The translations under genes and the position numbers were made by a program. A stretch of DNA of 64,000 bases, taken from Camillea tinctor (Eukaryota; Ascomycota; Sordariomycetes; Xylariales; Xylariaceae). The notes below the pieces were generated by a model. It worked only from the letters and a program-made list of their open reading frames with translations. It searched no databases and was not told where the DNA came from. This document shows positions 1 through 64,000 of the stretch, one piece after another; the first letter of the stretch is position 1, and every line of letters begins with the position of its first letter. Location of the stretch: positions 1 to 64,000 of the forward strand of contig MU394051.1 of assembly GCA_022578605.1 (NCBI GenBank), written 5' to 3'.

Positions 1-2862
1 CATCACGTGAGACACCAGATACAGCATATAACAACGATACAGCATACATTAGGCTTGCCCGAATTATATGCTGTAACAGGGGTAACCACTGTAGTAGGTA
101 TGGAAAATTATTCAACCTACATGTAAGCCTTTCTATTACTTCTTGATAGTATCTCTATTCAATATCTTGAGTTGAACCTATACCTACCTAGGTATATATA
201 GTATTATATGTACGTGCTGGCGTAGATGTAGGTACCTGGAATTACCTGGTTAGAATCGGAAATATTCTCAACGTCAAATCTCATTAACCTCGACCTTGTG
301 GTCCCATCGGCCGGTAGTAGGCGGGACCTACTGAGCTGTGAGGTTGTTCTCCAATGGGTTGTATGTGCTAAGGTCCCACCATCCACGGAGCTAAAGCAAC
401 CCACTAGGTTAGTAGGTTGTGGGGTAACAGCGAATCGGAAAACGGGTAAAAAAAAAAGAGGTAGAGTAAAAAAATGATTTGTCCACAGGGGGAATGGAGG
501 GGGGGTTCAGGGAGGATACACACCCCCTTTCTAACCAGTCACGAGGGGTCGAATTACACTACATGCTGGTCCTGGTGGAGAAACAACGAAAAACCCGACC
601 TGACTTGGATCCAACCCACCACGCTGCAAACGAACAAAGCAGGCATGTGATTATCATCTTGCTCACTCAACTTCCTCCTCCCCCATACTTTTTGGGGCTT
701 ACCTATCTCATGTAAGTATGTGACGATGTATGGGCTGGTGGCGTTTGTTTGAGACATACGCACACCATGCACACACCGATTAATAGTGTTCACATAATCT
801 GTGCAGCTGAAGAGCGAGAGAGAGAGTGTGTTAACTGGATGTCCTAGATTGATTTTCCTTTCCCTCTTTTATGTATGGGTGTCCCGGTTTTCTTGCATGT
901 TTCGTTTTGAAATTACAGTGACACGCATACATACTATATTCAACCTATACTCTCAGACGAGACATGCGCACATGCACACGTATTGAGACACACACACACT
1001 ATATACACGCATGGAATGGGATGGTGTTAATAGCCTACCTCCCTATCCATTTCCCCTCTCTTTCTGGTCGTGTTTCCGTTTTTCTCGGTTTCTACTGCAT
1101 ATGCTACCGCGATGTACATACCTGCGCATAATACCTAGCTGCTAAGATCGATATATAGAAAAATACGATTGTCCCCTTCCTCGGGCTAAATAAATCTAAG
1201 AAAAATGGCACGTATCTACCTAGGTTAGATACGCGTATAAGTGTAACGGTGGGTTTTGCGCTTTGGTATACAGATAATACTATACATAGGTACTTAGGAA
1301 ACCTAGTACTTACCAGGTAATTACAAACTTTTAAGTTCACCCATTGTTTTACCTAGGTACTAGTAGGTCATACTTACCTAGCACTAGGTAGTTTAAAGGG
1401 TGTGTTATAGGAATTGGGTTATGTTTTCCAAAGGCAACGACCCTTACCTAGCAAATACGTAAATCCTGGATTGTCATTTCTCTCTCTTCGCCTTCCTCGA
1501 TGATGTAGCACCAGATTCAATTAACAACTGACAAGGTAACCTATGTCTTGCTCCCGATCTCCTCACTTGTCCATCTGGCAAATCTGACCCCACTGTTTCC
1601 ACCATTACCACCACTACCATCACTACCACCACCACCATCATTATCAACATCATTGTATTACGGGAGCCAAATAAGCTACCTAAATACTTATGTGTAAGTA
1701 GTGGTGAGTGGAGGAATGGATTTTCATGCACGTGTGCGGGGTGGGGGGTGTAGGTTGCGACCGACCTGCATTGTCATGCCGTTTCTTGGCGTTTTTTTCT
1801 ACCTTCTCACCATTTTTTGTGTTTTTCCCTCTCACAAGACAAGGCACATACATACATAAACCTTAGCTACCTATATGCATGTGTCTAGTGCATGCTTTTT
1901 GCCAGCCAGGTCAGCTACACTTACATCTACACTACACTACTTACAACTTAGCCAGCCAAAACTACCTCTATTTACCTCCAACTTTTACTACGTTGGCAAA
2001 TTTTTTGGTTTTCTAATATTTCCTTTCCTTTTCCTTTTCTCTTTTTTTCTTCTTCTTTCAAATTTATTAACCTATTGGATTGATCATTATTATTATTACC
2101 TATTATCTTTTTTTGATATATCTACCTCCCTTACCCTACCTTGTATATATGTAACCTATATTCCACTATTTGAATAACTTAACCTAGGTACACTATACAC
2201 CCTCCTGTTCATCTCCATATCTACCCACTCTTCTTCAACCTCTTCCCTTTCATATTTCCCCCGGTTTCCCTCTCGTCCTAATCCGAAAATATCATTTCCC
2301 CATCTTTTCAATCTCTGTTTCTTTCTCCATTGTCAGGCCAAACCCCCCCGATCTGAACCGAGCTGGACTGAAATCCACATGGTGGCGCAGAACAAGACTC
2401 GCCTCAGTTGTTCCACCTTTTTCAATTGTTGAACCAGCTTTTGTTCAACGCCAAAGCACAATTCATCATCCACTTCCATTCGCGTGACCTGATCTGGTCG
2501 CAATTAGTTCGATTTAGGGTTACAATTCATTATCCAAGACATTGAGGTTAAAGTCGTTGCTGGAGAAAGGAAAGGGGGCGCATTACTTGACTATTAAAAT
2601 TGCTACCATTGCGTTGAGCTCCACGTTCAGCACTTTTTTCTCTTTTCAGGATCAGCTGTTTTTTTCTTCTTTTTTTACTTCATCTTTCGATACACCACAA
2701 CCATACGAACTCGAACACGAACGAACGAACTCTCGTCATAAACTCCACCATATCCCTATATATCAAACTTGCTGTCATCTCTTCTCCGGCTTCAACGACG
2801 GTTTGAGAAATACTTATAGCTATACTCATTTCCTGCTTTACCCAGACTAGGGAAGCGTAACC
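1..2862. other. Intergenic region and INSIG upstream region
   Basis: No convincing coding sequence is seen. The stretch is rich in TACCTAGGTA-type motifs (perfect copies at 185-194 and 1350-1359) and becomes pyrimidine-rich from about 1900 towards the INSIG start, as expected for a fungal promoter and 5' leader. Short open frames here are low-complexity and unlike proteins. Confidence 0.6.
185..194. repeat. TACCTAGGTA palindrome, first of a dispersed family
   Basis: A perfect 10-base palindrome. Further perfect copies lie at 1350-1359, 7467-7476, 8256-8265 and 20518-20527 (inside an intron), with many near copies such as ACCTAGGTTAGG at 21088 and GTACCTAGGTGC near 46750. All copies I saw are intergenic or intronic. 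Confidence 0.75.
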
Positions 2863-4280
2863 ATGACCGATTCTCCAAATGGACCACCATTATTTCGGCC
2901 AGTTCCGCGTCGACCATTTACTGTGAATCTCGGAGAACCCACCCCTCCAGAAGATGATTCCTGCTCTCAGAGTCAAGCTCCCGAGTCAACGTTGAACCTC
3001 GAAACCCTCAACTCCAAGCTCCTAAACCCTAGAATTAACAATGTCTTTTCCGAATCCGGCTCCTGCACTATCAGTCGCGCACAGTCCGTCATGAACCTCA
3101 CCAGCTCGACATTGATGGGCATATACTCTCCCACAACATATGGAAGTGACAGATTTTACGCCCCTGGCGACGAGCCGAGCACCCCCTGGGGCACTGGCGC
3201 CGAGACACCCGCAGGCGCTCTCAGCACAGAGGACCCTCACTATGAGCTATCTAAACAAAGAAGAAACTCCATGCGCCGGCGTTCCTCTCTACACACAGTC
3301 CCACGGTCACCACCGTTATCCACCTCTGCATCCGTATTCTACATGGGCCTGCGGATACTAGTATTGTCAGGGCTGGGAGTCTTGTACGGCCTGCTGGCGG
3401 CGCAGGTGCAGGACACACACATGGCAGCATTCCACATGGAGAGCATGTCTCAGGCCACGCGCCTCAATTGGCGGTACATGGTGTTTTGGGCCGTATCTGG
3501 CGTAGTGCTTGGCAGCCTGCTGCCCTGGGTTGATAGCGTGTGGGAAGGAATTTTTGGCCAGGATGCGACAGTCGATGAGGCGGCCTCGGAGCACAGCATG
3601 CCTTCGGACGTGGCCGAAAAGGAACCGTCCAGTACGGACTGGGCCCTGACGATCAGGGGAATCGGGACGTTCATCGGCATTGCTTTTGCTATCGTATGTT
3701 TCTTTTCTCTTTTAATTCTCTCGAATTTATTTCCCCCCACTCCCCCTTGGAGCGTGGGACCGTCGCCTATTTGTATCCCTTAAAAAAATTCAAAAATTTT
3801 TTTTTTCAAATGCTAACATCTTTTACGTAGCGAAAACTTCCCTGGGACTCGACCCTCCAGCTTTCCCTCACCTTGGCCCTCGTGAATCCGGTATTATGGT
3901 TCTTAATTGATCGTTCAGTACCCGGCCTCCTCGTTTCCTCCATCGTCGGTCTCGTGGGCTCGGGTACGCTTATGGGGCTTAGCCCAGAGCTCGTGCCAAT
4001 CCCCACGGTCGTGCACTCGTCATCATCAGCGGCGACAGCCTCAGCGTCGTCGACATCCTACGGGGCGTCGTTCGGCCTACAGAACGATTCCACCAATAGC
4101 ATCGCTGGTATGCCGACGATTTTGGGGGGCCTCGCGAGCCATGAGACAGTTGCTACGGGCATATGGATGCTCAACGTCCTCTTCTGCTGCTGCGTCTGCT
4201 TCGGAAACATAGGCCGCTGGCTGGCGGTGAATCGGTCCGCCACAGGAAAGGCGAGATGGGGATGGGGGGAACGCCGGTAA
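2863..4280 (+). CDS. INSIG-family ER sterol-regulatory membrane protein
   Basis: Two exons, 2863-3693 and 3831-4280, give about 426 residues. The intron (GTATGT donor, TGCTAAC branch site at 3811, TAG acceptor) is certain because the joined frame reads RKLPWDSTLQLSLTLALVNP, a hallmark INSIG segment. The first ~150 residues are a Ser/Pro-rich cytosolic tail. About six hydrophobic segments follow, ending in GIWMLNVLFCCCVCFGNIGR, also characteristic of the family. INSIG proteins sit in the ER membrane, bind sterols and control HMG-CoA reductase and, where present, SREBP/SCAP; in fission yeast Ins1 acts through reductase phosphorylation. The hydrophilic loop between segments 2 and 3 is long and acidic, and a Ser/Thr-rich insert lies between segments 5 and 6. 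The first ATG of the open frame was chosen as the start. Family assignment is secure; sterol control in this species is inferred. Confidence 0.93.
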
Positions 4281-5767
4281 TATGGCCGCTGCCGGGATAA
4301 AAGCTTAATTGCATGTGTTGCTTGTTGCTGCTGCTTGTTCACGAGGATTTTTTTGGTTTCCACCAATCCCATCTTTGGAATATGGACGACACGTTTCTCC
4401 TTAGTGTGCATGTATAAAAAATTTTTTTTTTCAATAATACAACAAAAACAAGGAGTGAGCCGGGGGCGGAAGAAATGTATCTTGGATATTAGGACTTTTG
4501 TTCCACTCTTTGGGATCTTTTTTTGGAACGGAAATCACAGCACGGAACGGAACGGAACCGGATGGGAATGGATAAGGAGGGGAACGGAATAACGTGCTCA
4601 CACATATAAGAAAAATAAATTCAACAAGAGATTATATGATATGAAATGGATCTTGGTCCTAAACTGATTTGATTTCTTTTCTTTTTCCTTTTTTTTTTCC
4701 TTTTCGTTTTTGAAGACAAAATATTCGTTGAATTCCGGAGATATATACACGGATAGATGTAATGTATTGTATGTATATCTTTATTAGATGGACAGGGTAC
4801 CTTACCTGCTTGCCTAAGGTAGTAGTACCTTGGCGAGAAGGCGAAAGGGAGGGAAAAGGGGGAAAGGGGGAGGGGTAAACTTAGAACACTAGAAAATAGG
4901 AAGAAGAACAGAGGAAAATGATGGATTGCAAGCTGGGCGCGAAACCCATGGCTTCTTCCCCTTTTGGTTCGATGCTTGAGTAGGCAAGCATAGGCATGGC
5001 TAAGAGCGAAGAATGGAGGAAGGGAAAGGGGGGGAGTAGAGTGGACTGATCTTTGCGTCATTGACTTTTATATCTTCCTCTCCCTCCCTCTCTCGCTCCG
5101 TTTTGTTCTTGAGCTTGAAGGTACAGAAAGAGGCCCCCCATTCGGTCGTATTCCCTTTATATTGGGTGTTTGACTTCTCTTCGGGGATGAGTGAGGAGAT
5201 GGAGTTTTTGGCTTATACTTACTTTACCCCCTTTATCCAGTTTGTATCAGAGCGGGATGGGAGGGAGGAGTTGCGTGGGTAGAGGAGGTAAATAAGTAGC
5301 GAGGGGAAAGAGGAAGGATGCTTCTTCTTATGGCGGCGATGATAAGTGGTAGTGTGTTTAATATGCAATATATAACTTATGCTCGAAGAAGCGATGGTTT
5401 ATATGAATCCTAGAGGGGAGGGAGGATGGAATCGCTGGATGGATAGGTAGATGAAAAGGAATAAAAGGGAGTAAGTAAAAACAATTGGAATGGTAAAGGA
5501 AGGAATCAAAACGAAAACGAAAATGGAAAAAAAAGCGGTAAGAAAAAGAAAGAGGTAGATAGATGAATGAGGGAAAGTGATGGGGAAATAATCGTATGTT
5601 GTTAATATTGGGTATGGGGTGGAGGTGTTTTTTAATTGTCTTGTGTACGTACCCGCGAATAAGAAAAGAGAGAAAGGGGGGTAGGTGGCATAGGAGAATA
5701 GATGCCCAATACCTTGCCAACCAGATTCTTTTGGGTAAGGAGATCTGTTTTTGTCGATATTTTCGCA

Positions 5768-5790
5768 TCTCTCTCTCTCTCTCTCTCTCT
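5768..5790. repeat. (TC)n microsatellite
   Basis: An uninterrupted run of about eleven TC dinucleotides lies in the spacer after the INSIG gene. Confidence 0.85.
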
Positions 5791-5863
5791 TCTTTATTAG
5801 TTGCTTAGTGGTTGGTTGGGTTGCTGCTGTTTGGCCCTTAGAACTGGTCTACGTGCTATGCTT

Positions 5864-5890
5864 TGCTGCTGCTGCTGCTGCTGCTGCTGC
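5864..5890. repeat. (TGC)9 triplet microsatellite
   Basis: Nine perfect tandem TGC units in non-coding DNA, about 75 bases after the TC run. A short open frame across it is a by-product of the repeat. Confidence 0.9.
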
Positions 5891-8866
5891 CATTGCTTAT
5901 CTCTCACGCCAAGGACTAGAATATAGCACCCTATAAGCAGGTATGTAGATGGAGTTGCAGTTCTTAAAGGAGGTGAGGGGGAGCAGAGATATGCTCAATG
6001 ATGTCGTCGATATTCGTGTGATGGTGTGCGGTAATCTGTATCAAACTTGCGGGAGATACTCTTAGACGGAAAGCCGGAGTGGTCCAAGGAGAACAAAATG
6101 GGGTGCGACCCTAAAAATCCGAAAAAGAAAAAAAAAGGCAGAGAAAATTATAATAAAAGTAAAAAGGGAGAGGGGAGGAGGAGATGATCAATCTCGTATC
6201 TATTATTAGTGATGACAGGTGCTTCTTCTCTTATAAAATGACGAAAGAAAGGTAAGTGCCGTGTCTTCTAGGAAATTCGGGAATCGGGGATCCGGAAGCA
6301 GTCCATTTTAGCGTCACATCCTTTCGGGGCTGAGGCTGAAGATGTAGAGGTAAAATACTAGGTATAGGTATGAATAAGGAAATAAGAAAAGAGGCGGCAT
6401 TGCCCGTAGGGTAAGCTATAAGTCATGTGTGACAAGATAAATCCTTAGCGTCTAAGTTGATTTGCCTTAGTGCAGATCATGACAAGGCAAGGGGAGAAAA
6501 GGATTGCATACGTACATGATAGGTACCGGAACTATTTAACCCCAATGCTAGCCTAGATGGCTTTTAGCTAGGTTAGTACCTACTTATCTAACCTATTGCT
6601 CATGTCCTTTCTCTCCATGGTGGGTTAGGGAAGCTTTGGGAAAGACGTACATAGTAGGCAAAGAAGATGTAGTAGGCATGTATATAAATCAATCAGTTTA
6701 TACCTACAGACCTACCCTTTTGGTCCTTTCCCCATGCTATTCTTTCTTATATCGGGCTAGTCGATAAAGATACCCTCCGTGTATCCCGCTAGTTCTGGAG
6801 ACCCGGATAAGCAGTATCTAGGGGAGAAAGGAGAAAAAAAAGAAATCGAACCTAGACACGGAACATCTACGGCTTGCGTGTTGCGGGCTAGCGCGCTCGT
6901 TAGCTGCTGTGATATAGTCACCGGTAGCGTCGATTTCTAGATTGTCCGGCCTCATTCGGGGATCGATGGAAAAGCCTTGACATCGTGGGCATGGAGGTGT
7001 ATTCGGGGGCTGGGAGGAGGGAGGCGGCGGAAAAAGGGGGAACAGAACTCAAAAAGGGGGGTGGGTATGTTTATAAGGGCAAGTAATTTTTCGTACTAGA
7101 TACCTAACCCCGAGCCCAGGCATTTACATAGCTAGCCCCCTGCTTCACTTTTGAAAAATAAAAATAAAAATTGATCGACCGCTGATGCTGTCTTGGTACC
7201 TGTAGGTATATATCATGGGAGAATAGGGAATGTTGTGGGTTGATGGATCTGTGGGTTAGGTGGTAGAGATAGAGTTAAGTTACGTCTTGTATGTCCCGGT
7301 GTTTAGAAAATAGGTCAAATTAAAAAGTTGTTTTAAGTAGGATATCAGATGGAAGAAGTATTGCAAAGTCAATAAGTGAGAAGAGGGTACCAATGAATGG
7401 CGTGGTATCACGTGATACTTGTTCCACGGATTGTACCACACACTCAAACTTAGATTATCTATTACATACCTAGGTAGGTACTTAAGTATCTATCCAGATA
7501 CACTAGATGTTGTGTACATACTATGTATTGTAATGGAAATTTGAGGCATGTACGGAATGGGTAGATATGTACTTATGTAGTGTATGTACATGAGGTTTAG
7601 TGGCTTGGTCTTTGAGGAATGGAGATGAATCATGTATACAAGAGTCAAAGAGCTGTTGTCATAAGTATCGATATCATCACTTGTCTGATACCTACACCAC
7701 AACCTTTCTTAGGTTAAGCAATCTTCCTAGAGGTTCCTAAGTAGGGGTATATATATAATGTGATTATAGTATTTCTTATTTAGTCATTTTTGTAAATAGT
7801 TAGTACTAAATAAATTCAAAATGGAATGTTTCTTGATCTCTCTAAAATATTCTATGCATTCCAAAAAGTAAGTATATTCTATAAGTATCGGTGTATGTCA
7901 ATATGTAGGTACAATACATATAGTGGTAAAGTTAACTGGTGGTGGTTAGGTTGTGCAAGAGGAGACCAATGAGCAATTGCACCCGCATCGAGATCGACAA
8001 CTCCACAGTTACGCAACTCAACCAATCAGAGACAAGGATTCTATGTTCAATGACCGTTGAAAGTACCCCTACGACGTCAGGACTTTTCCCCATCGCACCT
8101 TGCCCGACGAGGCCTTATTACCCAGGGCCAGAGGGACCCATCTAACCCTCCGACCTGCCAACACCGACTTGGATCCAGATGTATGATGACTTCGACATCT
8201 TTGACCCATTATGTCCGCGCCGTTAGCAGCTTAGCACCAGTAATAAATATATATATACCTAGGTAGGTATATATATATATTCAAATCCCTCAAAAGGACT
8301 CTCCCTGCACGCTTTTAGTCGGATTTAGTTAGTTTTTTTAGTTTTTTTCCCCTCCAAATTCCTTCTTGATGCCCACACCAGCTACTTTTTTACCTACTGC
8401 GACTGAACTACGAATTGAGAACCGAGAACTGAGAACTGAGCATTGCCTAATACCACCAACTATGAACTAGGAACTACTACTATTACACCCCCCCCCCCTT
8501 TCGAAGTAAGAAGAAACCGCTGTCAAATTCAAGACGACTATGCAGCGAGACATAACTCCTACCACAATTCACTATCCCGACACTGATCAATTCATTGTCA
8601 AACACTCTTCCTATCACATCTCGTTTCACGATTCCAGATCCCGCCATTAGAAGATACCTCTCAACCCGGTCCCGCGCTCATCTGCAACGCCATCTTTTAT
8701 GCTTATGTTTCTGACTTCTCTTTCTATCTTCCACCTAGTATAATAGAATCCGTGCCTAGTTACAGCTATACGGTGCCTAGTTGTCATAGGACGCCTGTAA
8801 TTATACTAAGGAGGCCATTTCTCCCAATACATATTATCTCTATAATCATACCGAGGAGGAAGAAAA

Positions 8867-8897
8867 CACGCACGCACGCACGCACACACACACACAT
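8867..8897. repeat. CACG/CA microsatellite
   Basis: Tandem ACGC units run into a CA dinucleotide tract about 50 bases before the LON/RING start codon, so it probably sits in the 5' leader or core promoter. Confidence 0.8.
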
Positions 8898-8942
8898 ACA
8901 CATCAGGATTATCATTATTATTTATTTATTTTTATCTTTTTC

Positions 8943-10655
8943 ATGTCCTCCCTCCCGGCACACATAAACTCAACAGATCTACCTACTTCAGCACCCGATG
9001 ACCTGGACTCACCTCCACACACAGAAAATAATAATAGCGACGTCCCGACTTCTCATTCGCCGCCGGCAGCAGCGGCGGAGCTCCTTTTGAACGCAGTCAA
9101 GGATGTTCGCCAGATAATACGGCTTGTCCAGTGTCCGATATGCTCCAATATTTTGCGAGAGCCGACGACATTACCATGTGGACACAGCATCTGCAAGGGA
9201 TGCATACCTCGGACTCACAGGAGAATCGGCATCACCTATCCGGGAACCGATAGTCGTATGTCGGGCTTCATCTGCCCAATCCCGGATTGTGAGAAGGAGC
9301 ATGCCGTTGAGGACTGTGCACTAGATGTCACATTGAATAAGACGCTTGCTATTGTCAAAGACACCATCGAGCTAGACCGGGATGCGGCGGGGTCTTCGGA
9401 AGTGTTCACGCACATCCACATACAGGATCGTTGGGGTGTTGCAGGACTACCCTCCCTAGAGGAGACTGAACCAGAATCCAGAGTATTGAATGGTGGCCGT
9501 ATCGTCGCGACCTATACATTAGCCGAGACCGGCAAGCTAGACTATAGAGGCGAAGTATCCTATTCATCAGTAGGGGTCAGTGATGACGATGTTGAGGCTG
9601 TTGATTTAAGAGTCTTCGCGAGACTGAAAGAGTCTGTCAGGGCTGAGATGGATTGTCAAGTCTGTTATGCGCTTTTCCTCGACCCAATGACAACGACATG
9701 CGGGCATACATTCTGCCGCAGTTGTCTACAACGAATCCTCGACCACTCACATCTGTGTCCCATATGCAGGCGCGAACTGTCGATGCAGTCCCGGCTTGAT
9801 CCACAGTCATTTCCATCCAATAAACGATTATGTAAAATTATCAATGGCTTTTGGGCTGACCTAGTAGCAGTCCGCACACAAGCTCATAGGGATGAAGGAC
9901 AGGCCAACAGTGAAGGTTTCGATATACCACTTTTCGTATGCACTCTTGCCTTTCCATCCATGCCGTTATTCCTTCATGTATTCGAGCCTCGGTATCGCCT
10001 GATGATCGAGCGAGCAATGGAGGGGAACCGCACTTTTGGCATGGTCCTACATTCTATGCCGGCCGCCCGTGGAGAGCCGAATTTTAAAGAACTCGGCACA
10101 ATCCTCCGCATCGTCAACATTGCTTTTTTCCCGGATGGACGCAGTCTACTGGAAACAGTCGGCGTGTCTCGCTTTAGAGTGACAAGGCATGGATGGAAGG
10201 ATGGATACGTCGTTGCAAATATCGAACGCGTCGACGACATTAGTGTGGCAGAAGAGGAAGCTTTAGAAGCGTCAGAGACGATGGGCAGGAACGGGGCGCC
10301 ATCAGAATCAGGGGATCTCGTAGAGGAGATACCATCACGATCGCCATCCCCTGGACTATTAGAAGACCTCAATACCGTGTCAACAAGAGAGTTGGTCGAT
10401 GTTGGGGTCGAGTTCGTGCGGAGGATGCGGGCACAGAGCGCATTCTGGTTAACAACACGCACCTTATCCATCTATGGCAATTGCCCAACGGACCCTGTTA
10501 CCTTTCCTTGGTGGTTTGCAAGCATCTTACCTGTCAAGGATGAGGAGAAGTACAAGCTCCTCGGAACTTCGAGCGTTCGTGAGCGGTTGAAGATATGTTG
10601 TAGATGGATCGCGGAGTGGGAATCCAGCAGATGGTTAGCAACTTCGTCTCTTTAA
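8943..10655 (+). CDS. Double-RING, LON substrate-binding domain protein (LONRF-like E3 ligase)
   Basis: Single exon, 570 residues. A first RING-type finger starts at C64 (CPICSNILREPTTLPCGHSI) with a long insert before its last CPIPDC pair. A second, compact C3HC4 RING lies near residues 238-276 (CQVCYALFLDPMTTTCGHTF). The rest, from about residue 328, is a Lon N-terminal (LAN) substrate-binding domain, seen as DIPLFVCTLAFPSMPLFLHV and FEPRYRLMIERAMEGNRTFG. No AAA or Lon protease domain follows, so this is not the mitochondrial Lon protease. The family is expected to act as cytosolic or nuclear ubiquitin ligases, with RING recruiting E2 and LAN recognising substrate. Animal LONRF proteins share this order but usually also carry TPRs, which I do not see here. 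The ATG lies 50 bases after a CA repeat. Domain calls are secure; substrates are unknown. Confidence 0.93.
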   Translation: MSSLPAHINSTDLPTSAPDDLDSPPHTENNNSDVPTSHSPPAAAAELLLNAVKDVRQIIRLVQCPICSNILREPTTLPCGHSICKGCIPRTHRRIGITYPGTDSRMSGFICPIPDCEKEHAVEDCALDVTLNKTLAIVKDTIELDRDAAGSSEVFTHIHIQDRWGVAGLPSLEETEPESRVLNGGRIVATYTLAETGKLDYRGEVSYSSVGVSDDDVEAVDLRVFARLKESVRAEMDCQVCYALFLDPMTTTCGHTFCRSCLQRILDHSHLCPICRRELSMQSRLDPQSFPSNKRLCKIINGFWADLVAVRTQAHRDEGQANSEGFDIPLFVCTLAFPSMPLFLHVFEPRYRLMIERAMEGNRTFGMVLHSMPAARGEPNFKELGTILRIVNIAFFPDGRSLLETVGVSRFRVTRHGWKDGYVVANIERVDDISVAEEEALEASETMGRNGAPSESGDLVEEIPSRSPSPGLLEDLNTVSTRELVDVGVEFVRRMRAQSAFWLTTRTLSIYGNCPTDPVTFPWWFASILPVKDEEKYKLLGTSSVRERLKICCRWIAEWESSRWLATSSL

Positions 10656-12668
10656 CTTTATTATACCCCCTTTCTTTCTCTCACCCCTCATCCCCCTCTT
10701 CCGTTGATCAATCTTATGCGTCTCCTACTTTACCAATGGAGTGCTTGATGTGGGAAATTAAGTAAATCAACTACGAGATAAACAAACTAAGAAATCTCTG
10801 AATTACGGAAGCTAAAACCATCCAACCATACAGACCAAGAGGATCATCTGGTATTGACGCATTTTCCCTTGCACTTTCTCATAGGTCCCTCACTGGCTGC
10901 TTTGTCTTATGACATGCGATTATCATCCACTTCGCCGCTCTTGCCCTCGCCCTGGAGACGCTTTGGTTATCGAATTACTGGGACCACATCGACCCCCTTG
11001 TTCTGGATCCTTAAATATATATAGAACGGCCAGTGAAGTTTTAAAGGGGATCTGGTTGTCTAAAATACGGTGTGCTTTTGGAAGGGCGTTTTTCATATGA
11101 GGGCGTTGCTTGTTGCTTTGTTGTTTTATAATTTCATCTTGGATCTCTGCTCGTCTGCATCAACATCAGCATATTATTTCATGTCAAATCGGTTTATAAC
11201 TATCATCACCACCACCATCATCGTTATCATGTTAGTGGTACCAGTAAAGCAGCTAGCTATATTTCTAGATTCCCGGTTGCCTCCTTTTCTTTGATTTATT
11301 CTTCTCAACCTCTTCGATTACTTCACCTTTCTGGAACTGCTCAACTTTACAAACTACTTGTATTTACTACTTGCCCCTTTTATTTAAGCCCCCTCACCCT
11401 TTTCCTATTTTGGCTACCCTTTGGTCAGAAGACGATGTTACCGAAACACTACCCCTTCAGGTGTGTTTATCATATTGTATATAAATCAAAGTTTACATCC
11501 TATATAATAAATGGAAGCAAAGTTTCAAGGTTGCCAAATCTTTTTAGATAGTGAATTAGTGGAGAGGTTTAAAGCTCTTACCGGATATCATCTCAAGAGA
11601 TATTATACTGTGAAGAAGTTCACGTGGGAAACTCACCTGCTCGTGATTAGCATAAATTATTTTCTTTCCTTAAGAAGAGCAAGACAGCATGTTCTGGTGT
11701 TCTACAAAGAGACTTTTCTCTGAATTAATTAACCTAGTCTGGTCTATCTCAACTCTATTATTTCCCCCCCTCTCTAGCCTTTGGCATTTCCCTTTGCCTA
11801 GCTCTCCTCTCTTTATCATGCATAGAGAGCCGAAATAGAAACCTAGACTGAAAACTAGACAGGTACCGAAAGAAACCGGAAATATAAAACAAGGACTATT
11901 AAGGGGGCATGTGATGTTCATCCTGGTTTGCAACTTTTTCCGGTCTCGTTCTCTGGTAGACGTAGACGTATTAAATCAAACAAGTTCTCTTGCGCCTATG
12001 TCGTAAACAGCAAAACATGTGTAGAATGCGAATGGTGGTTCCTTTTTTTTTTTGGTGGTTTTCTGGTTTTCTTTTGCTCTCTGTGCTCCTTTCTCTTTTC
12101 CCTTTTTGTTTTTATCGATGGACTACCATATAACCAGCCGGGTAGACGTGACAGACCGAGACAACATAAGACAAGGCAAGTCGGTCTCGAGAACAAAGGT
12201 ATACCTAGTGGCTAGATAGGTTAGACCGGTGTTTGGGTGTCGGCGTCTTATCAGTGGACTGGTTGAGCGGTGATGGTAAACCGTACTTCACGGTTTGGTT
12301 CGGTTCAGTATGCTGGTGCATGGATATGTCGTGACTATCGTGACGAAAAGAAAGAACATAGAATGTGGGAACTTGGTGGTGTTGCTTGTGCAGTTCGTAG
12401 ACAAAGCAGAAATTAAAGGGGTATAGGGGTTGATCGTCTTTTCGGTCTATGCATAGTCGGCATGAACTGGAACTAGAGTCGATCGGACAGGGGATATTAA
12501 TGTCGGCGATTCATATACAGATCGAAGGAAATGAGAACAACGACAATCATGCTTGTATAAAGCGGGTTCTTCGGGGCAACCTATGCTGAAGAGGTGGTGT
12601 GCTAAGTAGGTTGATTTGCTGTGACCATCTTGCTAGGTGCTAGGCAACAGACAAGCCGCCGATCCTCT
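10656..12668. other. Convergent intergenic region
   Basis: About 2 kb between the 3' ends of the LON/RING gene (+) and the F-box-like gene (-). Open frames up to 95 codons are low-complexity and look non-coding. It should contain both 3' UTRs. Nothing else is recognised. Confidence 0.55.
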
Positions 12669-14823
12669 CTACTGGTTGTGAGGGGATCTTCTGAGCCTCT
12701 TAGGTTGAGGCTCGGCGTTGTTGTCATTGTTGTGATTGATAATTGCATTGTCGGCATCCTCAGATGCAGCAGACGCGCGCTTACGTTTACCACCACCAGA
12801 AGCCTTGCGAATAGGGGCAAGACCAGTAGCACGGGAGGTGGCAGCAGCATCAGCTTTAGCTAGCCTTTCGGCTTCTTTAGCCTCTCTCTGCATCTGTCTG
12901 GCAACCTTTGCAGCCTCTTTGGCCGCTTTCTTCGCCAGTCTGGTCACTCTTGCAACCTCTCTGGCCTCTTGGGCCTCTAGGCGGGCAATATGATGTCGGA
13001 GCTCGTTCAAGCGTGACTGGAGCCTCTTCTGGTACTTAAAGAACCGTCTCTGGTAGTATCCTTTAGGCACCCGGCGCTGTGTCTCCACCTCGCGCTCTGT
13101 TAATTCACATGATTAGCAACTTGCTATATAAGGGGTAGCCGGGTTTGCGCTTGTTAACATGTTCTGGGGAGTCGAAACTTGTGGTTTTCACTCCTTAAAC
13201 AGGCTGCAAGGGTTAATGAAGGGCTTTGGAAATCACTTACTTAGGATAGGCAGGATTATTCTTATGATATCAGAAGGTCTGGGCTGGTCTTCTAAATCTT
13301 CCAGCTTCTGACGCGCAGCCTCGAGATTGATCATACCAAGGGGGACTCGTTTGTATCTGATATGGAAATATTCAAGAAGACTGAGGTAGGAACCCCAATT
13401 GTCAATCACCTCAATGCTTTCCCAGGGACCCAGTTCCCAGTCGTTATTCCTCACTTGAACCTCAATGATGAGTGATTCCTCTTCATCCAATGCCCATCTG
13501 AGGTCACACACCATGTGATAAGGGGGGGCCTCGTCGTTGATGCGCCGGCGTCTAGGCTCGTATATGACACCCCACTCCGTGAAGTTGCTGGTCATGGGCC
13601 TATTAGTACGGTATCGGGTGCGTCGTGCTGGGCCTCCCCCCAAGTAGCCGTATCGGCTCTCGGGATCCGCAATCTGTTCGATGCGAACTTCTCCTGGAAA
13701 GTCGATGTTTGAGGCAAGGAGTGCCTCGCATAGCTTTTCCTGAGTAACGGCTCCCCGGATTCCTTCGCCACGCGTATCTATTTCCTTGAGGCGTGTCTGG
13801 ATCTGTTCGTGGCGGTTTCTAAAATTTTGGATTCTCTCCAAAATAGGACTTGACCCTAGCCGTGGGTATCGTTGCAGAACTGCTGCAACCGAAGCCTTCT
13901 CTTCCTCCGTCCATGGCTCATTGTAAAGGGGAAAGATACCACAGTGTTCATAGATCAGGGCAACTCTGGTGCTCGGCAGAGTCCAGCAACAATGTTCCTT
14001 TGCATCCAAGGATGGATCTAAAGAATAAAGTTTCAAGATGTCATCTAGTTTGTGTCGGGAGCCCCAATACTGCTCATTTGATTTGATCGCTAGTGTTAGA
14101 GTCTCGAGATCGCTCTGGCATAAGAGTGTTACAAGTTCTGGGAACAATACTCTTCGACATGCGGGATTTGGATCTAGATCCCGAGGTAATTCCCGATCGA
14201 GGTAGATTGTGACATGCTTAACGGCTTGACGCTTAAGCGGTGTTAATGAGGCGAGAAACTTGAATGCTTCGCGGCTCCTGGTGAAATTGAAGGTATGTAG
14301 CCCATAGAAAAACTTGGGAGGTAAGGTATTGTAAAAAGCCCAGGACACACGTCGCAGTTGATGGAACACAAATGGACTCGAATAAAACCTGTTTACCATC
14401 CGTCGATGATTGCCATGGAGGGCATATGCGGTACACTAGAGTGAATTCATGTTTTAGCTATTGTTTAACTGCGTTGATAAGAAGTAAAAGGGGGAGGAAG
14501 CTGAAAACATCTACCCAAAAGGTAAATAAAGTACGCAATATAAAACACTTACAATGAACTGGTTAGAGCGTTCCTTCATCTGTAAGGGCCATACATCCTG
14601 CTTTTCCCCTATGGCAAATTTCAGGATCATTTCAAAAATCTGATACTATAATTAGCCAAGTCCTCATATAGCAAAGATGCCCTGTCTGAAAAGGCCTCGT
14701 CCAATAAATATGACTTACCTCTACCGGAAACTCAAGAAGCCAGCTTGTTTTCGGTGAGTTAAAAATCGCCGGGTCCAACATGTCGTCAGGAAATCGTGTT
14801 GAAAGCGCCATGTTCGCAGACAT
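12669..14823 (-). CDS. F-box-like protein with basic coiled-coil nuclear tail, function unknown
   Basis: Four exons on the minus strand: 14719-14823, 14553-14639, 13241-14435 and 12669-13096, about 604 residues. The junctions were set by GTAAGT donors, the CAG and TAG acceptors and exact phase. The N-terminus rebuilds an F-box-like helix, WLLEFPVE joined to IFEMILKFAIG, as in the fungal 'L-P-x-E-I' F-box family. The middle (about 65-465) is a globular region typical of uncharacterised fungal F-box-like proteins, with no recognised repeats. The last ~140 residues are a Lys/Arg/Glu/Ala-rich coiled coil, then two likely nuclear signals, GGGKRKRAS and PKRLRRSP. If the F-box is real it would bind Skp1 in an SCF ubiquitin ligase; the tail suggests a nuclear site. 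An alternative start is the fifth-codon ATG at 14811. The exon structure is well supported; the function is weak inference. Confidence 0.72.
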
Positions 14824-15470
14824 CAGTTAGAAAAGATGGTAGTCAGTAACGGCAGCAGTTTGCGAATATCGAGTACAGGGAACTTGGATCCAGGTGCCAA
14901 AGATTGATCAAAAGGTGCTACAGGCAGCTGTATGGACTCGCTAATGTTCAGGTTGAAGAACTTGAATCGTAAACCGCGGCGTAGTTGGGTAGGTGGATGG
15001 GAAGATAGACAAGTGAGGATTGACAATAGGATTGGTGAGAGAAAATTGGTAGGTTTTGATGGAGGCGAAAAAAGCCCAAAAGGTAATCCAGGAAGATATT
15101 TATCTTTACGACTTTTAGCCTTAATCAAAAGAATGGAAAATAAACCTAGAGGCGGGTGAAAGAAGAATTGCTGTGTTGGTACGGGGAAGAAATGAATTTC
15201 GCTACGGCAGTGAATTTGCGGCGAGAAAGATAAATACTGGCGCGGCAACAGATTTAGGAAGGATGTTTGTACACCCCACGTAGCTTCCTTTTCTATCAGC
15301 AATTCGTCTTTTCCAAAAAGGGGGAAAATGTCAAGAATTGCAAAGAAGGACATGACTAAGGGAGAAAACTGTGCACGCGAGTGCTGATACCTCCCCCTAT
15401 CTATCTTGAGGGGCAGTGCGAGTACGTGAAGTCCTGTTATGTTTTTATATACATTTTTCGTAGGAATCAC

Positions 15471-15928
15471 ACATGGAAGTAATCCATGACATTGTCACCA
15501 TGTATTATATATTTCTTAACAATTATATTACAACAACTAATCAATTTCTTGAAAGTCTTTAGCGTACTATGCTTAAATTTGTACACTGGGTATAAAGACC
15601 TTGCTGTCGTTCGAGAACCCCAGTGGTAAGGGCTGCTCTGACACGGCACAACTACGATGCTCGATACTGATAACGTATACAGATGCCACACTGGAGCCAC
15701 TCTGAGCACCCGAAGAGCTGCTGGTATAGAAAACAGGTATAATATAGTATTGCTCTAGGAGGATTGCTAATACATAAAGGTTTGTCTTTAACACTAGTAT
15801 TTCGGCCAGATGGACATTATATATATATATAGATACTTGACCTACTTGTCCCACTTGAAGTCAAGTCCCTCATGAACCTTAAGTCAATGATATTGCTAGA
15901 AAAGACAGTAATACGTAGTTTATAAATG
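15471..15928. other. Intergenic region, no gene seen
   Basis: The 14824-15928 stretch upstream of the F-box-like gene has open frames of up to 215 codons on the minus strand, but they lack recognisable motifs and overlap the presumed promoter. AT-rich sequence with (AT)n near 15818 is the only structure noted. Confidence 0.45.
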
Positions 15929-16091
15929 TGTCATGGCAGCAGCCACCCTACTAGGGGATTAGCCCCTAGTACGGCTCACATTCAATATATATAGGGGCCC
16001 AATGCCCTCCTATAGTCTTAAGAAGGACAAGCATCTGTTCTTGTCCTTCATCTTCCCTATACTATACACTTGTTGTACTTCGATTGGTCTC
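15929..16091. mobile_element. Possible short solo LTR with internal hairpins
   Basis: The segment begins TGTCATGGCAGCAGCC and could end at TGGTCTCA, giving TG...CA termini. It contains a TATA-like AATATATATAGGGGCC stretch, as in copia-type LTR promoters. It holds two clean inverted repeats: ACTAGGGG/CCCCTAGT (15950-15957 with 15963-15970) and GAAGGACAAG/CTTGTCCTTC (16022-16031 with 16040-16049). No target-site duplication is evident and no internal retroelement genes are present. It overlaps the 3' end of the NLR relic, so it may have interrupted it. Confidence 0.3.
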
Positions 16092-17620
16092 ACGCGTGAT
16101 ACTAAGCCAATTTCCAAGGTGGTTTAACCTACTAGCTCGGTCGGGATGATCTTGAGGCGTGGCGTCCACTATTTCGTTTCCAATATTGATAGCGCGGGTT
16201 GTGTCGTCTATTGAACTAGTTCGCCTAAACCGCTCGGCAAGCCAGGTTCCAAGGTTGCTTAGCCTACCAGCTCGGCCAGGGTGGTCTTAAGGCGTGACGT
16301 TTATTATTTTGTTTGCAATTTCGACATCGCGGTCTAGGTAATTTCTCGAACCAGTTCGTTTGTACCGTTCCCCGAGCTGGTTGCTTAGGGTTTTCAAGTA
16401 CTCTGTTCCGTCTGGATGGTCTTCAGGCATAGCGGAGACTGCCAGTTCAGTTGTACTGATTGCGATCTCTAGGGCGTCTGTAATATCCTTTCGCTGATTT
16501 CGCTGATAGCAGTTCCCTAGCATCCTACTTAGTGTGTCCAGCTTCCTAGATATATTTTGATAGTCTTCAGCCGTGATTATCTTCAGTTCTTGCAAAATGG
16601 AATGACTCTAGATAGTCAAACACAAGATACGACCAAAGATACGTCCGGTGTTTAATCCCCAATAGTCTATTTCCAAGGTACCTTTTGATCTGGGGATCTA
16701 GCTTTCCTCCCGCCAGGCAGTTGACTCGCTGCCTAATAACCACGTTCACCTCCTGGCTAATATCTTCTGATTCGTCTTCGCCCGGAATCCTGATCTGGGG
16801 ATGATATATTTCCAGATCCTGAAAAGGAGACACAACATTGTCATACGGTCAACTCGTCAAAAGAATTCTGAGTTTCCCTCTGTTGTTGACTAAGAATCGC
16901 CGTTTCAATCTTTTCGTAAGGGTCTTGTGTTCGTCTTCGGCGCACTCATTAAGAGCATCTAAAACGCAAACTACTTGATTAGCCTCAAGATCTGATGTTG
17001 CTTTTTCGAAGACATCTAAAAGTGCTGAGGGGATATCGGTCAATTTACTCCCATTGCTCTCGAACTCGGACATGGAATGTCGGATGAGTAAAGATTTCTG
17101 CAAAAAGAGCTGGTGAAGAAGAGCACATAGTGCTTGTTTGCCGGTATTTTGGTCTTGGTCTTTGAAGAAGAAATAGCAGATGGTTGCCATTTTCGGTAAT
17201 TGAGTGTCAATGAGGAACTTCGCGAGAACGGACTTCCCGAATCCAGGATCCGCAGATACTAATAGAGGGCCGGAATCACCTTGCAACCAACTTTGAAAGT
17301 TGGGCTATTTCAGGAACCGTTTGCATGTGACGTCCACTCGCTCTACTACACGATCTTTGTAACCCCGGTAATCCGAATCTGTACGGCAAAACACTTGGAG
17401 ACACTTTCTCTCCTCCTTGGTCATTCTCGTCTGCCCCTGTGCGAAACTCAATATGCTGGCGTCCGGGAAGTCGGTCTTTAGAAGGTCTCTCAGAAGATGA
17501 ACTCGGGTCCCTGGCATTTTCCCTACTTCGGCTGCCGCAGATGCTGGAACTTTGCATGTCCAGGTATATTCCGGATGAGCCCCCAGCCCGTAGACAGTAA
17601 CGATTCTATGTGGTCATGTC
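16062..17620 (-). pseudogene. Decayed NLR: esterase-like fragment, NACHT NTPase, TPR repeats
   Basis: One minus-strand reading frame with several breaks. It starts with VTVYGLGAHPEYTWTC, the opening of the alpha/beta-hydrolase (SesB/DUF676-like) domain that heads many fungal NLRs. That domain breaks off after ILSFAQ and runs straight into the pre-NACHT segment (KCLQVFCRTDSDYRGYKDRV). The NACHT Walker A is VSADPGFGKSVLAKFLID, and the Walker B-like VVCVLDALNECAEDE and sensor-like LRILLTS follow. The frame then shifts near 16570-16595 into ~45-residue TPR units (DHPDGTEYLKTL..., DHPGRAGRLSNL..., DHPDRASRLNHL...). In-frame stops lie at 17305-17307 (TAG), 16849-16851 (TGA, where the family has Arg in TSRPYD) and 16287-16289 (TAA, where Gln is expected before DHP). 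Intact homologues act in incompatibility or immune-type signalling; this copy cannot. Outer limits are approximate. Confidence 0.85.
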
Positions 17621-19178
17621 AGTCGAGTCACAGTCAGGAAACAATGGCTAGGGGGGCTTTTACCCAATATTAGGTCTCTCGGGGGAGGCGCCTAGAGGTT
17701 CAATCCCCTCTTGACAGCGACTCGTGTTCCGGCAATGTATTCTACTCACGATATGGAATACCACAGACAAGAGAAGTGGAAGCACTGATACATATTATCC
17801 AGAATATGTACATCGATTTGCCTTGCTAGATAGGACGCGCCCGGCCTCCTGAGAGGTGCGCCCAATCAAGGCAAGCGAGCCGGCAGCCAGCGCCCTGAGG
17901 CAGCTTAGAACCCAGAAAATCACGTGTTTGGTTGTTATGGGTTAAAGGTAGTCTAGGTTAAGTGTTGCTTTCGAGACATATTATAAAAAGCATTTATTTT
18001 ATAATATGGAAGAGGAAAACAGTGAGGGTCAGCAAAAGATGATGAACGGATATTAATACCCCCTATTCTGGGGAAATTTTTGGGTTACGCCCTGTAAAGC
18101 CAAGAAGTCTTGGCACCACCATCCCAGTATGCCTTCGCAGCCCTCTCAGTATCTTAGTCTCCGCAGACGCTGGTAAGGCTACATAAATTAGTGCAGTTTT
18201 GGGCCCCTAGGCATACTGCAAATACATGTCCTGTGAGGGGCTGAGCTTAGCCTGGAAAACGGAACAAAGAAGTTGTTTGTATGTGAACCAATAAACAAGC
18301 CACGCTACTCTCCGTGATCACAGTGTTATGTTCTAGCTTCTAGCTAGGGGGTAACATGTAGCATACAAAATTGAGGTATGATGACTAGTCGGCTGTTGTT
18401 GAAGCTTTTGTTTCTTTGCTTGAGGCGCGGGGAGATCTGAACGGACATTATTTGATCGGTTCAAAAAACTGGTCTTCTGATTTATTGCGGCCACCAGTAG
18501 TAACAAATGGCTTGAAAAAGCTTCATCGCAAGTGACCTAGCAAGAACCTAGGTACCTAGATAACATATTGTACGCGAAACTGGAAACACAACCACATGTA
18601 GTACCGTTAAATATACATATGAACAATCTCTTTGTTCTCAGAGAGGTACATACCGCTATGTACCTATGGTCTATTGCTTTCGATAGCCTTCTATTGTCCC
18701 ATGGAGGCTAGAACCTCTATGAGCAACCGGAACATGTTGTCAATATGGCGGCTCTTCTACCCAAATAATATGGTTTCGCTTATTTTCGAAACATACTAAA
18801 TTTGTACTGCAATCATTGAAGTATATGAGCGATCCTCATCAAGTAGTTAGATTGGGGATCTTGTAGGTATTTATGATTCTGCCCCTATCTTTGAGGTTCA
18901 TTAGCTAACATACCAACATGTCCACGAATTAGTTAGGTATCGTGAGTCCGCTGGCGTAAAACTTTTAGCAGAGGATTAGTCTCCTATATGCACGATAGTT
19001 GACCTTTTAGTAGGAATGTTGTCCCTTACACCACCTGTAACCTGCAATTACCCCTATATGCATTCGTGCCAACGGACTTCCGTCCGGGACCCACTATAAC
19101 ACTAAGGTAGACACCGGAAATGTGGAGATTTATAGTAGCACAGAATACCGATTTACGGCTTGTAACACGGAGCATCCA
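17621..19178. other. Intergenic region, no gene seen
   Basis: About 1.6 kb between the NLR relic and the accessory cluster. A short segment at 17640-17760 may be the mutated first exon and intron of the NLR relic, since APPPRDLIL precedes a possible intron whose acceptor meets its frame. Otherwise AT-rich, no conserved frame found. Confidence 0.45.
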
Positions 19179-19191
19179 CGGGGGGTATCGG
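19179..19191 (+). promoter_or_regulatory. Cluster element copy D, CGGGGGGTATCGG
   Basis: Matches the CGGGGAGTATCGG element at 12 of 13 positions, and its right flank (ATACGG) resembles that of copy B (ATTCGG). It lies 70 bases beyond the 3' end of the first regulator gene, so its target, if any, is unclear. Confidence 0.4.
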
Positions 19192-19260
19192 ATACGGAGA
19201 AAATCCAGAGTATCGTCGTAATCAGCCTTGAGAAACCTTCATACATAGGCGCACATCGGT

Positions 19261-21347
19261 TCACATCCCAGCCACAGACGGCATGGAATAAGTATCAGCT
19301 ACCAAATCCTCCAACACAGCGGCAGACCTCTCCAGATCGACAGCTTCGCCAGACCAGTGATGCACCGTCCTCGTAGCCACGTCGACCGCCTCGCGCCACC
19401 GCTCGGGCATCGAGAACTTGCCGCTTCGCGCAGCTGCGAGAAGCAGCAGGGTGCACGTGGCGGCCTTGCGCGCGACGTACCACGAGCCGTGGTGGCGATG
19501 GTGCACAACGGCGTAGAACACGAGCTCGACGCACAGCTCGAGGCAGGTGTCGGCTAGGGGCTGGACGCGAGCGCGGTTCGGGTCGTCCGGGGGCTGGTGG
19601 ATGACGTAGTAGAGGAACGGGCGGTGGATCCACTCGCGGCTGCTCTGGACGCGGTAGTTCACGAAATAGGCGAGCTCGTTGTTGGACACCTCGCGGTTGT
19701 GGAGGTCGATCTGCGGCGGGATGTGCGAGCACCAGAACTTTATCTGCTCGTTGAAGTCCTCGTACTGCTTGATCGTCGTGCCGATGTCGCTGATCCACCC
19801 TTGCTCGCCGTGGCGCCGCATCACCGAGTATGCGCGGTTCATCATCCGGCGGTACGAGATCTCGGCCAGGTAGTAGAACCAACTTCTCTCCTCTTCCGGC
19901 TCGATATCTACTCCTAGAGAGTCTAAGCTATGCTGGTGAGCTGATGGGGATGTAAGCTCTGATGGCGGAGTCGGGAATGCATCAGGATAATCAAACCGTG
20001 TGATCCCACTGGAAGGCAGAGGTATCTCGACTCTAAGTTCGCTGTGTAGGGCATGTATCAACATACTCAACCCTCGCTAATATTGATGCCAAAATAGGTT
20101 TACGATAGATGATGAAACTCACATCTCCGATTTCAGACATGACCAGTATAACCGCTGCTCGAGGCGCCTCGTCTCCGGCTCCTGGCTATTACCTTTAAAC
20201 AGCCGCTTCCACACAACATTTTGAAAGTTCACGGATGCTTGGTTAAAATAAAACCAGGCTCGTAGAGGCCTCAGCGAATACATCTCGAACACGGCGCAGA
20301 GAAAAAGACATTGAACTTGGATAATAGAAGGTTCAAGAAGGCCGAGGCGCTTCTTTGCCGCTAGATAATACGACGAAGCCGTCGAACGGTCTACGGTCGT
20401 CGTGACTGAGGATCTGTTGGAATCTGGTGTCCCGTCGATCACTGGGTCTGGCTGGAATGGTGAGGATAGACAGGCGAGGGCGCAAGATATAAGCTTCAAA
20501 GTTAGTTCAAAGCCAGCTACCTAGGTATTTTTTCATGTATTAAAGAGTCATACCACAAGACACGATGGAGCATCCCAACTAGGACCATTTTCCGCAGCCT
20601 CTCTTACATGAGCTTTATAAGTAGCAATATCCAATATCGGATTCTTCACGTGGACGTAAGCGAGGAACTTTTTCGATAGGGCAATAAAATCATCTTCCTG
20701 GACGCCTCTTCCCAAGCTACCAGGTCTCTCATCTTGCCTATCAGTCGCGGTGTTTGCGTCATCGTTCTCAGCTTCGAGAACGAACGATCGCACTTCTGGA
20801 ACCAATCCACGAAAGATAGGCCACCGTAATATACTCTCGCAGCTTACTGTAGCTGCAGTAAACTCAGGATCATCTAGGGATATCTCCCCAGCTCTAGTCC
20901 GCTCAAATTCTTCAGAGTGGGGTGCATATGAGGAACTTGGGGATGGTCCACAGGGACCTCCGACTGCCATTCTAGGATTCCCGGATTCAAGAAGAGATAC
21001 GACATGGTTGACACGATCCAAGATAGCTAGGCTTGCTGGGTCGAATCTACGTAACCCGTGTCAGTCAGCCTTGGGTGGAGGATAGTTACCTAGGTTAGGT
21101 ACGTGATATCAAGAGTGGAAACTAACGAAGAATAATCGCTCGGGCCTCCGTCTTGGTATATGCATTGGCCGTTGTTCCTTTGACAAAAACCACATGTTGG
21201 CCGCGCATTATCACATTTGGTCTTCCTCAAACGACACTGCTGACAGGCTGCTACCGCTCTCTTCCTTCGGTACATGCCTGAGGTTCGTTCTCGCCTTTTT
21301 CTTGGAGATGATGCATCATTGTCAAGTCGAGGGTCCGTGTCAACCAT
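19261..21347 (-). CDS. Zn2Cys6 transcription factor with fungal-specific regulatory domain
   Basis: Four exons: 21127-21347, 20554-21046, 20123-20493 and 19261-20041, about 621 residues. The ATG at 21347 is the first true start. The DNA-binding cluster is CQQCRLRKTKC followed by CGFC and CIY, a canonical CX2CX6CX6CX2CX6C, preceded by a basic patch (RKRRERTSGMYRRKR). The rest is the all-helical Fungal_trans middle-homology region (FDPASLAILDRVNHVVSLLE; PSWDAPSCLV joined to LISCALACLSS; SCLKSE; GWISDIGTTIKQYEDFNEQI). The first donor is ambiguous: GTTAGT at 21126 (used) or GTACCT at 21102, both phase 2. The second intron uses an AAG acceptor after a good CTAAC branch site and contains a perfect TACCTAGGTA. 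It neighbours the sugar-metabolism genes, and the shared 13-base element lies 122 bases upstream of its ATG, so it is the likely cluster regulator and may control itself. The 3' exon is notably GC-rich. Confidence 0.88.
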
Positions 21348-21983
21348 ACTTGTCAACTGGTTAACTGTTAATTGGATCTAGAATTATCTACCTAATTGTC
21401 CAATGGGGTTTCGACGTTATGCGATATAGTGTAGCATATGTTTTGTACATCCGTCCATACTTGTCGAGCGGGGAGTATCGGAGCTTTATAACTACCTGGT
21501 CCTGGCACATACACTAGGTAGTGGGGGGACTGATTAGTGAGGTTCGGAGGTAGGCCGCTTTGGTAGCGAGGCCAAGTAAGAGAGACCTGCTTGACTAACA
21601 TGGGGTCGACCGGTGCTTTAACTCATAACCTACATGGATACTTACTTAGTCGTTGGAATAAATGTTAGGTAAACACAAGTTCCATGGCGTGGACTATACT
21701 AATTTGAAAGACGCCCGGTGTTACGCAAGCTATATAGATGGGGGTTAAGATCTAACACAATCGATGAACATAGAACCTAACCTAGACCAATCCTGTTTCA
21801 ATACACTAACCTTAGGTTATATAAAATATAGAAGCAGGGGGGGTAGGATAGTCTACTCAACTAAATGCGGATATCTACCAACTCATTGAAAAGGGTTATG
21901 TTTATCTATGGTACCTACATTTTCATAATCATACAAGACGTTACGTGAGGAGACAAGTTCGGATCGACATACTAAACAATTCT
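21348..21983. other. Promoter of first Zn2Cys6 regulator, 3' flank of dehydrogenase gene
   Basis: A 636-base spacer with both flanking genes on the minus strand. It carries cluster element copy C at 21469-21481 and, at 21545-21560, a CGG-N7-CCG pair. No gene is seen. Confidence 0.5.
21469..21481 (+). promoter_or_regulatory. Cluster element copy C, CGGGGAGTATCGG
   Basis: Exact 13-base match to copy A in the transporter/oxidoreductase promoter. It contains CGG-N7-CGG, a direct-repeat arrangement of the triplet that Zn2Cys6 proteins bind. It lies 122 bases upstream of the first regulator ATG, suggesting autoregulation. Confidence 0.6.
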
Positions 21984-23113
21984 CTATGCCGCATCTTGTG
22001 GGAATTTAGCACCGCCTTGGCGGCGGATCTCATCCATAATCTCCAAGACTCTTACCGTCTCGCTCCACGGCATGATGTTGTCTTGGGTTTTTCCCGCAGT
22101 AATATCCAACGCGACTGCATCCGCTTCCCAGAAGAAACCCATACCCGGTTTCTCAAACTCGTACTTCTTGGTATCATTATCGCCTTTGTGTATGGTGAAG
22201 GCCTGGGGGCACGATGTAAATCCTTCTATCTCGATAGATCCCTCGCTGCCCTCTATCCTGCAGAACGGCGAACGTCCTTTGACCAATGTCGAACATGTCA
22301 CGACACCTTGCCTTCCGGGGTAGAGCAAGAGCGCCGAAGATGTGGTATCAATCTCGTCGATCAGGGTCTGCATGGCGGCAATTTTCGGTTTCTCAGCCTG
22401 TTCACCCAAGCCCGTATCCAAGCATAGCAATGCCCATGTCAAGCTGTATATGCCGATATCTAGCAAGCTCCCTGCTCCCAGGGCTGGGTTCTTCAACCTG
22501 GACTCGGGCCCTAGCGATGCGATCTTCTGATCCATTGCAAAATCGCAGAAGACACGGCGGACGTCCCCGATGACCTTTTCAGAATGCAGTAAAGTCAGAA
22601 GCTTTCGTGTGAGGGGGAAGAAGCGCGTCCACATTGCTTCCATCACGAAAACGCCCTTTTTTGTGTTTCAAACGTCAGCAAGGTAATGTGCACCATCTAG
22701 CAATTAAGCAATTATTTGAACGTTACCTTTTCCTTAGCTGCTTCGAAGACTTCTCTTGCCTCTGCACTGTTTATGGTGAATGCCTTTTCGCACAGCACAT
22801 GCTTCCCATGTTTGATAGCATCCAGACAGTTTTGCTTGTGGAAGGCATGGGGTGTCCCGATATATACCACGTCAACATTTGGGTCATTGTAGACCTCTTC
22901 GTAACTCCCGTAAATGACCGGAATTGGGGATGCTGCTGAAAGGTGTTTTTGGACAAACTCTGTTCCCTTCTGTTGAGAAGATGATCCAACTGCTTTGATG
23001 ATATGGTTTGCCCGTTTATCAGTCCGTTCTACCATCAGGTCTTTAACAAACCAAGATGAAATCAAGCCTGTAGCTATGATGCCCCAGCGCACCGTCGGGA
23101 GCTCGGCTGCCAT
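21984..23113 (-). CDS. Gfo/Idh/MocA dehydrogenase, D-xylose 1-dehydrogenase / dihydrodiol dehydrogenase type
   Basis: Two exons, 22727-23113 and 21984-22655, about 352 residues. The intron has a GTAACG donor, a CTGAC branch site and an AAG acceptor, and restores the family sequence AAKEKGVFVMEAMWTRFFPL. The N-terminal Rossmann fold reads WGIIATGLISSWFVKDL (G-x-[AG]-T-G type), followed by VDVVYIGTPHAFHKQNCLDA and the catalytic-lysine motif HVLCEKAFTIN, in which the usual EKP is EKA, as in the dimeric dihydrodiol/NADP-xylose dehydrogenase branch. GAGSLLDIGIYSLTWALLCL holds the Asp/Tyr-type catalytic region. Members oxidise aldopyranoses or trans-dihydrodiols with NADP+ in the cytosol. The ATG at 23113 was used because the frame upstream has only a GTG. 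Gene order and a cluster element 250 bases upstream link it to the sugar transporters. The exact substrate cannot be read from the sequence. Confidence 0.9.
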
Positions 23114-23820
23114 GATGAGAAACTTGTACACTGACTTGGGATGAAAGAAAGATTATATTGTGGTCTTTTGCCAACTTAAGCGAGTTTAAGTCTCTATGAT
23201 TGATGTTGGATAGATATAATGACTTGAAGAATATTTGAACATACGAATTGAACAACTGCCGGGAGCATGAACTAATAAAGGAATCTTGGTACACTATTGA
23301 AAGCCCCCAAGTTGGAGATCTTAATCGTGGGGTTCGCTTTATAATCCGGAGTGGTCCCGAATCCGATATTCCCCGTGCAAACCCACGTAGCTAACAACAA
23401 GGATGGATACGAATATTCAATCATTAGCTCGATATCCTGCTACAAGATCGTCTCTGAAACCTTTCACTGAGGTCTCTGGCTTAGATGAGGTCATGAGGAT
23501 ACTATAGCGAGCACGAGATTTCGGTCCTTTTTAAAACTCCGCCTGGGCTCATCCGATATTCAGCTAGCAGAGTTCCCATATATACATTGACCTAACACAT
23601 ATATATTAGCAATGGGAATTCTGCAAGAGGTAAACAAGAGCGCAAACTATTCTAGTTTTGATATATAAATGATTTAGCTTCGAATTTATATTAGAGTATA
23701 TGTAAAATGTCGTGTTACAGACTTGTTTCTCCATATCAGATGGATGTTTAGTTATCATATCTACGAGAAGAAGATAATGCCAGTAATGCTTATTGACACA
23801 GCTTGCTTGTTCTTGGCACG
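23114..23820. other. Promoter of the sugar dehydrogenase gene
   Basis: About 700 bases between two minus-strand genes. Contains cluster element copy B at 23363-23375, and downstream AT-rich DNA that probably holds the transporter 3' UTR. No gene is seen. Confidence 0.5.
23363..23375 (-). promoter_or_regulatory. Cluster element copy B, CGGGGAATATCGG on minus strand
   Basis: Matches CGGGGAGTATCGG at 12 of 13 positions, then continues ATTCGGG, close to TTCGGGG after copy A. It is 250 bases upstream of the dehydrogenase ATG and in its transcriptional orientation. Confidence 0.55.
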
Positions 23821-25689
23821 TCAGGCGTGCTCGAGCTGTTCTGCCTTCCCATTATCCTTCATCTCGCCCATCTCACTACGAGACTGAACGTTGTGTAGCT
23901 TTCCATCTCGAGCCTCCTTCTTACCTTCAAACACCTCAGCAATTTCCTCCAAAGTATACCCCTTAGTCTCTGGAAATAGAAACCAAACGATGACCAGAAG
24001 ACCCGCTAGAATGCAGCAAAAGACTATGTAATATTTCCACGAAATTGCGTTCATTGCAATTGGATTGACTTGGTTTCCGACAATGAGGCCGAGGAACGTA
24101 GTAATCAAGGTGACTGACAGGCCGCGCCCACGAAGCGTATATGGGAAGATCTCGACGGTATAGGCTTGTAGTAGCGGTGTCCAGGCAATGTCATAGAAGA
24201 AATAGTAGATAAAGATAAAAGCCACCACGGTGCGCCCAGTTGCTTCGTCATTGGTCCTGATGAACGCCGATGTGAGACCTGTCCAACAAACATAGCTAAC
24301 CATCATTCCCGCGGTTGATAATAAGAAGAGCGGTCGTCGGCCGAAACGATCAACCATCATAGCGCCACAGAACGTTGCTACCATCCAATTGAAGATCTGG
24401 AGGAGCCCATTTATGAGTGTCTGATCTTCGGCATCCGTGATGCCAATAGTGTTCAAGACAAGGGTCAGATAGTAGCTGACGACCCCGATGCCATTCCACT
24501 GGGCGAACCAGCCAACGACGATGGCAATGAGTGTTCGCTTGCGGTTTGCCGGTGTGCGAATAAGATCCATCCACGAAGTTGACGAGAGAGCCTCGCTCTC
24601 TTCAGCAAGGACTTGTTCGACCTCCCTTATCTCGTAATCAACAAGCGGCGAGTTGATGTCGCCGCCGGCATGGTAGTCGGCAAATACCTTTCGAGCTTCG
24701 TCTACCCGACCACAAGACACAAGATATCTTTGCCGAAACATTAGTTTATTCCCAAAGAGAAAAGTTACAAGAGTGGATATTACTTGCCTCGGCGATTCTG
24801 GAACGAGATATAGCCCCAAAAGCTGAACGAAGGGTACTGCACCTTGAAGTAGTGATGGTATCCTCCATGACCACGTAGATTGAAGTTTGAAGGTGCCGAA
24901 AGTGCACCAAGCAGCAAAAATTGAACCGAAATACTGCAGTGATAAGTATCAATATCCAGTGTATGCGCTGATGTTGAGAAATATTATAGGTAATCTCACA
25001 TAAAAAGTATTATATAGCGCCGTGACCTTTCCGCGCTGGGTCGGATAGGCGAGCTCTGTGATGATCACAGGCCCCGGCTGGCCGAGGAATGACCCAAAGA
25101 AACCGATCAGGGCCCTCGCGGTGACAAACGTTGCCAGGTCTTGGGCCAGCGCCTGCATGATGGCGAAAGCAATACATGTAACCAACCCAATAAGCATTGG
25201 GAGCCTGCGTCCGTATCGATCAGAGACATATGTGACCACGAACAAGGACACGACGCCCCCGAGTGGGTAAACTGCGTTGATCAGGCCCAGCAAAGCGCCG
25301 CTGGGGTTCCCGAAGAACTCCTTCCACTGAGGAAGTGTTTGGAGACCGTTCATCATCGAGCCTAGTTAGAATTGTCATTATAATGTTGGCAAAATAAGAA
25401 GGGGACTCCCAGCTAAGAAGATGCCGTGTTCGAAGCTCACCATCGTAGCCAAGGGAAGCCGAAGACAGAAGAGGTACTAGCAGGGCAAGGTTGAGTTTGA
25501 CGATATGCGAGGTTCGATACCACGGCTTAGGGTTAGGTGGAAGGACCTAGGTTACATGTTCCCGTGCCTAGTTAGAAAGAGTCTGAAGACATACTACTCA
25601 ATGTTTACTTATAATGAACGAGGGAAACATACAGCAGCGAGGCCGGCGCCGACAGCCAGCTCCGCCTCTTTCTGACCAAAGATGCCCAT
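23821..25689 (-). CDS. MFS sugar transporter, lactose/hexose permease-like
   Basis: Five exons: 25633-25689, 25441-25546, 25000-25361, 24788-24933 and 23821-24727, about 525 residues. It starts MGIFGQKEAELAVGAGLAA and joins PNPKPWYRTSHIVKLNLALL. Family motifs are GYDGSMMNGLQTLPQW, the loop 2-3 signature SDRYGRRLP, LVPESPR, DRFGRRPLFLLSTAG and FPETKGYTLEEIAEVFEG. Twelve membrane helices are expected, with both termini cytosolic, and sugar:proton symport at the plasma membrane. Intron 4 (24728-24787) appears to be a GC-AG intron of 60 bases with no stop in frame; reading through would add 20 residues between ESPR and YLVS, a junction that is contiguous in relatives. It faces a plus-strand oxidoreductase across a 1.15-kb shared promoter. 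The family is certain; the substrate is not. Confidence 0.92.
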
Positions 25690-26348
25690 GACCTTGACCT
25701 TGACAGGTGACCGTGAGACCAAACAAGAAAAGAAAAAGTCTCTGGGAAATCTGTGAGCAAAAATAGATTTTTCTACTAAGAGCTCGAGGTCGTACTGAGA
25801 GTTGATGTCGTCAATGTCGTCAATGGGAACGACAATCTGGGAGATGGGATCTTCATATTTACATATGTACCTCTAAGCTAACTATCTAAGTTAATAACCT
25901 AACTACCACTCTTTGCACTTGCGCGTTTCCCCAGCTTCTTGAACGATCGACCCGTTGCGCGTCAAACCCCATGGGGGGATTGGGACCTAGGGGCTTGCCA
26001 GGGGTTCTCCGCAGGTTATTAACCACTCGGTGGGGGCGCTCGGTAGAGGAAAAGGGTGGGTTGTTTAGACATTGGAACATCCAAGTTGCTTGGACTTCTC
26101 AATTTGGCCTCTATAATGCCCCCATCGGTATATGTGTAACCTGTACCTTGCTAAAGAGCCTGCATGTGTCCTTGTTCAACTGGATGTGCAGGGGGTTTGT
26201 ATAGCCAGGAAGCCCATGTAGTGGTAGAGTAAGAGATTAGTCATTTGGGTAACATACGTACTTATTATATACCAGACTTCCTATACTACTATACGTATAC
26301 TCTGTGTACTTATTATGTAAGTTCTTGTAAGTCGGGTCGAAGTCCGAC

Positions 26349-26376
26349 ACTCCCCGGGTTATGGATACCGGGGAGT
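26349..26376. promoter_or_regulatory. Inverted repeat ACTCCCCGG-N10-CCGGGGAGT
   Basis: The arms 26349-26357 and 26368-26376 are perfectly complementary. The inner triplets form CGG-N10-CCG, a spacing known for Zn2Cys6 dimers such as Put3. The right arm overlaps cluster element copy A. Confidence 0.55.
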
Positions 26377-26381
26377 ATCGG
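26369..26381 (+). promoter_or_regulatory. Cluster element copy A, CGGGGAGTATCGG
   Basis: Exact match to copy C. It lies 458 bases upstream of the second oxidoreductase ATG and 680 bases upstream of the transporter ATG, and is followed by TTCGGGG as a third triplet. Confidence 0.6.
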
Positions 26382-26507
26382 TTCGGGGCAATAACTAGCC
26401 TAACCTAGTTGAATCATGTGAATCAATTGATTGACGAGTTTCAATACGATAATCAACTTGGCTCTAAACTTAGATGTCTTTGTTACGCGCGTATCTACTT
26501 ACATGTA

Positions 26508-26527
26508 ATCAATTGACGTCAATTGAT
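26508..26527. promoter_or_regulatory. 20-base palindrome with TGACGTCA (CRE) core
   Basis: ATCAATTGACGTCAATTGAT is a perfect palindrome centred on TGACGTCA, the classic CREB/ATF-type bZIP site. It is 311 bases upstream of the second oxidoreductase ATG. bZIP input is inferred from the core only. Confidence 0.5.
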
Positions 26528-26838
26528 GTATTTTGTAATTATAGTAAAGATGAAATCCAGCTGTTGACCTTCTCCTCTACTATCTTGTAAGTCAATATAA
26601 TGCACAGACCAAGTTTAAGAGGTACAGAATACATACTGTGACGTAACAACAGTAGCCATAAAAACCCCATCCCACTTTCAATCACTTATCACTGTATTTT
26701 CTAGACCCCTCCTTATTATTAGCATTGTCCTTTAGGGTGTGTGTGTTATACCTCCTTTTCCCAGTTGACCTCACTGCTTTTCAAAAACTTCTAGTTGTCT
26801 CAGCTTTTATTAAAAGAGATTTTCATATTATTTTCAAA

Positions 26839-27990
26839 ATGGGAGATAAAGTGATACTCCGAGTTGGTATTATTGGCTGCGGAGAGATAGCTCAGGTCGC
26901 TCACATACCCAACATCAACTTTCTCTCGGATCTCTTCCAGACAACGTACCTTTGCGATATCTCCAAACAGGCTCTGGCACACTGCTTGAGGAAGGTTGAA
27001 GGCCCAACCCCCAAGACCACCACGTCTCCCGAGGAATTATGTTCTTCCCCGGAGGTCGACGTTGTCCTGATTGCTAACGCCGATGCGTACCACGTGGAGC
27101 ACGGCATCCTAGCTCTCAAGAATGACAAGTACACCCTGATAGAGAAGCCGGCAGCTCTGTGCTTCCGAGACATCGACAGGCTCATAGAAGCGGAGAAGGC
27201 TTCCAAGGGCAAGGTCTTCGTGGGTACCATGCGCAGATTCGCAACTGCGTTCCTCGACGCCGTCCAGGAGGTGGGCGGGATGAACAAGATACAATACGCA
27301 CGCGTGAGGGACATCATCGGGCCGAACTCTGTGTTTGTTGACCAGTCGGGGACGTTTCCCAAGAAATTCGACGACTTCACCGAGGCGGACAGCAAAGATC
27401 GCCTGGCACGCGAGTATGACATCTGTGACCAAGCCTTGAGAAAGGAATTCGAGGTGGCAAATACCCCTGAATCGAGACTGATGCTGCGGATTCTCGGAGG
27501 GTAGGTGTTTCATCTTCTACTAAAAAGAATACACTGACCAGTTACCAGCCTCGGGACCCATGATCTGTCTGCTATGCGGGAGATAATAGGAATGCCCCAG
27601 AGAGCAGCAGGCGCCTGTCTGACGTTCCCCGGAATCTTCGCTGTGCTCTTCGAATTCGATGGATTCCCGGTGACCTACGAGTCAGGAATAAATGACATCC
27701 CGGATTTCGATGCCCACATCGAGGTATATTCAGAGAAAAAGATTGTTCGGGTTGAATACGACACACCTTATGTAAAGGGGCTTCCAATCACCATGATAGT
27801 GAGAGAGAAGATCGAGTCAGGTGGTTTCCAGGAGAGAAAAGTCAGAAAGACATACGAGGATTCGTATACCTTGGAGTTCAAAGAACTATATGAGTGCGTC
27901 GTGAATGGTAAAGAGCCCAAGACAAGTGCGGTGGATGCTAGGAAAGACATTGAGTTGTTCCAGATGATCTTGAAAGCTGGCGCAAAATGA
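26839..27990 (+). CDS. Gfo/Idh/MocA-family NAD(P) oxidoreductase
   Basis: Two exons, 26839-27500 and 27549-27990, about 367 residues. The 48-base intron has a GTAGGT donor, a CTGAC branch site and a CAG acceptor, and restores LRILGGLGTHDLSAMREIIG. The Rossmann start is VGIIGCGEIAQVAHIPN (GxGxxA type). VDVVLIANADAYHVEHGI and the lysine motif YTLIEKPAAL follow, then GTMRRFATAFLDAV and the C-terminal alpha/beta substrate domain. The central GTHDLSAMRE segment supplies the usual Asp/His-region residues near the nicotinamide. It is only distantly like the dehydrogenase at 21984-23113, so the two probably catalyse different steps. Relatives oxidise inositols, glycosides or anhydro-sugars. The start ATG at 26839 was chosen because the frame upstream has no better ATG and MGDK directly precedes the fold. 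It shares its promoter with a sugar transporter. Substrate unknown. Confidence 0.88.
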
Positions 27991-28309
27991 TATCCTTTCA
28001 TACTATAGTATATATATGCGACCTTTGCATAGATATAAAGATGGTATAGAACTCATCTAAAACTTTATTGATGGCTGTTAATAGCTACGAACGCTACAAT
28101 TCGCCCTATGATATTAACCACTGATTAAGAGGAAGAGCGCTACAATAGTACCTAGACACATCTAGCTCTAAGTTTCAGGCGAAGAGGACTGGGCATCAAT
28201 AGAATAATTTCAATGTGTATTTATTCACAGCATCATCGACCAGATGCTCAAACTCTAGTCAAGGGATAGGCTACTGCAGAATTTCCGGGATTCAGGGCAT
28301 AAAATTGCT

Positions 28310-30091
28310 TCACTCTTCATCTTTCCTCATAACATATTGGTCATAGGGAGACTCGAGCTTGACTTCTGGGGGTGTTCGAGGGTCGACATACCACGGAAGA
28401 GGGCTACTAGTCTGGAAAAGCCATTTGAGCGCAACCTCGCGCAGGCGAGCACGCACATCCTGATAGTCGGGATTCTGTGCCAAATTATGCTTCTCATACG
28501 GATCATCACCCGCCCGGCTATACAGCTCATCCGCTTCGTAAATCCTGTACACATAGGTCCATTCTTTGTCGCGGATGCTGATCGTCTTGCCCACCAGCGC
28601 TGTGTCATTATGCTGGAGGGCTATTTTGATGTCGTAGGGGAATGGACCCTGTTCCAACAACGGCTCCTCGCCTAGTAGGAACCCCCCCTCAGTGTAGGCA
28701 TATTTCTTGTGTGGGATCTGTTCGCCGCGTCCGGCTGCGTGTATCGCGTCTACTAGCGAAAGGCCATTGTGACCATACGTCTCGTTCAATGTCGCCAGCT
28801 GTAACATGGTAGGCACGAGATCAACCATCTCGGCCATCTCTTCGTAAACTGCGCCCTGTGGTAGCCCCGCACCTCCTATAACCATAGGCTCGTGGACGAG
28901 ATTCTCAGACACGGCCGAGGGCCATTTTTCGATGAGTCCGAAGTCGCCCAGGAACTCGCCGTGATCGGTCATAAACATCGTTACGGTATCGTTCCATAGT
29001 CCCAACTCTTTTGTCTTGTTGACCACACGGCCGAACAGGGAGTCAAGCCTCGAGATCATGCCATAGTATACGGCTTTGACTTCTTGCCAGATCTCTGGCG
29101 TGGCACGATCTAAACCATAGTGCAGCCGGATTTGTTCCTCGAAACGAGGTGCATACCCGGTCTGTAATAGAAACTCAGTCTCGGATGTGTCTTGTATAGC
29201 ATGAGCAGGGTTTCGCACATACCTTAGTCTCAGCGCTCGGCGGCAAAGGCATTTCGCTCCGGTTGTACATCGAGAACCATGGCTCCTCGACAGTAAACGG
29301 GCAATGCGGGAAGATAAGAGGCAGGAACAAGACCCACGGCTTGTCCTTGGGCGGTGCTTCGAGCCATTCAAGCGCCCCCCGAACTGCAGTTTCATCGTAG
29401 TCGATAGCCTCCGTCGAATTTCTTAGGCCGAGGTAGAAAAGCCGGTTCCAAATGTTGTTCTTGTCGACGTTATATGGCTCGCGAACAAATTCCGGCAAGG
29501 TGTCTGTCAAGAATCCATACTCGTCCACGCTCATCTCAGTCGAGTTAGGCGCATAAAAGTCCCCGCGCGGTGCGAGGTAGGCGACGTGATACCCACCCTC
29601 CTTCATCGATCGGAAGATGTTGGGCTCCCATGGCTTTAGCAGGTTGTTCAAGCTGCGGTGACCACTAACATGGGGATATTGGCCCGTGAACATGCTGCAG
29701 CGGGACTGCGAGCATACCGAGGCCTGGGTAAAGAGATTGGTGAAGCGCGTGCCTTCGGCAGCAAAGGCGTCAATATTTGGTGTTTTGATAATCTAGTTCG
29801 ATTGATGTAAGTCTCTCTCTCTCTCTCATTATTCGACCTAGACTAGGCTGTAGGTTTTACCTCATTGCCAAACACGCCTACTGCATCATAACGTAGTTGA
29901 TCAGGCATAAATATAATGAAGTTTGGTTTCTCGATTCCCAGGCCGTTTGGCTTAGCAGGTATAAAATACGGATTGTCACTATAGTGAGGCTGTGTTTCCA
30001 CTGTCGTCGTCGCTGTTGTCGCCTGACCTAGGACGACACTGGTCAAGCTAATCAGAAGCCAACGGGCTGCAATCCCTCCGTCCAACTTCAT
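28310..30091 (-). CDS. Secreted type I sulfatase (arylsulfatase-like)
   Basis: Three exons: 29861-30091, 29223-29792 and 28310-29161, about 550 residues, all junctions in phase 0. The first ~23 residues form a signal peptide (RWLLISLTSVVLGQA), so the enzyme should be secreted or periplasmic. The metal site opens with FIIFMPDQLRYDAVG near residue 64. The formylglycine signature is CSQSR at 104-108 (VCSQSRCSMFTGQYP), where Cys is converted to formylglycine by a sulfatase-modifying enzyme. The second metal site is MTDHGEFLGDFGLIEKW. Type I sulfatases hydrolyse sulfate esters using Ca2+. The Gln in the signature (CSQSR rather than CxPSR), and a C-terminal region unlike choline sulfatase, argue against that enzyme. 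It lies between two sugar-permease genes and converges on an oxidoreductase, suggesting a sulfated carbohydrate. Intron 1 has a GTAAAA donor and a GA/CT repeat. Substrate not determinable. Confidence 0.9.
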
Positions 30092-31120
30092 TGTGACATG
30101 AAAATAACAATGACGAGAGAAGTCAAAGTACTAGATGATAAATTGCAGTAGAATCAATTCAAGATCACATCAATTTCTGGCAGGGTTAATCTTAGATCGA
30201 AATACGTAGACATGCACATGAAGAGGAGACTATACACTACCTAGAATTATATAGCCCCATAATTTATAATGTATGTCAAGTGGTGATAACATAGCACGCA
30301 ATTTTGACTTGGTATAATAGTCTAGTCGGCAAAGAGTTATGTTACCGTGAACTCCCCTCAAGAAACATGCAACTTGAATTATTTCAGAATTACCTAACCT
30401 AACCTATATATGTAGCTTTCTCCAATGCCGCCCCCTCCCCCCTCTCCACGACCCCCCTCTTCCTCCCCCTGGAATCCCGATAGCCGTAGTGTAATTTTTG
30501 GCTTCGTTCCAATGCTTGAAAGTCTCCACAAGTTTACCTAGCTTCACTACTCTGCACGATTCTGCCTCTGTTCCACGTAGATCAGTTGCTCATGACAGTT
30601 CTTGAGAAATAGAGTTGAACGCTCTGTTCTGTGGTGTTATGGTACGGAGGATCCCCGTAGCCCCTATTTTCACATTTTCTTGGAGTATCGATGAACCTAA
30701 CCACCTTTCCGCTGTGATCATTGTCCTCAAATATTCGATGTCTTAATCTAATGAAAAGTATACTATCTTCCCCGTAATCCTCATTTCCCGACTCGTAGAT
30801 GTAAATGTTAGTTACGGTCGACTCAAGTGGAAATACGGATGTGTTAACAAATGAGTAATTAGTCAATAAGAGCAGGTAAATGGCGGCAATGCCCCTAGAC
30901 AGTTTGAAGTCTATAAGGGAAACTACCTCGTTCTTCTTAATTACCCAACTTAGAGGATTCATAAATTCAACTTTATATGCTTTATCTTCAATAGTACATT
31001 GCGGGTAAATCGATCCCAGTGTAATGGTCTCTTTGAATAGAAAACATTATAGATCTCTATGTACTTATAGAGTGTCCCCAACCGATCAAACTATTTGAAT
31101 ATATTTCAATTCCGTCTCCC
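30092..31120. other. Sulfatase upstream region
   Basis: About 1 kb between two minus-strand genes. A degenerate cluster-element match (CTTGGAGTATCGA, 10 of 13) lies at 30679-30691, about 590 bases upstream of the sulfatase ATG. A 126-codon minus-strand frame (30582-30962) starts with ATG but has no recognisable domain and I do not call it a gene. Confidence 0.4.
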
Positions 31121-33106
31121 TCACTGGTATTTAGAGGCCTCAGACTTGAATTTCCGCGCAGATACCCGCGCATGGAATAGACGATCGAGGGTTTCTGGCA
31201 TCATGCCTTTTGTTTCTGGGAGTCTGAAATACGTCCAGATTACCAAGATCAAGGTGAGTCCAGCGGCTGGAAACGCAGCCTTTCCCTTCATGTTCCCCGC
31301 CGTAGGGTTCAGCATATACGGAGCTGTAATCTGCGAATACGTAAGCAATGATCGGATTTTGTTAGTGTAGTCAATATATAATAACACATCGACTCACATT
31401 GTTCAATATCGACAGCACGTAGTACCCGTTCCGGCCGAGGGAAATTGTCTTGGATCGAAGTTGAGAGGCCCCTACTTCGGCCGCTATGGCGTACGGTATA
31501 GGTCCAATCGTGGATCCTGCATTATTTTCTTAATAAGTGTAGTCCCATTGATCAATTTTATGGAATTATAGTAAGATCATACCGTAGAAAAAGAACCACA
31601 AAAGGAGAACTGCAGATTGTGCCCATCTCACGTTTGGTGATGGAGGCGCCAAATCAAGAAATCCGACGCAAAACATTGGCACAAGCATCGCTATCAGCCC
31701 TCCGAGATAGATATCTCGACGACCAAATCTGCTTAGAATGAACCAAGAAGTTACTGTGCCGATGAATGCAATGCTGTAGGTACCTGAGTGAATATATGTT
31801 AACGTTTTGACTTTAGGTAAGTATTGAAATCAAGAGTTCAAAAAGGGGAGAGGGGGAGGGAGAAGCCAATAAGGGGTACCAACCAAGAGCTAATTTGAAA
31901 GCATTTCCAGACGACAACCCTGCGAGAGTGAAGAAATACGTCATGAAGTTCTGGATTGCCCAACCCGGAAGGATTTGGCTGCCCTAGATAAACGATGACT
32001 CGTTAGAACCGTTTCCTCATCAAGAGGCCTAAGCTACTACTAGCTACGAAGGATAAAACATGCTTTAACTTACCCAGCTAATCACTGCAATCTCAGTTCG
32101 TCGCAGGTTTGTGCCTTTGAAGCAATCCAGATAGGTACCGCCGATATCCATATCTCGCTCAGTCTGGATGGTGTGCTCCATCATAGCCACCGTATTCTGG
32201 GGGTCGACGTGCTCAGGCGGGGCCGAAACCAGCCTACGCAGAGTCTTCAATGCGTCTTCTCTCTGCCCCTTCTTTACGAACCACCACGGCGACTCGGGGG
32301 CGAACCAGCAGGCGATTATGAGAAACGGCGGCCACAGCCACTGGATCGCGAAGGGAATGCGGTAGGACCACTCGGTAGGGTCGTCGAGCCTCGAAGTTAG
32401 GACACCGGCTGCGATCAGGTGGCCGATGACCCAGCATAGGTTGACGTACGTGGTAAGGTATCCGCGGAGTGCCATTGGGCACACCTCGGCGGCGTATCCA
32501 GGAGTTGCCGCGGCGAAGATACCGCACGGAACCGCCCTTATTAGACCGATCTCATCAGTTTTCCCCTTCTTATTTCTCTCAGAGGTAATACGTGAAGGCA
32601 AACAACTCGATATATACTTACATGAGAAACATACCGACGAGCAAGATTTCCACCGAGGGGGCGAAGAACGGGACGAAGATGAAGCCGGTGAGCGCTACGT
32701 GCGACCAGAGCATCGTGAGCCGGTACCCGAACCTGTCGGTCAGGGACCCGCTCGCGAAAACACCAGGAATCATGCCGACTATCGAGCCCAGGGAGAGAGC
32801 GACCTGCCACTGCGAGGGGATCGAGTACGTGCCGTTGGGGAGCAGCTCGCCGTACTTCTTCACGAACTGCGGGAAGGCGAAGAAGGAAGTCATCAGGATC
32901 AGGTCGTAGCTCTCCATGATGGTCGCCATAGACATGATGACGGACCAGATGACGGCCTTCCGGTAGAACTTGAGCGCCTGTCTCACCGAGAGCTTCGTCT
33001 CGGCCTGGGTCCCCAGCGCGGCGTCTACATCGTGCTGTAGATTCTCTTTGTCCTGCGTCGTGACGTGCTCTACGGAGGTCTCCTCCAGGGCCTCTTTGGA
33101 AGTCAT
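31121..33106 (-). CDS. MFS sugar transporter, alpha-glucoside permease-like
   Basis: Six exons: 32622-33106, 32074-32536, 31884-31983, 31583-31783, 31398-31516 and 31121-31330, about 525 residues; every phase agrees. Motifs include SYDLILMTSFFAFPQF, SGSLTDRFGYRLTML (loop 2-3), PCGIFAAATPGYAAEVCPMA (the PESPR region follows as APESPWWFV), GWAIQNFMTYFFTLAGLSSG, SRFGRRDIYLGG, IGPIPYAIAAEVGASQLRSK and RLPETKGMMPETLDRLFHAR. This pattern matches the maltose/alpha-glucoside permease branch of the sugar porter family, whose members import di- or oligosaccharides with protons at the plasma membrane. The second exon begins after an AAG acceptor. It is only distantly related to the transporter at 23821-25689. 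The first two exons are GC-rich. It lies directly upstream of the sulfatase on the same strand and probably imports the desulfated product; this is inference. Confidence 0.9.
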
Positions 33107-34358
33107 GTTGGGTCACACTACAAAAGGGGTAAAATGTAACGGGGTAACAAGGGAGTTGTAAGTGGGAATGGTATTAATGCCAGTCTCTAGTGGTTACTCC
33201 CTTTCTACACATTTTCTAAATTTATTTCCACAACGGAATATCATCATACTATATACCTACTCATATATCTATTCAAGAGTAGCATACATAGCAAGTATAC
33301 ATAGCGTTCATTACGTGTCTCAGTCAAGTTCAGCTTTCCCTAGTCAACCTTTTTCCCCAGACCCAACTCCCGGGGTTCATCTAGACAGGGAATAGTTAGT
33401 TCACCCCACACCCAGATGTTCTCATCTGTGGATAGAATGGCGTGCGGGGAAGGACCCATAGCATTCCCAAAACCTGCAAGGAACGCTATGGTGTTCAAGC
33501 AGGACTCTCCATTTCCAGCTCAAGTAGCGAGCTGGCTGGGGTCGAATGGGGACTACGTTGTAAGTAGCAGGTAGGACAAAATATGAAAAGTATACGGCTT
33601 CGGCTTTGCGCTTATATGGGCATGATATAGTACTGAACCACCAACCTCTATCAGAGTTAATAGCTGCTCATACACTTATACAGTCTTGCGTTCCAGTCTC
33701 CTGGAATATAATTCTTGATCCAGTGCACCTGCTTATATGAGCACTTCCGTGATGGTAATTTCACAAAGCTCTATAAACAGCTACTCAGATCCGAGGGTCG
33801 CCAGCCTGCTAAACTTACCCAAGTTTCGGCGCATTGCCGTGAACAAGATATATCCCACCTGAAGACGTGATACAAAAAGTACCAAAGATAGAGCAAGGCT
33901 CAGCCCGATCTAGACCCCGACATGCCAATTTAGAGAAAAATACCGTAGTGAGAAGCAAAAAAAAACAATGAGATGAGCTCATGGCTACCTAGGGAGCCGG
34001 GGTCCTTTCGGGCCTCTTCCTTAGTTACATGCCGTCCTTGCTAACAAGGGCTAAGAGCAACACGTCTGTGATGGTTCCTCGTGAGTTGACGCAGGTTCCC
34101 CTCCCCACATATGCACACTACGGCAGTCGGTTTCTCCACTCGGTAGTCGGTATATTGCATGTACTTCAACGTCGATGAGGTTTCGGAGATGAGGCCTGTT
34201 GGAGCCCAGCAGGTGGGAAAGGAGCCGTGGCTCATCGTTGCTTAACAAAGGCCAGAACATCGAGCCACTGCATAAGTAGTCTCATATCATTCAATCGTAT
34301 TTGGAGGTGGTTCGCAAAAAAAATATTTGGCTTTCGTCTAAAACTACGTTTCTTGGAC
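33107..34358. other. Intergenic region with coding-like fragments
   Basis: About 1.25 kb. The + strand at 33419-33569 encodes a compact frame (PIAFPKPARNAMVFKQDSPF then VASWLGSNGDYV) ending at a GTAAGT. A second + strand frame at about 33712-33870 reads YEHFRDGNFTKLYKQLLRSE. Neither joins cleanly to the other and no family is recognised, so they are noted rather than called as a gene. Confidence 0.35.
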
Positions 34359-36584
34359 TCATTGTAGACTATTCCACAGGTCAAACCCGTACTCGAAATT
34401 TTGACCTTCTAGGGCGTCTCTAGGTGGCTCCAGTATGCCAAATACCGTGTTTTGTGTCCAATCGCCTGCTGTATAGATCGTGTCCTTGCCACTTATACCC
34501 GGCTGTGAGGGATCCGTAGAAGGTATAGGACTCACAAGAGCCTCTGGTACCCCTTCCGGCGATTGTACTGAGGTTTGTGTTGAAATACTTTGCGGCGTTG
34601 ATCCTTGCTGTGAACCCTGGGGAAAGAAATTAGAATATGCTCTTCGAGGAGGTACATTTGCAGTTCCGGGACTGTCATCCACAAAATGTGCCTGGCGTGC
34701 TATGCTGTGGACTCCCAGCCGCTGAGCATCTCTGGCGACGCGGGATAGCCGTGCCGCTTGAAATGGTCCGGGTTCGTCCGAATCAGACGACTGCGCTGTT
34801 TCGCTGATGTCTTCTCCCTCAGAATGAATCCTGATAAGCTTCTCTAGATCGCTAATCATGTAACCGACAATTGCTGAGCCAGCAAAGAAACGTCTAAGAA
34901 AAGATAGACACATCGTAGCCTGGCTCGCAGCAGCTTCTCTATTTGATAAAGGCGCCTGTGATCTTGGACTTGCGGCAAAAAGGGCTATTCTCGCTCCTTG
35001 GTAGGCACAGATGGCGACATCGTGATCGACAATTTCTGTATCTGGACTTCGGCTATTGAAATCCAATATGATTTGGATGATAGAGGTTGCATGTTCAAGA
35101 CATGTGCTGGCAGCAGTTGCTACGAAATTTGCGTCAACTGCGTCAAGCACCACATCAGGAGCAGCTTCTTTGTATCCCCTCATGAATAGTCTATATAGAT
35201 CGCAATTGCATTGGTGCCACGAAAGATGGGCCATCAAATAACGCGGGCGCCATCTTGCCTGATAAGCCTTCCCCGTATCGCCAAATGCATACAGTCGTGA
35301 GCCTGGTGTTTCGGCTCGAATTTCTAACAAGCATTTTCGGAAATCTTCAACTAAACGAACAAGTTGGGGCAGAGGGGCTTCAGCGTGGCATACTTGTCTC
35401 TTCAACCGCATGACGTCTCGCCGCATGGTCGACAATCGTAAACAAAACGAAAGTAATCCGGCGTCTCCGTTTTGTGAGACTGGCGAGTTAATAATTTGTG
35501 ACTGATCTGTACCCGCTGAATAGCTATTAAATCGATCTTCGGAAGACGGAAGAACCAAATAAATGTTTTCGTAGGAATTGAGCTCGAATTCCGGAAGCCC
35601 CACAGCGAAGAACGAGTCCATGACCATGAGTGTCCACATCAAGCGACGGCGAATCTCTTGCGCGACATTATCGAGGTCCGTCCTTTCATAATTCAGTCGT
35701 AGTGCACTGGCTGACCTAGCAGCGATAGAAGACAGCATGAAAGCTCGCTGGAAGCGACCTGTCCAAACGCGATATTGGATAACGAGTACGAGGGTTTGCA
35801 ACCTGGCAATAGTAGGATATTCGATAGACTGCCATATTTCATTTTCTACCTGTTGTATCCACCTGTCCGTCTGGTACGGGTAATAATTGTAGATGTTGCG
35901 CCGCATAGAAGTAACTGAACATATCCCATACGCCAATAATGGATCTAAAGAGCCATTGGCGCATTGCTCGGTGACTGATGCCTCATGAAGGAAACTGTAC
36001 GAGATGAGTGGATATATCTGCTCGAAGAAAAGCTGCACTAATGACAGTAGTTCCATAGCCGGAGGCACGCCGGTGGTTGAGGATGATTCGTCGCCTATTC
36101 TACTAGATGGTGAAGGGCTGGTCTTCTCATCAGAAGTCATCAATGGCCCTGCATGAGATGGTTCAGCCTGTGACAGGATCCCGCCATTGTCAGCTAGAGG
36201 GTTCTCAGAAGGTGAGGTCCTTGTATCGATGACCTGGGAAAGCCTCTTGGAACCTAAATATATGCATATCTTTCCCCGGCGACAGCAGCATCCACATTGT
36301 GGCTCCTCTCCCGAGCACCTAGCTTTTTGGAAGCGACATTCTAAACATGCACGTTGACCTCGACGGCGTGTAGGTTCGAAGATCGTCCGCTCCTGTGGTG
36401 GAGACGTAGCAGACACTGTAAATGAACAGACGAACTGCAAACGAACGCAGTTATTGCAGCCGTCTAGAGTTCCGTCGCAACGAACCTAATATTATATTCA
36501 GTCAGTTTTGATCTCTGTAAACTGCATGATCTTTAGTACTTTGCGAGCTCTGCATTGATAACACGTCTTTTTGATTGAATCCAT
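34359..36584 (-). CDS. Transcription factor with two tandem Zn2Cys6 clusters
   Basis: Two exons, 36540-36584 and 34359-36485, about 723 residues. The 54-base intron (GTACTA donor, CTGAC branch site, TAG acceptor) splits the first zinc cluster. Spliced, MDSIKKTCYQCRARK joins VRCDGTLDGCNNCVRLQFVC, a canonical CX2CX6CX6CX2CX6C. Without this exon the second exon has no ATG at its head, which supports the model. A second complete cluster follows within about 30 residues, CLECRFQKARCSGEEPQC then GCCCRRGKIC, also CX2CX6CX6CX2CX6C. After a Ser-rich linker comes a Fungal_trans-like helical region (MELLSLVQLFFEQIYPLISY; YRVWTGRFQRAFMLSSIAAR; RRRLMWTLMVMDSFFAVGLP), and the C-terminus is Ser/Gln/Pro-rich, perhaps for activation. 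Most fungal regulators carry one cluster. It sits at the edge of the accessory cluster and may regulate it, though the 13-base element was not found upstream. Confidence 0.85.
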
Positions 36585-37420
36585 TATTTCGAGTGATATG
36601 GGAATAAGGAACATTAATTTGAAAGAACGAAATAGAGGAGAAAGTAAAGGAGAGGAAGAAAAGTCAATTACACGCCGTATGAAGAACACATACTAACCAA
36701 TTGGCCTCGGTACATGATTTTGCGGGGCCGAGTAAGTAGTCCAGGGTCAGGACGGGAGTCGAAGGGGGAACGAACATGGCTAGAAATGAATGCATGACAT
36801 ATTCACAATTCCTTCAGTCCAAAGGGCCCTTCTCTACTGTCTTCTAGATATCATTGAGCAAGCTCCTTAGCTGCCTGCAAGCTGCCGTAGCCCTTTTCCC
36901 CGGTGATGCCATTTTCCTTTCAAGTTGATACTATTTTATTTAGTCAGTGAGCACCGTATCAACCCCTTAATCAAGGCTGTTCCAATTCTAGAATCTCTTA
37001 TTGCAGAATGCTTAAGTTCCGAGCTGATGTTTAATTGCAAGGTTCTTCAACAATACCTTTGTAGAATCGTATAGGTTACCTCTTAACCAGAACGAGCGAG
37101 GTGGGAAAGAAAAAAAAAAGGCAAAACCAGTGAAGGCAGTACAAAATGATATTATAATTAGACGGGGTATTTCTAGTTGCGTAATCTCTATTTGCATGTT
37201 TAGATCTCACGTCGAAAGTTGTCATCTAGCTTCGAGGCGAGTCGTTGTCCCCCTCCTAGCCAATTTCTTGTGTTATACATAGTGACATCTGTATAGATAG
37301 TCAACTGCGTTTACTTCAAAGTATTTTGGTGCTGCTGTACACAGGTATGCCGGGGTACGCCGGGTTAGAGGATCAATCTTGAAACCAGTGAGTGCTGTAA
37401 CGACTGTCCGCTGTCGATGA
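36585..37420. other. Intergenic region, no gene seen
   Basis: Divides the accessory region from the housekeeping block. It contains the promoter of the tandem-Zn2Cys6 gene and the 3' UTR of the THO fusion gene. Short frames here show no conserved features. Confidence 0.5.
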
Positions 37421-40128
37421 CTAGGAATTTTCACCACCGTTCGTCTCATCATTCATCTGGACGTCTTCCTCTACAGGGGCATCGTGACCATTGACGCCAT
37501 TTGTTCCTTGAGTTGAGTTGTAGATAAATTGTTCGAGTTCTTTGTATGCTTCTTCCAAATTGTCGTTTGTTATGACAATATCGTAAAACTGGTCAGATTT
37601 GGAGTGTTCAATGTCCTCTTGGGCGGTATTTAGTATGTTCTGAATTGTTTCTTCAGCTAAGTCCTCAGACTTCTTCAATCGAGCCTCTAAATCCTCTATA
37701 TTGGGAGGAGAGATAAATACGAATCGTGCAGAGTATCCGCTCTCCTTAGCTGCCTGTGTGCCCTGTAAGATGTTAATTGAAGTGTAGATGAAAGGACTTA
37801 GATGTAAGGTAACTTACCTGGCGGTCTAGCTGGATTATAGGGACTTTACCAGCTTCCTCCATGGCATCTGCCGTCCTTCGATTTGTGCCGTAGTCGAAAC
37901 CATCTTCGTTGTTAAATTCGAGGAAGTAGTCTCCATCCAGTATGGTGTTGAAAGCTTTCGGATCAACAAAATGGTAATCTTGGCCATCTACCTCACCCTC
38001 CTTAGGGCTTCGTGTAGTGTGTCGTATGATCTTCCCGAACACCCCTTTCTGCCGGTCTAGAAGCATTGAAACTAGTGTGGATTTACCAACTCCTCGCGGC
38101 CCCGATAAGATGATTGGTTTCGTATCATCGGGACGCCGCCCGTTATTGGTTTCAGCTTCTGGGGTTTCCTCCGTGTCAGATTGATCTTGGAATATCACAT
38201 CGATATTCTGCCAGTCATCTATCTTGCCAAACGCGGACAGCTTTGCCCTTCGGGCAATTCTTAAGGCCCTCCAGGTTTTACTAGCCTTAGCCTCTAGTAT
38301 CTGCAACTTGTCTTTCTCGTTTCTCGCAAAATCGAGGTCAAGATCGTCGTTCTCTATCTTTTTCTTGAACTCTGACAGATCCGGAAGTTGCCATCTCGCC
38401 GGGTCCTTGAGCTTCTCCATGGCTGCCTCATTCCCCTCTTTCATGAAATCCAGAGGCAGCGAGCCCATAGGCGTTGGTCGTAGCCTCTTGTTCGTTGCCA
38501 AACGCCTAGCGCTGGCTTTCGCATCATTGAACTCGGCGGGTGAGACTGGTGGTCTCTCGATTGGTGCGCAATTTTCAACTTTCCAGCGAACCCAGCCTTT
38601 ATCTCTCGAGATGACACTTTCAACCACGCGAAAGAAGAAGTAGCCATCAGATTCAGCTTGTATATATGCTGTGATTCTATCCTTCATGCCCCTCGCCCAT
38701 TGAGCCTTGTGCTTATTAGTACGTGAACATTTTTAACGTTATAGAGCGGTACTTACATCTTCATCTCCCAGGTTCTTATCACCATACACCACAGATCTAT
38801 TTTGTGGAGTGATGTTTGCGATCTTTGCCCTGGCCTGTGGAGTAAGGGATAACAGGAAATCCAATATGATGAACGCTTGAATAAGGATATGGCGCCTGAA
38901 ATATAGGTCGCCGATCTGTATACGCTGGTAAGCATCTTGCCGGAATCTGAGCGGGACGGGAGCAGGATTCTACATACCTCCAATTCGAAGAGTTCTCTGC
39001 TGGTTAGATACTTGGGGTTATTGTTGCTGCTGCGGAGGTCATCCTCTCCCTCGGGATTCTTCCTCTTTTGAGGAATTATCTTGCTCTCATCACCACCCTT
39101 CGTACTTCTCTGGAGCTTCTCAGCCATCTCGAATGCAACCATAGTAGCCTCCATGCCTGATTTGAATTTCGCAAGCTGGGCCGTGTCGAATAACGTCGTC
39201 GGTTGGCTAAAGAAGTGCTGTAGAGACCAGAAGATGGGATATAGCGCATCAGTATCGAGTGGCTTCTCTGACACTGACTTGTTTTTGGCATCGAACGATA
39301 CTGCCTTGGTAGTGGGCTTGGTGTCTTTCCCGTCGTCTTTAGGAGTGCCGGCTTCGGCATCGACTTCCATCTTATCCGCCGCATCTTCAGACGCATCCAC
39401 GGTCTCTTCGAAAGTGGTGACATTTTCGACGTGGTATTCACCACGTAAGTTTACTGAACTTCTATCACCAAGCGGGAAGCTCTGGAACATGAAAATGAAC
39501 ACGCGACCGCAGAATGCAGCATCCTCAGCGCGCGATAACCGGCGTAGAAGATCATTGCAAGATCGGAGAATGACCAGCTGTTTCTGTTTCATGTTTTTGG
39601 CGGTTATGCGCTCCCTTCTCGACTCTAGAAAATCAAAGATCTTGCGACAGCCATCGACGGTCTGGCTGTCGAGGAGTTCCTCTACCAGCCAAAAAAGAAG
39701 GGCGGGATCGCATTGCTCGCTATCAGAGAGAACAGACAAGAAATCAAGGAGGTTCCAGACTTGAACGAACTCGGACGAATCGATCGAGATGCTGGCCTGA
39801 GGAGGAGGTCAGCAGTAGGCAAAGAGTCGGAATTTATTTCTGTGTCGCTCACAATTAAACTGCTGAAAACTGTTCTCGCGGCGGTTTCAACGGCGGCATA
39901 CTGGCGGCCTCTCTCCGATACTGCATTTTCTGACTCGTAGGTAGGAGAGGCACAAGGAAAGATGGTCGGGATTTGGACGAGGAAAGGTTCGAAATGGGAT
40001 TTGGTAAGAGGTGGTTCGATTGTTGCGGTGGGTTTGACAGATTGTGCATGGTTCAGGGCGTCGTTTAGGAGAGTTACAAATTGGTCGACTTGAGGAACTT
40101 CGCGTTCCAGGTTGGTTGCCGAAGGCAT
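37421..40128 (-). CDS. THO complex subunit 1 (Hpr1/THOC1) fused to a guanylate kinase domain
   Basis: Five exons: 39853-40128, 38978-39796, 38757-38915, 37818-38705 and 37421-37762, about 827 residues. Residues 1 to about 560 match THOC1: FSSLI joined to ASISIDSSEFVQVWNLLDFL, then EQCDPALLFWLVEELLDSQT, YPIFWSLQHFFSQPTTLF, FELE joined to IGDLYFRRHILIQAF, and KTWRALRIARRAKLSAFG. THO couples transcription elongation to mRNP packaging and export in the nucleus. In the same exon, without a break, comes a guanylate kinase fold: P-loop SGPRGVGKST (about 619-628), HTTRSPKEGEVDGQDYHFV for GMP binding, FLEF, DYGTNRR, IIQLDRQG joined to TQAAKESGYSARFVFISPPN. GMP kinase phosphorylates GMP to GDP. Most nucleotide-binding residues are present, but Lys replaces the usual Arg in the TPR/SPK segment. 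Acceptors of exons 3 and 4 each have a close alternative. The fusion lies inside one exon, so it is not a splicing artefact of my model. Confidence 0.9.
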
Positions 40129-40820
40129 CGCGAAGGCTTAGAACGGGCGGCTGGTCGGTCGTTTATTCGTAAAGTTCTAGCGGCGCGAGGGAACTCGAAT
40201 TTGGACTTGAACTTGGACTTAAACTTGGGTGGCTCGAAACGGATATGCCGACGTTGCAGTAAATGAATGACGGGTTTGTAGTAGTTAAAGGTGTGCGCAT
40301 TTTCAAGTGTCAAGCATGGCGAAATGTTAAGCTAATATGGTTGCTCGTGGGTGGTGCGTGATAAGAAGTAGGTAGGTTTAAGTGGTAACTAAGTGGGTGA
40401 TGGTCGATGTGATACGAAGAGAAGAAGAGGATGTTTCTTTGTTTGCGATTAAGTTGGTAGGTACGGAGCATTGAGCAGAGGTCGAAAGGCTGAGCTCCAA
40501 CCTGCTAGGCTAGCAGGCTAGCAAGCTAGTGTAAGTTCGGTGGTCGGAGTTAAAAATAGACAAGCTGCATCGATAAGATCTGACCCAATTTATTTACATA
40601 CTTGCTCGATAAGTTTTTAGCGCGGACGACAAGACGCGACGAGGCTGAAAACAAATGCTTGCGCCACAAATCTTATACAAGTACCATAACCTTAACCCTC
40701 AGGTTACTCGGTCCCCAACTTGGAATTTTCACATTGGAGCTTCATGTGCCGTGATTCCTGACCCCGGCAGCACAGCTTGGGCACTACCCACATCGATCCC
40801 GGCCGATTCTTGCTTAAACA
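40129..40820. promoter_or_regulatory. Bidirectional promoter between THO1 fusion and Aquarius genes
   Basis: About 690 bases between two divergent start codons. A direct repeat of GCTAGCAGGCTAGCAAGCTAG type lies at 40507-40530. No gene is seen. The head-to-head pairing of an mRNA-export and a splicing gene suggests shared expression. Confidence 0.5.
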
Positions 40821-43800
40821 ATGCCGACCGCGAAACGACTGAAGGGCGGTGCCAGATCCAAGGCCCACGAGAATCAAGCAACCAGACCAACCGTCGCCGA
40901 TCTTGAGGGCGAGACCGAGTTTGCCCAGCTTGCGAAGCAGCATTGGTTGAAGCCTAACAAGCGCACCACCAAGGTCAAGGTGAAAAACGATGTGCTGAAA
41001 AGGGATATATGGGATGTGTTGGAGAAAGATGGCTTTCCGTACAAGTCCTTGCTAGTCCTCGAAGGACTCCAGACCCTCGAAAGGTGATTATTACGGTATA
41101 GTGTGTTGATAACCTAGATCTCTATGCTAACTCTCTTGCTAGCTACCTATGGCCTGGTTACTCCGAGGATTCATCCAATCTCCACGTCCTGCTGATAGCC
41201 TTAATATCCAATGTTAAAGCCCGGGAACAACTTGAGATATGGTCCATTTTCGAGGATCGGCCCGCCGACTTCTCGAGCTTGTTTCGTCGTATTCTCTCTA
41301 TGAGCCTTGATCACACCCTCTCGTTGAACATTCGGACACACATCCTCTCCTTCATCACCCACGCTTTCCAGAGTCTCGATTGGGCCAGTGTCAGGAAAGA
41401 ATGCGCCCCGCTGGTCTCTATTGCTATCTGGCACAATCTGTCCTCGGAAGCAAAACGTGAGACTAGTCTAGCGCAGACAGCACAGCTCAAGAAGGCATGG
41501 AAAGCAGCAGGCAAGCGATACGATTCGGCCGATGACTCGACCAAGGCTCGTATACGTTTTGAGAGAGCATGGCTGTACTCTTTGACACTGGACTTCCTTC
41601 GCCTGCTGTACGATGATAAGAGAAAGGAGGATCATGTTCGGTACTGTGAACGATTTGTTGAATTCATTTCCGATTTATTGAGCCAGCTTCCAACCCGGCG
41701 ATATGTCAACACTTTACTCCAGGACCTACATGTACTTCCCGCTTTACAGCTTTCCCCCACCTTCAACGACGAAGATAATGGACTGCTTCGCGACCAGCAC
41801 GCACTTCTAAACCACTATGCGCACTTTACCATCGACGACCAGAATGGATCTCAACATAGTCGCACGGAGGCATACGATCGGCATTGTGCCAAGCTCGCGA
41901 AGCTTCAGCGAGTTGCCCTGCGTAATTTCAAGGACAAACTCACGGTTCTAGCTTTATCAAACTACGCTTCGATAGATAAGAGGAGTGAGCTGGAAGGCCT
42001 CCTTGAAGTCCTCACGGACGAAGAACTCACCCAGCTAGCCGCTCTTCTCGAGCTTAGAACGGAATATCCCGAGTCCGTGGGTGTTGTTATTGATCGAACA
42101 TTCCTAATGGAGGTTTTCTTGTCGACCTTTGAGAAGCGCAAGACGTTCCAGGAAACCGCCCGTGATATCAGGATTCTTCCGACAGAGGAGAGTTTGTTCG
42201 ACCAAAGTCTTTTGCGAACAGATAACTATGACGGATCGCGACCACTTGCGCTTCCCAAGCTAAAGCTTCAATATCTTTCGGTTGGCGATTTTCTCTGGCG
42301 CGCACTGATTCTCTATCGATGTGAGTCGTTTTATGGCATCAGGAAAGATATCAGCGATGCCGTGAGGCGGTTACAACCAGAAGTGCGGCGGTCGGGAGAC
42401 ACCGGGTTCAAGGGTTTTACCAAAATGGCACTCCCCATATCCCGGCCATCAATACTTGAAGTAGTTCCAGCATTAGTAGGGGACGATAAGCCATCCACGG
42501 TTCGAGCAGAGGTCTCCCTCGACTTCCGACGGCTTTCAGAGCATGTCCGAAAAGAATGGGATTCACTTCGGCCAGATGACGTGGTTTTCCTAGTCGCTGT
42601 AGACGCCTCTACACCAAACCCCATCACAACCGGCAGTAGCAATGCTCTTTCTGAAGCTCAAAAGCTAGGGCTCGTCTCTGTTCGCACTGCCGAGATTATC
42701 CAGATCATGGATGACAAAGGCAAGTCCATAAGGGATCCGTCCGCTTACTTCCATGGCCAAAATCGATCTCAGACTAGGAGGTTTCAATTAAAGCTAGACA
42801 CGAAGGTGTATAAGGAAGACATGGAACGAAATTCAAGGGGCAAGCCCGACATATATGAGAGGATCAATCTGATCGTTCGGCGGAGTGGCCGCGAGAACAA
42901 CTTCAAGCCTATACTTGAATCGATCCGCAGTCTAGCTTTATCAGATGTGCCCCTCGCTTCCTGGCTACACGAGAATTTCTTAGGCTACGGAGATCCAGCC
43001 GGCGCTACTTATAGGCATTTGCCCAACCGTATCAATAAGATTGATTTTAGAGACACATTCTTAGACTGGCAACATTTAGTTGCCAGCTTGCCAGGCAAGA
43101 CCATCGAACCAGGTTACGATGTCTCTGGCAGCTTCGGCCCGCCATATGTTCTCGAATCAATAGACAATCCCCCTGAAGATCCGCCCACCAAGCAATCCAA
43201 GAAACGAAGAAGAGACACAGAACCCCCCCTCTTAGCTGAGGTAGAGACATACAAGGTCTCTACATATAAACCCCCTAATTCAGGACCTTATCCTACTGAC
43301 GCCCCAAAACTAAACACCGTCCGTTTCACACCTGCGCAAATAGATGCGATTATATCCGGTACTCAGCCAGGGCTAACGGTCATCGTTGGCCCTCCAGGGA
43401 CTGGCAAGACAGATGTAGCGACACAAATCATCAATAACATCTACCACAATTTCCCCGAGCAGCGGACTCTTCTGATAGCTCATTCAAATCAGGCATTGAA
43501 CCAGCTGTTTGCCAAAATTGTTGCTCTAGACATTGATGAACGTCATTTACTCCGGCTAGGCCATGGTGAAGAGGAGCTTGATACTGAAGGAAATTTCAGC
43601 AAGCACGGCCGGGTGGAATCCTTCCTAGAAAACAGAGATCGTTACCTTAGGGAGGTGAATCGTCTGGCTGCTAGTATAGGCGCCCCCGGAGCCCATGGAA
43701 ATTCTGCTGAGACTGCAGGATACTTTAATTCGGTTTATATCCAACCGTCGTGGGCGAAGTTCACTGCAGTTGCCCGGGCGGAAGATTCTTCGACAGCGGA

Positions 43801-45253
43801 TATCGTCCAGGCATTTCCATTTCACAACTATTTTTCGGATGCTCCCCAGCCTTTATTCCCCGCAGACGCCGAGCGAGAGGCTATTCTCGATATAACCGAT
43901 GGATGCTATCGTCATATATCTAAAATTTTCTCAGAACTTGAAGACGTTCAACCCTTCGAGATCCTACGTCGTGACCGCGATAAGGCAAACTACCTCTTAA
44001 CCAACGAAGCTCGCATCGTTGCTATGACCTCAACCCATGCTGCGATGCGGCGTACTGAGATTGCGTTCCTCGGATTTCACTATGACAATGTGGTGATGGA
44101 GGAGGCAGCTCAAATAACTGAAATCGAAAATTTTATCCCGCTCGCCATGCAAAAGCCTCAAGGCGGACAGATGGCATTGCAACGAGTTGTGCTTTGTGGT
44201 GATCATTATCAGAACTCTCCTGTGATCCAGAGTCTTGCGTTTAGGCATTACGCAAACCTCGAGCAGTCCTTATTTTCACGATTTGTTCGATTAGGTATAC
44301 CAGTCATTACGCTTGATCAACAAGGTCGTGCTCGCCCGTCCATCGCAGCTCTATACCAGTGGAGATATCCAAATCTCGGTAACTTGCCTCACGTTGAGAA
44401 CCACCAAGAATTCCAGACTGCAAATGCTGGCTTCAAGTACGACTACCAGTTTATTAACGTACCTGATTACAAAGGGCGTGGCGAAGCTGAGCCGACCCCT
44501 CATTTCATCCAGAACTTAGGTGAAGCCGAGTATGCTGTCGCGCTCTATCAGTACATGAGGTTACTAGGATACCCTGCTTCAAAAATCACTATATTGACTA
44601 CATATGCTGGTCAACGGGCTCTCGTGAAAGACATCCTGAACCATCGATGTGGAAAGCATGAGATATTTGGCTTGCCCAAAACCGTGACAACGGTTGACAA
44701 ATATCAGGGCGAGCAAAATGATTGTAAGTATCCGACGCCTTATCATCAGAGGTTCACTTACTAAGAATACATAGATATCATCCTCTCACTCACTCGAACA
44801 GCCAGAGTTGGGTATCTTCGGGATATCCGACGTCTTACCGTTGCTCTTTCTCGTGCCCGACTTGGTTTGTATATCCTAGGTCGAAGAGAAGTCTTTGAGG
44901 CATGCTACGAGCTTCGTCCTGCTTTCGAACTACTTCTTCAACGGCCAGACAAGCTAGCCCTCGTCACCGGAGAGATGTGGCCCTCGCAACGAGTTCTAGC
45001 AGAAGAGGAGGGCACTACGGTACCTGGCGAGGCTGTCATGGAAGGCGTAGAGCATTTTGGACAGTACGTATACGAGATGTCGATCGTGAGGATCAAGCAG
45101 GTTCGCGCCGAGCTAGGCCTGCCGGCAGAAGACGAGAAGCCCAACGAGGACGAGAAGATCCAGTATATTGCCGAAAACGACGAGGACGAAGATGTAGAAG
45201 AGACAATGGAAGGTGCAGCAATCGAAGTCGAAGAGGCAGAAGGCAATGAGTGA
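40821..45253 (+). CDS. Aquarius / Cwf11 intron-binding spliceosomal RNA helicase
   Basis: Three exons: 40821-41083, 41143-44723 and 44775-45253, about 1440 residues. Splicing restores LESYLWPGYSEDSSNLHVLL and NDYIILSLTRTARVGYLRDI. The N-terminal ~650 residues form the armadillo-like helical array of Aquarius. The SF1 helicase core follows: Walker A VGPPGTGKTDVATQII, motif II MEEAAQITEIENFIPL (the EEAAQ variant typical of Aquarius in place of DEAAQ), VVLCGDHYQNSPVIQS, LDQQGRARPSIAALYQWRYP, TTVDKYQGEQND and LTVALSRARLGLYILGRR. Aquarius binds the intron upstream of the branch point in the activated spliceosome and, in animals, links splicing to snoRNP deposition. The C-terminus is a long acidic Glu/Asp tail, usual in fungal members. 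It is transcribed away from the THO1 fusion gene. Annotation is secure; the ATG at 40821 is the first in frame. Confidence 0.95.
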
Positions 45254-45848
45254 AAAGGTTTCGATGGCCTTTTTGATGAAAATATGTCCACGCTACGATA
45301 CCAGATACAACGACAGCAATGCGAATGTTAATATGTGCCTAACCTGACCTATCCTACACTAGATGCATATAAAATAGTCTCTTCTTGAGAATTATAATGG
45401 CGTTTTAGGGAAGACTGCAATGAAGAGAATGAATAGGGAAGGTAGCCTGAGAAATCCGGGCCATGATGTGCCTCCAAGGCGCTGCTTTAAGTCCCCTGTC
45501 GCCCAAGCCCCCTTTTCTCTTTTTGATGCTTGGTGATGCGGGTAACACGGATAGGTAGGTCTAGGCATCAACTATGACATTTTCTCTTCTTATTATCTCC
45601 CGAAGGGACTCAGTCTCTGTCCCTCGCTAGAACGAAGTCCTCTCTAGATGACATGTGCAAAAAAAGAAAACTACATGAACCTCATAATATTTTTCCTTTT
45701 TCTTTTTCTTTTCTTTTCAGGTATATTCTTCTCTTAGCTAGTGAAACAGAAACAAGTCGTGACTTGAACCGTCCCTTTCTTGCCTATCTAATCCGAAAGA
45801 ATAGAGCCCCTTGCCCAGACGCGTTCCCTTCACCGCATCTCTCTCTCT

Positions 45849-45861
45849 CGCGCGCGCGCGC
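45849..45861. repeat. (CG)6 alternating tract next to (CT)n
   Basis: A CT run passes directly into six CG dinucleotides. Alternating CG of this length can adopt Z-DNA, but no function is implied. Confidence 0.7.
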
Positions 45862-48800
45862 CGAGGAACAGATTGGAAAAGGGGCAGGACCGGGGCGGGG
45901 ATACGTGGGTTGTGGTATCGGGGTCTGGGGGAGAGGGCCGCGTTTAAGGCCGCATTGAGCTTTGTTCCCCCCCCCCCCCCTTTTCTTCGTCTGGTTTTTG
46001 TTGTTGTCTAGTTGCGGTGTGTCTCCCCCCTGTATTAATAAACCCCCTCCTCCTCCTCCTCCTACCTTTTTCTGCGGGATATTTTCTTAGGTGTGCGTAG
46101 AAAGTAGCCTGGGAGGGGGGAAAGGAGAAAAGGGGGAGGAGGTTTGGGTTAGATAGGTTATCGCCTGGGCGTACTTTTTCATGGTGGTATAGGTCTGTTG
46201 TGTATGGAATCTACTGTCCTTTGTAATCCACCTAGAAGAGCTTTCTATCTTAGCTAGACTTGTAGGAATTAGTTGGTGGGAGATGGGGGGAAGTAGGGAA
46301 GGGGGGAGAAGAGTGAGGGTTGTGTACGGATGTGTGTGTGCGTATAGGCATGAAAGCGTTGGTGTGTTGCTCGTTAGCCCCCGTAGTTGGTAGATATGTT
46401 CTTTCTTCGAGGTGTGTGGATTTATATAGCGTGGTGCGCACGTTCATAGCATGTTGCAGCATGGCATAACTGCTCACCTGTGTATTTCTCTATCCTTTGA
46501 GGCTATGTAGGGAATTGGGTAGGCAGATTGATTGTTTATACTACACTTACACAATCCAGTCGCTCTCCTTTTATAGAGCTGAACCAGGTATGTCCGCAAC
46601 TATGGAGTGAGCAGGTTAGATATCTACGTACATGCCTAGGAATATCTATGTAGTAGATGGATGGGTCTATTTAAATGTGTCCCTACTACATAATGTGCTG
46701 TTACTGGATATAAAATCTTTGCTACCATCACCATGCATGAATGTAGAGTACCTAGGTGCTATGGATGATATACAGGCAGGGTTATGCTATGTAAGATAAG
46801 AGAGAGGAAACTTGGTAAGTAGCCAGACAAACGAACCCGCAATCTTGCGGATAAACAGATTAGGGAATAGAGGGCAAACAGATTGAAGTATAGTAATTAA
46901 GAGGGGGGGGAGGAAGGAAGAGGGAAACAAACAAATTCCACAACCGAATGGAATGAAGCCGTTACTAGTGCTTTCGAGATGATTACATTCGGCCTGCGCT
47001 GTTGGGCTAAAAAAAAAAAAAAGGAAAACTCCTTAAAGGAAAGAAATAGAAGGAAAGGGGAAAGGGGTGTGAGAAGAATGAAGTGGGAAGAGAAAACGAA
47101 GAATAGAATAGGATTGGAGGGTGTGTATAATTGATCGTTTTAGCAGTATTGTTTACCGTTACTTTCTGCTTCACGTTCCCTTCATGTAGTAGGAAGCAGG
47201 AAGCTGCTGCGGGTTCCCGCGACGAGTAGTGAGATTTCTTTCTCTCTCTCCCTCTCCCCCTCTCTTCTATCATGTTCTTTTTTTGTTATCTTTCCCGGTA
47301 TCGTGATTCTGGTGTTGTCTTACGTTGCAATACTATCTGGCACATACCTCTCTATTCACTTACCTACAACACATAGATACGAGCCTGGGATCTAAATGCA
47401 TAATTGAGAAGTTTATACCCTAAGTAGATCAGTACATGTAGGTTATGTGTAATGTGTATGTTCTTGGCGGAGGGAAATAGATATGTACCTAATGTGCATA
47501 TGGAGGCGGGGATAGGGGTTATGGGTTCCTATAGTGCTTTTACCTGTAAGTCGAAACCAATCTTTGGGATTTAAATTATCAAAATCCGAATCCTTTTTTT
47601 TTCTTATCTTGTGAAACTTAAGAACACATGTTCCCCTCAATTTCGGTAGGTACTATCCTTTCCTCTCTTCCCTTCTCCCTCTTGGCTCCCTCCTAGTGCC
47701 GAGAATGTGTGTGTCGGTGGTGCCCGATGAATTACTACCACTTTCCCACTAGCGAGAGTCGGACATAGCGAGAAGGCGTTGAGGTCATCCTGCATCGTAC
47801 TAAGAACTTGCATACCTGCAATCTGCCAATCGATAACAGATAGCGAGCCCTAAAATATATCCCCCTCCTCCTCCCTCTTTTTTTTTTTTTTCTCAAGGCT
47901 ATTGCGGTCTCTTGTGAGCGGCTCTGCGGACAACAAGCCAATGAAAAGTCACTTTCGCTGCAATCGATGGAAGACTGAATTTTGCTCATTATAGTTTTGC
48001 TTTTTTATTATTGGGGTTTTTTTTTCGGATTTTCTTTTAGGGTATGAGTTTTTTTCTCTTCCCTTTTCTTTTTACCCTCTTCATTTGTACCCCACCTAAC
48101 TTTAACTTAGCTCTATCTTGTGGAAGAACCCTTTAGGTACCTAAACCATCACTATTTCATGTCCACATTACCCATTAGATGGATGTATACTAATCTATGG
48201 AATTATTTGCCCGTGCATACATAAAACTACTGAATTTACCTATATCCAACGCGGGGGTAAGAAAATAGGCAAACAATTGGAACTGCTTGGGCGGCTTTGT
48301 CAGCATCATAAGCCAAACCTGGTATATTCCGATGGGAAACCCCCTTTTCCCCCAAAAATATTTTTCCCTTCTTTTTAACGGTATGACTCAAACCCCTCCT
48401 CCAAATCCTGACTTCCCGTGCACCCATGTGTTTGGTGTATGCGGGTTCTGCAGACAGGCTGCATCCTTAGGGTTGGCGCTGGGGAGAGGAGTGTAAAGGA
48501 TGGTTTCTACGTGCTTAGGGGAAGTAAGTAGGTTTAGGGGGGTGGGGAGCGATAAAGGAATGTGACTAGTGGGTGGCTTAGGTGGTTGAAAGGGGTTCTC
48601 CCCTCACTGTTTCTTCGCACTGGTATCACCTACGGGTAGCGATAGCTGCCTTGCCTCGTGAGGGAATAAAATTGATTCTCTCGGTACGTTGGAGAATAAA
48701 TATTTCTGCGAAATTCTCCAAATTGAAACCCTAACCCTTATCCTTGGATTTGGAAGCCCTGCTTTCTTCCTCTATCCTCCGTCTGCAGGCTTGTCCCGGT

Positions 48801-51699
48801 GGAGATGCACATGGTCTCGGTAAGACACATGTATGTATGGGGTGCGGGTATTTTTGGAAACCCATTATTGCAGGTCAGATGTATAAGGGACCAGATGGAT
48901 GTGACGATATTCCTACTGGCGGATAGGTCATCGATGTCTATTTAAGACTATGTTTGTAGGTTATGAAGGTCTGTCTCAGTAGACAATGGTAATAGTTTCA
49001 AAAGGCCCACGGAATTTTATATATATGCTCCGACTAGGCAGGTAGATGGTAGGTAGTGGAAGATAGATTGACCCCTGAATACGAGGCAAAACACCGCAAA
49101 TAATTTTTTTGCGAGCCCAAATACGATGGCTGAGAAGGTGAGAAAAGAGGCGACAGAGTCAGAACTACGTCACATAACATATGATCGTTAGCCTGTAAGA
49201 CCGGCAAACGTTTGATTCACACCTTTTTGCCACTCGTTGTTAGTGTATAGATATTATCTGTACATCAGCATTGCTACCCCCAATAGCTTACGTATTAGAC
49301 CTCAGCCTTACAAAGTAATAGTCACATGAAAGTTGTTCGAGAAGAAAAAGGAAAAATAGGTTGTACAAACAATCTGCGCCTGATTTCCCGTTTTCAAGGG
49401 GGAAGAAGGATTTGCAGCTAAACGACCCGGTATTACGGATTAGGAGAATGAGGCAGAATGATTGGTGATGAGAATTGGGGTCGCCTTCGAGAGGGTATGC
49501 CTTCCATTTCGGGGACGGGTAGGCGTTTGACACTGGATGTCGGATAAGTTTGTTTCCTTCAATGTGCTATTTAAGACAGACAGGTTCTAGACCGTATCCC
49601 AAACGCTCAAGTCACCAACTCTACGTCCCGTTTTTGACCGATTTGGGGCTAGAACTAGGTAAGTATGCAGTGAACTGACGTACGCAACCATCCAAGAATC
49701 ATGGTACTCGCTTTTGCCTGGCAACCTGTACATACGGGTTCGCCGTGTTTCGAATTCTTCTGTGCAGGGTGTTCCTCGCCGCTGCTGTCGCTGCCGTAAA
49801 GGGGTAACGGAAGAGAAGGGAAAGAGGGAGATAAGAAAAAATGATTCGAATGATCATAGCCTGTTTATGTACCAGTACTTTTTTAAAAAAAAAAATAAAG
49901 GGGAAAGGAAAGGTAAGGAAAAGGGGGAATACTTGCAGTGACTGGAGAGGGCTTCTGATGACAGGAAGGGAAACTTGAATACGGTAGTAGTGGTATGGGT
50001 GCAAGAACAAGGATCAGTAGATCTGTGCTGCTACGTTTTAATATAATGGAATTAAACCGTCAAGCGTTAAACGTCAAGTGGTTAGATACGCCTTGACATC
50101 TAAGGGGGTCCTAAAGCACGTTTCGAAACATAGCATAATGAGACCACAAGAACCTCTTTTTCTCTCTCTTCCAACTCTTTATCAAACCGGGCATGAATTG
50201 GGCAATTGGGCTCGGAGAGAAACCCCGGGGCTGATATATAAGTGCTCTGGAAAATTTCGAGAACATTGATAACCCATCTCTCTCTATATTTTTTCAGGGG
50301 TCTTCTTTTCCGCTATTATGAGCAGATGTAAGGCTGATCATGTCTCTATGTTGCTAGTAATTATCCGAATAACCTATGTATACTAGACCTATACCGAACC
50401 ACGTATAAGCATCAAGAAAAGGGATGCCGGGTGTAGGCAGCACTGCTAACATGAGTTGAGCTGGATATCGTGATTGACTAGCCACCATTGAACTAGGTTA
50501 ACATGGAAACTTCATGACTACTAGGCACTAGTTAGGTTAAGAGGGTTCGCAAAGTATATAACTACCTATGGCAGTAACAACTACAAACTTGTGACCACAT
50601 GCAACTTTTAGAGGTAAATTCTAAGTTGTGATTGCATCCACCATTCTATTTTTTTTAATGCTTTTGAATATAGGTTGTTACATAGATTACATAGGTAATC
50701 TATGACTAAAGTATAACTGCAGACTACATAATAATAGTTCTTTGGTCAATACCTTGACCCATACTAATTGTCATAAACTGGACTTACATTGTTTGACAGG
50801 CCGAGTTGTCTTAACTTATAATGCGAGCAATTACCTACATTCGATGCAGCACTTACACATCACATTTATTTCGTGCGAATAATGGTCCGGAGCGACGGAG
50901 TTAGGAGACAAAGCGGACCAACCCTTTGGGTTGTTAAGGGTACTGACGGATAATGGACAATGGGGGAGCTATGTACCAATTAGATGTAAGCATGAGTGAA
51001 TAAAATGCATGTGAGTTTTTCTCTCTGTAGGAAATACACCAAAAGATGGCACCACGCATTGGCTTTTTTTTTTTTTTTCTTTCTCTTCCCAAACTCTACA
51101 CCAATCAACATGGTGCGCCACAAAACGCCCAAAGTAAAATGTAGGTAGGTTAGGTAGGTGACAATAGGTAGGTACCTAGTGTAGGTATCTCGTAGTAATC
51201 GAGCCTCCAATCATTCACTAACCTTGTGTACGCTAAAAGTACCCGATACTTTAAATTCAAACAAAAAAAGTAACTTAGGCAAATAAATGTGAGTACATGG
51301 GTGAAGTTTTAACTGCTGAACCAGTCAGTGCCTAGTATTATGTAGGGCTGGTGTAATTATGTACACACATGTATGTAAATATGTAAGTACTCCTTGTAGA
51401 ATGTGGCAACTTGAACAGAAGAGCCAACTTTACCTAGAAAGAGGCATGGCCAACAAAGAGTTTGTGGTTTCTGGCGAATGGAAAATGCCACTCAGGTATG
51501 TACGTATGTATGTACACGGGCAGATAGATACATGGTACATTACTGAAAATATGGTCATTGGACAAGGTACTTTCAACGCTCTAAAACTACGGTGTGGTAC
51601 TTGCATCCCGGTAAATCTTTAATTATGGGTCGCCGACATTCACCCCAATTTTTAATACAATAGGTAGCAACTAGAAGGTAAGCATTTACCACTACAGCA

Positions 51700-51748
51700 G
51701 CCCAGTGGCCAGCAGCCAGCAACCAGCGCAGCAGCCAGCAGCCAGCAT
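51700..51748. repeat. CCAGCAG-type minisatellite
   Basis: Imperfect tandem units of CAGCCAGCAGCCAGC-like sequence, followed at once by a poly-C tract. It lies about 900 bases before the eIF4G start. Confidence 0.7.
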
Positions 51749-52649
51749 TTCTCCCCCCCCCCCCCTTCCACTCAAAAAAATTTCCATGTATATATTTTTT
51801 TTTCTCCCACCCTCTCACCACACATTTTTTTTGATCCTAGATCATCACCCACACACGACCTTAGGAAGCACTCCCACTTCTACAAGGTCGTCTTTTTCCC
51901 CTCTCCTCCTTGGAAATCCATATCGAGGACGGACATCAGTCAGTGTATTCCTCTGCATTGATTTACAGAGAATACTTGTCTCTCCACTCTAATCGTCTCC
52001 TACACCGAGGACCGACAAGCAATTCAACAACGCTCGCGCGCTGTAGCTTTTTTGTCGTCACTTCATCAGGACCCCCTTTCGATTACAATCCCAGCACCAT
52101 TACTACATTGTATTGCTGCGATCCCCTTCAGTTGATTGCGACAGGCACTCTTTCTTTTTTATTTCGTTCCTTCTATTGACAGATACCCCTCTGGACCCTG
52201 TTCTATCGTCTTCTTTCCTATATCCTCATCGATCGGACTAAGTTTCGTTGAAGAAGATATTTGGGTTTTTTCCCTTGTCAATCGGAAAAGAAAAAGTTGA
52301 CGCCCACTACCTAATTTAATTTTACCACCTCTCTCCGACAGGTGATCGCCTTTCTTTTCTACATACCACACTCGACCTGCAGCTTGCTCGACTCGGATTT
52401 GATATTCGATTTATCAACTTGGGCTGCTACGCGATTAGGTTTTTTTTTTTTCTTTTCTTTACTTTCTTTCCGACTTTGTGCGCGCGAAAGAGAGCCGGAT
52501 CTTATCCCTCACCGCGAGAAGGGAAAGAAAAAAAAAAGAAAAGAAAAGACAAAAAAAGGAAAGGAATCTATAATCCCCTCCTCGAGTTTCCCACCACCAC
52601 CGAACCAAACCGACAGCTTTTATCAACCTCGCCTTACTGTCTGTCACTT

Positions 52650-55600
52650 ATGACTTCTTCAGTCAACCCACAAACCGTAAATCCGGCGTCTAACAACTCC
52701 GCGGCCGCCCCGACTCCGTCATACGCTTCCGCTGCTGGTGCAGCAAAGAAGCCGTCGCCCGCTCCAGTTGTTGCGACCGGTTCTCACCAGCCTGTTGTCG
52801 CGGCCGGGTCTTCTGCATCGACTTCGCACCATGCAAAATCGTCGTCTGTTTCGCCCATGAACGGCCGACCCAATATCATGCCCGCAGTTCCTGCCGTAGC
52901 CCCTCCTGTTGCCCACGGTACCTCCAATATGAACGGACTTTCCGACCATAGCCACAAGAGTTCTGTCACTATGAGCGCGAACGGTCCCAACCTCCATTCC
53001 GCCAACGGTAGCTCTGTTGGCAACAAGATTCAGTTTGGTTTCCACTCTCCGGCTCCCTCGCATAGCTCTCCCCAGCCAGGGAGTGCCCCCATCCCAATTC
53101 CTGGCCACAAGGATCCTCGAGTCACTGATCCTCAGAACTCACCGTCTCCTATTCCACCGCCATCCGCTAGTGGTGGTCGCCCTCCCTCCAACACGGCTCA
53201 GCAAGTCAGCACCATGACATTTGGTAGCTTTGGCGGTGATGCTGAAGTAAGTTATACCCAACCCTTAGGCGTGCCTAAACCATGCGCTTGGCCATTAGCC
53301 TATCAACTACCGATGGATGCTAACCTCGAGGTACAGCGCCCGCATATACGAACCCCTTCAGCCTCTCACGAGCATAACACCTTAGGTCCGCAAAACCCGC
53401 AGCATATCCGGCGAGGTTCGAATGTTAGCGACATTAGCAACCAAGCTGGCCCGCCCCCGGGTAGTCTAGGCCGGGGCAACTTTGCTGGTGGTCGAGGCCG
53501 TGGTGGGTATAATGGTTACCAACCTACTGGCTATCCTCCTAACTACCGAGGAGGCCAAGGCAACCAGGGACGAGGTGGAATGCCCCCGAATTACGGTAAC
53601 CGCCAACAGCCGTATGGCACACCGCCAACCCACCCGCGCAGTCCTGCTCCCGCAGCCGCTATGCCGCAACCGCCAACCATGCCCCCGAATATGCCGCCAA
53701 ACATGCCCCCCGGAACTATGCCTCAGTTCTACTACCAGCCCCCTGGCATGGGCCCTGCACAAGTTCCTCAAGTATACACCCCTTCCCTTGATTCAACTCA
53801 TGATCGTACATTCCCCAAGAACAAGAAGAAAGGTGTCCGTCGTGATAGCGAGAAGTACTCGAATCACCACAGACCAGCCGAGCCTTTCAAGAATGAAGAC
53901 CAAGACTTCATTCAGAAACCGAGACGCCATAGTAAGCGTTTCGATATGCGAGTTGTGGAAAACGATTCGCGTCGGGGTGGCCAGTACCCGATGGACAAGT
54001 TGGAAACATCACCCACGGGCCCACCTACGATTCCTCTACAACAACCATACCCCGTTGCCCCCTCGTTCCCCCACAATATTGGTCATATAGATCTTTCACC
54101 CGAGAGTGGCAATTTTGATGCGTGGCTGACTAGTACAAAGCAGAACTTCTACCCAGGTCATTTTGACCCTAACATGAGACCAGGCATGCCCATGCAGGCT
54201 TACCCAATGTACCCGATGATGCAAGGACAAGGCCAGTCCCCGGTTCCTTCCTTTTCTCAGCCCTATGGCCCGGGTCCTTTCCAACCTCCTGGCGGACAGC
54301 CCATGTCCCGCAACTCCTCCCAGGTTTCTATTGATCACAGACCTGCCTCCAGCACCGGCCAGAATCCGGCACCGGTTGCCACTCAGGGCACTCCTCAGCC
54401 TCAACATGCTCAGATTAAGCCCGCAGTTGTCTCGTCGCCTCAGTTCGCTCGGCCTCCCAAGAGAAGCGCTGCCATTACCATCAAGAACACAGCCGGTGAG
54501 ACGCTGGACTTCAAGCACTTCAAAGCCCCAACCTCTCCGGCCCCTACAAGTCAGCAATCCAAGACTCCTCCTATTGTGTCGTCTACGCCTACACCGCCTC
54601 CAAAGGCATCAACTCCCAAGTCATCTGTTTCTAGCCATGTCCGTGCCGATAGCGCGGCAAACTCGAAGACCGTTGAGGAAGTCCGAAACGAGTTCAGGGA
54701 GAAGACGAAGCAAGCTGCTATCAGCGATAAGGCTAAGGAAGAGGAAGCTGCCAAGCTCGCCGCAGAGAAGGCCGCTGCTGAGGAGAAGGCGAAAGAAGAA
54801 GAGCGGTTGAAGATGGAGCAGAAGGCTAAGGAAGAAGCCGCTGCTAAGGCTGCAGAGGAGGAGGCTAAGGCCAAGAAAGAAGCTGAGGAAAAAGCCAAGG
54901 CAGAGAGCGAGGCCGCAAAGGCCGCAGCCGAGAAGGCCGAGGCTGAGAAGGCCGAGGCTGAGAAGAAGGCTGAGGCAGCTAAGGCTTCTGATGAGCCTGA
55001 CGAGGATGAGATGGAGCGTATCATCCGTGAAATGGAGGAGGCTGATGCTAAGCGTGAAAAGGAAGAAGAGGAGAGACGCGAGAAAATGGCAGCCGAGAAG
55101 GCCGCCAAGAAGAAGGCCGAAGAAGAGACTAGACTGGCCAGCGCTGCCGAGAACGATCGTAAGCTCAGAGAGGCAGAAGCCGAGATGGAGCGCCTAGAGG
55201 CAGAGAAGGAACGCAAGCGTACTGAACAGAGTTCCGCCCCAAGCGTTCATGATCTGCTCAAGGGTCAAGTGCCGAAGGCACCGGAGAGCAAGGCGACCAC
55301 GGCTACGGTTTCGACTAGTGAAACCACTACAAAGCTGGCCAACCTGTCACTTAACGACAAACCATCTTCTGCCCCCGGTGCCAAGCCCAGTCCTAGCGGG
55401 CGTCGACCAACGCCGGCTGCTCTCAACCTGGCTCCTATTAAGACTGGCTCGGTCGAACCTCCACAGCCTAGCGCTGCTCTTCAGTCGCTGAAAACGGCTA
55501 GATTGCTTGATGTCATCAAGTCGGATATCTACCCTCCTGGCATCCAATCGCCCAACCCCGCCCTTAATGCTGCCGTCACCAAAAAGGGAACCTCATTCAA

Positions 55601-57538
55601 GTACGACCCTGCATTCTTGCTCCAGTTTAAGACAGTCTTTACTGAGCAGCCGTCGCTTGACTTCCACCAGCAAGTCAAGACCCTGATTGGGGATGGAGAT
55701 GGCGGACGCTCTAACTCTGCAAGAACACCTGCAGGTGGTTCCGGTCGACAGAACTCTAGAACCGGTGCTCCCGGATTCCCTGCTATGGGTAATTTCGGTG
55801 CTCCCGGTGGTAGAACACTGCCACCTGGAACGACATCGGCACAACGGTTCGAGATGAGTGACAAGCCAATGTCACGAGCTCCTATGAACCCGATTGCTAG
55901 CTTCCAAAGACCTGGCGGCGCGTTTCCAGGTGGAGGTCAGATGAGCCGGACCCCATCATCGTCGAACATGGGTAGCATGCCCCACTCTCCTCGCCAGGGC
56001 AGCCGCCGGAATGCCAGCAAACAAAATACCTTCAATGCCAAGGTGGAAGCACAGGCAGCTAAGACAATGCCACTTACCCAGGGCATGAAGATCGAGGCTT
56101 TGAGCACCTCGACGACAGGCTGGAAGCCGCTAAGCATCAGCAAAGCACAAGCTGCTTCTGCTGCTGCTGCTGCTGCTGCCCCTGGCCAGACCGGCCATCT
56201 CGACCCAGCAATGGTTCAGAGAAAGGTGAAGGCTGCATTGAACAAGATGACGCCTGAAAATTTTGACAGGATTTCGGACCAGATCCTGCAGATCGCCGGC
56301 CAGTCCAAGGACGAGACGGACGGCAGAACTCTCCGACAAGTCATCCAGCTTACTTTTGAAAAGGCCACCGATGAAGCACACTGGGCTTCCATGTATGCGA
56401 AGTTCTGTCACCGTATGCTGGATACGATGAGCCCGGAAATACGGGACGAGAATATTAAGGACAGAAATGGCAATGTCGTCAGCGGCGGCGCTCTATTCCG
56501 CAAGTATCTTCTCAACCGCTGCCAGGAGGAGTTCGAGCGTGGTTGGAAGGTCTCCCTTCCAAAACCGGAAGAAGGTGATGACAAGAAGACTCTCGAAGCT
56601 GCTATGCTCTCGGACGAATACTACATTGCCGCCGCTGCCAAGCGGAGAGGTCTGGGTCTAGTTCAGTTTATTGGCGAGCTTTACAAACTGGGCATGCTCA
56701 CTGAACGTATCATGCATGAATGTGTGAAGAAGCTCGTAGACTACCAAGGCATTCCGGACGAAGCAGAGATCGAATCACTTTCCAAGTTGCTTCGAACCAT
56801 CGGTGCTAACCTCGATGCCTCGGAGAAGGGACGCCTTATGATGGATGCCTATTTCCAGAGAATTCAAAGCATGGTCGATCTGCCTGAACTCCCTAGCCGA
56901 TTACAGTTCATGTTAATGGATGTGGTTGATCTGCGAAGAGCGGCCTGGGTTTCAAAGGAAGCCAACAAAGGCCCGAAGACACTTGAGGAGGTGCGAGCCG
57001 AGGCCGAGGCCCAAGCGGCTCAGAAGGCTGCTGAGGCTGCCCGAAGCAATCAGAGAGGTGGCCCTGGTCGGAATCAGATTGGACGTGGCGATGCTCGCAA
57101 CTTTTCTTCTGGTTTCCCACAGCCTACACCCAACCAGGTCGGCATGGATGACTTACGTCGTCTCAAGAGCAGCACCAACCGGACCTCGAGTGGAAACGTA
57201 ACTCTTGGACCCATGTCGATGCTGAACTCGCGCAGCAATAGTGGCCGTCGTCTAGGCCCCGGTAGCTCGTTGACCCGGGGTGCTGAGGATTCGGCCGCCT
57301 CATCGCGGACTGGAACTCCTCCCGTAAACCAGCAGAGCAGCACGAACTCCTTTGGGTAAGTCTGGACAAGCTATACACGGCTCCGCCTATCTATATACCT
57401 TGATGCTAACATCGTCATAGTCTCCTTGCCAATATGGAATCGGATCATCCAGCCTCACCTCCATCTACCGCGGCGTCGCCTGCTCTAGCCAAGGCCACGC
57501 CGGAAACTACAACATCTGCTGGCAAGGAGAGCGGCTGA
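52650..57538 (+). CDS. Translation initiation factor eIF4G
   Basis: Three exons, 52650-53246, 53337-57355 and 57421-57538, about 1577 residues. The start MTSSVNPQT is preferred to an ATG-like codon 77 codons upstream, because that leader translates to Phe- and Lys-rich junk. Intron 1 (90 bases, GTAAGT donor, GCTAAC branch, CAG acceptor) is free of stops and in frame, so read-through cannot be excluded. The N-terminal half is Pro/Gln/Ser/Gly-rich with RGG-like patches. A long Ala/Glu/Lys coiled coil spans about residues 690-870. The eIF4E-binding motif is KYDPAFLLQF (YxxxxLL) near residue 955. The MIF4G domain (about 1154-1390) starts VQRKVKAALNKMTPENFDRI and holds ATDEAHWASMYAKFCHRML. No MA3 domain is seen, as in yeast. 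eIF4G scaffolds eIF4E, eIF4A and PABP at the mRNA cap. The last exon adds an acidic tail. Confidence 0.95.
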
Positions 57539-59453
57539 ATCCTTCGTTCTCCATATTAGTAGACACGTCTTGCATTTGCGGCCGCATCATCGTGCATAGA
57601 CCCGGACATAGGACTGCGTTGCATTTACGGGGTTTTTAAAAAATGTGTCTTAAAAGTTCAGGTTTCCTTTTCTTTTTCATCATTATGATACCTTACGTCG
57701 GATAGAGCTATTCTCTCGCGACCTGTCACCATAAAGACGTCATTTCCCCCGATTTTTCTTTCCTTATTACTTCATCCAAGTCGTGTTATTGCTACATTTT
57801 CCCCGTGCTTTGAACAACAGCGTTCGACCACAGGACTGTTCAAGAGTGTCATCTTGTTATGTCAGCTCGGTGCGGCTACTGCAGGATCCTGCAGATAATG
57901 GCCCGCGTCAAGGTAGTAGGGCAGGGATATGATTGATGCGAAAATGGGTTTCTACTACGAAGGGATGGATGGCGGCTACATCTACTGCTATGAGACAGGA
58001 AGACACGAAATCCGTATGAACGAGTCATGCGGAGGAGAGGGTGCTCACGACCGGGGGAAAACCGAAAGGACATGGTGTTGCATTTGTTTGATGGTATCTA
58101 GGTTTTGGGTCATGAGCTTGGCCGCTGGCTATGAAAAGTTTCGCTCACTAGCGCTCTAGTTCACGGGACAATGGTTAAGATCGCCGTGGAGGAGGGGGGA
58201 GTTCAGGGGCTTGCGCTACTCTGTTGTCTCTGGATTGGCCGTCAGTTGATTGAAGCACTGTAATGAGTCTTCGGACTTGGGCGCCGGAGACATGCAGAGA
58301 ACACCTAGAGGCATATTTCGTCACCTGTATACTGTCTTAGTTTCTAGACACAACAACCAGTGGTAGTTGCGAAAATTTGATATATTGAGAAAAAAAAAAA
58401 CATTGGCTTGATGTAGTGGCTTGTAGTTATTTCTTACTAGGTACATTGACAATTGTTCCATGAGGTAACGTCCTGCATAACATAAAGGTTATTATGGGAT
58501 TCGTATGGTAAAATGCTGGTGCTTCGCTACATAAATCTATGGCCAGAGCCCATAGATGATAGACATCTTTAACTCGAGTGAGGCAATGTTCAAGCCGAAA
58601 AAAAAAAAAAAAAAGGAGTATTTAGAAACACAACACATTTTTTACGGCATGTAAGAATAGATTTATTTATTTATTCATTCGCTTATCAAGATGAAGAACA
58701 AAATACACAGAACTAGGGATAGTAGCTACACATAATTATTTCTTATATGCCTACGTGTCATTGTGCTAGGTTAGTAGGTGGTTTACTAACCTAAGAATAC
58801 GGAGTAATTAATAGTAGGACTGACTGATCAAACCCTCCAAGCGAGCTCACCTTCCCCCCTCCCCCTTTTTCGTCCTCTACCTAGGGGGAAGGGAAGGGAA
58901 GGGAATCTTTTGATATCAACAGATATACGTTACCACCACATAACCCCCCCCTCCCCCCCCCAAAAAAAAAATAACTAAACAAATAAAACCGAGTTACTGA
59001 TTTCTTGCATTTCCGTGTGTAAGAGGCACAAAGGATAGATAATAGTGGGATTTATAATCGTGCTTTTTAATGATATCTAGTTAGTCCATGACGAAGCCCG
59101 TAAAACTCATATTCCCGATCATATAAAAACCCAGTTTAAAACAAAAAGCAGAGAAAATTAATACACCTAATTCCCCAACCCCCGTGCCATTTCCCATCTG
59201 GTCCCTATCCCGTCACACATCAAATATACAAAAAAGGGGGTTTACGTTTTCACCTTCCCTTCTTGTCCTCGTTCGCCTAGCTCTGTCTTTCTGTCCTGCA
59301 TGTATGTAAGGTTATTGTATGTATGTACGTGAATAATGCATTTTTTTCTCTGCTCTGATTTTCTCTCCTCGCTTATCCCACACACCACTAATAATTCCCC
59401 ATTACTATTCTCTCCCATTTCCCCTCTACTACTATTATTCCCCCCCTTCTCAT
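57539..59453. other. Convergent intergenic region between eIF4G and DNA polymerase alpha genes
   Basis: About 1.9 kb where both flanking genes end. It contains A-tracts (for example 58597-58613), TTTA tandem units near 58662, poly-C/poly-A at 58945-58970, and no credible coding frame. It should hold both 3' UTRs. Confidence 0.55.
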
Positions 59454-62400
59454 TTACGCAGCAGCAGGGACGCGCACTGGGACGGCAAACCCCAGCTTCC
59501 CAAACAGCGTATCCATATTGACCCACTGGCGTCCGCACTTATCGAGGTACCTGTCCACCACGGCCTTGACGGTGCTAAAGCGTTTGCGGTTATGCTCCGC
59601 GAGGGCGTCCACTTGCTGGCGCTCGGCCGCGCTGAGGCTCCCTGCGTTCCCGGAGCCGCCCATGCCGGGGGCCGCGGCGCGCTTGCGGGCCTTATCCACG
59701 TCCCAGAGGGAGGCGAAGTAGACGAGCTGGTTGTAGGCATCGCGCTCGCGGTACTCGTAGCGCATGCGGCCGAGACAGCCCGAGGCGAGGCCCTTGGGGC
59801 CGAGGCAGCGGGTGCCGTAGACGGCGAGCTGGCGCGTGCGGTTGCCACAGGATGGGTCGTCGCACACAAGCCAGCCCTCGTAGTACCGCGCCGCCTCGGC
59901 GCGGATCGCGTGCTCGACCTGCGCTACGATACTGAGGTTCGGGATAATGGCCGCGCACGACGGGCAGGCGACGCCTTGTGGCGTCACGCGGCTGTTCTGC
60001 TCGGATGACGCGGTGGGGAGGAGGCCCTCGAAAGGAGCGGAGGCTTTGCACTTGCGGCACCGCAGCGAGAGCCGCGTGCAGTCGCTGAAGCGCACCTCGT
60101 CAGGGATCTGGGACTCTAGGGGGTGGATCTCGAGATCGTTAGAGCCTGACTGATTGGTTGAGGTGTTGGCGTAGCGGCGGATGTCTAGGCCGAGCTGCTC
60201 GGCGAGTTGCGTAGTGGATGTTCCGGTAATGTTGGCGCAGAGACGCTCGACGGGAGGGAAAATCTGCTTGCCAATATACCATTCCACGTCGACTTTCAGG
60301 CCTGAATCGTTCTTCATCACATCTTGTGGCGTGTACGAGCGCTTGGCGACAGGCTCAGAAGACTTGCTGTCCCCAGTAACTACGTAGGATATAACATCTC
60401 CTCGGCGGATGTTCTTGCCCCGAGCGATTTCTCTCAGAGCCACCTGGACTTGCGGCATAGAGTCTGCGTTGGGATACTCCTGTGGTGCTTTACCCAGTTG
60501 TGTATAGATGATATACTTCTGGACAGGCACCGCATGTTCGCGTATCTTTCCTGAAATCTCCCGTAGGTATTCATGTATGCGTTGTACTGAGACTTCAGTC
60601 TCGTCTCCAGAGAGAATCTCGTTAAGAATGCGAGATGAAATTTCTTTAGACAGTGCACAGTACTCCCTACGCTTCATGTCAAGACCTTTGACTTCCATCT
60701 TCTCGACATATTTGCCACCGGGCACCTCAACGAGGTTGATGGCGGCATATTTCTTCTTGGATTGTAACAGAATCCTCCGGAAGATGTTGTCAATGTCAAT
60801 TTCAAGTAAACGATACCGCTCATTGACGGCCTTCTTGAATTCAGTGCCGACTTTGAGGGCGTCAGCAACCGACTCAACATTAGCATTGATCATGACCGAG
60901 TCCGTATCACCATAAATTACTTGCAGAGCCTTAGACTCGGCAAGTTCCTTGGTGCTGCGAAGAATCTCACGACCCTTGTGTGTTGTGAGAATAGCAAGTG
61001 GTCTAGCGTAGAAGCGAGATTTTGTGTATCCCAGACAGCCGTACATAGAATTGGCTGTTAGTTTCAACGCGAGTTGCTTGATATCCCAAGTAGCAAGCTG
61101 TTCAGGTGTGGCATTCTTGTCCTTCATTAGAGACTTGACATGTCGTCGTCGCTCAACGAGAGTGGCGATGAGTCTCGGTAGAATACCTTGTTCCTGTTCT
61201 ACAGGTACTTCAGGTACTTCATCCTCGTTCTCCGACTACAGGAAACATTAGCATATATATACCTAAAATTTGATCATCCAAAGGTGACTTACCGATGCAC
61301 TCCGATCGACAGTTGTAAAACAGATGTTGAACTCCTGAATAATGGATGGATATAGAGAGTTGAAATCCATGACAAGTACAAACCTATCATATAGGCCCTT
61401 CTCTGGATCGAAGACCAGGCCACCTTTGTACTTGTCCTTCTTCTTATCTCCTGCATCCTCGTTGTTCTCCTCGTCGACCTTGGGTCGCCCTTTGAAGAAC
61501 TGCTTGTCGGGGCAGATATACTTGTTGCGATGGAATGCATGCAACAAAATATATTCATTTCGTTCAGCTCGTGTACCAGTCAATGTGCGAGCCCACGAAT
61601 TGCCTGCCAAGTTCGTCAAAACCTTAGTCAATGGTAGCATCTGCGTTCTCAAAGCTAGCGCAGCAATGAAATACGTATCTGCTTCCATATGCGTGATATA
61701 GTTCATAAGGCCAGACTTCTCATTAGCCCAAGTCTTGAGAGCAACATCATTGTCAACATCTCTCCGCGGCGTGTCTCCGCCAAGGTAGATGTTGCACATC
61801 TCCGTCAAGCTCCAAGATTGGCACTTATACATGACTGATTTACCGGCATCGTTTCCGAGATCACATAGTAAGCGACCAGACATGATCTGGCGCTCAGCGA
61901 AGACATTACCGCCTGCTTTACCAATAGATGCAGGCCACTGTGACCTCCGGAGCCGTCCCAGTCTCGACCACTGGGGTATTCTCTTCTCCTGTAACCGGTT
62001 TAGGAGAATGCTGTAGTCCACACCTTCGAGCTGGTGGCCCAGTATCACATCAGGATCGACGAGATCTAGCTGGGCTAAGAAGAATAACAAGATGTCAGAC
62101 TCCTGCTTCACTAACTTGATCAATCCCTTCTTCCTTTCCGCGGCCAACCTTTCAAAGCCTAGAGGAAATGCAGCGCCATTGGGTCTGATAATGGTAAATG
62201 TCCGAGAAGGTAACTTATCTGCTGGGGTTGTATCGCTAAGGAGGACATTTTCGTAGACACGAGCACTTATTGCCAGTATTTCTGATTTGTTCTCCTTCAC
62301 ATTGAAGGTCGTCCGCATGGCCAAACTCAGTAGGGTAAGCGGAGGGGCGTCCAGGTTGTCCGAGTCGCTCAACGGGGACACCGTGTCTGGGTTATTGACA

Positions 62401-64000
62401 ACAACCTCAAGCTTAGTGTGAGAACCATTTTTAAAGGAGGTACAGTCAGCGTCCTTGATCTTGAGCCAGCATGGCCCCATGATGTTCTTCCATAGCACAA
62501 ACTGTTCGAATAGCGCCGTATTGGTGCCAAAGACATGGGAGAATGTTTGGCCGGTGGTTTCGGAAGGAATTGCTTGCTCTATTATGCGTTAGTCTGGAAG
62601 AAATATTCCATAGAATATCTTCAACTTACTTGTGTATGGGTATAGCAGTTTAAGATACTGTCCTTCCCTGGGAATGCCAGGAAGCTCGAACGCATACTTC
62701 CGCGAACAAGCCTTACTCTTATACATCCCAACACTCATTTTGGTCATGATCTCATCTACTTCCTCATAGACTTCCATCATGTCGACTTTTTCATCGGTAT
62801 CATGGCCGCCTCTCTGGCGATACTGACGAGGCAAGAAATACAGCTTCCTCAGAATGTTGTCAACTTTGACAAAACAACTCGCATAACTACCTGTTTTCTT
62901 ATTCAGGGCCTTGCCAAATAGGCAAAGCGAGCCATTGGCTTCTGTGTAGTCGGTCCAGAACATGTTCAGGCTCCCATCATCTTCGAGAACATCCTTGTAG
63001 TCAATCTTGCCAATACTCCAATTTGTAGCAGGTGGACTACTGGAAATATTTAGCTTTTCCGTGAGGTCATTCCAAGAGGACGAGTCGACATCAGGCGCTG
63101 CAGCCTTCGAAGGAGAGGAGCTCGCGGGTGTAGGATAAGAATCGGGCTTGGCTAATTTCTTAATAGGCCGAGAAGCTGATAGATTAACGCTCCTAGCAGC
63201 GATTGCCCTAGCATGGGAAACCTCCATCATCTCCTCATCTTCGTCTTCCTCCGGTTCAGGCTTTACTTGTGTCTTGCGAGCAGCTACCTTGACCGTTGGT
63301 GATGAGGGCGCCGGCGCGGGATCGCTCATGGCTACGTCGACGGTAGGCTCTGGAAGATCGTCATCCATGGGCGCTGCCAAGCCGTCATCGTCATCGAAAT
63401 CGTCTGCGCCCTGTGGAATTGGGGATATGCCGCCGTTACTAAGCCTCGCTTTCTTGGTGATCGGTTGCCGAGTTTCTCGAACAGGTGAGAGGACGCGAAG
63501 GGGACGTCTTTCTGGAGATCTGTGCCGTTTGGGGGCTCGAGATGTGGGTGCCGGGACGTTGGCATCGACTTCGCCCAATAGATCTGCTAGGAATCTATCG
63601 TCGTCTTCCGTTTTCACGACCTACATTCGGACGTCAGTAAACGACAACAGCTGACAACGACAACATTTTTCAGAGTTCCTACCTTGGTCTTTTGCTGAGG
63701 GGCAACCTGGCCCTTCATGAAATATTCGCTAATGTCGCGATCGTTGGCATCCCGCTTCGCTTTTTCTTCTTCCCGTCTTCGTTTATCTATATCGAGGTAA
63801 GAACATGTCGAGAGGAATCAACGGCTGGTCGTTCTGTTTTTGCCTACCTAACTTGCGGTCCTTGGGTGCGAGCATTTCATCTTCAGACTCGTCGTTGTAT
63901 GTATGTAGCCGATCCCACTCCTCACGACCATCATCGGCATAGCCCTCGCCATTGTCGTCAACGACAAAGTCGTCCTGGTTTAGACGGTCTCGGACAATCT
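59454..64000 (-). CDS. POL1: DNA polymerase alpha catalytic subunit (Pol1), N-terminus beyond the window
   Basis: Five exons visible: 63848-64000 (open at the window end), 63683-63786, 62630-63620, 61293-62578 and 59454-61235, about 1438 residues. Family length implies that only some 50 N-terminal residues are missing. The N-terminal part holds the conserved RDRLNQDDFVVDDNGEGYAD segment and an acidic linker. The exonuclease-like region follows (LDLVDPDVILGHQLEGVDYS), degenerate as in all Pol alpha. Family-B polymerase motifs are DFNSLYPSIIQEFNICF (A), KLTANSMYGCLGYTKSRFYA (B) and VIYGDTDSVMI (C, with the two catalytic Asp). Two C-terminal zinc modules are present (CRKCKAS with CPSCAA; CDDPSCGN with the later Cys residues), which bind the B subunit. 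Pol alpha with primase starts Okazaki fragments. The exon for the last ~230 residues is strongly GC-rich. Confidence 0.96.

What the first reader, a model, noticed from the sequence alone, without database searches (positions are those of the whole stretch)
19179..36584. Candidate sulfated-sugar catabolic gene cluster
Seven adjacent genes are two Zn2Cys6 regulators, two Gfo/Idh/MocA dehydrogenases of different branches, two different sugar permeases and a secreted sulfatase with an intact CSQSR site. Known family roles fit extracellular desulfation, import and oxidation of a sugar. Bacteria have such sets for sulfated glycans; I know of no described fungal equivalent of this make-up. The substrate is inference.
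Basis: partly seen in the sequence, partly recalled or inferred. Interest (0 to 1): 0.82.

Follow-up and report, generated by a model that had tools for sequence, protein, structure and literature searches.

The report
Fungal sulfatase among sugar-uptake genes
Seven intact neighbouring genes of a wood-dwelling fungus do include a probably secreted sulfatase, two sugar importers, two sugar-type dehydrogenases and two regulators, but the sulfatase and the neighbours that could be checked were not found together in most related fungi, so a dedicated sulfated-sugar pathway is unproven; the more notable point is that the sulfatase has an unusual active-site motif in a genome where the known activating enzyme was not detected.

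Summary
Observation confirmed: seven adjacent genes (19261-36584) of Camillea tinctor, open from start to stop once spliced, encode two Zn2Cys6 regulators, two Gfo/Idh/MocA dehydrogenases, two sugar transporters and a probably secreted sulfatase (CSQSR). The cluster reading is only partly supported. In assemblies with a sulfatase of the same clade, 0 of 4 testable pairs (sulfatase with dehydrogenase D or transporter F) share a contig length; four neighbours could not be tested. The set holds no glycosidase or sugar kinase, and no promoter site clearly links it. Two dehydrogenases beside a sulfatase would be rare under uniform placement (0.00016), a post hoc test. The sulfatase is more informative. 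Its clade looks like a secreted offshoot of a fungal family mostly lacking signal peptides. The motif is C-x-Q-S-R in 119 of the 120 best hits (one gapped), outside the published [PA] pattern. The nearest bacterial relative found (Actinomadura violacea) also has CSQSR and lies beside a gene for the formylglycine-generating enzyme (FGE), which was not detected in Camillea. Several of the next bacterial relatives lie beside glycosidase genes, favouring a sugar sulfate. Best reading: a lineage-specific neighbourhood around an extracellular sulfatase, not a proven pathway.

The parts
19261..21347 (-). Gene A: Zn2Cys6 regulator, 621 aa, 4 exons (21127-21347, 20554-21046, 20123-20493, 19261-20041)
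   Evidence: spliced model; Pfam Zn_clus and Fungal_trans
21984..23113 (-). Gene B: Gfo/Idh/MocA dehydrogenase, 352 aa, 2 exons; best solved relative is the dimeric dihydrodiol dehydrogenase; best NCBIfam hit is a D-xylose 1-dehydrogenase model, far below its cut-off
   Evidence: 169.5 bits; 77.7 bits against 350
23821..25689 (-). Gene C: sugar-porter MFS, 525 aa, 5 exons, one GC-AG intron
   Evidence: TIGR00879 above cut-off
25690..26838 (.). Divergent promoter region between C and D, 1149 bp
26839..27990 (+). Gene D: second Gfo/Idh/MocA dehydrogenase, 367 aa, 2 exons; some homologues are named inositol 2-dehydrogenase by their sources
28310..30091 (-). Gene E: sulfatase (PF00884), 550 aa, 3 exons (29861-30091, 29223-29792, 28310-29161), hydrophobic N-terminus, motif CSQSR at residues 104-108
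31121..33106 (-). Gene F: sugar-porter MFS, 525 aa, 6 exons; some homologues are named maltose or general alpha-glucoside permease by their sources
34359..36584 (-). Gene G: fungal transcription factor with two Zn2Cys6 clusters, 723 aa, 2 exons
   Evidence: 2 Zn_clus stretches plus Fungal_trans

Best explanation
The seven genes are a Camillea-lineage neighbourhood of carbohydrate-acquisition genes that evolve mostly apart, not a conserved dedicated pathway. Its sulfatase is a secreted member of a fungal family that probably came from actinobacteria. Outside the cell it hydrolyses a sulfate monoester, most likely on a small sugar or glycoside, with metal held by D64, Q65, D333 and H334 and with C104 of CSQSR as nucleophile; the freed sugar (and sulfate) can then be taken up by general importers such as C and F. 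Shown by sequence: open genes, conserved catalytic columns, family tree, N-terminal hydrophobic segment, and different contig lengths for E and its neighbours D or F in the few relatives testable. Inferred: lateral origin, substrate class, secretion and the catalytic role of each residue (roles recalled from the superfamily). Unknown: whether C104 is converted to formylglycine, since no FGE was detected.
For: Open genes and Pfam roles. Catalytic columns D64, Q65, K130, H146, D333, H334, K346 in 55 of 55 aligned homologues, and C104, Q106, R108, H240 in 54 of 55 (1 gap each). Tree of 120 best hits and 62 bacterial rows: the 120 form one clade (SH-aLRT 99), sister to Actinomadura violacea (99); Camillea lies in an 18-row clade (100). 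Hydrophobic N-terminus (score 1.8 or more) in 8 of 18 of that clade against 1 of 102 others; of the other ten, five models start at or just before the MPDQLR core, three score 1.35-1.76 and two (Decorospora, Zopfia) start short without one. Neighbours not kept: 0 of 4 pairs within the clade. Bacterial sister group beside GH3, GH1, GH20 and SBP_bac_5 (L025), GH3, SBP_bac_5, Gfo/Idh/MocA and ThuA (L027), GH3, SBP_bac_5 and permeases (L080).
Against: The uniform-placement test says two Gfo genes beside a sulfatase is rarer than chance (0.00016), and among the detected Gfo and sulfatase hits of this genome it is the only place where they adjoin; the next nearest pair is over 100 kb apart. Regulators and transporters beside enzymes are typical of real fungal catabolic clusters (recalled). 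The co-location test rests on contig lengths of listed representatives, on four clade pairs, and on two of six neighbours. Farther bacterial relatives show no sugar context: in 93 neighbour ORFs (of 175 called) from 18 loci the commonest families are short-chain dehydrogenases, and neither Gfo/Idh/MocA nor glycosidases are among the 25 families shown of 162.
Confidence: 0.5

Rival explanations
1. A true, lineage-specific sulfated-sugar catabolic cluster: E desulfates a sugar or glycoside outside the cell, C and F import the product, B and D oxidise it, A and/or G induce the set.
For: Gene content; two Gfo genes beside a sulfatase is rare under uniform placement; some of the nearest bacterial sulfatases lie with GH3, Gfo/Idh/MocA, ThuA and importers.
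Against: Shared contig length in 0 of 4 testable clade pairs; the best D homologues are in Fusarium, Colletotrichum and Hypoxylaceae, while besides Camillea only 3 assemblies with an E-clade sulfatase appear among the 120 listed D hits; no glycosidase, sugar kinase or lactonase in the set; no shared promoter site that survives multiple testing.
Confidence: 0.25
2. Sulfur scavenging: E releases sulfate from soil or wood sulfate esters when sulfur is short; the sugar genes beside it are unrelated.
For: Fungal arylsulfatases are described in a review of alternative sulfur sources in fungi (PMC5857272, passages).
Against: No perfect CYS3/MetR-type site (ATGRYRYCAT) anywhere in the window and none with one mismatch in the 1029-bp region upstream of E; no TCACGTG there (the motifs are recalled). 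Absence of a site is weak evidence.
Confidence: 0.17
3. E is not a working sulfatase, since Q replaces P/A in the activation motif and no activating enzyme was found, and it has another or weaker hydrolase activity.
For: Published pattern allows only P or A at this position; no FGE hit in the genome.
Against: Q is held in 119 of the 120 best hits, occurs in 13 of 77 bacterial loci including one beside FGE, and the other catalytic columns are kept; unmodified bacterial choline sulfatase still turns over (PMC6189696, abstract and passages).
Confidence: 0.08

Closest known systems
Fungal 'unmodified' arylsulfatase of Fusarium proliferatum LE1 (Korban et al. 2017; seen only as cited in PMC5857272, passages)
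   Same: Fungal arylsulfatase reported to lack formylglycine; the Fusarium rows among the 120 best hits carry CxQSR.
   Different: I did not see its sequence, so membership in the CxQSR family is not established. Recalled: it was described as cytosolic when expressed; E's clade has signal-peptide-like starts.
Actinomadura violacea sulfatase in L078
   Same: 57-58% identity, CSQSR, sister to the 120 best hits.
   Different: Lies directly upstream of an FGE gene and a second sulfatase.
exo-2S-iota-carrageenan S1 sulfatase (6pt4) and the sulfatase-family proteins 4upi and 4upl
   Same: Best solved relatives by sequence: 6pt4 136 bits with one sequence, 4upi 191.5 and 4upl 176 bits with the family profile.
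   Different: Distant; the motif in 6pt4 reads CSPSR, not CSQSR.
Bacterial choline sulfatase (TIGR03417)
   Same: Same superfamily, full-domain match.
   Different: 139.6 bits against a cut-off of 433.45.
[quoted passage not shown]
   Same: A fungal sulfatase predicted to be extracellular.
   Different: Assigned there to S1_6 (N-acetylglucosamine-6-sulfatase); the passages seen report no neighbouring gene set. Sequence not compared.
Bacterial polysaccharide utilisation loci for sulfated glycans (recalled)
   Same: Sulfatase near sugar importers and oxidoreductases.
   Different: No glycoside hydrolase or lyase among the seven genes.

Membership tests
Type I sulfatase (PF00884; SulfAtlas S1) | Sulfatase domain above curated cut-off | tested here: met
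   143.4 bits against 25, residues 56-390
Type I sulfatase (PF00884; SulfAtlas S1) | Cys or Ser nucleophile and Arg four residues on | tested here: met
   C104 and R108, kept in 54 of 55 aligned homologues, 1 gap
Type I sulfatase (PF00884; SulfAtlas S1) | Published catalytic pattern [CS]-x-[PA]-x-R | tested here: not met
   Q at +2. The paper gives P in 87%, mainly replaced by A, others under 1% each, so the feature is usual but not universal (PMC5066984 section 7). I place E in PF00884 by homology, not as a proven formylglycine sulfatase.
Type I sulfatase (PF00884; SulfAtlas S1) | Formylglycine at the nucleophile | not testable with these tools
   needs mass spectrometry; no PF03781 hit in the genome, A. 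violacea FGE best E 0.139
Choline sulfatase (TIGR03417) | Score above the curated cut-off | tested here: not met
   139.6 against 433.45 bits
Fungal catabolic gene cluster | Co-location conserved in relatives | tested here: not met
   E-D 1 of 14, E-F 1 of 6, D-F 0 of 9 assemblies share a contig length; 0 of 4 within E's clade. Only E, D and F tested; contig length is an indirect measure.
Fungal catabolic gene cluster | Shared regulatory site | tested here: inconclusive
   of 48 CGG/CCG patterns two hit 4 of 6 intergenic regions: CGG-N7-CCG (about 1.05 sites expected) and CGG-N7-CGG (2.19 expected)
Fungal catabolic gene cluster | Co-expression on one substrate | not testable with these tools
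   no expression data
Bacterial-type sulfated-glycan utilisation set | Glycoside hydrolase or polysaccharide lyase in the set | tested here: not met
   none in the seven proteins
Secreted protein | N-terminal signal peptide | tested here: inconclusive
   hydrophobicity proxy only, 2.58 for E; no dedicated predictor was used

The most novel reading that the evidence does not exclude
Fungi hold a family of C-x-Q-S-R sulfatases of actinobacterial origin that works without the known formylglycine-generating enzyme, either with plain cysteine or through an unknown eukaryotic activator, and one branch of it has become an extracellular sugar-sulfate esterase that in Camillea is embedded in an induced sugar-uptake and oxidation cluster.
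Probability: 0.2. Interest if true: 0.72.

Novelty: new member of a known kind. Interest (0 to 1): 0.36.

Why it matters
If the cluster were real it would be a fungal counterpart of bacterial sulfated-glycan sets; that is not shown. What is directly testable is an open point in print: fungi have cysteine-type sulfatases but no recognised FGE (PMC8869759, passages), and fungal arylsulfatases appear to lack formylglycine (PMC5857272, passages). This family gives a clean comparison: a bacterial CSQSR enzyme encoded beside FGE, against many fungal CxQSR enzymes (and, in this genome, no FGE detected), with a branch that looks secreted, where ER modification could occur, and a larger branch without signal-like starts, where it probably could not.

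Tried and rejected
Sulfur-control sites upstream of E: none found. Shared Zn2Cys6 binding site: nothing beyond multiple testing. Choline sulfatase: below the model's cut-off. Another copy of the arrangement in the same genome: apart from the window, none of the Gfo/Idh/MocA hits lies within 100 kb of a sulfatase hit. Transfer of the whole bacterial set: B and D have a match in 3 and 1 of 80 bacterial loci, at 24-30% identity. Anaerobic sulfatase activator (TIGR03942): one hit at 27 bits against a cut-off of 349, not counted as one. Thozetella as support for E-F linkage: its sulfatase falls outside E's clade. Contig end as a telomere: no doubled TTAGGG in the window. Sugar_tr density in the genome: only 9 of 286 candidates were scored, so none was estimated. 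Print: on fungal sulfatase clusters search 22 gave 0 papers, 43 gave 3 and 73 gave 0; on the CxQxR motif search 79 gave 0; one library only, so absence is weak.

Limits: the co-location test uses contig lengths of listed representatives, typed from the tables. One search left out Ilyonectria destructans (E-F, different lengths), added; four species in two lists with unsure or different strains (C. fioriniae, F. fujikuroi, P. angulare, F. decemcellulare for E-F) were kept out of the counts and also differ; further species whose strains plainly differ were not counted. The 120 sulfatase rows are the best listed of 1,920 hits, 41 of them without an organism name. Bacterial loci are the best 80 of 180, gathered with two peptide patterns. 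Bacterial gene calls in high-GC loci are rough; the motif count (63 of 80 loci) was replaced. The tblastn query meant as FGE was a wrong-frame reading and is not used; the FGE beside the A. violacea sulfatase rests and the position match. The tree was the quick method, rooted at the midpoint. The FGE search misses the split, divergent FGE-like domain of the ergothioneine gene on C8 (18 bits), so a strongly divergent FGE could also be missed.

Full report
What the window is. The sulfatase, gene D and gene F give 100% matches to Camillea tinctor proteins on a contig of 1,826,994 bases, the length of contig C1 of the window's assembly. The stretch lies between a short NACHT-type frame near 17 kb and housekeeping genes: THO subunit 1 with guanylate kinase, aquarius, eIF4G and DNA polymerase alpha.

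Spliced models for all seven genes are open from start to stop and carry the stated domains. D is the only one on the + strand. G has two zinc clusters. C and F are sugar porters of different branches (24% identity); B and D share only a short similarity.

Is it more than chance? The genome search gave 14 Gfo/Idh/MocA hits and 22 sulfatase-domain exon hits, which I counted as 13 and 12 genes. Placed uniformly, two Gfo within 5 kb occur in 1.8% of trials, a sulfatase with at least one Gfo within 10 kb in 6.8%, and with two or more in 0.016%. The test was framed after seeing the locus, and real accessory genes clump, so it is suggestive only.

Co-location in relatives. No fungal genome but the window's own could be searched. 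I used the contig length printed beside each homologue as a fingerprint. Of assemblies in both lists, E and D share a contig length in 1 of 14, E and F in 1 of 6, D and F in 0 of 9 (one search had left out one E-F assembly). The E-D case is a 7.3-Mb sequence, where sharing means little. The E-F case is Thozetella, whose sulfatase is outside E's clade. Within E's clade the testable pairs are F. decemcellulare, Zopfia and Phaeosphaeria (E-D) and FL0641 (E-F): 0 of 4. FL0641 has the best F match outside Camillea (72%) and a 70% E match, on contigs of 204,832 and 569,782 bases.

The sulfatase. The catalytic columns are complete (the role of each residue is recalled from the superfamily). Among the 120 best hits (listed of 1,920; 41 without an organism name) the motif is CSQSR in 100, CAQSR in 13 and CTQSR in 6; one row has a gap there (the first count missed one row because of its pattern). 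None of the 120 has proline at this place. In the 77 of 80 bacterial loci that align there, the residue is P in 54, Q in 13 and A in 10. The SulfAtlas paper gives P in 87%, alanine as the main replacement and all others under 1% each, and its updated pattern allows only P or A (PMC5066984 section 7). Ten other sulfatase genes of the same genome show CxP[ST]R; a degraded relative on C7 shows CAQSR.

Origin and secretion. The quick, midpoint-rooted tree of 182 rows puts the 120 best hits in one clade (99) with Actinomadura violacea as sister (99), nested among bacteria. E's 18-row clade has support 100 and a long stem. A hydrophobic N-terminus at my threshold is seen in 8 of 18 there and 1 of 102 elsewhere. 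Of the other ten, three (Apiospora saccharicola, FL0016, Pestalotiopsis) have extended, moderately hydrophobic starts below that threshold, five models start at or just before the core, and two (Decorospora, Zopfia) start short without such a segment. So E looks like the secreted branch of a family mostly without signal peptides; this rests on a simple proxy. Lateral origin is an inference: bacteria were gathered with two peptide patterns only.

Activation. In A. violacea the FGE match begins about 150 bases after the sulfatase (8040-9515; FGE 9666-10478 in L078). A PF03781 match was found in 13 of 14 bacterial genomes searched, over 200 bits in 11. The three weak or empty ones (L061, L035, L053) are all Q-type, so of the eight Q-type genomes searched five have a strong match; several of these are draft metagenome assemblies. 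In Camillea PF03781 gives no hit and the A. violacea FGE a best E-value of 0.139. A divergent FGE-like domain of the ergothioneine gene exists on C8 but scores only 18 bits, so the search has limits. One review states that fungi lack FGE homologues (PMC8869759, passages), another that fungal arylsulfatases appear to lack formylglycine (PMC5857272, passages). Unmodified bacterial choline sulfatase still turns over (PMC6189696, abstract and passages).

Substrate. The bacteria next to the fungal-Actinomadura group are L025, L026, L027, L034, L041 and L080. L025 has GH3, GH1, GH20 and SBP_bac_5; L027 has GH3, SBP_bac_5, Gfo/Idh/MocA and ThuA; L080 has GH3, SBP_bac_5 and permeases; L026 has a permease and a second sulfatase; L041 has another permease type and a second sulfatase. 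I picked the ORFs scanned in those two calls by eye. L034 was scanned only in the summary run (3 ORFs). With B and D as queries, Gfo-like genes appear in 3 of 80 loci. Farther relatives show mixed company (93 of 175 called ORFs). This favours a sugar or glycoside sulfate for some of the nearest relatives, and only weakly for E.

Regulation. No CYS3/MetR-type site lies upstream of E, and no Zn2Cys6-type site pattern stands out after 48 patterns.

Verdict. The gene content is real; the pathway is a hypothesis with one mostly negative, indirect test. The sulfatase family with a glutamine in the activation motif, in a genome where FGE was not detected, is the part worth following.

Noticed in passing
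window 37421-40137 (-): THO complex subunit 1 (efThoc1) and a guanylate kinase domain lie in one continuous frame (37776-38732), which looks like a fused or read-through gene.
   Followed up: partly
window 16849-17304 (-): NPHP3_N / NACHT-type ATPase frame of 151 aa with no other frame of 130 aa or more close by; a relic or one exon of a broken-up gene.
   Followed up: partly
window 34359-36584 (-): Regulator G carries two Zn2Cys6 clusters in tandem; paired zinc-cluster hits under 200 bases apart also occur on C74 and C87 of this genome.
   Followed up: partly
G000 C7:254453-255641 (L019): Degraded second CxQSR-type sulfatase with CAQSR and several in-frame stops; the closest other match to E found in the genome.
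   Followed up: partly
window 24728-24787 (-): Intron of gene C with a GC-AG boundary.
   Followed up: no
L078 8040-12109: Actinomadura violacea: CSQSR sulfatase, FGE and a second sulfatase in a row.
   Followed up: yes
window 13233-14435 (-): Open frame of 400 aa with no Pfam match.
   Followed up: no
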